Assembly: GCA_011033025.1 (NCBI GenBank)
Contig: WFMF01000016.1
Location: 372,001 to 436,000 of the forward strand
Length of the DNA: 64,000 bases
Reading direction: 5' to 3'
From: Beroe forskalii
Lineage: Eukaryota; Ctenophora; Nuda; Beroida; Beroidae
This document shows positions 1 to 64,000 of this stretch, one piece after another (position 1 is the first letter of the stretch; every line of letters begins with the position of its first letter). Both the position numbers and the translations under genes were made by a program. Under the pieces are notes generated by a model. The model was not told where the DNA came from and ran no database searches. It saw nothing but the letters and a program-made list of their open reading frames with translations.

Positions 1-228
1 TTAGAATTTGATGACAATGTTATTGAATTAAAAGCATTCAAACTGAAAAGTCAGTCATTCAATATTCAAAAAGATGAACTTACTGTCCACAGAACTTCTA
101 AACAACTCACTAAATTCTTCAATGAGTGTGAACGCAGGAGAAGAGCTAATGATGAAATTGATGATAAAGATCAAGATTTCTTGAAGTACAAAGAAAATGT
201 TGTCCATTTCATTGAAACCACTAACTGA
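1..228 (+). CDS. Possible C-terminal exon of an unrecognised gene (partial)
   Basis: The + strand is open from the first base to a TGA at 226-228 (75 codons). The peptide is strongly charged, with a basic run ERRRR followed by an acidic stretch, typical of a soluble coding segment. It would be the last exon of a gene entering from the left. The opposite strand is also open and has a convincing splice acceptor at 343-345, so the two readings compete over part of this stretch. No family is recognised and the call is tentative. Confidence 0.28.
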   Translation, partial: LEFDDNVIELKAFKLKSQSFNIQKDELTVHRTSKQLTKFFNECERRRRANDEIDDKDQDFLKYKENVVHFIETTN

Positions 229-342
229 AAGCTTAAATTCCATGTTATGTAAGGTATCATTTGCTATAAGAGATGGATAGTCACTGATAAGTAACTTTGG
301 GTTAACTTTTACATGAATGGTTGGCTGCCCTTGCATGGAGGT
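226..342 (-). CDS. Candidate internal exon, unrecognised gene
   Basis: Read on the minus strand, CTTTTTCAG precedes base 342 and a GTTAGT donor follows base 226, giving a 39-codon phase-0 exon containing VKVNPKLLISDYPSLIAND. Frame, pyrimidine tract and donor agree. It may belong with the candidate exon at 1643-1554 and a coding-looking minus-strand stretch near 787-716 (peptide MFDLGSEVKNELIKVGS...). I do not recognise the protein. Confidence 0.33.
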
Positions 343-2472
343 CTGAAAAAGTATTTAAGATGAGATGAAAATGTAGGCAACCTTATATGTGAATCTTTTA
401 AAAGCTATAAATCAAACAAGTGTACTAATTGAGGAGAAACTTTGTAGTTCATGATCCACCATGGGCTTTATAAGGTGTCTTATTCACTCATTTTTTGGCC
501 ATCTTACATGTTTAGTAAGAGAATTTGCAGATCAGATTCAGATTACTGTACCTGTGTATTGTTAAACATCTGCTTGTCAGAACTATCAATGCTATCTTCA
601 AATCTATCAATATGCTGTTGACAGTAATAACATGTACAATAGCGATGCTGATTCCAAAATCTGAAAAATTTAGTGCAAATAAAGTGAAAATATTGATTTC
701 AAAAATCAAAATCACTTTCTTGACCATTTTGAGGCAGGAGCCAACTTTGATTAGTTCATTTTTCACTTCTGAGCCTAAATCAAACATTGGCTCAATTCAA
801 AGTTTTTCATGCCCTGAATCTAATGATCATCTTTCAAGAGTTTTCCTTAAAAGCTTTAGGTAAATTTTGGTAAATTGTGTTAAAAGTTCACACATATAAT
901 GTAAAAACAGGCAACTGGCAAACGCACAGTCTCAAAAATTCATAAATTTGGCTAGGAACAATATTTTTATTTGGCACACAAGTCTCTTGCACAATGAGTA
1001 TACCTGGCTTCAATAGATTGAACAAGATTCAATTCAATTCAACTATATATTTTTACAGCACAAAACTTGAAATATATTTTTCTCTTGGTTATATAATGAA
1101 GCATCAGACAAACTTCCTTGTGATTTCATGATTGCAATTAAGCTTCAAGCCTATACCTACTCAGCAGTGTTCAATGATTTAAAAAAACTGATACTTAGAT
1201 TTCCAAAAAAAGCTATGGAAAGATAAGATCCTAAAATGACATCATCCTTCTTTTTGCTGGAGAAGCTTTAGCTAACAAGCTATTTAAAATATCTGAGATA
1301 GTAACTGAGATATTCTATATATCTGATAGTCTGAGAGGGCTCATTAGATCATGCAGAAATTATGTATTGCTCAGTGGATTGAGCAGTTTTCCTGGTACGC
1401 TGATATTTGTGGGCTCAAGTCCTTTTCATAACTATACTTTTATCAAAAAAGGGGGTTTAAAAATTCAAAACTGAATTAAGAATCGAAATGAAATGAACAA
1501 ATCATATTATACTTATTTCATGTAAATATGAAATGAAAATCATGGGCACTTACGAAAATAAGAAATCATAAGATGGCTTTTCCATGCCATGGGGACCAAT
1601 CCCAGATGATACATCAACTATTCTACAAGGTGTATTCATTGGCCTGCCACAAAAATTAATTAGTAAATCTAATACACTCCTAATTGCAAGCCCAAAGCAC
1701 AATATAATTTAACTTCTAAATATGAAAATAGCAATCAAAGGTCATTTACTTGCTAATAAGTTAACTATATTTAATAACTTAATCAAATGACATTGAAAAC
1801 ATACTGGAAACCAGTAATAGTTCTAATAAATAAATTAAATTAAGGCACAGAATAAAAACTTAATAAATTAGATAAGTGCAGATATATTCAACAGAAATAG
1901 TCCAAAATGATGTCATGGATTGTAATAACAATTTCAATGATTTCAATTAAGTGTTCCAGCATGTCAACTGCTTAACACAATATACTCTGTGTAAAAATCT
2001 CCGAAGAGAGTAAAATATTATATAGCTCGAGGAAGCACCAAACATTCATAATGAATGGTGTATCGCAATAACAATAAATAACAATAAATTAATATCTGAT
2101 AACAATAAATTAATCTGATATGAATAAAAATATATGTGCAAAGGTTTCAGGAGGGACAATGAATATGAAAAAAGGGTAAGGAATGTTCGCAGTTTTAGAA
2201 ACCCTATTGAAGTGTGAATAAATATAAATCTGAAATATTAGAACACTCCAAGTGTGAATCCAATTAATTTTAAAAAAAACTAAAACCCCTTGCCTATGTT
2301 AATGTCAAAAAGTAAATGCATACATCCAAAAATATATAAATATGTTTTATCTTTTTATATGGATTAGATAACTCAATAACAATCATACCCATCATAATAT
2401 GAAAATGACTCAATTAAAAACTCTCAACAACAAATTATGAGGGTTAAAAGGGGCAAACTTCCACATCCAAAA
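343..2472. other. AT-rich DNA, mostly without recognisable genes
   Basis: Apart from the candidate exon at 1643-1554 and a weak minus-strand coding stretch around 787-716, this is AT-rich sequence with short mono- and dinucleotide runs and small repeats such as AATAACAATAAAT near 2070-2115. No structured RNA or complete gene is visible. Confidence 0.5.
1554..1643 (-). CDS. Candidate internal exon, unrecognised gene
   Basis: On the minus strand TTTTTGTGGCAG ends just above 1643 and a consensus GTAAGTG donor follows 1554. The 90 nt between them are open in one frame and encode a peptide including CRIVDVSSGIGPHGMEKPS, which looks protein-like (Gly/Pro turns, no low complexity). It enters with one base of the preceding codon and leaves with two. 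The surrounding DNA is AT-rich and non-coding. No family assignment. Confidence 0.4.
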
Positions 2473-3580
2473 CTAGTAATCAGTTTTAGGTATGAGATTT
2501 AAATCAAGTGTGTCCATCTCAGATGTTTTTCCACTGGGCTTGCCTCTATAGCCCCTGAGTGAAATGACACATGTCTTGAGAAGGTCAAATCTGAGACGTC
2601 TCCTCACAAAAAGCGACAGTGTCACTGTATGATTGTCCAGTCTTATTGCTCAGTTTCACAGCCAAATGCTTTAAAAACCTAGTAGCTTCATTACCCATGC
2701 CACCAGTTGTACTGAACACGAGGGGAGTGAAAGTGGCTTTTACAACCTGCAGTACCCTGTCATTGTACTTTGATTTCTTCTCATTCTCGTGTCTCCTGTA
2801 CATCTGGAAGAGGCTTGTGTTTGCATTGGATTGAGCTTGTGGGTGCAATACCCTTATATCAGTAAATGCTCTGTCCAAAGGCGTCCAGAAACCTCTTGTG
2901 CATACGTCCAGTCGAGCCCCATCACTTACATCAGTACCCCTTTGAAGCTGTTCAGTGGTTATAGGTATCAGGCTTGGTTCGATTACTGTGTCCTTGCATA
3001 CCTGTTCAAGCAATTTTGCTATGGTACCTTTCAGTGAGTCATGTCTCAGGGAAACATAGCCACCAAGTTTGCAGGTGAGACAGTGGTTGATTGTACTAGG
3101 TTCACCACACACACATAAACGTGGCCTGTTCAGGGAGCTCAGAGTCAAGTTGTATCTCAAACTGATAGCATCTTGTTTATTCAATAAAAAGCCATATTCT
3201 TTCAAGGGTAGTGATGTTAGCCATGATGAGGCCCCTTTCTCTGAGAGTAGTTCTAGCTGCCGCTGTACAAGAGGACTGATCTCCTTCTCCAAATCATTCT
3301 TATATTGATCATAGAAGGTCTGCCTGTTCTTCTTGACCTGAGTGATAACTTTGTTTTGTTTGGACTCATCGACTTGGAATGAGCTCTCTTGGTTGTATAT
3401 GGCATTTGTTAGATCTTCCATTGCTAGAATAGAATTTCCATATTCCAACTCTGCTGTTTGACAAATGTTTGCAATGCTGAGACCCCCCATTCTGGCAGGC
3501 AGGGCAAATATCTTTCTTAACTGCTCAGATACATGCAGTTTTCCAAGGATAACTGGAAGTATAACACAATATACTTGATA
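2473..3580 (-). pseudogene. R2-type restriction-like endonuclease region of a non-LTR retrotransposon, 5'-truncated and frameshifted
   Basis: The minus-strand frame is open from about 3580 and carries FALPARMGGLSI just before the region usually labelled the ORF start at 3490. It then shows a zinc-knuckle C-x-C-x7-H-x3-C (CVCG...HCLTC), RHDSLKG, and a PD-(D/E)xK-like core (DGARLDVCTRGFW...FTDIRV), followed by SFTPLVFS-type residues. This order (knuckle then nuclease core) is that of the C-terminal endonuclease domain of R2-like and related site-specific non-LTR elements. No reverse transcriptase lies upstream, so the copy is 5'-truncated. Near 2610, at a T5 run, the frame breaks; the family-like ending (VRRRLRFDLLK and onward) continues in another frame to a stop at 2473. 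A dead copy. Assignment to the endonuclease class is by motif order, not alignment. Confidence 0.72.
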
Positions 3581-4239
3581 GAATTATATCATTGATCTTG
3601 AATGCAAAGAAAATTGTCATCAAATACTGATTGTGAACATATCTGCTGCACAAGTGAATTGGCAAAATAATAGCAAAGGAACACAGCGAAAATTAGTATC
3701 CATTAGTTACCATTAGTATCCGTGGTAACTGGGTGGATACTGGGTGGATACTATGGTGGATACTAAATGTCAGATTTAGTATCCACGGATACTAATGGAT
3801 ACAGTAGTCTATTTTTTAATAAATAGTATCCACCGTGGATACTAAATTAGTATCCACTAGTTACCATTAGTTACCATCAGTTACCATTTAGTATCCACCC
3901 AGTTTCCACGGATACTAAAAATTGCCGTTAGTTACCATTTAGTATCCATTAGTATCCACTGACGAATTAGTATCCATCAGTTACCACCACTTTGTAAAAA
4001 ATCAATTTTCGTGGATACTGGAGCCCAAATTTGGTAACTAATGGTAACTAAATGGTAACTAAGTGGTAACTGGGTGGATACTAAATGAAATAGTATCCAC
4101 AAAATAGAATTTATTACCAAAACCAGAATAGCTGTGTACAAATGTGAATTTTAGAAATTAGTTACCACCACTTACAAGCCCCTGCCGCTCCGAATAATTA
4201 TAATTCGCATAAATGAGGTGTATTTATTAGCCCTATACT

Positions 4240-4545
4240 CAGTTACCATTAGTATACACGCAGTTACCATTAGTATCCACCCAGTTACCATTAGTATCCA
4301 CCGAGTATCCATTAGTATCCACCCAGTTACCATTAGTATCCACGCAGTTACCATTAGTATCCACCTAGTTACCATTAGTATCCACCCAGTTACCATTAGT
4401 ATCCACCCAGTTACCATTAGTATCCACCCAGTTACCATTAGTATCCACCCAGTTACCATTAGTATCCACCCAGTTACCATTAGTATCCACCCAGTTACCA
4501 TTAGTATCCACTCAGTTACCATTAGTATGCACGCAGTTGCCCTGA
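4240..4545. repeat. 21-bp minisatellite, left arm of the foldback element
   Basis: About 14 head-to-tail copies of a 21-bp unit containing GTTACCATTAGTATCCACC. Because 21 is a multiple of three, it yields artificial open frames on both strands (for example a repeated GWILMVT peptide). Not coding. Confidence 0.95.
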
Positions 4546-4859
4546 TGTCACGTGATGGTGACATCACGTGACATATTGCGTGGCATATCACGTGACCTCT
4601 TGTTGTGTCCAGTGCCGATTATATCCAGTGCCGATTTTATCCTAATCCAGTGCCGTGTTAACCATTAATATATCATAGTACATGCGCGGCTTTGTCAGGT
4701 TGATTCCTCAACTTGAAATTATTAGTAAATTTACGGCTAATTATCTATGATAATGACGTCATGTAGTTTGCGGATTGGGATGTTTGATATAAGTCGCATG
4801 ATAAATGTATTTTTAGTACAAAAAAACTCGGTTTGAAATACATAATGACGTCAGTCAGA

Positions 4860-6250
4860 AAAATATAGTTAAGCGCACCTAGCGCTTTAAAGGTTAGGGT
4901 TAGGATCAGGATTAGGGTCAGGAATGGTTGGGTTTAGGGTCAGGATTAAGGTTAGGGTTTTGGTTAGGGCCATATTTAGGTTTAGGATACAAACAATTGA
5001 CTTTTAGGTCTGTGACGTCACTCAGCCAGAGATATATGGGACACATACCCGGGTCTGACGACGCACAGGTCTGACGACGCCCGTCTAATGTCTATAATTT
5101 AAAATACATGTATATTTGGTATGTGTCCCATATAACTCTGACTGAGTGACGTCACAGACCTGAACGTCAATCTTTTTGTATCCTAAACCTAATTATTGCC
5201 CTAACCAAAACCCTAACCTTAATCCTTGCCAGTTGCCCTAACCTTAACCAAACCTGACCCTAATCCTGACCCCAACCCTAAGATAGATGCGCTTAACTTT
5301 ATTTTTCCGAGTGACGCCATTATCATATATTATGAAGGCTCTAAATTTATATGGGACACTTGCCCTTCTTGCACTCTCATTCAACCTTTGGGCCTTGTCA
5401 AACGGCCGCAGCCGCCAGGCATGGCATCATCCGTCAAAACTGACCCCCCTCACGCACGGGTCTGACGACGCACGGGTCTGACGACGTCCAACTATAATTT
5501 GAAATATATGTATATTTGGTATCTCTCCCATATAAACGGCTCTGAGTGACGTCACAGATCTAAACGTCAATTTTTCTGTATCATAAACCTAACCATAACC
5601 CTAACCAAAACCCTAACCTCAATCCTAACCCTAACCCTAACAAATCTTGACCCTAATCCTGACCCTAACCCTAGTCCTTAAAGCGCTAGGTGCGCTTAAT
5701 TATATTTTTCTGAGTGACGTCATTGTCATAGATAATGAAGGCTCCCGTTTATATGGGAGACCTACCGTATATTTGGTATGTGTCCCATATAACTCTGGCT
5801 GAGTGACGTCACAGACCTAAAGGTAAATTTTTTTGTATCCTAAACCTAAATATGGCCCTAACCATAATCCTGACCCTAAACCTAACAAATCCTGACCCTA
5901 ATCCTGGGTACGTCTCCCATGTAAACGGGAGCCTTCATTATCTATGACAATGACGTCACTCAAGAAAAAATATAATTAAGCACCTTTAGCGCTTTAAGCA
6001 TTAGGTTAGGGGTTTTTGATGAGGTCAGGATTTGTTAGGTTCAGGGTTAAGATTAAGCTTAGGGTTTTGGTTAGGGCAATGGTTAGGTTTAGGATACAGA
6101 AAAATTGGCGTTTAGATCTGAAGACGTCACTCAGAAAATGTTTATATGGGATGAACTAATCCTGACCTTTAAAGTGCTGGATGCGCTTAACTATATTTTT
6201 CTGACTGATGTCATTATCATAGATAATGAAGAGGCCAGAGTTATATAGGG
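4860..6250. repeat. Nested inverted repeats with telomere-like tracts
   Basis: Blocks of GGGTTAGGG/CCTAACCCT-type repeats alternate in orientation and are separated by repeated inverted segments containing TGACGTCA and AGCGCTTTAA. At least four copies of the ATATGGGAGAC.../GTCTCCCATAT-type segment occur. The pattern suggests several rounds of nested foldback duplication. Confidence 0.75.
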
Positions 6251-6309
6251 ACACTAGCCGTATATTTACTCATAATTTCAACATGAACAGTCGGCAAATG
6301 ACCCCATTG

Positions 6310-6550
6310 CAAAATCGCCGACTCGGCGCCGATCGGCGCCCGTCCGGCGCCGATCAGCGCTGATCGGCGCCGATCGGCGCTGATCGGCGCTGATCAGCGC
6401 CGATCAGCGCCGATGGGAAATCGGCATCTTTTCATCGGCGGTCGTCGGCGGTCGTCGGCGCTGATCGGCGCCGATCTGCGCCAGCCAGCCCCCGATCGGC
6501 GCTGTCGGCGCCGATCTGCCCCCGATCGGCGCCGATCAGCGCCGATAAAA
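6310..6550. repeat. GC-rich palindromic repeat tract (GATCGGCGC family)
   Basis: Dense repetition of GATCGGCGCC/GATCAGCGC variants, most of them near-palindromic, forming an island of very high GC in an AT-rich setting. No reading frame of interest. Confidence 0.85.
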
Positions 6551-6759
6551 ACACCTGTATAAGGGAAGCTGTTCGGTGCATTTTATTCCAGATTTGCCCG
6601 TGATTTTTTTTGTATCGGCGCCGATGGGTGGATACGCCTAACTTGGAGAATTTTCTATATTTTTAAGCTTTCACAAGAAAATTGGATATCCGCGGGTTTT
6701 ATCGCATTTGAACGATCAGGATCATGTTATGGTTTGCAATTACATATGTTTTACATGTT

Positions 6760-7215
6760 TGTCGAAATTAGGATTAGGGTTTGGGTTAGGCCTTATAGTT
6801 AGGTTTGGGTTTTTAAGGGGTTAGGGTTTGGGTAATTTGGCCGGGGTTTGGTTAGGGTTTGGGTTAGGGGTTTTGGGTTAGGGTTTGGTTAGGGTTTGGG
6901 TAAGGGTTTGGCAAGGGTTTGGCGCTAGGGTTGGGTTTGGGTTAGGGTTTGATAGGGTTTTAACTGGGATACTAATGATGGGTTTGATAAAGGGTTAAAT
7001 CTGGGTGAGAAACCTTTATGGCAAACCCGCCCCAAACCCTGACCCTCGTCCCTAATCCAAACCAAACACAAAAACCCGACCCTAACCCAATGTGGTAACC
7101 CAACCCTAATACTAATGGTAAACCCAAATACAAATGGTAACTAATCCTAAACCATTAAACCAAGCCCTAACCCAATCCCAAACCCAAACCCTAACATGTA
7201 AATATGTAATTGTAA
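6760..7215. repeat. Telomere-like GGGTTTGGGTTAGG tract and its inverted copy
   Basis: From 6760 to about 6960 the sequence is a degenerate array of GGGTTT/GGGTTA units; from about 7010 to 7215 the complementary strand version appears (CCCAAACC/CCCTAACC), ending with an inverted copy of the starting flank (ACATGTAAATATGTAATTG). Together they form a potential hairpin of about 450 bp at the centre of the foldback element. Confidence 0.8.
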
Positions 7216-7282
7216 ACCATGGGTGGATACTAATGGTAAAACTGGGATATTCAATTTTCTAGCGAAAGCTTAAAAATTTAGA

Positions 7283-7890
7283 AAAACTGGGTGGATACTA
7301 ATGGTAACTGGGTGGATACTAATAGTAACTGGGTGGATACTAATGGTAACTGGGTGGATACTAATGGTAACTGGGTGGATACTAATGGTTACTGGGTGGA
7401 TACTAATGGTAACTTGGTGGATACTAATGGTAACTGGGTGGATACTAATGGTAACTGGGTGGATACTAATGGTAACTGGGTGGATACTAATGGTAACTGG
7501 GTGGATACTAATGGTAACTGGGTGGATACTAATGGTAAATGGGTGGATACTAAAGGTAACAAGGTGGATACTAATGGTAACTAGGTGGATACTAATGGTA
7601 ACTGTGTGGATACTAATGGTAACTGGGTGGATACTAATGGTAACTGGGTGGATACTAATGGTAAATGGGTGGATACTAAAGGTAACTAGGTGGATACTAA
7701 TGGTAACTAGGTGGATACTAATGGTAACTGCGTGGATACTAATGGTAACTGGGTGGATACTAATGGTAACTGGGTGGATACTAATGGTAACTGAGTGGAT
7801 ACTAATGGTAACTTAGTGGATACTAATGGTAACTGTGTGGATACTAATGGTAACTTAGTGGATACTAATGGCAACTGTGTGGATACTAGC
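7283..7890. repeat. 21-bp minisatellite, right arm of the foldback element
   Basis: About 28 copies of the 21-bp unit (GGTAACTGGGTGGATACTAAT), the reverse complement of the array at 4240-4545. Variant units cluster, including a repeated block with AAATGGGTGGATACTAAAGG that occurs twice, which indicates segmental duplication inside the array. Open frames here are repeat artefacts. Confidence 0.95.
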
Positions 7891-8497
7891 ATGTTCAAAA
7901 TTGGTGCTTTTTGAGGCATAATAAAAGAAATAAATGTATCATGGACAATAATATATCTTTTTGGGGCTAGCTGATTTTAGGTAACCCAAGTATTTTTTGT
8001 CCACAGCTAAAGTCATTTTAAGGTATATATCACTTTTGGTGGATACTAAAATTTAACTGTGTTTTTAATCGAATTTAGTATCCACAGAAAGGTGTTAGTT
8101 ACCACTGGCACTGTAAAAAAATAATCCGTGGCTCGAATTATGGACTCTTAAAATTATTTTTGCCGTTTTGTGGTAACTGATGGATACTAATTCTTCAGTG
8201 GATACTAATGGATACTAAATGGTAACTAACGGCAATTTTTAGTATCCGTGGAAACTGGGTGGATACTAAATGGTAACTGATGGTAACTAATGGTAACTAG
8301 TGGATACTAATTTAGTATCCACGGTGGATACTATTTATTAAAAATAGACTACTGTATCCATTAGTATCCGTGGATACTAAATCTGACATTTAGTATCCAC
8401 CATAGTATCCACCCAGTATCCACCCAGTTACCACGGATACTAATGGTAACTAATGGATACTAATTTTCGCTGTGTTCCTTTGCTATTATTTTGCCAA

Positions 8498-9012
8498 AGC
8501 TAATTTGCTGTTCAGCGCGGAGTCAGCATCTGGTTAAATAAATAAATTATAAATTGCTCTTACCAGATCTTTAGTTTTACGCGCACGCGGCGCCTCTGGT
8601 CGACGGATGTTGCAGTTGCCCGTTTATTTCTTTTGACTGGGAGTGGATGGCATGGGCAAGAGCGCAAAGTGACGTCCAACTCCAATTGTCCAAATGTGGA
8701 ACGTTACGCCGCGCGCGCGCGGGTAGAGTAATGAGTAACATCCTACGACGCTCCTCGTTAGAGGAAATGTATATAATTGATGACTGCAATTTCATCTGAC
8801 CAGATGCTTATGCCGAAACGCCGAAACTTCCTAAACCCGCATAGGTGTGTGTACGCCGCGCGCGCGGCGCTTCCCTACGGAAGACAGGAATATATGATAT
8901 ACGTGTTTAGCAACGCCGAAACAGCTAAGTAAGGGAGTGGAACGTTCAAAAGAGGGTGCTAGTTAAAATAAATCACTGATAAAACGAAGGAAGTTTATTC
9001 ATGAAGACATTG
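8498..9012. other. Spacer between foldback elements, with a dispersed inverted segment
   Basis: GC-rich CGCGCG tracts occur at 8710-8720 and 8855-8870. The segment around 8826-8935 (CCGCATAGGTGTGTGTACGC, then a CGCG tract and CTTCCCTACGG) recurs inverted at about 43571-43640, so it is part of a dispersed repeat. The translated minus-strand frame at 8577-8795 has no supporting features. Confidence 0.5.
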
Positions 9013-12000
9013 TTTTTCAAAGTTTTTTGGGCACAGTTATTCACTGATAGATCTCGATGAGCTGATCACGAATATATCGGGTTTTTTGAAATTGGACGGC
9101 GCCTTCCTTGTCCGCAGGGGCTTTTTGTGTTTCGTGACGTCATGTCACGTGTCATGTCACGTGACCCGTCTGCTAGTACTTTGTGCGCTGGTTGCTTCCG
9201 CGCGCGCGATTGTTATACTGTGCGCGTTCGCGGATCTGTCGCAGTCTGATGGCAGAGTAATTGCAGGCATTGCTTAAGCTTATGGTAGTGGTGCTATAGG
9301 TCCAATGTGTCAACTTTTAAAGCTTATAGTCATACTGAAGACGTTCAGAAGAAACGCATGAACTAATCGGGTTTGTTTCTTAGTTCAATACTGTAATAGG
9401 CTGATTCGGCTTAGCGGATTGAGTTGAATTGACTCAAAGATGGCATCATCAAGTATACGAGAGAGCAAAAGAATCAAAATGATTTAATGATCTTAGAAAA
9501 CTCATATTACCAATACCTCAGCGGATCCGCTTAGTTAAGCGGATCCGCTTAGCAGATTCAATCATATTATCCAAGCGGATCCGCTTAGCTTAGCGGATCC
9601 GCTTAAGATGGAGCTGTGTCATGGCAATTTTTCTGAATTTTATAATCGAGATGATTTTCAAAAAACGGTAATGCTATCCGCTGAGCTTAGCGGATCCGCT
9701 TAGCCCTAGCAGATTCAATCACATTATCTAAGCGGATCCGCTAAGCTAAGCGGATCCGCTTAGCTTAGCGGATCCGCTTAGGATGTAACTGTACTGTGTC
9801 ATGGCAAGAAAACGGTAAAGTGACACTTGACCCCCAACATAACATCCCCCGACACCACGCCCCCTACTTCAGTACTGTGAATCTATAGAGGAAAGCAGAG
9901 GGTCAAACGTCGCAGTTTGACGATTGGTGCAACATTTGACTCCCCCGCCCCGACATTACATCCCCCGATCAATAAGCAAGTACTATATCAAACGCACTGA
10001 TCCGCGGCTTAACATCACATCCCCTCTATAGGCATAGTAAACTCCCTTGCATCTGTGCTTGGGAACGGGAAGTTCAGGTGTCGCACCATCGACCTAGTGA
10101 CAAGCAACATGAACCTATCAATAACAAGCGCGGGATTCCGATTAGACACCGATTGTTAACCCGGACTTGTGATAGCAGTCTCGTTCTACTCCATATCCCA
10201 GCATCTCTCCTGACATCCTGGAAAGTGACCTGAATTCCTGAAATTCGAATAATCATTCTGAATTGAATCTGATAATCGAATCCTTGATTTCCGAATAAAT
10301 CGAGTCTTCGATTCGTCGAATCGAATCGAATAATCGAATCGACGAATCGAATCGACGATCGAAATCGACGAATCGAATCGACGAATCGAATCGACGAATC
10401 GAATCGACGAATCGAATCGACGAATCGAATCGACGAATCGACGAATCTCGAATCGACGAATCGAATCGACGAATCGAATCGACGAATCGAATCGACGAAT
10501 CGAATCGACGAATCGAATCGACGAATCGAATCGACGAATCGAATCGACGAATCGAATCGACGAATCGAATCGACGAATCGAATCGACGAATCGAATCGAC
10601 GAATCGAATCGACGAATCGAATCGACGAATCGAATCGACGAATCGAATCGACGAATCGAATCGACGAATCGAATCGACGAATCGAATCGACGAATCGAAT
10701 CGACGAATCGAATCGACGAATCGAATCGACGAATCGAATCGACGAATCGAATCGACGAATCGAATCGACGAATCGAATCGACGAATCGAATCGACGAATC
10801 GAATCGACGAATCGAATCGACGAATCGAATCGACGAATCGAATCGACGAATCGAATCGACGAATCGAATCGACGAATCGAATCGACGAATCGAATCGACG
10901 AATCGAATCGACGAATCGAATCGACGAATCGAATCGACGAACTCGAATCGACGAATCGAATCGACGAATCGAATCGACGAATCGAATCGACGAATCGAAT
11001 CGACGAATCGAATCGACGAATCGAATCGACGAATCGAATCGACGAATCGAATCGACGAATCGAAGACTGACGGAGGAAATCAAGGTTCTGTTGTGTAGTC
11101 AGAATGATTATTCGAGAATTTCCAGGATCAGAGTCGAATTTTCCAGGATGTCAGAGAGATGCTGGATATGGAGTAGAACGAGAATGCTATCACAATCGAA
11201 GGGCTAGGTCCGAATCGACAATCGGTATCGAATCGAATCCCGCTTGTTATTGATAGGGTTCATGTTGCTTGACACTAGGGAGCTAGGGCGATGGTGCGAC
11301 ACCTGAACTCCCGTTCGACGAATCGAATCGACGAATCAAATCGACGAATCGAATCGACGAATCGAAGTCTGACGGAGGAAATCAAGGTTCTGTTGTGTAG
11401 TCAGAATGATAATTCGAGAATTTCTCCGGGTAAACAATCGGTATCTAATCCCGCGCTTGTTATTGATAGGGTTCATGTTGCTTGACACTAGGGAGCTAGG
11501 GCGATGGTGCGACACCTGAACTCCCGTTCCCAAGCACAGTTGCAAGGGAGTTTACTATGCCTATAGAGGGGATGTGATGTTAAGCCGCGGATCAGTGCGT
11601 TTGATATAGTACTTGCTTATTGATCGGGGGATGTAATGTCGGGGCGGGGGAGTCAAATGTTGCACCAATCGTCAAACTGCGACGTTTGACCCTCTGCTTT
11701 CCTCTATAGATTCACAGTACTGAAGTAGGGGGCGTGGTGTCGGGGGATGTTATGTTGGGGGTCAAGTGTCACTTTACCGTTTTCTTGCCATGACACAGTT
11801 ACATCCTAAGCGGATCCGCTAAGCTAAGCGGATCCGCTTAGATAATGTGATTGAATCTGCTAGGGCTAAGCGGATCCGCTAAGCTCAGCGGATAGCTTTA
11901 CCGTTTTTTGAAAATCATCTCGATTATAAAATTCAGAAAAATTGCCATGACACAGTTCCATCTTAAGCGGATCCGCTAAGCTAAGCGGATCCGCTTGGAT

Positions 12001-12520
12001 AATATGATTGAATCTGCTAAGCGGATCCGCTTAACTAAGCGGATCCGCTGAGGTATTGGCAATATAAGTCCTCCAAGATCATTAAATCATTTTGATTCTT
12101 TTGCTCTCTCGTATACTTGATGATGCCATCTTTGAGTCAATTTAACTCAATCCGCTAAGCTGAATCAGCCTATTACAGTATTGAACAAAGAAACAAACCC
12201 GATTAGTTCATGCGTTTCTTCTGAACGTCTTCAGTATGACTATAAGCTTTAAAAGTTGACACATTGGACCTATAGCACCACTACCATAAGCTTAAGCAAT
12301 GTCTGCAATTACTCTGCCATCAGACTGCGACAGATCCGCGAACGCGCACAGTATAACAATCGCGCGCGCGGAAGCAACCAGCGCACAAAGTACTAGCAGA
12401 CGGGTCACGTGACATGACACGTGACATGACGTCACGAAACACAAAAAGCCCCTGCGGACAAGGAAGGCGTTGTCCAATTTCAAAAAACTTGATATATTCG
12501 TGATCAGCTCATCGAGATCT
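9013..12520. mobile_element. Foldback DNA transposon, copy A (Mutator-like, non-autonomous, ends eroded)
   Basis: The left arm (TTTTTCAAAGTTTTTTGGGC, then AGATCTCGATGAGCTGATCA and a CACGTG-rich segment) reappears inverted at the right side, ending at about 12520. Both arms carry several 16-bp palindromes AAGCGGATCCGCTTAG and a shared block with CCCCCGACACCACGCCCCCT. The centre is a 13-bp satellite. Compared with copy B at 44438-47490, the terminal 15 bp on the left and about 58 bp on the right are missing or replaced, so this copy cannot be given a target-site duplication. No transposase. Confidence 0.82.
10304..11065. repeat. 13-bp satellite core of foldback copy A
   Basis: About 58 copies of the 13-bp unit GAATCGAATCGAC. 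Three units make 39 bp, so every frame translates to a 13-residue repeat of the FVDSIRRFDSSIR kind; the 276-codon minus-strand frame over this stretch is an artefact. A short second array with the same right flank (CTGACGGAGGAAATCAAGG) lies at 11315-11365, evidence for a local duplication of the array edge. Confidence 0.95.
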
Positions 12521-12788
12521 TCAATTCTCGCCAAATCATGGTTCCATCTATATTATACATTCTTACATTATATTTATCGGTCCTCAGATTTATTCATTAT
12601 TTACAATTTATAATTTATAATTTACAACCACATTATTTTAGGTTTCATTGCTTAATTGAAGGTTTGTTTCATTCTGAAATTTTAGTTTCATTCTGAAAAA
12701 ATCTGCATTTGCTTATTTATCTGGAAATAATTTGTTGGCAGCAGGAAAAGTAGCTGATCATAAAAATCATTGAGCTGCTTAGGATGAA

Positions 12789-12852
12789 ATGTACATACAA
12801 TGGTTCTTTATTGTACTGACGTTATTTACAATTTCATCCTCATATTGGGGTG
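12789..12852 (+). CDS. ADAM exon 1, signal peptide
   Basis: ATG at 12789 opens 21 codons with a hydrophobic core, ending before GTAAGT with one base left over, which completes a Val codon with the TT that starts exon 2 at 13796. The nearby ATG at 12784 runs into a stop and is not used. Confidence 0.8.
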
Positions 12853-15800
12853 GTAAGTTCATACATTTTGTCTTTACTTATGATATAGAATAAAGTGATG
12901 AATAGACTTGAAAATATCAATCAGAATCCAACCAGTATAATTGATAACATCAAATTATCTTCAAAATCTGTTGGAATTTTTCCTGATTTATCTTGCATCT
13001 TGCTATGCCAAAATTCTCAATTAGAACTAAATTTATGAGCAACATATTGAAACAGTGGTATTTTATCTGGCAGGTTTCAAAAATCTGCATCAGAGTTCTG
13101 AGCATATTCAAAGTCCAAACAGACTCTGGTTGGACTCTGAGCAGACTCCATTTTAATATTCTGCCATCCATCGGTAGATAAGCTGCCATAGTCTGCCATT
13201 GGTCCAGCCCACCACATGGTTCTATACCAAGTCTGCCCGTGACTTGACTCTGATCAGACTCCAAGTCCACCAAGTATTTGTAGACTTAAATCTGCCAGCC
13301 CAGAACACAATCAGACTCAAATCCATCAAATTTATTTGAATCTCAAACCAAATGTAACCTAATCAACTCACCCAAAGCATAATGGCTAACCCTAACCCTA
13401 ATACTGTTATAGTTTCATAGGTGAAGGGGTAGAAATATAATATCATTGTGAGACTACCAGGCAGGATCCAACTCCACCTGGTACTCATGGACTTTGATAT
13501 CGATCAGAGTCTGCCAGGCTGAGTTGGTAGGATGTCCTTCACTTAGTCTGCTGGTAGTTTGGTGTCTGGCTGTGTATCAGCCAATCTATAGCAGATTCAA
13601 GCAGAGTCCACTTGAAGGCCAATTGCAGTGGCAGCATGCCCTACTTGGAACTCTATAGTGGATTTTGATCAAGGCAGACGTGATCAGTCTGCCACCAATA
13701 CTGCCAAATTTTGACCTAGATGCATATGATTATGTACTGTAGTACATATAATTAATTAATAATTATTAGCCCTGATATAGAAAACTTCATTGCAGTTGTT
13801 CCAGCTCTGAAGTATGCTGCTCAGTTGAACCACCATCAGAAGGTATTTCTTGTTTATCAATAATTTAATAGGATATACCATACACTCGTCATCGAAAAGA
13901 ACTATTATAATATCTATGTGGACCTTATGTACCTAATGCACAATCCATGAAGAAATAATATGTTGGCTTAGTGATGGATGATAGGTCATGAACTATTAAT
14001 AAATTTACAATTGTCAACATGCCCTGACACCATAATTTGCAGGAAGGTGAGATCAACAAGAGCCTGGTGCTCACAATAACATCAGACTCAATTGGAAAAA
14101 TATTACTTCACCTAACAGTGAACAGGTTTTAAACTCTTCCTATTTTTGTTATTGCATTCTTATTCATAAAATTCCTGTGAACTCATTTGCTGTTTTTCAA
14201 TAAATTCTAACAAATAATTGAATATAGGCCTATCTTGATGAAAGAGTATAGCTGTCTCGAGCACCACATGCAAAAGTCTGAGATTTGTCAACATTGTGGT
14301 TCATCTTACATCTACAAACTTACAAATCTGCAATGCTAAACATGACATCAGTCAGGTTGTAGCAGAAGGTGCAGAGAGACATGATGTCTATGGCTCACAT
14401 CGTGTGAAACATGTCCTGAATACCGAGTGTCACTACCACGGTACGATTGCTACACTTCCACACTCACATGCTATCCTCAGTAACTGCTCTGGTGCATTCA
14501 GGTATTGACTCTATAGCGACACCAAGCATCAGGGAATGGGGATCAGGAAATAATGAAGATTATAAACTATGATTTTTTTTTGTAATTCACCCTGCCTGTA
14601 GTCACACATACAAACTCGGTGATCTGAAAATGAGCGGGGCGAGCGGGGCTCATTTTCAGATCACCGAGTTTGTATGTGTGACTACAGGCAGGGTGAATTA
14701 CAAATAAAACCAAGCATTGGCATGTAATTTGCATAGGTATCATGTAGTTAATAGTGTAGTACACTCTACATGCAGGTTATCTCGTTGAACGAGAAAGGTA
14801 TATGTACCAAGAGTGCCATATATAGAATTAAAACCTATAAACTATGAAGTTATAGATTTAGATGGGTGTTTATAAGCTTGGATAGAATTTATAAAGCTCT
14901 TGGAACATGTTTCAAGTGTTTTATAAATACTTATAAGAACAGTTGACACCCTTATCTTTCCCATTTGAATAACTAGTCTCGCACCAAGATAGGTGCTTCA
15001 TTTTAAAACTTCGCGGATGAGTCTGTTATTTTTCCATTTGCTGAATTAATCGCATACAAATTGTTCGGATTTGGTCAATTGCAACGGTCTTGCTCATGTA
15101 TAATTCACGTGAGAAGTTAATGCATTAGTCGTGTCAATAGACACCTAGAAACTTTAATCGCGAGTGGCAAATAATGAATGGTATAAATTGAATTGCCGGT
15201 GCCCTCATGTGAGTTGGGTTTCATATAACATTGGGTCACTAAATTGATGATTCAGGATCCCAAACCAGAAATCAAAGAGAATTGCTAAGAAAATGTTCAA
15301 ACAGAAGATTGGGTATTGTATTTGTTGAAATGTTGACTCATTGAAGACACAGGAGCCAACATTTGATAATAATGTGTCTCTTAATTAAGCATTCATTATG
15401 ACTGATATCATACTCATTGTTGTGTTATGTCCGAATGTGCACCTAATCTCAGTTAACCTCCCTGACTCACTGACTGCGGTTTTGTTAACAGGGAAGGGGC
15501 AGAGACGTGTCCACAGTACAATATTTACTGTCGGAACTACCGGTATGACATCAACCGGCCTAGGTGAAGCATTTCCAGGATAGACTCGGTCAGAGCGGCT
15601 TTGAATTCATAAATTGATAAGTGGTAAGGAATATTCGGCACGTCCGCACGTTGGTACCGACACGTTGGCGTCTGCCGTACAGTAAACCTATCGTAAATTT
15701 TTTGGTTGGTACCAACTTCATATTCCAGGCGCGTCCTAGACTAACTCAACCACTCACTTGTGATTTCTGTGTGTGCAATCACACTTGAATTGTTGTAATT

Positions 15801-18800
15801 ACACGGAATTACACAACGACACACTCATCTATTAACCTACAAAAATCTTGTCTCAAAGAGATGCCGAATTTTATCGGTATCATTTTCATCTGTTTTTTGT
15901 CAGAATTGTCTCGTAAATGACCCCATAAATCACTTGTGATTTATGTACGAATAATGTGCTTTTACTCATCGATAGAGCACGTTTCACACTCATGATATTT
16001 CTGACATAAACTCTTTTCGTAGATGCAACATTTCTGCTTGATATGAACCAGAAATGTAACTTTTCTTCAATCACTCAAGTTTCTATAAATTTAAGGTTAC
16101 CGTTCTTCAGGGGAAGCATATCAGGTTTGAATGAAACGTGGTACCTTGTGCCAGAGAACGGTGGGTATGTCATTTTCCCAGAATCAAGCATCCCTGCGAG
16201 TAGTGATCTACAAACACTCGGTATGACAATCATTAATAAATGACAGAGAACAAAACAATTAAAGTCTTTAGTTAAATAAATAGCTAAGTTTTATATTTTA
16301 TAAATAAATTTTATTATTCTCCGAGATTAACGTAACAAAAACTCATGCTCACAAAAATGGATAAGTAAAAATTCCTCATGCGTCATGATATCCTAAACTC
16401 TGATCGTAATACATATTGGTGACTTCTATAAATCACAAAATCATTTTCAGATTTTCTGGAAGATCCATCAAGCAAAAGGCCCAGGAGCTCACTTTACCGA
16501 CGGAAGCGCGATTACGAAGTGAAGCCGGTGCAAAGGCACAAGTTCATCATAGAAGTGGTAGTAGTAACAGACCTGGCCTTGCTCAGCCAGTTTAACAACA
16601 ACGTGACGGCTATGGAAGAGTTCGCGCTGAGCACCATGGCCCAAGTGGACTACATCTACCAGAAAGTGGGCATGAGAGTTGCCCTGATTGGCATGGAGAT
16701 CTGGAGACAGGAGGATAGGATGAATGTGTCAACGGAGGCAGGGGAGTCTCTCAGAGACTTCAAATACTACAGACGGAACACACTCCTGGAAGAGTTCAAG
16801 CAACATGACTCCAGCACCCTAATGACGTAGGTGTTCAACGATAATGTTTGCAGTTTTCTGTATGCAGGTTAATAATGAGACCATTAAAATTGTCATAACA
16901 TCGTACGATTGTCTTTTGAAGTCTCATTTGGTTGGCAGTTGGCACTAAAACTCGAGGAGTTGGTAACGCGGCGGAAGTCTGCGATTTAACAACGGACTAG
17001 AGTGAAATTCACATTTGTTTACATTGCACTTAGCTGTGTGGCAGAAAGTGCTGCAGGCGTTTTTCCACCAATTTACTGATAAAACCATTTGTGAGCGTCC
17101 AATTGATACCAAAGTCCAATATTAGCATGCATACAGTTTATGGGAATCTAAAACTAAAAAGCGTTTGTGAAAATGTGAAGCAATTCCATCATAAAAGGCC
17201 TGGATAATTGCAAATGTAATTACGGACCGAAATTAATTTTTGGCCCGAAACTGCCAGTCTTGGTCCGAATCTGACTTAATTCTGCTGCATATTCGTCATT
17301 TTTAAAATGAAAATGGTTCGATTTTCCCAGGCGATAACTGATAACCTGTATCCATGAAATCTTGAGTATCGAATGGTTTTGTCAGTGAATTAGTCGCAAA
17401 ATGTGCGGAGCATTTTCAATCCAAAACTGATTTATGCTGTTCACAATTAAATTGGCCTTTACAACAAAACTAATTCAAACCTGCATGTCTTTCATAATAT
17501 AAGTTCATAGTAGTTGCCGTATTGGAAAGTAATACGGTAAATAATAAAGGCTCGCCCTTCGGGCTCCATTTTATTTCTCACCGTATTATTACCCTGATTA
17601 TCCGGCTAATGAATATATTCATTATTCCCTGTTTTAGAACCTTATGCTGAAGCTCAATCATCACCATAGATTTATACGTACCTACCCTAGGAATTTCCTG
17701 GGAATAGTATTTCCTTACAACAAAAAACTCTTGAGAAAACATGCCTTGAGTAACGTATTCTTACACGCGATTCTAGTGACGATAATACTCAATGCAAATG
17801 TTTCACACCTCTTCCATGGGAACATTTTACTTCAAATAGCCGATTTCAATCACACTAAGGGGATAAGATTTCTCAGGAATCTGCGGATGCAAACCTGGGG
17901 CACACCCTGAACATACCTGGGGCACACCTTGGGCACGTGACAGGAGGAAAGAATTCCCAAACTGCTTTCTAGATATTAAATTTCACAGCACCACTGCTTT
18001 CAAGGGAGTAGATTTCACAGCACCACTGCTTTCAGGGGAGTAGATTTCACAGCACCACTGCTTTCAGGAGAGTAGATTTCACAGCACCACTGCTTTCGGG
18101 GGAGTAAATTTCACAGCACCACTGTTTTCAGGGGAGTAGATTTCACAGCACCACTGCTTTCAGGGGAGTAGATTTCACAGCAACACAGCTTTCAGGGGAG
18201 TAGATTTCACAGCACCACTACTTTCAGGGGAGTAGATTTCACAGCACCACTGCTTTCAGGGGAGTAGATTTCACAGCACCACTGCTTTCAGGAGAGTAGA
18301 TTTCACAGCACCACTGCTTTCAGGGGAGTAGATTTCACAGCACTACTGCTTTCAGGAGAGTAGATTTCACAGCAACACTGTTTTCAGGGGAGTAGATTTC
18401 ACAGCAACACTGCTTTCAGGGGAGTAGATTTCACAGCACCACTTCATTCTGGGGAGTAGATTTCACAGCACCACTGTTTTCAGGAGAGTAGATTTCACAG
18501 CACCACTGTTTTCAGGAGAGTAGATTTCACAGCACTACTGCTTTCTGGGGAGTAGATTTCACAGCACCACTGTTTTCAGGAGAGTAGATTTCACAGCAGC
18601 ACTGCTTTCAGGGGAGTAGATTTCACAGCAGCACTGCTTTCAGGGGAGTAGATTTCACAGCACTACTGCTTTCAGGAGAGTAGATTTCACAGCAGCACTG
18701 CTTTCAGGGGAGTAGATTTCACAGCACCCCTGCTTTCAGGAGAGTAGATTTCACAGCACCCCTGCTTTCAGGGGAGTAGATTTCACAGCACCACTTCATT

Positions 18801-21800
18801 CTGGGGAGTAGATTTCACAGCACCACTGTTTTCAGGAGAGTAGATTTCACAGCAGCACTGCTTTCAGGGGAGTATATTTCACAACACCACTTCATTCTGG
18901 GGAGTAGATTTCACAGCACCACTGTTTTCAGGAGAGTAGATTTCATAGCAACACTGCTTTCAGGAGAGTATATTTCACAACACCACTGCTTTCAGGGGAG
19001 TAGATTTCACAACACCACTGCTTTCTGGGGAGTAGATTTCACAGCACCACTTCTTTTCAGGGGGAGTAGATTTCACAGCACCACTGTTTTCAGGAGAGTA
19101 GATTTCACAGCAGCACTGCTTTCAGGGGAGTAGATTTCACAACACCACTGCTTTCAGGGGAGTATATTTCACAACAACACTGCTTTCGGGGGAGTAAATT
19201 TCACAGCATTAATGCTTTCAGAGGGAGTAGATTTCACAGCATTAATGCTTTCAGGGGAGTAGATTTCACAGCATTAATGCTTTCAGGGGAGTAGATTTCA
19301 CAGCATTAATGCTTTCAGGGGAGTAGATTTCACAACACCACTGTTTTCAGGAGAGTAGATTTCACAGCAACACTGCTTTCAGGGGAGTAGATTTCACAGC
19401 ACCACTGCTTTCAGGGGAGTAGATTTCACAGCACCACTGCTTTCAGAGGGAGTAGATTTCACAGCATTAATGCTTTCTGGGGAGTAGATTTCACAGCACC
19501 ACTGCTTTCAGGAGAGTAGATTTCACAACACCACTGTTTTCAGGAGAGTAGATTTCACAGCAACACTGCTTTCAGGAGAGTAGATTTCACAGCACCACTG
19601 CTTTCAGGGGAGTAGATTTCACAGCACCACTGCTTTCAGAGGGAGTAGATTTCACAGCATTAATGCTTTCAGGGGAGTAGATTTCACAGCATTAATGCTT
19701 TCAGGGGAGTAGATTTCACAGCATTAATGCTTTCAGGGGAGTAGATTTCACAGCACCACTGCTTTCAGGGGAGTAGATTTCACAGCTCCACTGCATTCAG
19801 GGGAGTAGATTTCACAGCACCACTGCTTTCAGGGGAGTAGATTTCACAGCACCACTGCTTTCAGGGGAGTAGATTTCACAGCATTAATGCTTTCAGGGGA
19901 GTAGATTTCACAGCATTAATGCTTTCAGGGGAGTAGATTTCACAGCACCACTGCTTTCAGGGGAGTAGATTTCACAGCTCCACTGCATTCTGGGGAGTAG
20001 ATTTCACAGCACCACTGCATTCTGGGGAGTAAATTTCACAGCATTAATGCTTTCAGGGGAGTAGATTTCACAGCACCACTGCTTTCAGGGGAGTAGATTT
20101 CACAGCACCACTGCTTTCAGGGGAGTAGATTTCACAGCACCCCTGCTTTCAGGGGAGTAGATTTCACAGCACCACTGTTTTCAGGGGAGTAGATTTCACA
20201 ACACCACTGCTTTCAGGGGAGTAGATTTCACAGCACCACTGCTTTCAGGGGAGTAGATTTCACAGCACTACTGCTTTCAGGGGGAGTAGATTTCACAACA
20301 CCACTGCTTTCAGGGGAGTAGATTTCACAGCACCACTGCTTTCAGGGGAGTAGATTTCACAGCAACACTGCTTTCAGGAGAGTAGATTTCACAGCACCAC
20401 TTCACTCTGGGGAGTAGATTTCACAACACCACTGCTTTCAGGGGAGTAGATTTCACAGCACCACTGTTTTCAGGGGAGTAGATTTCACAGCACCACTGTT
20501 TTCAGGGGAGTAGATTTCACCGCACCACTGTTTTCAGGGGAGTAGATTTCACAGCACCACTGCTTTCAGGGGAGTAGATTTCACAGCAACACTGCTTTCG
20601 GCGGAGTAGATTTCACAGCACCACTGCTTTCAGGGGAGTAGATTTCACAGCACCACTGCTTTCAGGGGAGTAGATTTCACAGCAACACTGCTTTCGGGGG
20701 AGTAAATTTCACAGCATTAATGCTTTCAGGGGAGTAGATTTCTATGGACCCACTGTTGGAATGGCCCTGGTGGGCACTATTTGCCAGAGCAGCTGCTGTA
20801 ACGTTAACAGCAACACCAGGAACAGCTCCAAGTTCCTTGCGTCAGTCATTGCTCACGAGTTGGGACACAACCTTGGACTGCGCCACGACACAGGTTAGTA
20901 AGATGCAGGCGTATTACTGGTAATTGGCATGGTAAGATCTGAGTTTATCAAGTGTAAAACGTCCTAAATGACTCAACTTCCTTCACGATATTCTCAGGTA
21001 TATTTCCAACAGACTCACTTCACCAGACTTTCAGTGACGGATGACGATGACGACTGCAAGTGTCCACCGGACCACACCACCTGTATCATGGGAGGTTCTA
21101 TAGGAGGCGTCGTACCCAAGCTGTTCAGCGACTGTAGTAAGGAGTTCCTTAACTCCACTGAGTTTGTAGAGGAGGACTCCTACTGTTTGTGGGACGTGCC
21201 GGAGTCACTGTACGGGGACCCGGTGTGTGGCAATGGCTTTGTGGAGGAGGGGGAGGAGTGCGACTGTGGTTCTGAGGAGGTAGGAGGGTGGCTGTTTTGT
21301 CTGATAAGGTGTACTTTCATCCGTTCTGAACATTGAGTTAGGAGTTTTCAGTTGACGACTTCAAACTCTCTGATACTGCATTCAACTTTTACCACTTACT
21401 ATTGTTTCGTCACCGATTGTTGCGTCAAACAACTTACAGGGTGCGCCAAAAGTCTTGTCCCCTTTTACTTTTTTGATTATTCGAAAAATACAGCAGATAT
21501 TTCGATTTTGTAAAAAGTTTCGTTAAATACAACCAAAGAATGGCAGATTCTGAGATTTTTGGGTTGCTATGACTTTCATAGCAACCACACGAGTCTCCAT
21601 AGCAACCAGGCTCAAAATGGAAGAATCTGGGCGTCTTTAAGAAAACAAACTCACTAACGGCCATTTATTTCAATTCTATTGATGATGGAAATGGAAGTAA
21701 ACAATACAAAATCATCAAATAAAGTGAATCTAGCTCAAAAGGGATTCAGTGCATGTTCGAAGTAATCTCCTTGGGTAGAATTTGGGGCTAATTTTAGTGA

Positions 21801-22384
21801 AAATCCTTGAATTTTAGGCCCGGTTGCTATGGAAACTTGTGTGGTTGCTATGGAAGTCGAATCAACCTGAAAATCTCAGAATTCAGCATTGACTGGTTAT
21901 GATCACTAAAAATTTTCACAGAATCGAAATATCTATCCTGTATGATGACCAATCAAATAAGCAAATTTGGTCTAGATTTATGTCAAAAATGCCAATAATC
22001 TTCAATTTTTATGTCGGTTGCTATGGGAACTCGTGTGGTTGCTATGGACGTCATAGCAACCCAAAAATCTCAGAATCCGCCATTCTTTGGTTGTATTTAA
22101 AGAAACTTTTTACAGAATCGAAACATCTGCGAAATTTTTCGAATGATCAAAAAAATAAAAGGGGACAAGACTTTTGGCGCACCCTGTATTAATATTTTCA
22201 CTTCTAGGAGTGTTTGGCGAGTGACCCGTGTTGTGAGCCTGTTGGGTGTAAGCTGAAGGAAGGAGCTCAGTGCTACGCGGGAGACTGCTGTGATGACTGC
22301 AAGTTCCTGCACTATAAGAAAGTGTGTCGGGCTGCATCCTCAGAGTGTGACTTGGTGGAGTACTGCAACGGAACACACCCTCAG
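12789..22384 (+). CDS. ADAM-family metalloprotease-disintegrin (ten exons, 3' part not found)
   Basis: Membrane or secreted zinc protease that sheds cell-surface proteins. Exons: 12789-12852, 13796-13842, 14043-14125, 14228-about 14279, 14356-14501, 16111-16220, 16451-16826, 20730-20893, 21035-21279, 22208-22384. Exon 1 encodes a signal peptide (MYIQWFFIVLTLFTISSS). Exons 2-6 give the prodomain, with ECHYHGTI...LSNCSGAFRG. Exon 7 has a furin-type RRKR site and the start of the catalytic domain (VVVVTDLALLSQF). Exon 8 carries HELGHNLGLRHD, the intact HExxHxxGxxHD zinc site. Exon 9 has CIMGGSIGG...FSDCS and PVCGNGFVEEGEECDCGSEE; exon 10 the disintegrin loop (CRAASSECDLVEYC). All splice phases agree except the poorly defined 3' end of exon 4. 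Cysteine-rich, transmembrane and tail exons are not seen; a CR1-type element lies just beyond exon 10. Family certain; subfamily not assigned. Confidence 0.93.
14579..14705. repeat. Near-perfect hairpin with 57-bp arms
   Basis: The left arm (TTTGTAATTCACCCTGCCTG... to ...GATCTGAAAATGAGC) and its exact complement are separated by about 12 bp (GGGGCGAGCGGG). It sits in the ADAM intron after exon 5. Either a very young miniature inverted-repeat element or a hairpin created during repair. No target-site duplication is obvious. Confidence 0.9.
16451..16826 (+). CDS. ADAM exon 7: furin site and first half of catalytic domain
   Basis: The exon follows TTTTCAG and ends at a GTAGGT donor with two bases (AC) left. 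It holds SSLYRRKRDYEVKPV, a pro-convertase site that releases the prodomain, then KFIIEVVVVTDLALLSQF and GMRVALIGMEIWRQEDR, the first strands and helices of the reprolysin fold. The next coding bases are 3.9 kb away, after the minisatellite. Confidence 0.92.
16827..17970 (+). other. ADAM intron 7, unique part
   Basis: Intron DNA without genes. It contains a short imperfect hairpin at 17526-17596 (GTAATACGGTAAATAATAAA paired with a TTTATTTCTCACCGTATTATT-like arm around CGCCCTTCGGGC). The 88-codon frame at 17644-17910 has no family features. Confidence 0.6.
17970..20729 (+). repeat. 32-bp minisatellite made of copies of the ADAM exon 8 splice acceptor
   Basis: About 85 head-to-tail copies of a 32-bp unit. 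Each unit contains CACTGCTTTCAG followed by GGGAGTAGATTTC, which is the true 3' splice site and the first 13 coding bases of exon 8 at 20730; after that the exon reads TATGG and the repeat reads ACAGC. The array abuts the exon with no spacer. Variants include GCATTAATGC (replacing GCACCACTGC), AACACC, and CATTCTG in place of the acceptor. Not coding; open frames are not expected since 32 is not a multiple of three. Confidence 0.97.
20730..20893 (+). CDS. ADAM exon 8: zinc-binding active site
   Basis: The exon starts right after TTTCAG, completes the Thr codon left by exon 7 (AC+G) and reads GVDFYGPTVGMALVGTIC, then ASVIAHELGHNLGLRHD. His, Glu, His, Gly, His and Asp of the reprolysin zinc signature are all present. 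GTTAGT donor follows at 20894. Its first 13 bases are repeated in every unit of the upstream minisatellite. Confidence 0.96.
21437..22186. mobile_element. Mariner-like MITE in the ADAM intron
   Basis: A 750-bp element with terminal inverted repeats beginning CAGGGTGCGCCAAAAGTCTT and flanked by TA on both sides (21435-21436 and 22187-22188), the target duplication of Tc1/mariner elements. Inverted similarity extends roughly 120 bp inward on each side. The interior contains several GGTTGCTATGG/CCATAGCAACC motifs. No transposase. It lies between ADAM exons 9 and 10 and has not disturbed either. Confidence 0.9.
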
Positions 22385-22689
22385 GTAGGATTGTCTGTTG
22401 TCTACGTGTTGTTTTGTTAGACTGGCTAATAACCACATGATATTGGAAAGCTTCTGATATTATAATCTGTCATACCAATCAATTTCTTACCGCAAGCGGT
22501 TCATGTGCCTTGTTATTGCTTGCTGAACGTACGTACGTTTAGGGTACGTTTAGGGTTGTTTGACTGGGCGTGCTCAGGACATCTGCGTCATGCGCGTCTC
22601 CTTCCAGCTCAGCAATGAGTTGTTGTTCATAGCTGTGTACCCCGGAACAGGAGGTGTATCCGAACTGCTCAAGGAACCTGCCTAAACCG
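22385..22689. other. ADAM intron sequence before the retroelement
   Basis: Starts with the GTAGGA donor after exon 10. No further ADAM exon (expected to start with a Cys-Pro pair and continue into the cysteine-rich domain) is seen before the retroelement begins. Confidence 0.5.
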
Positions 22690-25440
22690 ATCTTGAAGCT
22701 TTCAAGGGAATTCAGTTGTGAGGACGGCTGGTAAAGTATTCCAAAGCTGAGCGGCTTTTACACCAAATGAACTGTCATAGTCACTACGAACAGATAGCTG
22801 GGCTTTTGGTGTTGATCTTTGGGATAGTTGCCTTGACCCCAAGCCGAGGATGGTCCTTGAACTGCATTTGTACATCGTTTGGGGCATGTCTGTTGATCAT
22901 CTTCCATACTTGGATGATGCAGTATCTCTCTCGCCGGCGCTGAAGTGACATCAATTTGAGCTTCTTAAGTCGGTCCCAATAGCTCATGTCTGATAATCCA
23001 GATATTTTACGGACAAAGCATCGCTGAACATTTTCGAGCTTCTGAATGTCTGATATCTTAACAGGATTCCAAACAGGGCAACAGTATTCGAGTCTGGAAC
23101 GAACCATAGACTTATATAGAGTGAGCATGACAACAGGAGATCGATCAGCGAAGGCACTGAGAACCCAGGATGCCATTTTACGGGCACCTTGTGTAATTTG
23201 TTCGATATGGGGTGACCATGATCTATCACTTGAAACAAGGACTCCCAGATCCCTGACCGTCTCTTTCAGTTCTATAACGTCCTTTTGGCGTTTTGTACTG
23301 GAAATTCTCCAAATAGAATGGGAGCTGCCTTAAATAGTAAGAACTATTATGGATAGTTTAGGAGCTGAAACTTGTCTTCATGAAGCTCCATGTTGTTGAT
23401 GGTTGACCAATCAATAACACTACAAAGGTCTTCTTGTATGCGAGTGGTGCTTTCTATCCCAACGACTTGAGATATAAGCTTGGTGTCGTCAGCAAAGCAC
23501 AGTCCTTTACAGTTTTTAAGAGTAGGAATAAGGTCATTTATGTAAAGGAGGAACAGTATAGGCCCCAAAACTGTACCTTGTGGCACGCCACTGATCACCC
23601 GTTGGGCCGATGACAGAGCCCCTTCCACCTGAACAGTCTGAGTGCGGTTAGTGAGGAACTGTTCGATCCAGGACAATACCTTTCCCCCGATGCCATAACG
23701 CTTCAGTTTCTCGAGCAAGACTTGGTGGTCGACTTTATCAAAAGCCTTGAGTAGTCCAGGTATATGACATCTACTTCATCATTGCTATTGAGACAGCTGT
23801 AGATGAATTCTATGACTAAGCAGCTGGGTCAGGCAACTGCGCTTTTCCTGAACCCATGCTGGTTGTTGCTTATCAAATTTGCCTCTTCAAGATAGGTAAC
23901 AAGCTTATCTCTGATTATTCGTTCGAAAGTTTTGATAACGTGTGATGTAAGGGAGACAGGCCGATAATTCGCGGGGTCAGTGCGATCACCTTTCTTGTAG
24001 ACTGGTGTTATAAATTGAGACTTGAGCTCAGAAGGGATGACTCCATTGGCAAGGGAATGTGACCAGTATGTGTAACGGGGCAGATAGTTCGTCTCTGCAG
24101 GAGCTAAGGATTCTTGCAGGAATGTCGTCGTCTGGGCATGCCGAATAAGGGTCAAGTTCTTTGAGGGCAGAGATTATGTCTTCTTTTGAGAAGCTAAAGT
24201 CAAGGAAGGAACTACTCATCCCTTGAGGAAGCCCATTTGATTGTAGGCATTCATTGATGTTGGCTTTGGCAGGGTCACTGAAAACTTTCTGATATTGAGA
24301 TTGAAGAATTTCTGCTTTGGTTTTCGGATCACTTATGAGTTCGTTTGGGGATTTACGAAGCACTGGGATTGTAGATTTGGTCTTTTGGAACCGTTTGGCA
24401 TAAGAGAAGAAGTATTTCGGGTTACTTCTGATGGTTTGGACGGCTTTCTCCTCTCTACGGGTTAAATTTTTCAATATTTCTTTCTGGATGTCATAGACAA
24501 GGAGGTTAACTTCTTTGGTTAGATTGGGGAGTAAACGTGACATAGGGTTCCTTTCCTGTAGAGCACGTATTCTGGAATTGAGCTTTCTCCTTTTTCTCTT
24601 CATGCCTGTAACAACACTGGTTTGTCTGCGCTGTGTATGAGAGTTACTTAATGCTTTGTTTGATGGGGAACAAAGTAGAGTGATTTGTAGTACAGTGAGC
24701 TTCATCAGTTCAAGGTATTGCTCAGGATTACAGTCACAAATTATCCACAGATCTTCCCATTCCACATCTTTGAATGCTTCTTTCATAGCACCAAAGTCAG
24801 CGTTATGGTAGTCTGCTGCTCGAAAGGAGTGAGGGTCCCGGCTCTCGGTCGGGGAATCCTGGGTCAAACCAAGCATGTCATAGCCAAGTAGGGCTTGAAC
24901 CAGAGAGTGGTCAGACAGGATGGTAGGCTTTACTCTGACTTCTGCTACGTAACGTGGCGCGTTAGTAAAAGCAAGGTCAAGTGTGTTATCACCTCTGGTA
25001 GGCTCGGTAACAATTTGAGAAAGTTGGTTTCTATCCATGAAATCGAAAAGATCGGCCACAGAGTCTGAATTATAGGATAGTGGCATCTTCCAGTCTATTT
25101 CGGGGAAGTTGAAGTCCCCAAGGACATATAGATCTGGCATTCTGTGCTTGTCTGAGAGACGGTCAATTAAATCTTGGAGGTGACAAAGCATTGCAGAAAA
25201 GGCTGTCGGATTTGCATCTGGGGGCCTATATATTGCAGCAATAACAGTATGGCTTGCTTCGAGATAACAACATACCATATTGTTCTGTTGGTCTTTATAC
25301 TGAGAAACCTCTTTGACGAGTAGCTGATCATGGAGGTAAAGAAGACAACCTCCACCAACTTGAAGCACACAACTTCCTTCAACCCTCACACCTACAAGGG
25401 ATGACTTGCTCCATTGTGGGTTAAGTGAGCAAACACTCAC
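22690..25440 (-). mobile_element. CR1/jockey-type non-LTR retrotransposon, 5'-truncated and frameshifted
   Basis: On the minus strand the long frame 25440-24028 holds an exonuclease-endonuclease-phosphatase domain (AAIYRPPDAN, VLGDFNFPEIDW, LSDHSLV) followed by a linker and the start of the reverse transcriptase (YSACPDDDIPARIL). The frame shifts near 24100, near 23800 and between 23350 and 23176. Further pieces hold VYKKGDRTDPANYRPVSLTS, SGVPQGTVLGPILFLLYIND, the catalytic FADDTKL, and the C-terminal LEYCCPVWNP and LWNTLPAVL segments typical of CR1/jockey elements. The N-terminus of the endonuclease is missing. It lies directly downstream of the last visible ADAM exon, in the opposite orientation. 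Confidence 0.92.
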
Positions 25441-26141
25441 TCTTACACTTGTAAAACCGCATTACTTTTGCAGTTTGTAATCTCACATATCCCAATCGTA
25501 CCTTAAACTCCCCTCCCCCTCAGATTTTACTCATAATCTTATTATCTGAACCCAAGCCTTTAATTTACTAATTTACACATAACTTTCGATGCTAGCACAC
25601 GTACCTACATGCAGTTATTTTCTTCAATATTTTAATGATTGATTTTATGTGTACGCCAATGTTCATTGTTGAGCAAATTCAATTACTGAATAAAACCGGT
25701 GTGTAAGAAAATACGTGTCATATTTCAAACTAAGTCAGTAAACACTAAACAGTACACTCGCATATCAATATCATGTAAGTAGTGAAAGTATTGGCAGGAA
25801 AAACTTGATATCGTAATTTGAATTCCTAGGTGAAGCTAGATACGAAGAAACTCTCTTAGTAACGTGCAGTTATTAAGATAATTATTCCATTTCTCCAAAA
25901 ATTGATAGACAGGTACTTTTTACCATAATGAAGGCCAAATCATGATTTGATAACAGTTCCGCATTTGGTGGTGCATTTCATCGTCCTTGATTAGATTCGG
26001 CATATGGAGAAAGTCTTGCACTCTTTATAACACAATGTTATATTTGAAAGACCAAGTCGAATTTAGGCCCGAGTTTACCAGGTCCCTATAAGACCACAAA
26101 ACTGCTAATTCTGTATGTTTTACGCGACGTGGGACAAAAAG
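25441..26141. other. Non-coding AT-rich spacer
   Basis: No open frame with family features, no splice-flanked coding exon and no tandem structure seen on either strand. Confidence 0.45.
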
Positions 26142-26619
26142 GTGGCAAAAAAGGGACAAAAGTCGCCTGAGGCGACGTGGGATTTTAAGGCCTCATATGT
26201 GCTTGATATGAGTTGTTATGGTTAGATATCGTGTTTAAGAGTTGCCAGGCCATCATAGGAGCCACGCCCAACCTTGAGCCACGCCCAAAATCCCATCTTT
26301 CCTGCCAATATGGTGGCAAAAGGGACAAGTGTGGACATGGAAATTTCAGCCGATAAATCACTCCAAATCATTTCATTTCGATCTTAAAAGTTAATTTAGG
26401 TTTCTAGACACTAAATCAACCATTCACAGCCCGTGGCCACGCCCAGATTCCACGCCCCATAAATGCGCGAAAAGTCGCTAGCTGGGTGGCAAAAAGGGAC
26501 AAAAAGTCGCCTGAGGCGACGTGGGATTTTAAGGCCTCAAATGTGCTTGGATATGAGTTGTTATGGTTAGATATCATGTTTAAGAGTTGCCAGGCCATCA
26601 TAGGAGCCACGCCCAACCT
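26142..26619. repeat. Direct duplication of a ~138-bp segment
   Basis: 26142-26276 and 26484-26619 match almost base for base (GTCGCCTGAGGCGACGTGGG, then AGTTGCCAGGCCATCATAGG). The segment includes the perfect palindrome GTCGCCTGAGGCGAC. Spacing is about 343 bp. Further short copies of CCACGCCCAA lie between. Confidence 0.85.
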
Positions 26620-28560
26620 AAATCTTTTAAAATTTTTTCCCCCTTTTTGCCTTTTGAATTTCAGTTTTTTTAAATTTTCCGCCATTTGTTGAATTGGCTT
26701 GGTTTCGCAGTTTGGTATTTTACTAATCAAAACACCTACCTGTTATAAAACCCCCAACTCCCAAATTTTTATTTGTTTATTGACGATTTATCATTTGGGG
26801 AGAGTTTGACAGGGGACGGATGGTCTGATCAAACTGTCAAAATATTTTTATAACCGACAGCCCCAGATTAAAAAATTTGGGGTGAGAAGATTTATGAAAT
26901 AAAGAGAGGAGGGGAAATTTTAGACTGATATTAGGGAGGATTATCCGGCCACTTTCCGTTACAGTAGTTATAAAATCTGGACCGTCCATAAAATCCCCTA
27001 TTTCCCTTAAACACGATCTCCAACCCCTTTTGTTTTTTGTAAGACAAAAGGCGTTGCGTGGAAAAAAGATATGGTTCGAAAAAACCTTCAAAAAAATTAA
27101 GTTCTGTTAAAAGCCCTTTTGAATATTATTCTGTTAGAAAAGTGTAAAAGTAAAATTTGAGTTTCTTGGCATGATTACATGATGACGGTAAAAAAAGAAT
27201 TTTAATTAATTTCCCCCAAAACCTTCACCACGATTTGGAAGGAAATCCTAAATCATGGGGATAAGATATGCCCAAGTGACACAGCCTTTACCAAGGGTGG
27301 GGGTCTCCAGAAAGGACCCAAGTTTTTCCCCATGATATAATCCCTTTCCCCAACGGCTTCCTACCTAAATTTAAAAATATTTTTTTCCAAAAATTTTTGA
27401 AAAAAAATGAATGTTCTTTTTTATGAATAAATGAATGAAACAACCCAGTTGCAGTAAACTTTATTCAAAAGTAATTTAAGGTCACTGTGACGGCATAAGA
27501 AAATACTTTGGGTGAAATTTTTATAAATTTTTTAACGGTTACTTGGGGGGTTTTTCTTAACTCTGGAACTAGCAGCCTTAAGGTCATAAAATAGAGTTCC
27601 AAGCAGAATAAAAATTTAAAATAAAAAAAAATTTCATGGAACTTCCGGGGTTTTGAAACTAATGGACCTCTATTTTTAAAAGGCTTGAAATTTCCTCGTT
27701 TTTTTCACAAGAGGGGTAATAGGTTAAAAAAGGGGTATATTAAAAAGGGTTTGGTGTTCCCCAATGGGGAAAAAAGGAAAAAAACGAACTGCAGTGGAAG
27801 AAGAAGTAGGGAGGGGTGCTAATGGGAAACCCCTGGGGAAGACAAGTTTTTGCCACCCGAATTTGATCTCCTTTTTTGTGATGAGGGCTGGATTTGTTGA
27901 TGAGACTTTCTGTCCCTGCCATCCACAAACATCAGTTCTGTGACGTATTCCCGATTTTTCTGATGGTTTTGACGGTTCGTGTCAAAAAATCACAAAGGTG
28001 TGGGAGTTTCCCAAAATTCAGTTAAAAGGGAAATTTCCAATTGGATCGAGGATGGGGGGCCCCTTTTTTAATGAAGGTCTCTAAAGTCCCAAACATGGTT
28101 TTCAAGAAAAGGATTTTTTAAAAAAATTTAAAAATGGGGGAAAGTTTATCTTTGTCGCCCCGGGGATTTGTTGTTTGTTCCCTTTGCAGTTTGACTTTTT
28201 GGGAAGGAAATAAGGTATGAAAAGTAAAAGAAAATTAAAAAACTTAACCCCAAAAAACCAGATTCATGCTGAGAGGGTTTTCTGCTTCCCGGGGTTAAAA
28301 ATTTGCCATCTAACAAATACGTGTTTGGCATGAAATTTTCCCCAACCCGATAATAATGTTTTGGGGGGGAACCAATCTAATATCGTCACTTGTTTTAAAA
28401 ATAGTCATAAAAAACGAATCCCAAATCAATTAACTTTAGTCTTTGGGGCTGTCTTTCTTTTGAGTTTTGAAAGTGCAAAAAATCTTATTTTGGGAAAAAT
28501 ATTCAAATTTTCTCAAAGGCCAGATGGGGGAGTATTTAGCCTTAAAACTTAAAGTTCTTT
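26620..28560. other. Homopolymer-rich anomalous tract
   Basis: Beginning right after the second duplicate, the sequence is packed with runs of four to eight identical bases of all four kinds (for example GGGGGGCCCCTTTTTT near 28054). The texture differs from both flanks and returns to normal near 28560. No gene is recognisable. It resembles unpolished sequence or a gap filled from raw reads rather than a biological feature. Confidence 0.45.
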
Positions 28561-29089
28561 TTATAAACATGAAAGTAAAACATAAAAAGACATTTTTCCT
28601 CACTAATGGCTTGTGTTGGGGTTATGAAAGTTTGCAAATTTAATTAACGAGACTGTATGATGCCTCGGATGAAATGCATTGTACAAACCATTTTAATGAA
28701 GAGAGCAAAGATTTCATTCCAACCAAACTTGGCAGACAAAATATTGACTGTGTTGGGAATTTATGTAATGCCTACTGCAATAGAAACATTGCCCAGAGTT
28801 TCCTGGGAAAAACGTTATTAGGATGGTTTTGGAAGTTATGGTGGAAGTTCATCTAATCTGGCATCAATGCCAACTACAATTAAAGCAAAGTAAATTATAA
28901 TGAAAAAGGTCGAACAATCTCTAGCAAACAACATGCTTTTCCTGTAACATTATGGTGTGACCTTTGCCTATGCTTACCTGGTCAATATACTTATTTCAGC
29001 ACCACATGGACTGTTATCAAAGAAGCTGAATGGCTCAAGTACCAGCTGCTCGGCTATTGGGGGTGATCAACAGTTAGCCTGGAACCCAG

Positions 29090-29953
29090 GTCTGTCTGCA
29101 ATGACATCAATAAGTTTCTTTAGGATGTCAGTGTGACTGTAACATAAGCATACCGCCTGTATCAAGAAAAGGTACCCTGAAGATTCTACTGATTAGCTTT
29201 TCTAGTAGTCGGCATGGCAATTGCCATTGCTCTCATTCCTCTTATAGGATACTTTGAAGATTACTTTGTGAATGGTCTTTACCATGGATCAGAGAATAGG
29301 CTGTTTCTGGGTGCCCCAAACAAAGCTCATCACATAAATATTCTTGAAGCATATTATGGCAGGCTGAGAACAGATTCTTTGAGATGGGACCAAATCCGGC
29401 AACTGATTAATGACATGTTTTCGAAGGATTACAGAGTCCCTCACAATAAATTGGGGTTTATGGAAATGATGAGTTTGTATTTTCAAATACATGGTCACAT
29501 ATGACGACTAACATATTCTTGTGTGGGCTCTTCATGCTTTTGCTGATCGTTTGTTTTCGGTGATAGCCATTGCGTACATCAGAATAGAAAGAACGTCGAC
29601 AAATCAGCTCCTGCACTGTTGCAGATAAAGAAACCAGTAAAATACTCAGAAATCGAAGGAGAACCATCCAGAAGAAAGTTGCCATTATAATTATCACCAA
29701 TTTCATCACTTGGATACCCTTCATAACAATTTGTATATTGCACTCCACAAGGGTTCTGGATGCCAGTAGCTGGTACTCGACTTTTTCAATAGTCTTAAAT
29801 CCACTGAACTCAGTCATTAATCCTCTGATATTGAGCACCAATATTGTAGAAAAACTCGAGAGAGCTAAAGAATTGATCAGAAATCAACTGAAAAGAGCCC
29901 CAAAAGAAATGGCTGATGAAAACAAGGGCACTAAAAGGCTATCTAAAGGGTAA
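29090..29953 (+). pseudogene. Rhodopsin-family GPCR remnant, LGR/relaxin-receptor-like
   Basis: Pieces of a seven-helix receptor lie in order on the + strand in shifting frames. Around 29200: helix 4 (VGMAIAIALIPLIGYF) followed by a long second extracellular loop. Around 29456-29560: helix 5 (TTNIFLCGLFMLLLIVCF). Around 29565: SVIAIAYIRIERT. From 29640: basic loop, helix 6 (KKVAIIIITNFITWIPF) and helix 7 (VLNPLNSVINPLILS), where NPLIL stands for the NPxxY motif with the Tyr lost. Frame changes occur near 29203, 29455 (G4), 29560 (T4) and 29640. The helix 4-7 pattern, especially TNFITWIP, resembles leucine-rich-repeat GPCRs. Upstream ectodomain exons were not found. Decayed gene, or a gene with indel errors. 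Confidence 0.7.
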
Positions 29954-30472
29954 AACGCCAATCAATAAGAAATAAATATTATTATGAAAGAAATATTGTG
30001 CTCTAATGATCCTTTGTTGGAAGTTCTGGCTGTGTTTTTAACGAGGAATTATCAAAAAATGTGAGACATTCGTTCTATTGAAGTGTTGATGCTCGCATGA
30101 TAAATCCGAGCTATCAGATTGGTTGTAAGATGGTTATACTGTTAAGTTGATTTGGTAGCTGAGTCTTTTGAGAATTGTTCATATCGGCAATTTCTTTCGC
30201 CTTATTGTTGAGGCTTGAATAATCACAAATCAGCACTCATGATTTTACGATTGAACCATGGTGCATTGTGAGTAAAACTAATATGTCACTGCCCATCGCC
30301 TATATATAATTACCATCAGTGAAACCCGTCCTCTCGGACTGCATTTAGTATAATATCAAAATGAGAAGACCTGTGCTCACTATGCAATGTTCATGTGAAT
30401 CATGCTGCTTGTTAGCGTATATATGCAAATGATGTCAAACGTGACTGGATTGAATGAATTCCTATCTTCGTC

Positions 30473-32350
30473 ATGCTTGATTGGATACTGGGTGGGGTCG
30501 GAAAAGGTCATCAATATGGATTTAGGAAGAATCATTCAACAACTTATTTGACTCTTGATATGTTTGATAAAATATTTGACTATAAATCAAATGGCAACAC
30601 ACCAGCATTAATTTTCCTTGACATTAAGAAGGCATTTGACACAGTAGACCATAGTATACTTATCAGTAAACTTAAATTTTATGGTGTAGATGGAACTGTT
30701 ATTCTGTGGATCACAAACTATCTCAATAATCGAAAGCAAGCCACAAGATTTTTTTAGGTAAAGAAAGCAGCTTTCTCAGTATTAAATTTGAGGTTCCACA
30801 AGGTAGTTTACTTTGGACCACTCCTATTTAGTATCTATATCAATGACCTGGTGAATGCATGTAACTTGTCTCATCCATATCTGTTTGCTGATGATGGTGC
30901 ACTATTATTTGATAATATATGTCGCAAAAAGTTATCTCAGTGTAAGGATAGAAATGCTAACAATAATTAAGTGGTTAAGTGTCAACAAATTATCCCTTAA
31001 CATAGATAAAACAAAGATCTTAATTTTTGATAAAAAACCAACTTCTCTGTTAAAATAAGATTAAGTAATAATTATGCTATTAAAGAATGTAAGTGCTACA
31101 AATATCTCGGTTTGATGGTGGATAATCAACTTAAATTCGATATCCATATTGACTATATCAAGAAAAAAGATCCAGAAGAGGATTGGTGCTATGTACAGAG
31201 GAAGTAGTCTACTGCCTGTAAAATATAGGAAAATGTTTGCTAATTCCTTATGTTACCCCACTTTGATTATTTAGACACTATATATGGCCGTGAGCTCCAA
31301 AGACTAAGCTTCAAGAATTAGATATCCTATATATAAGAAAGTAGCTAAAATTGCCTTAGGTGTCGAAAAAACTGAAAGCAGCATAAACGTTTATAGAGAT
31401 ATGAAATGGCTCCCCCTACACTTAAGACGCCAAGTTCACTTATCATCCTATATGTTCAAAATACTAAATGGACATAGCCCATCTAACTTTATCTACAAAT
31501 TCAACTTCATATCTGGAGGAAGCAGGGATGGAGCCCAATGTAATCTTTATACTCCAAAATCAAAAAATCTGAAGAATTTTTATTACTTAGGTGCTAAGGC
31601 ATGGAATAGCATACCACTTGAACTAAGAAGTATTAGTGATCCAAAAGATTTTGGGAAAAAATACAAAACTCATCTATTGGACTCAGTAACTAGCGACTCT
31701 AACTATGCAGTGAACAATTCATTTGACCACATATATAAACCTAAGGTGTAGTGTCCTAAGGATCAAGTTATTTATTTGCTTTGGATACTAGCTCATACTA
31801 TAAATTTCTTATACCCCCTGAATAACAATGTTGCAGTTTCCTCTCAATTGACAGTAACTATTTTTATTATATGTTTTGTTGCTTGCCCCAGTATCACAAT
31901 AGGTACTGCCATTGATTTTAAATTTCTATTTTCTCATTCTTTACATTTTCATTTTAATGAATTTATTGTGCTGCTGAGGGACTTTTTAATTAAATTATTA
32001 CTTAAAATTATTTTGAATTGACCTGGGATTGTCACTAAAATGCAGCCTGACCTTGGTAAGTCAATAAAATACAGCTTTATGTTTCTGTAAATAAGTTAAA
32101 TACTCTTTTTATTTTATTCTTAACAGTATGCACTTTATTGAGAGTGTTATGAAATTAACTAACCAATTTATTTTCAGCATATTATTTGATATATTATAAT
32201 TATTTCCTTAATGGGTGGCCTTGTTAACAGTCTTGATGATTGACTAAGTGCTGTCCCTCAGCACAACCGAGACGTTCCTCTATATAAATTATTGAAAAAA
32301 TGTATATTGTAATTGTGCTGTAAAATTATATTCAAATTCAAAAATTCAAA
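30473..32350 (+). mobile_element. Decayed CR1/L2-like non-LTR retrotransposon
   Basis: Reverse-transcriptase pieces run in order through several frames: YGFRKNHSTTYLTLDMFDKI and FLDIKKAFDTVDHSIL (30530-30660), the shifted VPQG.../FGPLLFSIYINDLV and the catalytic YLFADDGALLF (30800-30910), WLSVNKLSLNIDKTKILIF (30970-31030), and a C-terminal segment WLPLHLRRQ...AKAWNSIPLELR (31410-31640). The 3' end fades into an AT-rich stretch ending with ATTCAAATTCAA-type repeats near 32330-32350, a typical tail for this group. 5'-truncated and non-functional. Confidence 0.88.
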
Positions 32351-32972
32351 CTATGGAAGTATGGAATCCACACGTAAAAAGTCTTGGTTTCATAATTAAC
32401 AACACTCATCATTTTAATGATCAAGTTATATATCACTCAAAAAGAAGTGTTTTCACACCCTCAGGAATCTGAGGAAAGTGAGAGGACTACTCCCAGAGAC
32501 TCATATGAAGTTAGCATGGTTTTATCATCTTGGACTATAATAATGATGCTCTATTATTTGGTGCTGATAGAAGATAATTAATACAGAATGCAATAAATTT
32601 TAAGATCATCACTGGGAAGTTTAAATAAGTAGATATGATAACAAGTGGACTTGATTTACTTGCATTGGCTCTGTATTAGGAAAAGAATCATTTTTACTTG
32701 CATTGTTAGCTTATAAAACAGTTGTAGGGATAGCTCTTTCTTATATACAGGACATGTTTATTGTTTAGGTATGCATTATGCACATTATGGTCATTGGTCA
32801 TGTTATTAGACTTTTAACCCCTTTTTCAAACTCAAAGTTTTGCAGTCGAGGTTTTTCTCATATTGTTCCAAAAGTTTTAAATAAACTGCATGTCACTGTA
32901 TCGTCTGATGATAATACGTATTACAAGGACTTAAGACTTACTTTTTCAGGCTTAGCCAAGTTATATCGCTAA
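32351..32972 (+). pseudogene. Second reverse-transcriptase remnant
   Basis: HVKSLGFIINNTHHFNDQV at about 32370-32430 and a C-terminal FSHIVPKVLNKLHVTVSS... segment at 32840-32970 are the late-palm/thumb and tail parts of a CR1-like reverse transcriptase, heavily decayed. It abuts the tail of the element at 30473-32350 and may be an older insertion target. Confidence 0.6.
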
Positions 32973-33044
32973 TTTTTTTTAAAGTTTTAAGGCATCACGA
33001 ATTTGTTAGTCATTTCAATATTTTTGGGTTCAAAATGTCGTCGA

Positions 33045-33245
33045 TACTAAAAGCAGGAACCATCCGGAACCACTGGAATCCACCCGAACCCATTAAATCC
33101 ATCCGAACCCACCTGATTAAGCCGCGAAACTTCCCGAACCAACCAGATACAACCAAACCCAACTGAAACCACCCGAAACCAACCGATCCCATCTGACCTC
33201 AACCAAACCAACCGGAAACTTCGGGTGGATTCCGGTGGTTTCCGG
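33045..33245. repeat. Degenerate ACC-rich repeat tract
   Basis: Irregular repetition of CCGAACCCA/CCGAAACC/AACCAAACC words, with an inverted match (GGTTTCCGGTTG) at the right edge. No gene. Confidence 0.6.
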
Positions 33246-34540
33246 TTGTTTCAGCTTTGAGTATCAACGTCAAAATGTTTCAGTAACTGCTTATAATTTA
33301 TCGCTTACCATAGGAAAATTAAGCTTTTTAAATTCAATTTTACAAAGGATTTAACATTGCTGAGTATAAGTTAAACTTTAAAGTATCGTTTTAAAAGTTC
33401 AAGTTTATTATTATTTCCCGAAAAAATCGCTCTTTAACATTTAAATCACACGAAAGTGTTTTATTCTCTTCTCACAGTATTGCGACAGAGAAACAGGCAA
33501 ACAGACGCACGAACATTCCGAAAGTTTGACAATACAAAGTATGCATTTAATTTTAGAATCTGAAGATTTCAGAGAAGTTAGACTGCCATTTAATTATGTT
33601 TTGATTATGGTATGAATAATATTACACCAACTGAATTCAAGACTTACAAATTGATAAATTTAAACTTGGCTGAAAATAATAAAATACATAATGTTTTGTT
33701 TGATATTGTTGAGACTGAAGTAGTGAAGTATGCGCTTTCAAGAACTTAAATTATCAACTTCACATCATGAATGAATACTGCAGGATAGAAAAAAGTCAGT
33801 AGGTACTTAGGTAATACAATAGTATACTAGTACATTGTCCTGATTTTTTCATGATCTAGAATGTCCCATTGATTTGAATAAAAACATTTGCTATGATCTG
33901 AAAATCGTTGCAGGTTGGAAAGATTGTTAATAACCAAATTTAAGTCCTCTTTAGAACGCTTTAAGTAGTTTGTACCTATAATACCTTAATAATCAGAACC
34001 TAGCAAGCTATTTAAATTGAGATGACGATTGTGATTTAGTATCTAACAAGGTAAGGATACACACAGTTCACGGGCGATGCATGACAATTTTCAATTAATA
34101 CTTGAACCACTACCACTGAAAGGTAATAGACTTCAGAACAAAATACATAACAAATCGTTATATGGAGAAGTATGACATAGTAGCTGCTCGCACGAGGACT
34201 GTCTCCAGAGAAGTTATACTATGTCACCATTTTCCACAGTGAGCCATGAAAGATATAAAGTGTGACTCTCAACAACAACCAATTTATTATGAAGTGCAAT
34301 GTGCAGAAAGCAGGATAGGTGTACGTCATAAAATACCGATCATTCATTTCGCATGCCTGATGCAGATTGAATTGGTACGTTATTATGTATCTTCTTGTCT
34401 ATGTTATTTTCTAAAAGCTGTGCCTTGACCAATGACTACGTCACGGTAACTTGATGATACTATCGTATAATACAATCAACAATGGCAAGGCTTATAATAG
34501 AATTTACGATGGTTCACATAAAGAAAATAAAACTCCCAAC
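33246..34540. other. Spacer left of the last identified PPP4R4 exon
   Basis: AT-rich, no recognised coding exon. The remaining 3' exons of the PPP4R4-like gene (about half of the usual protein) would be expected on the minus strand at or below this stretch, but I could not identify them. Confidence 0.4.
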
Positions 34541-37500
34541 TTTCCAGGGTAATGTCGAGGAAGGTTTGCGAAGCGGACAATCCGTTCTCATTGCTGCTTC
34601 CATTCGTGTACTGATGTGTCTTACACAGTTGGATGAAATACTTGGCATACCACGACTTCCTTGTGTCATCCATCACCTCTGAAGGGAGAAAAAAGTGGTG
34701 CGATGTCATTTACCAAACACAAAAGTTATCAAAGTTTGCTCAAAACTGGATCCAGCTCAAATTAACGTGCTATATTTTCTTGGCTCTTGAAGAACGTTTC
34801 AGTTATCATTTCGGAATATCTATGAAAGTCCGCACATACCATTCAAATGGAGACCGATCCTGCCGATAAGCTTAGCAATGGTTACCAGAGCCATGGTTGG
34901 TTTGTCGGAGACAGCCTGATCCATGTAGGACCAAACTGTAGGGGCGATGCTCTGTCCTATCACTTCTGGAAAACGTGTTATGGGAATTTAGGAGAAATGT
35001 GGACATGGTTACTATCATATTTTCTATTCGTAAATTTTTGCAGGTAGAGAAATCAAGATTGATAATTTTTGAGATTTTGAATGAAAATAATGATAACAAT
35101 TACAGATATCAACAAGGACATTTACAGAACTTAATAGCAGTGTCTCTCACTTACCTTTTGTTAACGAGGGACAGATATCAACCAGGACGGTAATAGCAGT
35201 GTTTCTCACTTGGACCTCCTCGTCTTGTAACAACTCGTGAATCTCCGGTAGGATTAGCTTCACAGTATTTTCGACACTGCAAGAGGGAAGACTTTATTTA
35301 TGTTCCGAATTTAAAGACCGCCGTATACCATCTCGTAATATAACAAATCTTTTTTTTGATGTCATAAATAATTTAAAAAAAGATAAACATTGATTTCATA
35401 CTTCTCCTCCACAGCTTTTTCGACTTAATCGACCCACGTGAAAGCATACAGACAGCTGACTGCTGAATGATGCTTGATTTGAAATCATATGGCAGTCAAA
35501 GTCAGATTGAATAAGACTTTGAGGCTTAAAGCATCCAATTGTCTTTTCAAACGCTGGTCGTTTTCAATTTAATTGCTGTTTTCAGCTAGTTTGGTTGATG
35601 TCACCAATTCACCACTTTAAACCACAATAATGACATCACTCATAATTGACTACTTCTGATTCACAACCAACAGTACCACGAGATGACAGGCCATCACGCC
35701 TTTGTTATCTCAGTTATAAAATAGACATTTCTAGACGACTGCCAGACGTCAACTGTTTTCATTTTGATGCTGTTTATGTCAGTTTCGACATGATCCTTAT
35801 TTTACTTATGATGGTGGTAGCTCAAGCTCAGGCCAAAGGGAAGTTCTATCTAATCAATCAGAATGGATATAACAACAACAATAGGAGTGGCTTACTGATG
35901 GCAGAAAATATTGGATCTTCACGGGTGAATAAGATAGTTGTCAGTATGATCCACTTTGTTGTAATTTCTAAAATTTTCAATTTATCAAAATGAATCATTG
36001 CATGTAAAATTAGCTCCAATAGTTTCACTTTGTAGTGATTTTAATTTTGAATTTCACAGACCGGCGCAGTCTGTGGTGAATACTATTTCAACAACAAGGC
36101 AGCCACTGTTATCTGCAGAGAAATGGGACAAAAAGGATATGTTTCTTGGAAGATAGATGGCAACTGGGGATACAGAACAGTGGTGCTGAATAATGTCAAC
36201 TGCAACGATGATACAGCACCTTTTTCAAATTGCACATACTCAACTCAGTCTAGTTCAGACTGCTACTATCGCTATAACTACCGCTATAACTACTACTATG
36301 TATACCTCGAATGTTCAGGTGAGTTTTCTTCTCACTATCTAACTATAAACTATTGCTGTCATTGCCATCGACATTAGACATTGAAAATAACTGCAATATG
36401 AAGATGGTTGATTCAACGATTCATCAGAGGCCGCAGCTCTCGATTGAAACTATCAACTTTCTTACTCTTTCATTTTTCATAATTTTCCTAATAAATCGAT
36501 ATAACCCGGGAAAACTTCAAGGGAAAAGGATCCCTGATAAGCTCAATTATGACACTAAAACAATCTTTTCTTTCAGCCGACTGCCGTGAAAACTATTACA
36601 AATCATCAGACAGTTGCATTCCATGTCCCCAAGGCAGCAGCTCAAAAGCTGGTTCTACTTCCTGCACCTGCCATGCAGGAAAGTTTTTGAACACCACTGA
36701 TAACCGCTGTGAGGACTGTAAACCTGGCTACTACAGCTATCCGAATGCACCAACTTGCATCAAATGCCCTTCAGGAACCAACTCTACCAAAGGCTCTTCC
36801 TTCTGTGAGTGTCCCCCGGGTCTCTACTTCTCACAGGGTCACTGCAAGAAGTGTCCCTCTGACCAGTACAGCAATGGCAACACTACGGTTTGTACGGCGT
36901 GTCCCCCTGGGTCACGGAGTGTCCCCGGGTCACAGGTGTGCAACTGTTCCGGGGACTGTATTGGAGTAACGAAACATGCCACACTTGTCCAGATAACTAC
37001 TACAGCTACACAGGCAGTACAAACTGCACTGCTTGTCCAGGCAACTACACTTCAGCCACCTACCAAGCATTCTGTACCTGTCACCCTAGATTCTACTGGA
37101 ACACAACGATGGAACAATTGTCTACAGTGCCCCATCAACCACTACAACTCCAATCTAACCAGACCTTGTGTCGCCCCTGCCCCACTCATTCCACCTCAGT
37201 GGTTGGGTCGGAGACTTGTAACTGTAGTGCAGGGTACAAACTGACACATCCTGATCTGTGTGAGATGTGTCCAGAGAACACTGTTAGTGGTGAGGGGGCA
37301 ACAGAGTGTGTCCAGTGTCCCCACTTTAAAGCAGCAGCCCCTGGATCAGAATTCTGTTACAGGTACTTTAATATTTAGTTGATCTTAGTTTCTCTATCAC
37401 CATTAGCGTTAGTAGGTATTTGAAGTAACTTATTTTGCAATTTTAAAGTTGGTGTTTGACATAACCTCATTCAGGATTCTGACTTTGCAAATCAATTTTC

Positions 37501-40500
37501 TGAGCAGAAAATTGATTCTTAAAGTCCGAATCAGAAGCTTCTGATCCAATGATCTAACGGTTTCTGATCTTATGGTTTCTGATCCTACGGTTTCTGAGAG
37601 CGAGTAAAAGGAAAATACAGAAATAATATGAAATCTCCATCGCAGGTGCACTCTAGGACAGTACTGGACAAACCACACCTGTGTCTCGTGCCCTGACCAA
37701 CCTCTATGGGGACGGAGTCCACTGTCTGCAGTGTCCCCCCGGATTAAGTGTAGACAGTGGGTTCTGCTACAAAGTGGCAGATCCAGACGACCTGTCTGCG
37801 GTCATGGCTCCCCTCAGTAGCACAGACAGTGGTCTTACCGCATGGTGTGCTATCTTGACAGTGGCTCTCTTGGTGGGAGTGGTGTTTGGGTTCAGGAGGG
37901 AAATTCAGCAGGGTGGGCAGAGTCTGGTGAACATGATGAAGAATCGCCGGAGAATGAAGGAGGAGAAGAAAACAGGAGGGAAGACTGATGGGGCTCTAAG
38001 GTTTAAAAACCGGTGTACTTTGGAGTTAAACACAGCCCCAGATGAGTCTAAAGGAGCAGGATGAAAAGGAGAATGATCCGTTGGATGACGGAAATGGTTC
38101 CAAGAAATGTCAAGAGAATGAAGAGTCGTATGAGGAACTTGATTTTCATCAAGACACTTGAGATTGAGAAAAAATAATTATTTTGATCTCGTAATTCCTT
38201 CTTTTGAATGATGAACATGGACCTTAGCGCACAAATGTTCGATTGAGAGTGACATTTTTCGAAGTTTCGTTCATTTCATGCGAATGCGTTATAAAATATG
38301 TTGAACCTACAGTAATGTTTTGATAAATTGACTTATATTTTTGATGAACTTTTGTTCTATTTTATCCAACGACTTTTTATATAAAAAGCAGCTAAATTTG
38401 ATATGGTCATTTCGAGGGTACAAATTTGAATAAACAGTACATCAATGCGTCTCAACAAGACACATGAAAAATTTTACATGAATATCTGGGGGTGAATCTG
38501 GGACATTTGGATATTTCTAAGTTTTTACGGACCCGAATGGTTTGGACAAGTCGACCAGCTGGCGGCACATGGCACTCCGTACGTCGTAGTCTATGTCCTG
38601 ACAAAGCATCTTTATCGTCGGACAGATCTCACTCTCTACCTGAAACGTTCTCAATCAAAGGTCTCAAAAATCAAAATTTCATCTCATCTTTTGCGAATTT
38701 TACCATTCAGTAAGTGTGGATAATTAAACTTGAACAGGAGTTCTAAATTACCACAAACATTAAAAACATCATGAAAGAAGCGCTACAATACCACAAAAAT
38801 AATAAATGCTTTCATCTAGAAATTTCTGAAAATACGATAGAAAGAAAGAAGTAAAGCTCTTTGAGACATCATTCAGTCATAAGATGGTCGATGCATGATA
38901 TAATTCAATATTTGGAACGGGTTAAAATTTTTCCCATATTTGAGACGGTTTGAGAAAAATTAAATAGTCTATATAATATAATAGTTCCTCAGAACACGCT
39001 TTTCATCCAATCAAAAATCTCACGTTATGTGTATAGGGCATATATTTTGTTAATTGCCAGAGCAACCTATGTAGGTTCTTAGATTAACATTTTGTAATAC
39101 ATTTAAGTATTTATATAACAATAATTAAACTGGTGCACACATTCAATTAACAGGCCCACGTTTTATAACGCCCGTGTGTTATAAAACACCGAGAGCTGTT
39201 AATCGGCGGTGTGGCGTCATCAATTCACTACATTAAACTTTGATAATGACGTCACTCTAAACAGCTTACTAGCTGATCGCAACCCATAGGGGTACCTGTG
39301 CCATATCAAGTTTCAGACAAAGAGCTGTAATCAACTGGGAGCAGGCTATTCTCGAGGATGTTTTCTGCGATAAGTTACCTGAAAATTGATGTTTTATTAG
39401 CTGTGAGCAACGTCTGGAACTTTGGTACTGGGTTATGAATTTGACTTACAGAGTCAAATTCCGAGATGTTTCTAGAGATTAGAAATAACATAATATTGGG
39501 ACAATGGCGACTAAACTAGCATAATATTATGTATGCATCATATTTTAGAGGAAGAATGTAAGAAATTGGCAACGTAGAGTTTCTACCAAACATCTCTGAA
39601 AAAAATGTTAAAAATAAGGGTGAATAGGTAATACTAATAGAAATACTAGAATGTATGATATGAAAGTAACCTTTAGCTAAGACCATCTTGATCATGTTAG
39701 TCTTAGTAATCTGTTCCTCTGCAGCTGTGTCAATGTAAGTTACCAGGGCATCAAGCCACGTGCTCTCAACCTCGGCTTCATGGGTAGACAGGTGTGTCTG
39801 GGGGGTTACAAGTTGTCAGAACGTGTGTGTGTGTGTGTGTGTGTGTCTGGGGGGTTACAAGTCGTCAGAACGTTTGTTTGTGTGTGTGAGGGGGGTTACA
39901 AGTTGTCAGAATGTGTGTTTGTGTGTGTCTGGGGGGTTACAAGTTGCTAGAACGTGTGTTTGTGGCTTGGAAGGGAAAATAAGGAGAGGGATATTCTCCT
40001 AACCTTCATGGTTTGAATAAAAAGCCTCGAAATATCCGGGCCATAAGATGTATGTTGTACGTATGTACGAAGAACATGGTGTCAGAGCAGTTGATTTACC
40101 CATATTAGAGGGATGATGTGAGCAGATAGCTGGTCATCAGGCAGTATATCGGTGGAGGACAACGTTTTGACGCACTGAAAACAGGTGTTGAATTCATTAA
40201 TTTTAGTTTTATTAACTAGTAAACTTTGAGTACAAACACTCAAACAGAGCTTCCATATTTTCAACAGCGACATCAACGAGATACAGATAACGATGTAGGT
40301 ACCAACTAACCTTCCCACAAGCAATCAATAGGTCGGTTGATGTCGTTGCGTCTACCATTTCCTGAAATGAGAGTGATATTTCAATGATTTTATCCAAAAA
40401 TTACTAGAATAGCATTTTAGATATTTACTCTTTAAAATTTCTCCATTATCTGAATGATCACATAAAGTTTCTTTTGAAGTTTTAATAAGGGGTGCAGAAA

Positions 40501-42636
40501 TAGGTCAAAATTTTACATTTACACATTTAATAACTTCTGTGATGTGGAGTTGTGCAAGGTATATTATGGCCTAGTAGAAGCTTTCATTGTTGAAACTTGA
40601 AGCGTCATTAGAGTATTAAAAAGTAGTACTGTTCATTAGACGAACTGCTACATACGACAAAAACAATCAAGTTTTCGTGTGAAATTTTATCGAGATATGC
40701 AGGATTGCTTGGTACCTGTATTTTACAGCAAGCATCATTTAAGAGTCTGTAATTATCATATCATGGCGTTCGAGAATGATGGATGCAAGCTTGGAAGAGT
40801 CTTGTATTATTTCTTTGGAACTTAGGAAGGTAAATTTCTGAAAATGTATATCCTATTCTTGCATAGGTTCTTTTATTCATAAATTACCATAAGTTAGAAA
40901 TGTATGATTGCATGAATGAAAGAAACTTGCCACAAATTTGGGGAGCAACTCAGGAATAGCTTCAGGTTCTCCTCGAAGCAGATTTGGCAGATTATTTGCC
41001 AGGCTGATCTTTTGTGATTCCTGACCATCACTGAAAGGTGTTTTTCAATAATAACATTTTTAAACATTGGGATCAGACCCTGTGCACAATGTAGAGGAGA
41101 CAATAAGTAGACCATGCAATTTAAATGTCATAAACCAAATTTGACTATTACAGTATTGCACTATTGCACTTATTATATGATTTCAGGCATATATAATTCC
41201 AACTAGGATTCATTCACATTTAAATTCAAAAGTGTTCTCCATTTTGCCATTTATTCTTATTCAAAATAGATTTACTGATTTAATAACAAATGAATTGTTT
41301 TGTTGCTGAGAGCCCTACTGTGCATTCATGTCTTTATATTTCTAAAATTTTCCATTCTATAACACACTGAGTGCATTAAGGATCATACAATATTACCTGA
41401 ATATTAATAAAGCTCTATCTTTTTCACAGAGGGATTCATCAAATCTGAGCTTTTCTATATCCTCTGCAGTCTGGAAAAAGGTTATGTCATTTTAAAGGTG
41501 GTTCATGCCCTTATTATAAGGAAAACATGTTTCAGGTTTCTGAGTAATGGTTTACCCTCAAACCCACTGGTGCCGCCATGGTGCCGTGCCTATGTCAAAA
41601 GTGGGCCCAAAATGGGCACATTTATTCTAAAGCGACTTGGATGGGATCTAAGGTGTTCAATTGATCAATAATGGTCCTCTGAGTTACCATATTATTATTA
41701 TATTATTATAAGAGACAGTAGGCTTACTAAAGCCTCCGTAGTGCCCCCAACCCCACGGATTTGGAGGACATATATGCACAACCATACCCTTCAAGAAACC
41801 TGGGTGGGCATGTATCCATTCAGGTAACGTACTATTTCAGAAACTTGTTTTCCAAAGTACAATCTCTCCCCCTAGCATAGCTCTAGGGTAGAGGTCTGAG
41901 AAGTTGAAGAAGTCAGCCGACCCTGTAGTGATTTGCTAGAAGTTAAAACAGTGTCATGAAGCTGTTAGGTGCTGCTACGCGTTGCAACATGTTACCATAA
42001 AAATTTGAAGTTGATATGTCAAAAAATGGCCAACTTATGGCTGAAAAATGTATGCCCATATATGGGCATACAATATCAATACATGAAACTAGACAAAATT
42101 CCTAAGAAACAAATAGAGCGCATTCTTGATTACTTGATTTAGGTCTTCAAAAAAATTGGCCCCAAAAGTGTAAAATTTTGCCAAAATTTCAGCAGTGGGT
42201 CTGGGGTTCCAAACCTGGCCAAGAAGTTGGCCCACAGAGTGTATCTCTTCAGTCAACCATTATCTCAGAAACTTGTTTTCGAAAGAAATGGCTTGAACCC
42301 CTCCCCCCCCCCCCTTTTTTGGATTGGAACTGAGAAATCTAAGGTTGATGTTTAGGTTCTTCCTGATAAATAACATACCTAATTTATCTGGCCCCTAATT
42401 CATCTAAAGTGAATCATTTACATGAAACATGAATACAAAATGTGTATCAGTACAATATCTTCTTTGTATAACAAATACAGTCATTTTTGTAGTCAAGTAT
42501 CAGTACAAATGTATCATTAAAAGACAAAACTTAAATCATAACATCAATCAATCTACTTACAAGTAATCCCTTGGTGCAGGTCTTTTCAAACTCAACTTCT
42601 TCATCATCAAGCCAATTCAGTGATTGAATCATATAA
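34541..42636 (-). CDS. PPP4R4: PPP4R4-like HEAT-repeat regulatory subunit of protein phosphatase 4 (partial, eleven exons)
   Basis: HEAT-repeat regulator that in vertebrates binds the PP4 catalytic subunit. Minus-strand exons: 42636-42561, 41470-41397, 41030-40931, 40361-40311, 40174-40100, 39797-39671, 39378-39296, 38639-38533, 35276-35155, 34965-34840, 34678-about 34541. All joined phases agree. The order of segments follows the PPP4R4 N-terminal half: LTAEDIEKLRFDESLCEKD, SLANNLPNLLRGEPEAIPE, EVESTWLDALVTYID, SQKTSSRIACSQLITALCL, IKMLCQDIDYDVRSAMCRQL, LILPEIHELLQDEEVQVRN, and FIQLCKTHQY. CQD-(V/I)-x-Y-(E/D)-VRS-xMCRQL is the clearest match. First exon(s) above 42636 and the C-terminal exons below 34541 were not found. 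The intron 38532-35277 contains the SRCR receptor gene on the other strand. Orthology is from remembered family sequence, so confirmation needs alignment. Confidence 0.88.
35155..35276 (-). CDS. PPP4R4: PPP4R4 exon with its 5' splice site inside a local duplication
   Basis: Reads VENTVKLILPEIHELLQD... to VLVDICPSLTK. The exon's 3' part (CAAGTGAGAAACACTGCTAT, then GTTGATATCTGT) recurs just downstream in the intron as GTAAGTGAGAGACACTGCTA and GTTGATATCTGT. The functional donor GTAAGTGAGA is therefore the duplicated counterpart of the exonic CCAAGTGAGA. Confidence 0.85.
35790..38161 (+). CDS. SRCR domain / GCC2-GCC3 cysteine-repeat transmembrane receptor (frame breaks; possible pseudogene)
   Basis: Exons 35790-35924, 36060-36318, 36577-37362, 37646-38161, in agreeing phases. 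Exon 1 gives a signal peptide (MILILLMMVVAQAQA) and exons 1-2 one scavenger-receptor cysteine-rich domain (AVCGEYYFNNKAATVICREM...VYLECSG). Exon 3 encodes a series of ephrin-receptor/TNFR-like cysteine repeats (CPQGSSSKAGSTSCTC, CEDCKPGYYSY, CPSGTNSTKGSSFCECPPG). Exon 4 ends the repeats, then a membrane helix (AWCAILTVALLVGVVFGF), a basic stop-transfer segment and an acidic tail with NEESYEELDF, a YxxL motif. Single-base frame breaks at about 36950 (G4), 37095, 37165, 37705 and 38052; coding continues on both sides of each. Either a young pseudogene, a sequence-error cluster, or an assembled paralogue mix. It lies inside an intron of the antisense PPP4R4 gene. Ligand unknown. Confidence 0.8.
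38429..38434 (+). promoter_or_regulatory. Possible polyadenylation signal of the SRCR receptor gene
   Basis: AATAAA about 270 bases after the stop at 38161, in AT-rich sequence and before the next PPP4R4 exon at 38533. Position is plausible; no other support. Confidence 0.35.
39671..39797 (-). CDS. PPP4R4: PPP4R4 exon beside a splice-acceptor repeat
   Basis: Phase-0 start after CCCCCCAG: THLSTHEAEVESTWLDALV... to MVLAKG, one base left over at a GTTACT donor. The acceptor and its first six bases (ACACAC) are copied several times in the array immediately upstream (39798-39980). Confidence 0.85.
39798..39985 (-). repeat. Short GT-rich minisatellite containing copies of a PPP4R4 splice acceptor
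   Basis: Four units of 41-50 bp, each with (GT)n plus CTGGGGGGTTACAAGTTGTC on the + strand. On the gene strand each unit reads TTGTAACCCCCCAG/ACACAC, identical to the real acceptor of the exon at 39797. CAG is kept at 39849-39847 and 39931-39929 and lost in one unit (near 39889). Confidence 0.9.
40931..41030 (-). CDS. PPP4R4: PPP4R4 exon with a GC-AG intron
   Basis: The exon starts after TTTCAG and reads SDGQESQKISLANNLPNLL... to LLPKFV, in phase with neighbours on both sides. Its 5' splice site reads GTG/GCAAGT: a consensus GC donor. A GT three bases earlier (TTT/GTGGCA) is in the same phase but a poor match. Confidence 0.75.
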
Positions 42637-44437
42637 CTAAGATCATAAAAGGTTATAGAAAACTGCCACTATAATGTATCTCAGACAGGAGTTTAACATA
42701 TCACTGACACTCAACAGCAGTTTAATGTGATGTCTGCATAGTTTTTCATATCATTGACATCAGTCTGAATATCACTGATGAAAGTCTGGCATATCACTGA
42801 CACCAGTCTGACATATAACTAACACCAGTCTGATGTATCACTGACACCCAACTGATGATTCAGTGTTTCAATGAAATATCATTGAAACCTATCATGAAAA
42901 TTTCCAAAAAATAAAGAATGATTCCTTCAAGACATCAATCTGCAAGACTCTTCTCCAACTCTGTACTCCAACATGGCCCCTTAACACAATGTTGAGCACT
43001 TAGATCAATGTGTTGAGCAGCAAGATACAAATGAATCACATCACGATGCAGGTATCATCAGTCCAATACCCACTCAGCTTTTGGGGTGTTCTAATTGTGA
43101 AAATAAAATAAAATAAAATAAAATCAACACTCTGACTCAAATTGATGGATAAAAACACTCTGACTCTGTTTGAAATGATTGATCATTGCAGTGAAACACA
43201 TAAATCTCAACAACACAATCAAACCCACGATGCACTATGACCCACTACAATACTGACACTTTCAAAATAAAACAGCGCTTTTTCTGGTTAGATCCTGCTG
43301 CTCTCAACATTGCATTACCTAAAGGATCATGTTGGTGTTCAAGTACGGAGTGGAGAAAAGTCTTGCAGAATGATGTCTTGAGGAAAGATTTCTTTTTAAT
43401 TCAAATATACAGCTTTCCCAGGTTAATCAGGAACTCCACATAGCTATAGTGTTATACAGTTACACAACATCATTTCATTTAACAATTTCCATGTGATCTG
43501 ATGAGGCCAAGGTACTTTATGAGGCACTCTCCAAGTGTGACTTAAATCTATTTGTTGCCCTTATCAGGACCAGATTGCTAAACACGTATATCCCGTAGGG
43601 AAGCGCGCGGCGCGTACACACACCTATGCGGGCTTAGGAAGGACCAGAGGACCCTGGTTTCGCACACAGAGTGCGCGGCGTCTTTGTTAGGGGAATGAAC
43701 AGGAGCATACGTGTTTATCAAAAAAAGGCAAACTTGGAGGGTACTAGTGGAAAAGGCGAGGCTTCACTTAACCAGGGCAAAGGCGAAACGAACACTGAAC
43801 AGTGCACACGCACACGTCAGAGGGTAGGGCGCGCGGCTGCCCCAACCAGGACCCTGGTTTCGCACACTGAGTGTGCGTCGCTACGCCCCTGGTTAGGGGA
43901 AGCCTAGCTGTTGTCGTACGATGTATGACCCGCTGACGCCAGCCGCGAAGCGGCTGGCGTCAGCGCCGCGCGCGCGGCGCTGTTTCTCGAGAGGGTCTGT
44001 CAACGCCAGACAATTTTTCCTTAATGTTAATTTTCTATAGTCTATACTTAATGTGGCCTGGAAGATCCAGTTTAATGCCTAGTGAATCATAGAAACAGTC
44101 GTGTGACATTTGTTTATGTAATATCAAAATTTATTTGAATTAAAAATAAACCTTTCTTCAAGACATCAATCTGCAAGACTTTTCACCAACTCCGTACTTG
44201 AACACCAACATGATCCCTTTAGGTGATGCAATGTGGAGAGCAGTAGGCTGTAGGATCCACGTGAGTCACACCAAGATGAGTGATGTGCAGGCATCTTCAG
44301 TCCAATACCTACCTCAGCTTTCAGGGTGTTTAAATTGCAAGAGCTTTTTATGAGGTAGGCCCCCAGCAGTCACCCCTGGTACCAGGGTATAGCACTGTCA
44401 AGTGCAGTGACCACCTGCCTGAATAAAACTGAAACTT
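42637..44437. other. Repeat-rich spacer upstream of PPP4R4
   Basis: Contains an imperfect array of ACACCAGTCTGA-type units at 42700-42860, copies of a dispersed repeat at 42905-43030 and 43295-43410 (opposite orientations) and again at 44130-44340, a GC-rich block at 43565-43990 in which CCAGGACCCTGGTTTCGCAC recurs (43645 and 43848), and a CGCG palindrome at 43960-43980. No coding exon recognised; the PPP4R4 start exon may lie here. Confidence 0.5.
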
Positions 44438-47400
44438 TAGGGTGCGCCCTTTTTTCAAAGTTTTTTGGGCACAATTCTTCACTGGTAGATCTCGATGAGC
44501 TGATCACGAATATATCAAGTTTTTTGAAATTGGACAACGCCTTCCTTGTCCGCAGGGGCTTTTTGTGTTTCGTGACGTCATGTCACGTGTCATGTCACGT
44601 GACCCGTCTGCTAGTACTTTGTGCGCTGGTTGCTTCCGCGCGCGCGATTGTTATACTGTGCGCGTTCGCGGATCTGTCAGTCTGATGGCAGAGTAATTGC
44701 AGGCATTGCTTAAGCTTATGTTATAGTGGTGCTATAGGTCCAATGTGTCAATTTTTAAGCTTATAGTAATTCTGAAGACGTTCAGAAGAAACGCATGAAC
44801 TAATCGGGTTTGTTTCTTTGTTCAATACTGTAATAGGCTGATTCAGCTTAACAAATTGAGTTAAATTGACTCAAAGATGGCATCATCAAGTATGCAAGAG
44901 AGCAAAAGAATAAAAAAGAATCAAAATCATATTAGCTCAGCGGATCCGCTTAATTACCTAAGCAGATCCTTTTAGCTAAGTTATCCCGCGCTTAGCTAAG
45001 CGGATCCGCTTAGCAGATTCAATCATATTATCTAAGCGGATCCGCTTAGCTTAGCGGATCCGCTTAGGATGGAACTGTGTCATGGCAATTTTTCTGAATT
45101 TTATAATCGAAATTATTTTCAAAAAAACGGTAAGCTCTCCGCTGAGCTTAGCGGATCCGCTTAGCACTAGCAGATTCAATAATATTATTTCTAAGTATCT
45201 AAGCGGATCCGCTAAGCTTAGAGTAAGCGGATCCGCTTAGGATGTAACTGTGTCATGGCAAGAAAACGGTAAAGTGACACTTGACCCCCAACATAACATC
45301 CCCCGACACCACGCCCCCTACTTCAGTATTGTGAATCTATAGAGGAAAGCAGGGGGTCAAACGTCGCAGTTTGACGATTGGTGCAACATTTGACACCCCC
45401 GCCCCGACATAACATCCCCCGATCAATAAGCAACAATATCAAACGCACTTATCCGCGGCTTAACATCACATCCCCTCAATAGGCATAGTAAACTCCCTTG
45501 CAACTGTGCTTGGGAACGGGAGTTCAGGTGTCGCACCATCGCCCTAGCTCCCTAGTGTCAAGCAACATGAACCCTATCAATAACAAGCGCGGGATTAGAT
45601 ACCGATTGTTAACCCGGACCTAGCCCTTACTTGTGATATCAGTCTCGTTCTGCTCCATATCCCAGCATCTCTCCTGACATCCTGGAAAGTGCACGACTCT
45701 GGTCCTGGAAATTCTCGAATAATCATTCTGACTACACAACAGAGCCTTGATTTCCTCCGTCAGTCTTCGATTCGTCGATTCGATTCGTCGATTCGTCGAT
45801 TCGATTCGTCGATTTGATTCTTCGATTCGATTCGTCGATTCGATTCGTCGATTTGATTCATCGATTCGATTCGTCGATTCGATTCGTCGATTCGATTCGT
45901 CGATTCGATTCGTCGATACGATTCGTCGATACGATTCGTCGATTCGATTCGTCGATTCGATTCGTCGATTCGATTCGTCGATTCGATTCATCGATTCGAT
46001 TCGTCGATTCGATTCGTCGATTCGATTCGTCGATTCGATTCGTCGATTCGATTCGTCGATTCGATTCGTCGATTCGATTCGTCGATTCGATTCGTCGATT
46101 CGATTCGTCGATTCGATTCGTCGATTCGATTCGTCGATTCGATTCGTCGAGTCGATTCGTCGATTCGATTCGTCGATTCGATTCGTCGATTCGATTCGTC
46201 GATTCGATTCGTCGATTCGATTCGTCGATTCGATTCTACTTTCCAGGATGTCAGGAGAGATGCTGGGATATGGAGTAGACCGAGACTGCTATCACAAGTA
46301 AGGGCTATGTCTGGGTTAATAATCGGTGTCTGCGCTTGTTATTGATAGGGTTCATGTTGCTTGTCATTAGGTCGATGGTGCGACACCTGAACTCCCGTTT
46401 CAAGCACAGTTGCAAGGGAGTTTACTATGCCTATAGAGGGGATGTGATGTAAAGCCGCGGATCAGTGCGTTTGATATAGTACTTGCTTATTGATCGGGGG
46501 ATGTAATGTCGGGGCGGGGGAGTCAAATGTAGCACCAATCGTCAAACTGCGACGTTTGACCCCCTGCTTTCCTCCATAGCTCTATAGATTCACAGTACTG
46601 AAGTAGGGGGCGTGGTGTCGGGGGATGTTATGTTGGGGGTCAAGTGTCACTTTACCGTTTTCTTGCCATGACACAGTACAGTTACATCCTAAGCGGATCC
46701 GCTAAGCTAAGCGGATCCGCTTAGATAATGTGATTGAATCTGCTAGTGCTAAGCGGATCCGCTAAGCTCAGCGGATAGCTTTACCGTTTTTTGAAAATCA
46801 TCTCGATTATAAAATTCATAAAAATGGCCATTACACAGTTCCACCTTAAGCGGATCCGCTAAGCTAAGCGGATCCGCTTAGATAATATGATTAATGATTG
46901 AATCTGCTAGTGCTAAGCGGATCCGCTTAGCTAAGCGCGGGATAACTTAGCTTTGCGGATCTGCTTAACTAAGCGGATCCGCTGAGGTAATATGAGTTTT
47001 CTAAGATCATTAAATCATATTGATTCTTTTGCTCTCTCGTATACTTGATGATGCCATCTTTGAGTCAATTTAACTCAATCCGCTAAGCTGAATCAGCCTA
47101 TTACAGTATTGAACAAAGAAACAAACCCGATTAGTTCATGCGTTTCTTCTGAACGTCTTCAGTATTACTATAAGCTTTAAAAGTTGACACATTGGACCTA
47201 TAGCACCACTAAGCTTAAGCAATGCCTGCAATTACTCTGCCATCAGACTGACAGATCCGCGAACGCGCACAGTATAACAATCGCGCGCGCGGAAGCAACC
47301 AGCGCACAAAGTACTAGCAGACGGGTCACGTGACATGACACGTGACATGACGTCACGAAACACAAAAAGTCCATGCGGGCAAGGAAGGCGTTGTCCAATT

Positions 47401-47490
47401 TCAAAAAACTTGATATATTCGTGATCAGCTCATCGAGATCTATCAGTGAAGAATTGTGCCCAAAAAACTTTGAAAAAAGGGCGCACCCTA
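44438..47490. mobile_element. Foldback DNA transposon, copy B (Mutator-like, complete, 9-bp target duplication)
   Basis: A 3053-bp element. Ends are inverted: TAGGGTGCGCCCTTTTTTCA at 44438 and its complement ending at 47490. CTGAAACTT occurs directly before (44429-44437) and after (47491-47499), a perfect 9-bp target-site duplication. The arms, more than 1 kb each, contain CACGTGTCATGTCACGTG, CGCGCGCGCG, several AAGCGGATCCGCTTAG palindromes and a CCCCCGACACCACG block; the centre is the 13-bp satellite. Long arms with 9-bp duplications are characteristic of Mutator-like elements. No transposase frame, so it is non-autonomous. The small frames in the arms are repeats of those in copy A. Confidence 0.9.
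45768..46236. repeat. 13-bp satellite core of foldback copy B
   Basis: About 36 units of GATTCGATTCGTC with a few variants (GATACG, GATTTG, GAGTCG). Same unit as in copy A but fewer copies, in the opposite orientation relative to the window. Open frames over it are translated repeats. Confidence 0.95.
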
Positions 47491-49156
47491 CTGAAACTTG
47501 CTCTTTGGTCTTTGTTTGTACTCCAAGCACCAAGAAATTAAGCAGCACACTAAGTGAAGGAGTGCAGCCCAATCAATCCTACTTTTACTCAGAATAAAAC
47601 AAAAGTTTCAGAATAAAACAAAAGTTTATTTCGCATTTCTTTATACACACCTAAATACTGAATATATACAAAATATGATAAAAATTCTGGTTTCAGGGTA
47701 ATATTGAAATCAATATAATATTAGAATATTCTAATAGGGGGATTCTGGTTTCAGGGTGATAGGGAAACTCTAACATTAGAGCATACAGATGATAGGGTTC
47801 TGATATCAGGGTGTAGGGGAATTGTATAACATTGGGACATTCTAACAAAGTGATCAGGAGTAAAATTTCTTTGATTTTGACTTAGCCCACGCCTTTAGAT
47901 GACCTCCTACCCAGTGAGGGTAGGCTTACAAGTGCTGGCGAAACGCAAGGTCGCAAGGCTGGAGGCTTATTGCTTCCTTTAAGTGTACCAGCACTTGAAG
48001 CTAGGATAGTCTTTGTTTCTAGTATATATCATTATAAGAATATTTTATTGTGTTTGTATAATGTAGGCGAAGTCAATTTTCTTAAAATGGATGAGTTTCA
48101 AACTTTTTCAACATTAAACTTAATGTTAAACTCATTAAGTTACATAATATCAACTTATTAAATAAACAACATTATGTCAACAAATGTAAAACATTTTATG
48201 GTGTGTTCTCAAATTTTAAAAGCAACAGGTTGAAAAGTAGCTCAAATGGGTTCAACAAATACCCCTCATGGCTTGTAAATTCTATATAGTTTCAATTTTC
48301 AACTTTAAATTGCATTGCCTAAAGCGATCATGTTAGTGTTCAAGTATGCAGTTGGAGAAAAGTCTTGCAGATTGATTTCTTGAAAAATTTCTTTGTGATT
48401 AAAATATATAATTTTTAAGAGAGATATGGAGATAGTTCCTGTAGAGAAAACTGTTCAAACTAGGGCTATGGGAAATGCTTGGTCTTTTTTACCTGCCCTT
48501 TCTGACCTGTTGCTTTTGACCTATGAAGACACATGTATAAAACATCTATCTTTAAGATAAACAATTCAGAAATGGAGCTGGAAGTTAATAAAGATAAACT
48601 TGATGGGCTTAAGTATTAGATTCATATCTGTACAGTATAAACTCAAGTCAATTGCATATGTATGCAGACCGCTCAATTGACAGAGGCCTCGATAAGGCAT
48701 GCCTCTGCATGCTTCAACTTTCAAAATAAATTCTGTCAAAAGCACACAATTTCACGTGTCTTTATCAAGGCCTTTTTTAATAGAGGTCTGCACACATATG
48801 GGAATCAATTTAAAAGAGGAGAATAGGACTGTGTTAAGTGTAAATCATCTCATTCAGGATGAAAAATTCTGGAAATGGGCCTTACCTACACCGAAGATCT
48901 AGTGAAAGGTAATTGAATTATGAATCAATTCATTTTGATTAAAAGATAGCTAGGTGTGCCTACTGTGTTATTACAGCTGTTTTACTATAATTATATTATA
49001 TGTCTTCCAATCTTCCTTCAAATATTCTTAAATTGACTGGTTATCCTCGATTAATCTGAATAAAATAAGAACAATTATTTTAAGTAATTCAGTCCTCTAC
49101 AGATTTCTAAACTATAAGAATTAATGTATTTAAATCATAATAATAGATAATCTTAG
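47491..49156. other. Spacer upstream of the lipase exons
   Basis: AT-rich. A dispersed repeat copy lies at 48310-48410 (AGTTGGAGAAAAGTCTTGCA), matching 43295-43410. The first coding exon of the lipase gene, with its ATG, should lie here or in a longer 5' intron, but I could not identify it. Confidence 0.4.
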
Positions 49157-52100
49157 ATTGAGATATGCTGTTGATGTTGCTCAAAAGTCAGTGAATGATG
49201 CTTTCAAGATATTTTCTCTGGGAAAGAGACCTTATCATCAGTTATTCAGTGATGTTTGTCAGGTATTATTAAGTTTACATGTAGACACTATTGAATCAAT
49301 TTCATTTTTGGGTTATACCTGTTTTCTTGCTGCTTACTTATTCAGTGATAACTGTACCTAATTTCAACATATGAAAACTAATTATCAGAATTCAACAAAT
49401 TGTCTTATTAAAATTAAACTACATCTATGCAGTATACATAAGTGTATATTGAATCAATCAAACAATAGTCTTAGTCAAAAATATATTTCAGGATATCAAT
49501 GCTCAGTTGGATACACTGAACCTTCTCATTAAACCATTGATTGAAGCAGCACCTCTCTATGATTTTGAGGTAAAATAACTGGGTAGCAAATTTATACCTA
49601 CTATTCATGAAGTCTCTATTCTAGTCATTTCAAGGGTAAATTAGGGAAACTATTGATCAGCATCGAAATCAAAATGAAAATCTATTTCAATAACATTGTA
49701 GGAACTTCCATATGAAACATTTACTCAATACTTATTTCGAACATTGTTCTCTAACTGATATATCAGTTTCTTAACTCAATCACATGCTTGTAAGAACCCA
49801 TGTATAAGATTTATGTTGAGAATCTTCTTTCTGATTATTTGTTAGTTTGTTACACATATGCTACCAGGAAGTTGAAGCTAATGGCATCAGGAGCATGTTG
49901 GGAGTGGTGGATAGTGTGTTAAAGGAGCTCATATCCCATGTCCGTTACTGCACTGAAAAGCACACTTCTTTCTTCTTCAATGGGTTTCTCTTTGAACTTC
50001 CTGTTTTTGCAAACCATGATTTGGGGTTTGAGTATTTTTTCATGGAACATATGATCATGATATTTAACTCCTTGCTGAAAGAAAAGAACGTAAGACTTAA
50101 GGGTGGGTGGCCATTTTCGAAAGTATGGAATAGTAGGTACAATCGGCGCTTTTTGAATACGAAAGTGGGAAGGGTGTTTTTTAGCGAATTCCATGAGGTA
50201 CCATGGTACTTTTTTGATCGTCGGTTAGTGAAAAGAATGGGTGCTTTGGCCAAAATTTCGAAAATTGATCATATGCTTCATGAAAAACTACTTAAACCCC
50301 TCTAATGAATTATTAATGATAAGTTTATGGGTGCATGAGAAAAATACATGTTGATTCATGCTCACTGCTTACCTAATCAATACTTTGAGGCAGAACTACT
50401 AACTGTACTCTTTTATGTACTCTTTTATGGAATTATTCTTTCCAAACATTTAGAATCGGCCCTTATTTAACCGGCATTGAATATGGATCAAATTAATGAA
50501 AGGTACAATTTTGACCGAGAATGTTGGTAAGAAAAGGCCCGATAAGGTATTTACCTTTATAAATTTGATCTTGAGCATCGTTGAATTACCCAGAACAAAT
50601 GCTGCTGCGAAGCTGGCTCGTTTCTGTCTGCTGCTCTCACGTCTGGGAAAGATGTTGGACATCACGACTGCTATGCACCAGCAACTAGGGTAAGTTAATT
50701 GATAAAGTCTGCCTATTTTTGGAATTCACTCAAACGTAAGATATTATCATGCATTTTGGATAATGTATTAATTAAATCAAAAAGTGTTATATTTTTCAAA
50801 GTTTAATTTATTTACTACGAACCTGGAAATTCTTACTTTTGAAGTTTGAACTATTTTAAAGAAGTGAAACGCTAGGTGAGAACATCCGAGGGGTTTGTCA
50901 CCCTCTGTACAACATTAGATATATTGACTCTGTTACATGTCCTCTGAATAATACAAATCGTTAATAACAGAATATTACAAGCTGCCAAAATTACACTTAA
51001 ATAAACTAATGTGAAAAAATTATAACTAAAACTCTGTATCCAATAAGACGTGACATGACAGAGAAGATATCAAACACACAATCACTAAACAAACAATGTT
51101 TGCTCTCGACAACCTACATGCTAACGAATACGTATACAGAAAGTGTATCATGTACACCAAATACCAAGAAACTAGATACCAGACACTAATTAAGTACAAT
51201 ATTTCCTACATGAATTCTGATACATTGAAGTTATGCCAGTACTTTGACAAGCATCCTGGACGGCTTTTCAGGAAATTATTGAGTGTGCCGTACAGTCTGT
51301 TCTGTTCAAAGTTCTGGTTTAATAACTTAGTAACTAGTAGCCTAACGTCCACAATAAAATCGCGATGGTCTGATGATGATTTACAGATTCGGTAGAGTTC
51401 ACCAACAAAAGTACCATAAGAGTTTCTATTGGGGACATTAGATTCAGATTGGGAAAAGTAACTACTTTAAATGGAAAATCTCTTCGCTTATCATACAGTT
51501 TGCATAAAAATCTGTTATTCTCTATTCGAATATCCAAATCTAAGAAAGAAGTGTTGAATTTGCTATCATTAGTTGCTACGATACTTAGCTCCTCTGGATA
51601 TATCTCTTTGGTAATGATGTCACAAAGTTTCCTACTAGCATTGGGGACATTCAAGTCATCAATATACCTTCGGGCATATTTAAGAGTGTGGGTAACAGGG
51701 TTCTTGTCAGCAATAGCCTTGAGTATGTAACTGTGCTCATACCAGTAAAGAAAAGATCTGCTACTTGCGGAGCACAGTCACAACCCATAGGTATGCCAAC
51801 AATCTGCCTGTAAATCACACCCCTAAACTTCACATAGATATTGTTTATCAAAAGGAAAAACATTTCCAGTACCTCCTGGCAGGTGTATGTCCACTGAGTT
51901 TTCTTAACTCCTGTCCAGTAAGCACCGAATTTGTCATCAATTTTGATATAATCAACTTTCTTAATCATATAACAACGTTTGATAAGATCTGAAATCTTAT
52001 CAATAACCTTATCATGGGGAATATTAGTATACAGTTTCTTGAAATCAAAAGAGTCCACTGATTTAGCAGAACTCGCATTATTCAGATAGTTAAGATTATA

Positions 52101-55100
52101 AATAGTAGATTCCTTACTTTTAGTGACCCAGTAACCTGTAGTATTCTTAAATTTAAACTTGAAATCATCGTCATACTTCAATGTCTTATCACACAACTTT
52201 AATATACCACTCAAAATTTTCGATAATTTCTTGGTAGAACATCGGGTCCCTGCTGCAATGTACCTAAAGTCCAACTGTGGTTTGTGGAATTTAGGTAACA
52301 CATGCATGAAGGGAAGCGACAGGTCTTCCACAGGAATGTTGAACTTATTACAAAACTGAACATGTTTTCTAATGATATCTTCTTCAGATTCATTAGCTCT
52401 CTCGTATGTCTGTGTTGTACTAAGTTCATTCTCTAGATTTTGGAGATAGTATTGCTTACAAAAGAAAGATATGTTATTACCAGCCTTGTCTACACTGGTC
52501 ATTACAAAGTGTTCCTTAAGAGTCTTAAAATCATCACTTTCAGTCGAAAAAACTGAAGAATTTCTCTTACATACAATTTTACTACTAAAAACTACAGACT
52601 TTATCTTATCAATGATAAGTGCTAACCACTCATCAAAATAGTGGTGTGTTATATTGTGCTTATTGGCCAACTTATTTACATACTCCTTAAGATCAGATTT
52701 AATGCTATTAAATATCAACAATTTATCTTTATATATAGGTTCTATGTACCCGAAACCTTTTTTGAACGTTTTTTTACTATAAACTTTGAAATTCTTACTT
52801 CTCTGCAACAGACGCTATTCGCTGAATCATACACCAAGTGCACTCAATTCCTCTGGGAATACGTCATCAAGTAAAGAAGTAACATTATCTGCTGTTAATT
52901 AGACTAACTTTATCTTCACACGTGCGACCTTTGCCGGGCTTCTGTACTCCAAATGCCAGTTTTTTACAAGGATCGGGGTTATGCGTAACAAAACACAGTA
53001 CAGAGTTGCAGTGACTCGACCTACTCATGTCTCTGTGTTTTTAAAATAAATATTATAAATGGAGATGTACAGGAGCGATTATGAAAATTTAACTTAAGTA
53101 TACTGGGTGACGTTTTACACTCGTTCCAAAAATTTGAGCTGCCCTCTCAAATTTTTGGTTCTTGTATAATTTTTCGAAAAAATCCTGCAAATCCACTATT
53201 CCAGGGGATTAAGACTGTAAGGTTTCATTTCATCTACTAGCCACAGTACAGAATTGCTGTACCCTGATCAGTCCATGTCTTCATAGTTTTTTTGATAAAT
53301 TTGTTAAATTGATAAATTTGTTAACTAGCTTTATCAAATTATAGATGATAAGATTCATTGTAATAAAACTCTCGCCTTACAACAATTTTTCTAATATCAT
53401 CGATTATTGATACACCAGTATAGTACCTACTGTGCCATAATTTACATTGTGATGTGACAAAAATCACGAATCATCGTACCTTCACAATCGTAGACGGAAT
53501 AAGCCGTCGATCCCTCGTAAGAACTGCGATCACACACTCTCAAAGCGTTCTCTGTGCTGAAGAAGCAGTATAAGGTGGAACTCTGGCTGCTCACGAAGAA
53601 CACACCGCAGTTCCATATACTTCTGCACTTTTCCCGGCAGTCCGCCACTGACGTCCCAACTACTGCCGTGCCAATTACAACTTCCTCATCAGCAGGATAA
53701 ACACAACCTCCCTCCCACAAGAATCCACAGGGGCCGTCTGGGAGGTGTAAACTGTTATATTGCTGGTGCAATATCTTCAAATAGCGACCTTAAACAATAT
53801 GCTGCCTGATCCTTGGAAAGTTGAAATTTGATGCGTCCTAAAAGGCTAAATTCATATTTTATAATAGAAGTTTTTAATATCGGCTCTCAACTTACTAACA
53901 TACCTGGAACTCCCTGAGCTCTTACGAGTCGCAAAGTGGCAAGAGAGATGACCAAGAAAAATATCATCAGGCATCAGCTAAATTAAGTGATTGATTATTG
54001 ATCGGAATTCTTGTAATTACTCAATTAATGAGTCACATACCTAGTCGATGATTCTAATTTGGTTATTCTTCACCTATTTGACATAATTTAGATGCCCTGC
54101 AACTGTTAAATTCAATGTTCAGCATTACCAACATCACAAGGAATGTAAGATATTGGCCAATAGTCGAATTCCTCCACTGCAATTAAAAGAAGTAAATATA
54201 ACTACTAACTAGAACTAGAAGTAACACAAATCAGAGTGGAAATCAAACTACGTAGAGGTGCTATCTTCTATCTCCCACCCACATTATATGGCATTTAATT
54301 AATGATAGTTATTCCTCTTTCCTTGCTTCTAAGAGGCCAACAAGACAGATATTTCGTATACCAGGTATTTTAACAAAACAAATTCCAAGCTGAGCCTCTG
54401 TGCCATGCACAGCGTACGAGAAAGCACAAATAAAAGTCAGCACGTGCAAACACCTTATTCCTTAGCAACGGCGCCATGAAGCATGCTTTCTCTCTCACAA
54501 CTTCTTCTTCTTAGAGGGGGATAGTTCACTCTCACAGCTGATGGCAGTATCTAAACAGAAGCACCTTTTACAAACCTGCTGCTCATTGTGTGCTCGCATC
54601 ACGTGAAACCTTCTAATAATAGCTCAATAGTAGATTATATCCATAGCAACAACACCACAACTGCTTCCATTTTATACCTCTCTTCTTTGTGCACCAAATA
54701 GACAACGCGGGCAACGACAAACATTATCCACAAAATGAAGATTAAGATTATTTGGATTTTGGAGTAGGAAAGTGGGCGCCTTAATGATCATTCGTAATGA
54801 TCCAATGGATTGCTTGCAATGGAATTGCCGAAGCAAATATCAGGAATTGAATGCCAGGAACAGGTTTAAGAGGGTCCTGGATAACAGGTTTCTAGGTGCA
54901 AGAGAATAGCATGTGGCACAATGGGTAAGCTAATAATATGCTGCCCAGCAGCGATATAAAATTTAGCGGTAGATACTAAATATGACATCTCAATAAAAGG
55001 TGACTATGCTCTCTCATATATACCCGAACGAGTTCTATAAGAAGATTATGGGGAATACCGCGCGCACAACACGGCATGTCCCTCTTCGCTCCATCACACG

Positions 55101-58100
55101 GCAGAATGCTGCTCAATAACACTTCTGACTTCCAAAGATCAGCCCTTTTAATCCAAGAAATTGTAATATCATAATATGACATTACAATTTCTTGAATTTC
55201 CTTGCATTTAGTTATTATCTAAATTTGATAAGAAAAATGTCCGTCATCGATATTGTATAAACTTTATTCGGCCACTGCCTATTGTTATGATTTACAGCAA
55301 TAGATGTATATATGCGCGGCCCTCAAATAAGTGAGAAGATTTTTTAATTTTTTATATAAAACCTGTTACCAGTAGTCACAATATCACTACTTCGACCTTA
55401 GCGTTTCCCCTTCATTGCTCACACTTTTTAGTTTGCAGCACCGCACTAGTTTTCCCTTCTATAGTATAGGATAATCAAACACCCTTAGGATACGTTTATA
55501 TGAATTATCACACGAGCGAAGCGAGTGTGATAATTCGAATTATTGCTCGAGCCGAAGGCGAGTGCAATAATTCGAATTATCACTCGAGCCGAAGGCGAGT
55601 GTGATAATTGATATAAACGTATCCTTAGGGTGTTTGATTAATCTATTATATAACGTGAGAAACGGGCGGATATTTACACTAGTTTTCCAATAAGAAAGCG
55701 AATTTAGAAGCCTTTAAATATAAAAATCCTTTGAACTAGAAGGCCTGAAATTGAATCTTGAAAATATCAAGCTTTGAATTGGCCGGTAATTTTAGATTAG
55801 ATGGTGAAGAGTGGCTATGTATATTTGAATTTGCCTAAGAAAGTATGAATAAAAACGCAAGTCCGGAATATTCATAAACTTTGGTCGTATCTTTTGATTC
55901 AACAAGGTACTATAAAGTGATTGTCAATTGAAATGTACAACAACAAAATAGAAAGGACATTTTCGTGTAAGTGTGCAACGCCGTAACGGACGCAAATGTA
56001 TCGGCAAATTGCGGGCGGTGGCATTTGTTTAAAATGTATAAAGATGTAAGAAGGGAAACATGATTCAAACAAGCGAAATTTCACCAACGTGTACAACAAG
56101 TATACAAAAAACCAAAACAAGAAACCTTAACGCCAAAGCAAGAGAATAAATTTGTATATGCTCGTGTATCGTTATTTATACAAGTAAGCAAGTAGTGAGG
56201 GTAAGTGGTCCTTGTGGCACGTGCGTGCGCGGCTCATATAACGACAACTGAGTATACATAAACTCATTAAATCAAAACAAGATAACATGATAATGTATAC
56301 ACTGATGTATTGTAATGGAGAGAGAGCAAGTGGTCTAAAGGGTTTACTGGCACGTGCGTGCGCGGCTCATATAACGACTAAAGTGGACACATGAAACGAA
56401 AACAAGATAACGTAATATGTATACACCGGTTTATCGCAAGGGAGTGAGGGCATTAACTTAAACTCTAAAAAGTTAGATTTAAATGATCTTACATAGTAGA
56501 TAAATACTAATCACAAAATTCAAAAGTTTTGATTTTTGGGGTGTGATAATTTTTCAAAGATGTGATAACTGTTCTTTGAGGGGTGTGATAACTGTACAGT
56601 TATCACACACCTGGAAAAATTATCACACCCCAAAATTTCGAAAATTTTAAAATCTTATGAAAACTATTAATTGACCCCTAAACTCCATTTTTGAAGCCGT
56701 TATATAACAAAAATTATCGAAGCAAGAATTATATAACGATCGTTATATAATAACAGTGCACTACCTTGTGTTCCAGGGGCAAGGAGCTGTTCGTTGAAGT
56801 AAACAACCCAGTGGGAGCGTTCTGCATGAAGGAGTTCGAGGGTCTGTCTCGGGAGTGTTTCTACGGTCAGCTGGTGGGGATTCACTACATTCCTCAGATC
56901 AGGAACCTTATGAAGGTCAGTCCGATGCTTCCCATTCGCAGATGTTAGAATGTGAGTAGCACGCGCATTATGAAGGTAGGGTCCAATGCTTCCCATTACC
57001 AGATGTTAGAGTGTGAGTAGCACGCGCATCAGGAACCTTATGAAGGTAGGTCCATGCTTCCCATTACCAGATGTTAGAGTGTGAGTAGCACGGGCATCAG
57101 GAACCTTATGAAGGTAGGGTCAATGCTTCCCATTACCAGATGTTAGAGTGTGAGTAGCACGGGCATCAGGAACCTTATGAAGGTAGGGTCAATGCTTCCC
57201 ATTACCAGATGTTAGAGTGTGAGTAGCACGCGCATCAGGAACCTTATGAAGGTAGGGTCAATGCTTCCCATTACCAGATGTTAGAGTGTGAGTAGCACGC
57301 GCATCAGGAACCTTATGAAGGTAGGGTCCAATGCTTCCCATTACCAGTTGTAAGAATGCAAGTAGCACGCGCATCAGGAACCTTATGAAGGTAGGGTCCA
57401 ATGCTTCCCATTACCAGATGTTAGAGTGTGAGTAGCACGCGCATCAGGAACCTTATGAAGGTAGGGTCCAATGCTTCCCATTACCAGGTGTTAGAGTGTG
57501 AGTAGCACGCGCATTATGAAGGTCAGTCCAATTCTTCTTTTTCCTAGATGTTAGAATGTTAGTAGCACGCGCATCAGGAACCTTATGAAGGTCAGTTCAA
57601 TGCTTCCCATTACCAGGTGTTTAAGTGTGAGTAGCACGGGCATCAGGAACCTTATAGCTTTATAGGCGGTTCAGTTTCATAAACTTTCTAAATAGTGATA
57701 TGATAACTACTAACTAAGTCGTCTTAGCCGCCTATTTCTCGTGTGGGCATGTATCATGGTGTGATAGGTATAGAAGCTCTGTTGTAGTGAATGGTGTATT
57801 AGGTTTACAAAAGCCATTTACAGTAGTTATTCAATATCCATCTTACTAACGGTAGGTGACTGTGACTGTGATATAAACTTACATTATTTCATGCAATCAA
57901 ATTTCTTTTGGATGGGAAACATGGATCCTTTTTCCTATCTATAAATTCAGAAAACATCATACAACAATTCACCCTGTTATTGATAACGGTCTATTGTTCC
58001 CTACATAAGTTCTGAATGTGCGAAGTGTACCAGTACACTAAGCAAAGTAAGTAGCTGATGCACATCATGTGTACCTACTGTGTGTTCTCAAGTACATTAA

Positions 58101-61100
58101 ACTGTCTGTTGCCCCATGTGACTTTGTCAGTATACACATAACTATGGTAGGCTGTGTCTACTCTACTACTCTAGCTGTCTGTAAGTTTACTCTCTGTCTG
58201 TTAATGTATTTTTAGGCGCATCTGTATACATTTGTGTACGTATGTATGTCGTCTAATGTATTTCCTCTGTACGGTATGTCGATATATGTCTATTTTATGT
58301 CTGGGTGTGTACTGTCTACTGTATCTCTGAATGTATACTGTATTTCCACTTTATGTCTCTTTGTCTGCAGTTTGCCTGTATGTGTATTCGTCTGCGTGTG
58401 TCTTTGTGTCTGTATAGAAGTATAGGCTTTGTCTACACTCTGTATTTCGTCTGTTGGTCTAGACGAGTCTACTGTGTAATCCCAGTTCTGACAGGGCATC
58501 TGCGTGGCTATGTGTAGTTACGGTATCGGATACTACTCGGAAGCCCCCCGCTCATTCGGACAGCCTTCTTCCCTACTTTGGAAGGGATCAGCCAGCGTCA
58601 TAAGCGGAGCCAAGTAAGTCGGATTTGTACTTGATCAGTAGTCAAGTAGCTTTTTGGAGTGTAAACTCTAATAAGTTCACTAAAATCTCATGGGTACAGT
58701 GTTACTGATGTCTTGTGAATACCTGACAATGAATTGCAAACACCAATGAGCATAGTTGGTTTGAATCGCTTCCATCAACTTTTAATAATGACATCATCAT
58801 ATTATTATCAACTAACATCCCTATTAGTTATTTCTCTGTTATCAATAAATTCCAGGTTTTTCATGATGGAGGAGGAAAGGTCCCGTAAGTTCGTGGAGTT
58901 GACTCACAACTGCGCTACCATAGAGTTCACCAAGAGCTTCTGGAGTCTTGTTGACTGCGGCCCTTTAGCGGTACTGAGAGGCTCCGTTGATTTCTTATTA
59001 ATTGCTGTGCAGATCATTAATTGCTGTGAAAATTTCATTGAAGTACATGATCAATGAGTTTGGATTGGTATCTGGATTTGGCTGAACCACTTTTTGGTGC
59101 AAACTTATATTCAAACTCGCCATTCTTCCGTTTTATGCTTCAAATACCTTCTCTTGATCTTATGTTACTACCGAATACCTGGATGTTGTTAGAATTCCCA
59201 TGTAACATTTATCTCGTGTAATAACCAGCTATGATTTCAGGACGTTCCTAAAATGGTCAATAAGAGGGTTGATGTTGCTTGTCAGATATTTATTGAAGGT
59301 TGGTAGCTGAATATACAGAATACAGATAATGGAACGAATCCGCCTTGCTCCATTAGTATCCTTATTACCCCATTTTCACTGCTCAATTTGGTCGCAACCG
59401 TTTCAAGAATTTTTTATCCGTCGAAAAATTTCAATGTATTTCCCATCTGAATCTGCTTCTAAGATCAGTTTGATAATGTATAATTCGATCACAACAGACC
59501 GCCGCAGCGACCAAAATTTTAATGGGGTCCATCTGAATATGCCTCTAAGATCAATTTGGTAATGCATAATTTGATCACAACAGCCCGCCGCAGGCGAAAA
59601 ATTTTAGGGTATTTCCTATCTGAATCTGCTTCTGAGATGAATTTGGTAATGTATAATTCGATCACAACAGACCGCCACAGCGAAAAATTTTCATGGTTTT
59701 TCCATCTGAATATGCCTCTGAGATCAATTTGGTATTGTATAATTTGATCACAACAGCCGCCGCAGGCGAAAAATTTTAGGGTATTTCCTATCTGAATCCG
59801 CTTCTGAGATGGATTTGGTAATGTATAATTCGATCACAACAGACCGCCGCAGTGAAAAATTTTCATGGTATTTCCATCTGAATATGCCTCTAAGATCAAT
59901 TTTGTAATGTATCATTTGATCACAACAGCCCGCCGCAGGCAAATAATTTTTATGATATTTCCCATCTAACATTAGGACGTTCATCTTCCAGAGAAAAAAA
60001 GAATTTGGAAGAAATATCGATCAGACGAGGTGTTAGAGCCAAAACTTACTTAATACTTTTTCAAAAACTTAATATTTCCTTGTGTTTCAACAGTTGGTTG
60101 GCATTACTCAATTATTTAAGCATGTTTAGAACCTTCGAAAAACATTCATCTTCCCAAGGAAAAAAGAAATTTTGAAAAAATATCAATCAGACGCAATGTT
60201 TCAGCCGAAAGTTAGCTTTTAGAAACTAAACATTTCCTTGTGTTTCAATCGCTTTTCATTGCTACTCAGCGTCTGAAGCATTTCATGGATTATCTATCAA
60301 CATGAGAAAAAAAGAATTTAATAAATATATCGACCAGGTGCAATGTTAAAGCCAAAACTAGATTTTTTCATAAACTGAATATTTCCTTGTGTTTAAACAG
60401 CTTGTTATTAATAATCGACACATTTAAGCATGTTTAGAATCTTAGCAAAACAAACATCTACCAGAGGGAAAAAGAATTTTGAAAAAATATTGCTCAGACG
60501 CAATGTTATAGCTAAAACATGGATTTTCGTAAACTAAATATTTGCTTGTGTTTGAACAGTTTGTTATTAATAATAAACATATTCAACCATATTTAGAATC
60601 TTCGTAAGTCATTCATCTACCAGAGGAAAAAAGAATTTTGAAAAAATATCGATCCGTTCTCAAGTTATAGCCAAAACAGTGTACACAGTGAATATTGTAA
60701 GTATTTATTTGCCGGCGACCACGCCATCGAGCGTAGCCCTGGCGACCAGCGAGCGTAGGATGAGATTTTACCTGTAATTGTATTGTGGTCGTCGAGCATG
60801 GCGACCAACACCAGCGAGCGTAGCTTTTTCAGCTTTTTTCTGACGACCAGCACATTTTAGAGCTGCCTGTGCCTTTATCATTTGGACTAACATTTGAACG
60901 AGACTACTTTGAAGTTTACCTACGTGCTCAAATATTACAAATAATTAACGTATGGTTAATACAAGTTTATTTCAAACACAAGCAAATATCCCACGCACTA
61001 TCATAGATGTTTTGAGTACGTAATCACTGATTTTGCGGTCCAATACAGCTGCGAGGGCTTGAGACAGTCATCGTAAATGTACTAGAGACTTTTGTCAGGA

Positions 61101-62148
61101 TGATTCTTACTCTTCACGACATAAATAAAGCTGTACAATTGTCAAACACAATGAAATACTTAGTTATTATAAGTCACGGTTATAATTTGGCGGCTTTTGA
61201 ACAGTATTGTAAGTAATCAATTCGTTTATGCTAATTTCATTGGGAATTTCAATGCTAATTTCAATGAAAATTCGGTCGTTTAAGGACGTTTGGGTCGCCA
61301 CTAACGTGGCTGTTGGTTGTCGAGCGACGCTCTCTCGCTCGCTAGGGTTCTGTCACTGGGCTTATTACTATCGTGACAATCCTTGCTATACAGATGTGTC
61401 AAACATCGATGTCAATATGTTTGATTTCATGCGGATTGCAAAATATGTGACACTGAATAATGCACTTGATATATAAGAGAACGCTCCAACCCAAATCCCA
61501 ACTTTCGCAAAACTTGCCCATTTCAAACCTCAAATCACGCAATTCTCACGCATTTCAAGCCTCAAATCACGCAATTCTCACGCGTTCCAAATCAAAACTC
61601 ACGCAAGTGTACGCGTTCCGACTTCCAAGTCCTGATTCCCAACTCACGCAAGTTTCACGCGTTACATCACGCGTTACATCACGCGTTACATGTTGCAGGT
61701 GAACCGTTGTACGTGAAGAATAAGCACGACCAGATGATCCTCATGCACCCGCCCGTAGGGAAACACGGCTTCGCGGGTGTCACTGTCGGCTTCCTGTCCT
61801 CAAAGTTCAGGGAAGGACAGGTAAAAGGAATAACGATAAAACTTAAGTTATTATGTTCATGATAAGTGTACTCTTTGTTCAGCTCTAGGGTGCAGTTTAG
61901 TGTATTTATTTTCAATTTTCTAAATTCTTCCTTCTCCCAATATCCTTTTTTGGTTTGCAAATATGCATTGAGGAAAGGTTCCAGCAACTCAGATCTGACA
62001 AATTACACAGTTAATCCAGTGCGACCAGGTAGCAGCCCCTCCTGACTCCAGCTCCAGCGCCCCTCCGAAACGCTTCCCTAAGAGCAGGCGACTCCTGGTC
62101 CACTTTCACGGCGGTGGATTCGTTGCCGGCAGCCACATTCAACACGAG
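49157..62148 (+). CDS. LIPE: Hormone-sensitive lipase (ten exons; start and catalytic-serine exons not in view)
   Basis: Intracellular lipase that hydrolyses diacylglycerol, cholesteryl and retinyl esters at lipid droplets. Exons: 49157-49262, 49492-49569, 49868-49983, 50594-50689, 56777-56915, 58495-58613, 58856-58970, 59241-59298, 61699-61820, 62029-62148. Phases agree at all nine junctions. The first eight encode the family's helical N-terminal domain, in order: QLDTLNLLIKPLIEAAPLYD, EANGIRSMLGVVDSVLKELI, SRECFYGQLVGIHYIPQIRN, EFTKSFWSLVD, VPKMVNKRVDVACQIFIEG. The ninth has the VTVGFLSSKFREGQ segment; the tenth opens the alpha/beta-hydrolase core with LLVHFHGGGFVAGSHIQHE, where HGGG is the oxyanion hole. 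The GDSAGG serine exon must lie beyond the right edge. The 6-kb intron 50690-56776 holds a Penelope-like element and a small antisense gene. Confidence 0.9.
51190..52808 (-). mobile_element. Penelope-like reverse transcriptase, frameshifted
   Basis: The frame 52808-51651 (minus) carries SLPFMHVLPKFHKPQLDFRY, SFDFKKLYTNIPHDKVIDKI and QIVGIPMGCDCAPQVADLFF, motifs of Penelope-like reverse transcriptases. Near 51748 the frame shifts by one base, and the catalytic RRYIDDL follows in the other frame (51670-51650), then SFLDLDIRIENNRFLCKLYD. A further shift occurs near 51430, with a tail reaching about 51190. No GIY-YIG endonuclease is recognisable downstream. Located in the largest lipase intron, antisense to the gene. 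Inactive copy. Confidence 0.85.
53480..53967 (-). CDS. Secreted PAN/apple-like cysteine-rich protein, first two exons
   Basis: Exon 1 (53967-53904) encodes a signal peptide, MIFFLVISLATLRLVRAQ, and ends at a GTATGT donor with one base left. Exon 2 (53788-53480) follows TTTAAG and completes a Gly codon, then reads DGPCGFLWEGGCVYPADEE, TSVADCREKCRSIWNCGVFF and STAYSVYDCEG, ending at GTACGA. The cysteine spacing with DCxxKCxxxxxC is PAN/apple-like. Later exons below 53480 were not found. It is nested, antisense, in the lipase intron. Family call tentative. Confidence 0.6.
53968..55470. other. Lipase intron sequence without recognised genes
   Basis: Unique AT-rich DNA. The small minus-strand frame at 54976-55182 has no family features or splice context. 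Confidence 0.4.
55471..55643. mobile_element. Small palindromic MITE
   Basis: Inverted ends AATCAAACACCCTTAGGATA at 55473 and the complement ending near 55643, with ACGTTTATAT and TAATTATCACAC continuing the match. The middle contains two copies of CACTCGAGCCGAAGGCGAGTG-like palindromic modules. The whole 170 bp can fold on itself. No coding capacity. Confidence 0.8.
56150..56460. repeat. Two tandem copies of a ~141-bp unit
   Basis: GGCACGTGCGTGCGCGGCTC followed by ATATAACGAC occurs at about 56216 and 56350, with AAAACAAGATAAC and GTATACAC downstream in both. In the lipase intron. Confidence 0.75.
56505..56655. repeat. Inverted repeat with TGTGATAA motifs
   Basis: GGGGTGTGATAATTTTT and its complement AAAATTATCACACCCC flank a central GTGTGATAACTGTACAGTTATCACAC palindrome-like core. 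Related in wording (GTGATAATT) to the MITE at 55471, perhaps a degraded relative. Confidence 0.7.
56777..56915 (+). CDS. LIPE: LIPE exon ending in a repeated splice donor
   Basis: Reads GGKELFVEVNNPVGAF... to YIPQIRNLMK and ends at AAG/GTCAGT in phase 0. The last 18 coding bases (ATCAGGAACCTTATGAAG) recur in the units of the downstream array. Confidence 0.92.
56916..57660 (+). repeat. ~69-bp minisatellite made of copies of the LIPE exon 5' splice site
   Basis: Ten intact units plus a degenerate last one. Most carry ATCAGGAACCTTATGAAG/GTAGGG, that is the last 18 exon bases plus a good donor, followed by CAATGCTTCCCATTACCAGA and GTGAGTAGCACGCGC. Decoy donor positions follow AAG near 56975, 57045, 57113, 57182, 57251, 57320, 57390, 57460, 57521 and 57590. 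Two units (near 56970 and 57516) lack nine bases of the exon part. Confidence 0.96.
57661..58494 (+). other. Rest of the LIPE intron
   Basis: Unique sequence followed by a T/G-rich stretch with many TGTCTGT, TGTATGT words (58170-58440). No coding exon until 58495. Confidence 0.5.
59400..59955. repeat. ~86-bp satellite in alternating A/B units
   Basis: Six copies of a unit containing GATCACAACAG(AC)CGCCGCAG, starting near 59487, 59573, 59660, 59746, 59832 and 59917. Two variants alternate (TAATTCGATC...GACCGCCGC and TAATTTGATC...GCCCGCCGCAGGCG), so the higher-order unit is about 172 bp. In the LIPE intron. Confidence 0.88.
59975..60680. repeat. ~150-bp degenerate tandem repeat
   Basis: Four to five copies of a unit with TTCATCTTCC(A)GAGGAAAAAAGAATTT, AAATATCGATCAGACG, and TATTTCCTTGTGTTTCAACAG, about 145-170 bp apart. 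Directly follows the 86-bp satellite. Confidence 0.8.
60681..61490. other. LIPE intron with short GCGACCA/GAGCGTAG repeats
   Basis: Several copies of GGCGACCA(G)CGAGCGTAG lie at 60710-60850, with a related inverted CGACGCTCTCTCGCTCGCTA at 61322-61345. No gene recognised. Confidence 0.5.
61495..61698 (+). repeat. CACGC-rich repeats running into a LIPE splice acceptor
   Basis: Units of TTCAAGCCTCAAATCACGCA and variants, then CACGCGTTACAT three times, the last merging into GTTACATGTTGCAG, the acceptor of the exon at 61699. Here the exon bases themselves are not copied. Confidence 0.8.
62029..62148 (+). CDS. LIPE: LIPE exon with the HGGG oxyanion-hole motif
   Basis: Starts after GCGACCAG in phase 0 and reads a Pro/Ser-rich linker (PPDSSSSAPP) and then RLLVHFHGGGFVAGSHIQHE. 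It ends at a GTGAGG donor. HGGG positions backbone amides that stabilise the reaction intermediate. A 24-bp GGAGGAGTTTCAAAAGGGGT repeat follows the donor in two copies. Confidence 0.93.
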
Positions 62149-64000
62149 GTGAGGAGGAGTTTCAAAAGGGGTTAGGAGGAGTTTTAAAAGGGTTTGGTAG
62201 GGGTTCACGGGGGTTGGGGGTTTTCAAGGGAGAGGGTAATGGTTTTTACGGGCTCTGGGAGTTTAAAGCGGGTATTGGGGATTCATGGGGATAAGAGAAC
62301 CAGCCTCGGGTTGAATTAATTGTCTGCGCCAAAACACTACATGCAAGCATTTTACATAAAATTTACTAACTCATATGGAACGATATATCATTCGCAGCAC
62401 TTCTGTACTGTGCTTTAGAGACTAGAATTACCAATGCATAGCAAAATGATCCAATTGTTTTCTAGGTGTGCTTGGGCACTGGGAACAATAGTAAAGTAAT
62501 AAAATTGTAAAATATACATATTTTGAACTCTGTACAGTATACATTGAAATTTGTACGATAGTACGATATACATTTCCTACCAGGAAGCTGTGCGTTGTTC
62601 AGCATCATTGTCAACTCACCAGACTGCACAGGTGTGAAGTGTGCTCACACAATGAAACAGGTGTTAGGAGCCATTGTATACAGAATGTACACTATACACA
62701 ATGTACAGAGTGTCGGAGTGTTAGCTTCATGCTCATCACATAATGCCACTCATTAGCCTGGTAAAGTTTACGAGTGTGTGATTTTACGAGGTCCATGCCA
62801 GTACACACTTTTTCGAGCTAGTGGGGGCCGAGGCCCCCCTAGATTTTTCAAGTGGGCCCTTCTCAAAACTAAGGGGGGCTGCCCCCCCTAGGAGGGGCGT
62901 GTAGTCCCATGACAAGGCCTTGATTAGACGAATATACCTATCCAAGCTTTCATTGATGGCCCATGTCGTAAACCAGCCTGTACGTTATTCAGGAACATCA
63001 CCAAATTTAAGATGTAATGAAGAGATTTATCTTGTAACATCAAATACAGTGGGGTATGTTTTAGTACGGGTTTAAACTTTAGTTTTAGTTGAATAAATAG
63101 GTTTCTCTTAGATATATTTTCAACTAATTCTAAGTGCATCATGACTGGCAGTTAAAAGCTCCTTTGGACCACGTACAGACTATTTGCTTATTCGAAAATT
63201 AATAAAACAAATAATTTAATAAAACAAATAATTTACATTTTGTAGCACATTACACCATGATTCAAACACAAATTCCTTTGATCATATAACAATTGTGATT
63301 TTAAGTAGTTGGATACTTGGTTGATGAGAGACATAGCATTTAATTAGCAATTAATAAAGTAATAATTTAAAATTAAAAAAAGGGAGACAGACAGCCCATT
63401 ATCATAATAACAAATTAAAAGATACGGGGACCCTGCCATGCTGGTCCAAAATAAACAACTGCTTATAATAAAAAAAAAAGAACTAGTAAGGTATAATTTG
63501 ATATTATAAACAGGTTTCATAACCTGCCATTGTAAACAGGAAACGTAGCAAGTAGTTGGTATAATGATTAAATTTTCTAAAAAGAGAGTTGTGTTGTGGG
63601 CTACAGGAAATACTTGTGGAAAACTTGGGTATCACCTTTGGTACAACAACTATATTAACATTTAAAACAGTTTTCCCAGGAAAAATTTACCAACTTGCTA
63701 CCACAAAAACTATTAAAAACAATAAGCTAGTAGTGAAATACACCTCAAACTCTATTATGGTAAATATCATTTAACTGAAAGCTAAAATTAAACTGATTAA
63801 TTAAAGTTGACATGACCATTAAAAACACAATTCAGTTCATGTTCTGTTATTAACCTGTGTTCACCTAAGTTGAGTATAAGTCCTTCCATATATATACAAA
63901 TACAGGTAATTATAACATGCAGCAATATTCAACTGTTGATCTGAAATACATGAAAATATGCAAATTGATAATCATAGTAGTCCTTTAGTGAGAACTGCTG
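62149..64000. other. Right-hand intronic DNA, with a weak reverse-transcriptase trace
   Basis: No further lipase exon is seen. On the minus strand 63142-62880 a stretch reading NNVQAGLRHGPSMKAW followed by IRLIKALSW resembles a worn reverse-transcriptase A region. A GGGGGCCGAGGCCCCCC palindrome lies at about 62823-62840, near a G/C-run block to 62895. The remainder is AT-rich and featureless. Confidence 0.35.

What the first reader, a model, noticed from the sequence alone, without database searches (positions are those of the whole stretch)
17970..20760. A 2.7-kb minisatellite built from the 3' splice site of the ADAM active-site exon
The 32-bp unit contains CTGCTTTCAG followed by the first 13 coding bases of exon 8. 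The last unit is the real splice junction, without spacer. The intron therefore holds about 85 consecutive decoy acceptors that look like the real one up to base 13 of the exon. Using an upstream acceptor would add repeat sequence, including stop codons, ahead of the zinc site. How the true junction is chosen, or whether the array tunes the amount of active enzyme, is open. Copying of the exon bases shows the array grew leftward from the junction.
Basis: partly seen in the sequence, partly recalled or inferred. Interest (0 to 1): 0.9.

Follow-up and report, generated by a model that had tools for sequence, protein, structure and literature searches.

The report
Splice-junction repeat array in comb jelly
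In a comb-jelly gene for an ADAM protease, the short stretch of DNA where an intron must be cut out has been copied in tandem 86 times, so dozens of good-looking but ruinous cutting points lie just before the true one; such arrays are known from lancelets, and several more turned up nearby here.

Summary
The array is real: 86 tandem units of about 32 bp (window 17980-20742), each 19 intron bases plus the first 13 bases of the exon encoding the HELGH zinc site; the last unit is the true 3' splice junction (20729|20730). A nine-exon ADAM model stays in frame through it. A paralog has the same intron, 285 nt, without an array, so the exon bases are ancestral and the array derived. 71 of 85 decoy acceptors keep CAG; all 71 would give a premature stop; 49 of 71 score at least as well as the true site, so local strength cannot mark the junction. 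No growth gradient was found. The animal is a ctenophore: COX1 is 99% identical to Beroe forskalii. The kind is known: 'mirages', splice-junction minisatellites of amphioxus, reported not to disturb splicing; my searches found none from ctenophores. Five further junctions with such arrays lie in the 264 kb examined, three of them resting on open frames alone. Best reading: a chance junction duplication that grew, tolerated because only the last acceptor adjoins the exon. Whether array length tunes enzyme output is untested; no transcript was available.

The parts
16451..16826 (+). ADAM exon 6 of my model, ending ATGAC|GTAGGT (phase 2 donor)
   Evidence: Reprolysin 2.2e-17 on 16468-16827; frame
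16827..20729 (+). intron of 3,903 nt that holds the array
   Evidence: in-frame join 16826|20730; same intron position and phase in the paralog
17980..20742 (+). minisatellite, 32-bp unit, 86 units counted from 17985
17980..17984 (+). ATTTC just left of the first unit, the same five bases as exon +9..+13; possible primer of the founding duplication
20679..20710 (+). nearest decoy unit, acceptor lost (TTTCGG in place of TTTCAG)
20711..20742 (+). junction unit: 19 intron bases and the first 13 bases of the exon
20730..20893 (+). ADAM active-site exon (GVDFYGPTVGMA...HELGHNLGLRHD), 164 nt
   Evidence: Reprolysin 3.9e-10, resuming at profile position 96
56777..56915 (+). exon of a hormone-sensitive-lipase-like gene whose donor end seeds a second array
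   Evidence: HSL_N E 4.2e-4, below the family cut-off
56968..57655 (+). second junction array in the window, donor type, 69 bp x 10.1
   Evidence: 10 decoy donors, 8 of 10 with 18 exact exon-end bases, 2 of 10 with 8

Best explanation
This is a splice-junction minisatellite of the kind called 'mirage', in a ctenophore. SHOWN: its 32-bp unit is intron -19..-1 plus exon +1..+13 of the ADAM active-site exon; the 86th unit is the junction itself; a paralog has the same junction without the array. INFERRED: a chance tandem duplication across the junction, perhaps primed by the ATTTC found both left of the array and at exon +9..+13, founded it, and slippage or unequal exchange with local homogenisation expanded it. 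INFERRED: splicing stays correct because only the last acceptor adjoins the exon body and its downstream donor (exon definition), while each unit is an equal branch-point-to-acceptor module, so that no upstream module is favoured; any leak is lost, because every intact decoy leads to a premature stop. The array needs no function of its own.
For: Array and register. In-frame join and continuous Reprolysin match across it. Paralog with the same intron, phase and 11 of 13 bases, no tandem repeat in the 3,165 bases scanned. 71 of 71 intact decoys give a stop, 60 of 71 at codon 13. 49 of 71 decoys score at least as high as the true acceptor, so local strength does not decide. Neighbouring units more alike than shuffled ones, 5 of 2000 shuffles as low. 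Five further junctions with arrays of both donor and acceptor type in 264 kb. Published mirages behave so in amphioxus (passages).
Against: No transcript of this gene was seen: the best database relative is 58% identical over 43% of the query, so correct splicing is assumed. The acceptor matrix rests on only 18 sites from my own gene models, at least two of them uncertain. Exon-derived columns vary less than intron-derived ones (3 of 13 against 15 of 19, Fisher p 0.003; five units of 33-34 bp were left out), which simple neutrality does not predict; but columns share history, and the exon block ranks only seventh of 32 circular blocks. In the BflGb6 mirage the cluster boundary stays out of homogenisation; here the junction unit does not.
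Confidence: 0.72

Rival explanations
1. Splicing rheostat: the decoys compete with the true acceptor, a length-dependent share of transcripts takes a decoy, gains a stop and is lost, so array length sets the amount of active protease.
For: 71 decoys keep CAG, 49 of 71 score at least as well as the true site, and 71 of 71 would give a stop. In human ABCA7 an intronic VNTR with a donor in its unit correlates in length with exon 19 skipping and lower expression (passages of PMC5954066).
Against: In ABCA7 retention of a VNTR unit did not change with length. Amphioxus mirages are reported not to disturb splicing. The nearest decoy is dead. Nothing here measures splicing.
Confidence: 0.12
2. The length is inflated or the array made by mis-assembly.
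For: Tandem arrays are hard to assemble; a neighbouring region is present twice at 84-93% identity and may be two haplotypes laid side by side.
Against: 38 distinct unit sequences in a patchy order and no long repeated block of units (longest repeated run of unit types: 3); contig of 1.1 Mb; further junction arrays in other genes.
Confidence: 0.06
3. The reverse origin: an intronic satellite came first and the exon's first bases were recruited from it.
For: Array edge and exon start coincide, and the exon's first 13 bases equal the unit.
Against: The paralog has the same intron position and phase and 11 of the 13 bases without an array. Of seven database ADAMs aligned, three keep GVDF or GIDF at this place and five read TG before it. 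The unit query matches nowhere else in the assembly (38 of 38 listed matches here, a lower bound).
Confidence: 0.02

Closest known systems
Amphioxus 'mirages' (Adh3; globins BflGb6 and BflGb9; troponin C; PGBD5)
   Same: Minisatellite-like tandem duplication of an intron-exon boundary, at either end of an intron, with splice signals in many units, beside the real junction; reported not to disturb splicing (passages of PMC3087553, and PMC3902484).
   Different: Cephalochordates, not a ctenophore. BflGb6 has 3 and 6 units of 150-160 bp and Adh3 units of 10-72 bp; here 86 units of 32 bp. In BflGb6 the cluster boundaries stay out of homogenisation; here 9 internal units equal the junction unit.
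Human IFI6 (6-16, G1P3) minisatellite
   Same: A minisatellite at a splice junction whose repeat units serve as splice sites (a citing passage and the reference list of PMC4526556; the 1995 paper itself is not held).
   Different: Donor side, and two further units are reported as used in transcripts; here the acceptor side, and use is unknown.
Human ABCA7 intron 18 VNTR
   Same: Intronic array whose 25-bp unit contains a splice donor; retention of one unit gives a frameshift; array length correlates with exon 19 skipping (passages of PMC5954066).
   Different: Donor side; the passages I saw do not say that the unit copies exon bases.

Membership tests
Mirage (splice-junction minisatellite) | Tandem units that contain the end of an intron and the start of the adjoining exon | tested here: met
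   19 intron + 13 exon bases in the unit; exon verified by frame, Pfam and paralog
Mirage (splice-junction minisatellite) | Many units keep a splice signal | tested here: met
   CAG kept in 71 of 85 decoys
Mirage (splice-junction minisatellite) | The array ends in the authentic junction | tested here: met
   last unit 20711-20742 runs into the exon
Mirage (splice-junction minisatellite) | Regular splicing is not disturbed | not testable with these tools
   no transcript data; best relative 58% over 43%
Mirage (splice-junction minisatellite) | Length instability | tested here: inconclusive
   no second allele of the ADAM array seen; the lipase donor array has 10 copies in one copy of the region and 4 in the other
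Mirage (splice-junction minisatellite) | Described in cephalochordates only (as far as I saw) | tested here: not met
   COX1 99% identical to Beroe forskalii, a ctenophore; host range is not a defining property of the structure
ADAM (M12B reprolysin-disintegrin) | Metalloprotease with HExxHxxGxxHD followed by a disintegrin domain (motif recalled) | tested here: met
   Reprolysin and Disintegrin over cut-off; HELGHNLGLRHD

The most novel reading that the evidence does not exclude
The array is a length-encoded splicing rheostat: 71 decoys, most as good as the true acceptor, divert a copy-number-dependent share of transcripts to stop-bearing forms, so unstable array length sets the level of active ADAM protease between individuals or cells; with junction arrays recurring in this genome, splice-junction minisatellites would be a general source of heritable variation in expression in a ctenophore.
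Probability: 0.1. Interest if true: 0.8.

Novelty: new member of a known kind. Interest (0 to 1): 0.5.

Why it matters
It is an extreme natural test of how a splice junction is chosen: 71 acceptors with CAG, 49 of them at least as strong by a small local matrix, precede the true one, so what marks the true site must lie outside the 32-bp unit. It also carries mirages, which I saw in print only from lancelets, to a distant animal phylum, with six junctions affected in 264 kb. That fits a by-product of abundant minisatellites rather than a lancelet oddity, and would be a steady raw material for new introns and splice forms.

Tried and rejected
Growth gradient from the junction: none found. Degenerate units left of the array: two weak matches (17856-17876, E 1.5; 17961-17983, E 3.9), not counted; a looser local alignment scored the left flank at 18, reached by 8 of 500 random sequences, and a stretch near 17841 at 23. 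Coding-type selection on the exon-derived bases of the decoys: not supported; the exon-derived columns that vary in the 81 units of 32 bp are +1, +2 and +8, the last two amino-acid-changing in the exon's frame (reading). Exonised satellite: rejected. Special targeting of junctions: undecided; 52 arrays of period 25 or more in 264 kb would by random placement give 1.8, 3.5 or 7.1 junction-spanning units at 0.5, 1 or 2 boundaries per kb, densities that I assumed, against seven arrays at six junctions that I recognised. A protein search with a 180-aa piece found nothing, as candidates are limited by length. ARAGORN and Rfam on the first 10 kb of the mitochondrial contig gave nothing. Further arrays flagged by the script were not followed up, except those; L029 5761-5951 and L015 4753-5036, shown there, I could not call junction arrays.

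Full report
WHAT IS THERE. Tandem Repeats Finder reports one array at 17980-20742, period 32, 86.2 copies. Cut in register with the splice junction it is 86 units from 17985 to 20742: 81 of 32 bp, four of 33, one of 34, of 38 distinct sequences. The consensus unit is ACAGCACCACTGCTTTCAG|GGGAGTAGATTTC: 19 bases of intron end, then 13 bases of exon start. The last unit, ACAGCATTAATGCTTTCAG|GGGAGTAGATTTC, runs without spacer into TATGGACCC, the body of the exon. In the 216-Mb assembly a 96-base unit query gave 38 matches, all in this array (the tool warns that such counts are lower bounds).

THE JUNCTION. Exon 16451-16826 ends ATG AC|GTAGGT, and the next starts CAG|G GGA GTA GAT TTC, giving ...HDSSTLMTGVDFYGPTVGMA. 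Pfam Reprolysin covers profile positions 3-93 in the first exon and resumes at 96 at the second residue translated from 20731. A nine-exon model, from a signal-like peptide to the disintegrin domain, stays in frame throughout, 472 aa; the active-site exon is its seventh, 20730-20893.

THE EXON BASES ARE OLD, THE ARRAY IS NEW. The exon has two matches in the assembly: itself and a paralog on contig C791, 60% identical. The paralog has the same intron in the same phase, ATGAC|GTAAGT...TTTCAG|TGGTGTAGATTTCGATGG, 285 nt long, and no tandem repeat in the 3,165 bases around its exon. I aligned seven database ADAMs, taken from the 120 listed of 453 found. Three of seven keep GVDF or GIDF at this place (P0127, P0123, P0190); five of seven read TG before it (P0127, P0123, P0147, P0150, P0161); P0141 has neither. 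The nearest, P0127, reads LMTGVDF. So the residues at the junction are those of the ADAM family, and the exon did not arise from the array.

THE DECOYS. CAG is kept in 71 of 85 decoys and lost in 14 (67 of 86 units, the true one included, have AG exactly at the canonical column). Joined to the upstream exon, 71 of 71 give a stop, 60 of them 13 codons past the junction; the true acceptor alone stays open to the end of the exon. By a matrix made from 18 acceptors of my own gene models, the array not included, the true site scores 12.5 bits and the decoys 13.2 on average; 49 of 71 equal or beat it. Such a matrix is rough, and at least two of the 18 sites are uncertain. The true unit holds a branch-point-like TTCAC with its A at -19 (the consensus yUnAy is recalled), and the same bases stand in most units. 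So neither acceptor nor branch point sets the true junction apart. What does is position: only it adjoins the exon body and its donor. The nearest decoy, 32 bases upstream, has lost its AG; with 14 of 85 lost, that may be chance.

HOW IT GREW. ATTTC stands just left of the first unit and again at exon +9..+13, which would be 32 bases apart in a one-unit ancestor: a possible primer of the founding duplication. Neighbouring units are more alike than shuffled ones (2.59 against 2.95 differences; 5 of 2000 shuffles as low), as slippage or local exchange would leave. There is no gradient away from the junction (Spearman 0.10, p 0.37), and nine internal units equal the junction unit, so the junction unit takes part in exchange. 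Among the 81 units of 32 bp (five longer ones left out), 15 of 19 intron-derived columns vary against 3 of 13 exon-derived ones (Fisher p 0.003). Columns share history, and the exon block ranks only seventh of 32 circular blocks, so I draw no conclusion, but it is not what plain neutrality would give.

WHOSE GENOME. COX1 on contig C1134 has four in-frame TGA in the matched part, reads through as Trp, and is 99% identical over 507 aa to a UniRef entry of Beroe forskalii (lineage Ctenophora, Nuda). I take the animal to be that species or a very near one.

NOT ALONE. In the window and 200 kb around it (264 kb) I recognised further junction arrays, partly by eye: (2) window 56968-57655, donor type, 69 bp, 10 decoy donors, 8 of 10 with 18 exact exon-end bases, in a lipase-like gene (HSL_N, E 4.2e-4, below its cut-off); the homologous exon in L019 carries 4 copies; (3) L020 2483-2969, donor type, 147 bp x 3.3, exon with Abhydrolase_3 (E 1.1e-11); (4) L020 5300-5437, acceptor type, 46 bp x 3.0; (5) L015 879-1055, minus strand, donor type, 60 bp x 3.0; (6) L012 2654-2825, acceptor type, 38 bp x 4.5. 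The exons of 4, 5 and 6 rest on open frames and splice signals; Pfam gave no match for 4 and 6 and one meaningless match (E 0.17) for 5. The lipase region is present twice, its aligned pieces 84-93% identical, as paralogs or as two haplotypes; either way the donor array differs in length (10 and 4 copies) while two exons checked encode identical protein. Random placement of the 52 arrays of period 25 or more would give about 2 to 7 junction-spanning ones at assumed boundary densities of 0.5 to 2 per kb; seven arrays at six junctions are seen. A preference for junctions is thus neither shown nor excluded. The ADAM array is the longest of 90 arrays of period 12 or more in those 264 kb, the next being 44 copies of 52 bp in L028.

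WHAT IS KNOWN. [quoted passage not shown] In human, an IFI6 minisatellite supplies donors (a citing passage only), and an ABCA7 VNTR with a donor in its unit correlates in length with exon 19 skipping, while retention of one unit did not change with length (passages of PMC5954066). I saw no report from ctenophores in the listings, nor in the Beroe ovata genome paper, in whose main text the words tandem, minisatellite, intron and splice were not found. The library holds open-licence papers only.

VERDICT. The object is a member of a known kind, in a phylum from which I saw none reported, and at an unusual length. How 71 competitors are ignored, and whether length matters, is for an experiment.

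Noticed in passing
window 56968-57655 and L019 7304-7578: Donor-side junction array (69 bp) in a hormone-sensitive-lipase-like gene, 10 copies in one copy of the region and 4 in the other.
   Followed up: partly
L020 2483-2969; L020 5300-5437; L015 879-1055; L012 2654-2825: Four further arrays whose units span an apparent exon boundary, two donor and two acceptor type; three of the four exons rest on open frame and splice signals only.
   Followed up: partly
window 48300-63200 against L019 2287 to L020 1163: Region present twice on the contig, aligned pieces 84-93% identical: tandem duplication or two haplotypes laid side by side.
   Followed up: partly
window 20715-20729: Use of the CACAG acceptor at -15 in the junction unit would add 15 nt in frame (INAFR after the Thr) without a stop; read by eye from the sequence, not run.
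   Followed up: no
window 9139-12430 and 44577-47351: Two segments bounded by GTCATGTCACGT and CACGTGACATGA with inner 13-bp TCGAATCGACGAA-type arrays and 18-bp palindromic repeats: probably copies of one mobile element; similar arrays recur in L017 and L024.
   Followed up: no
window 22784-25461, minus strand: Open frames resembling a non-LTR retrotransposon (endonuclease and reverse-transcriptase-like, judged by eye), downstream of the last ADAM exon of my model.
   Followed up: no
L033 (contig C1134, 1-10000): Mitochondrial contig of 13.3 kb with TGA as Trp; no tRNA or Rfam match in its first 10 kb (bacterial-code ARAGORN, Rfam gathering threshold).
   Followed up: no
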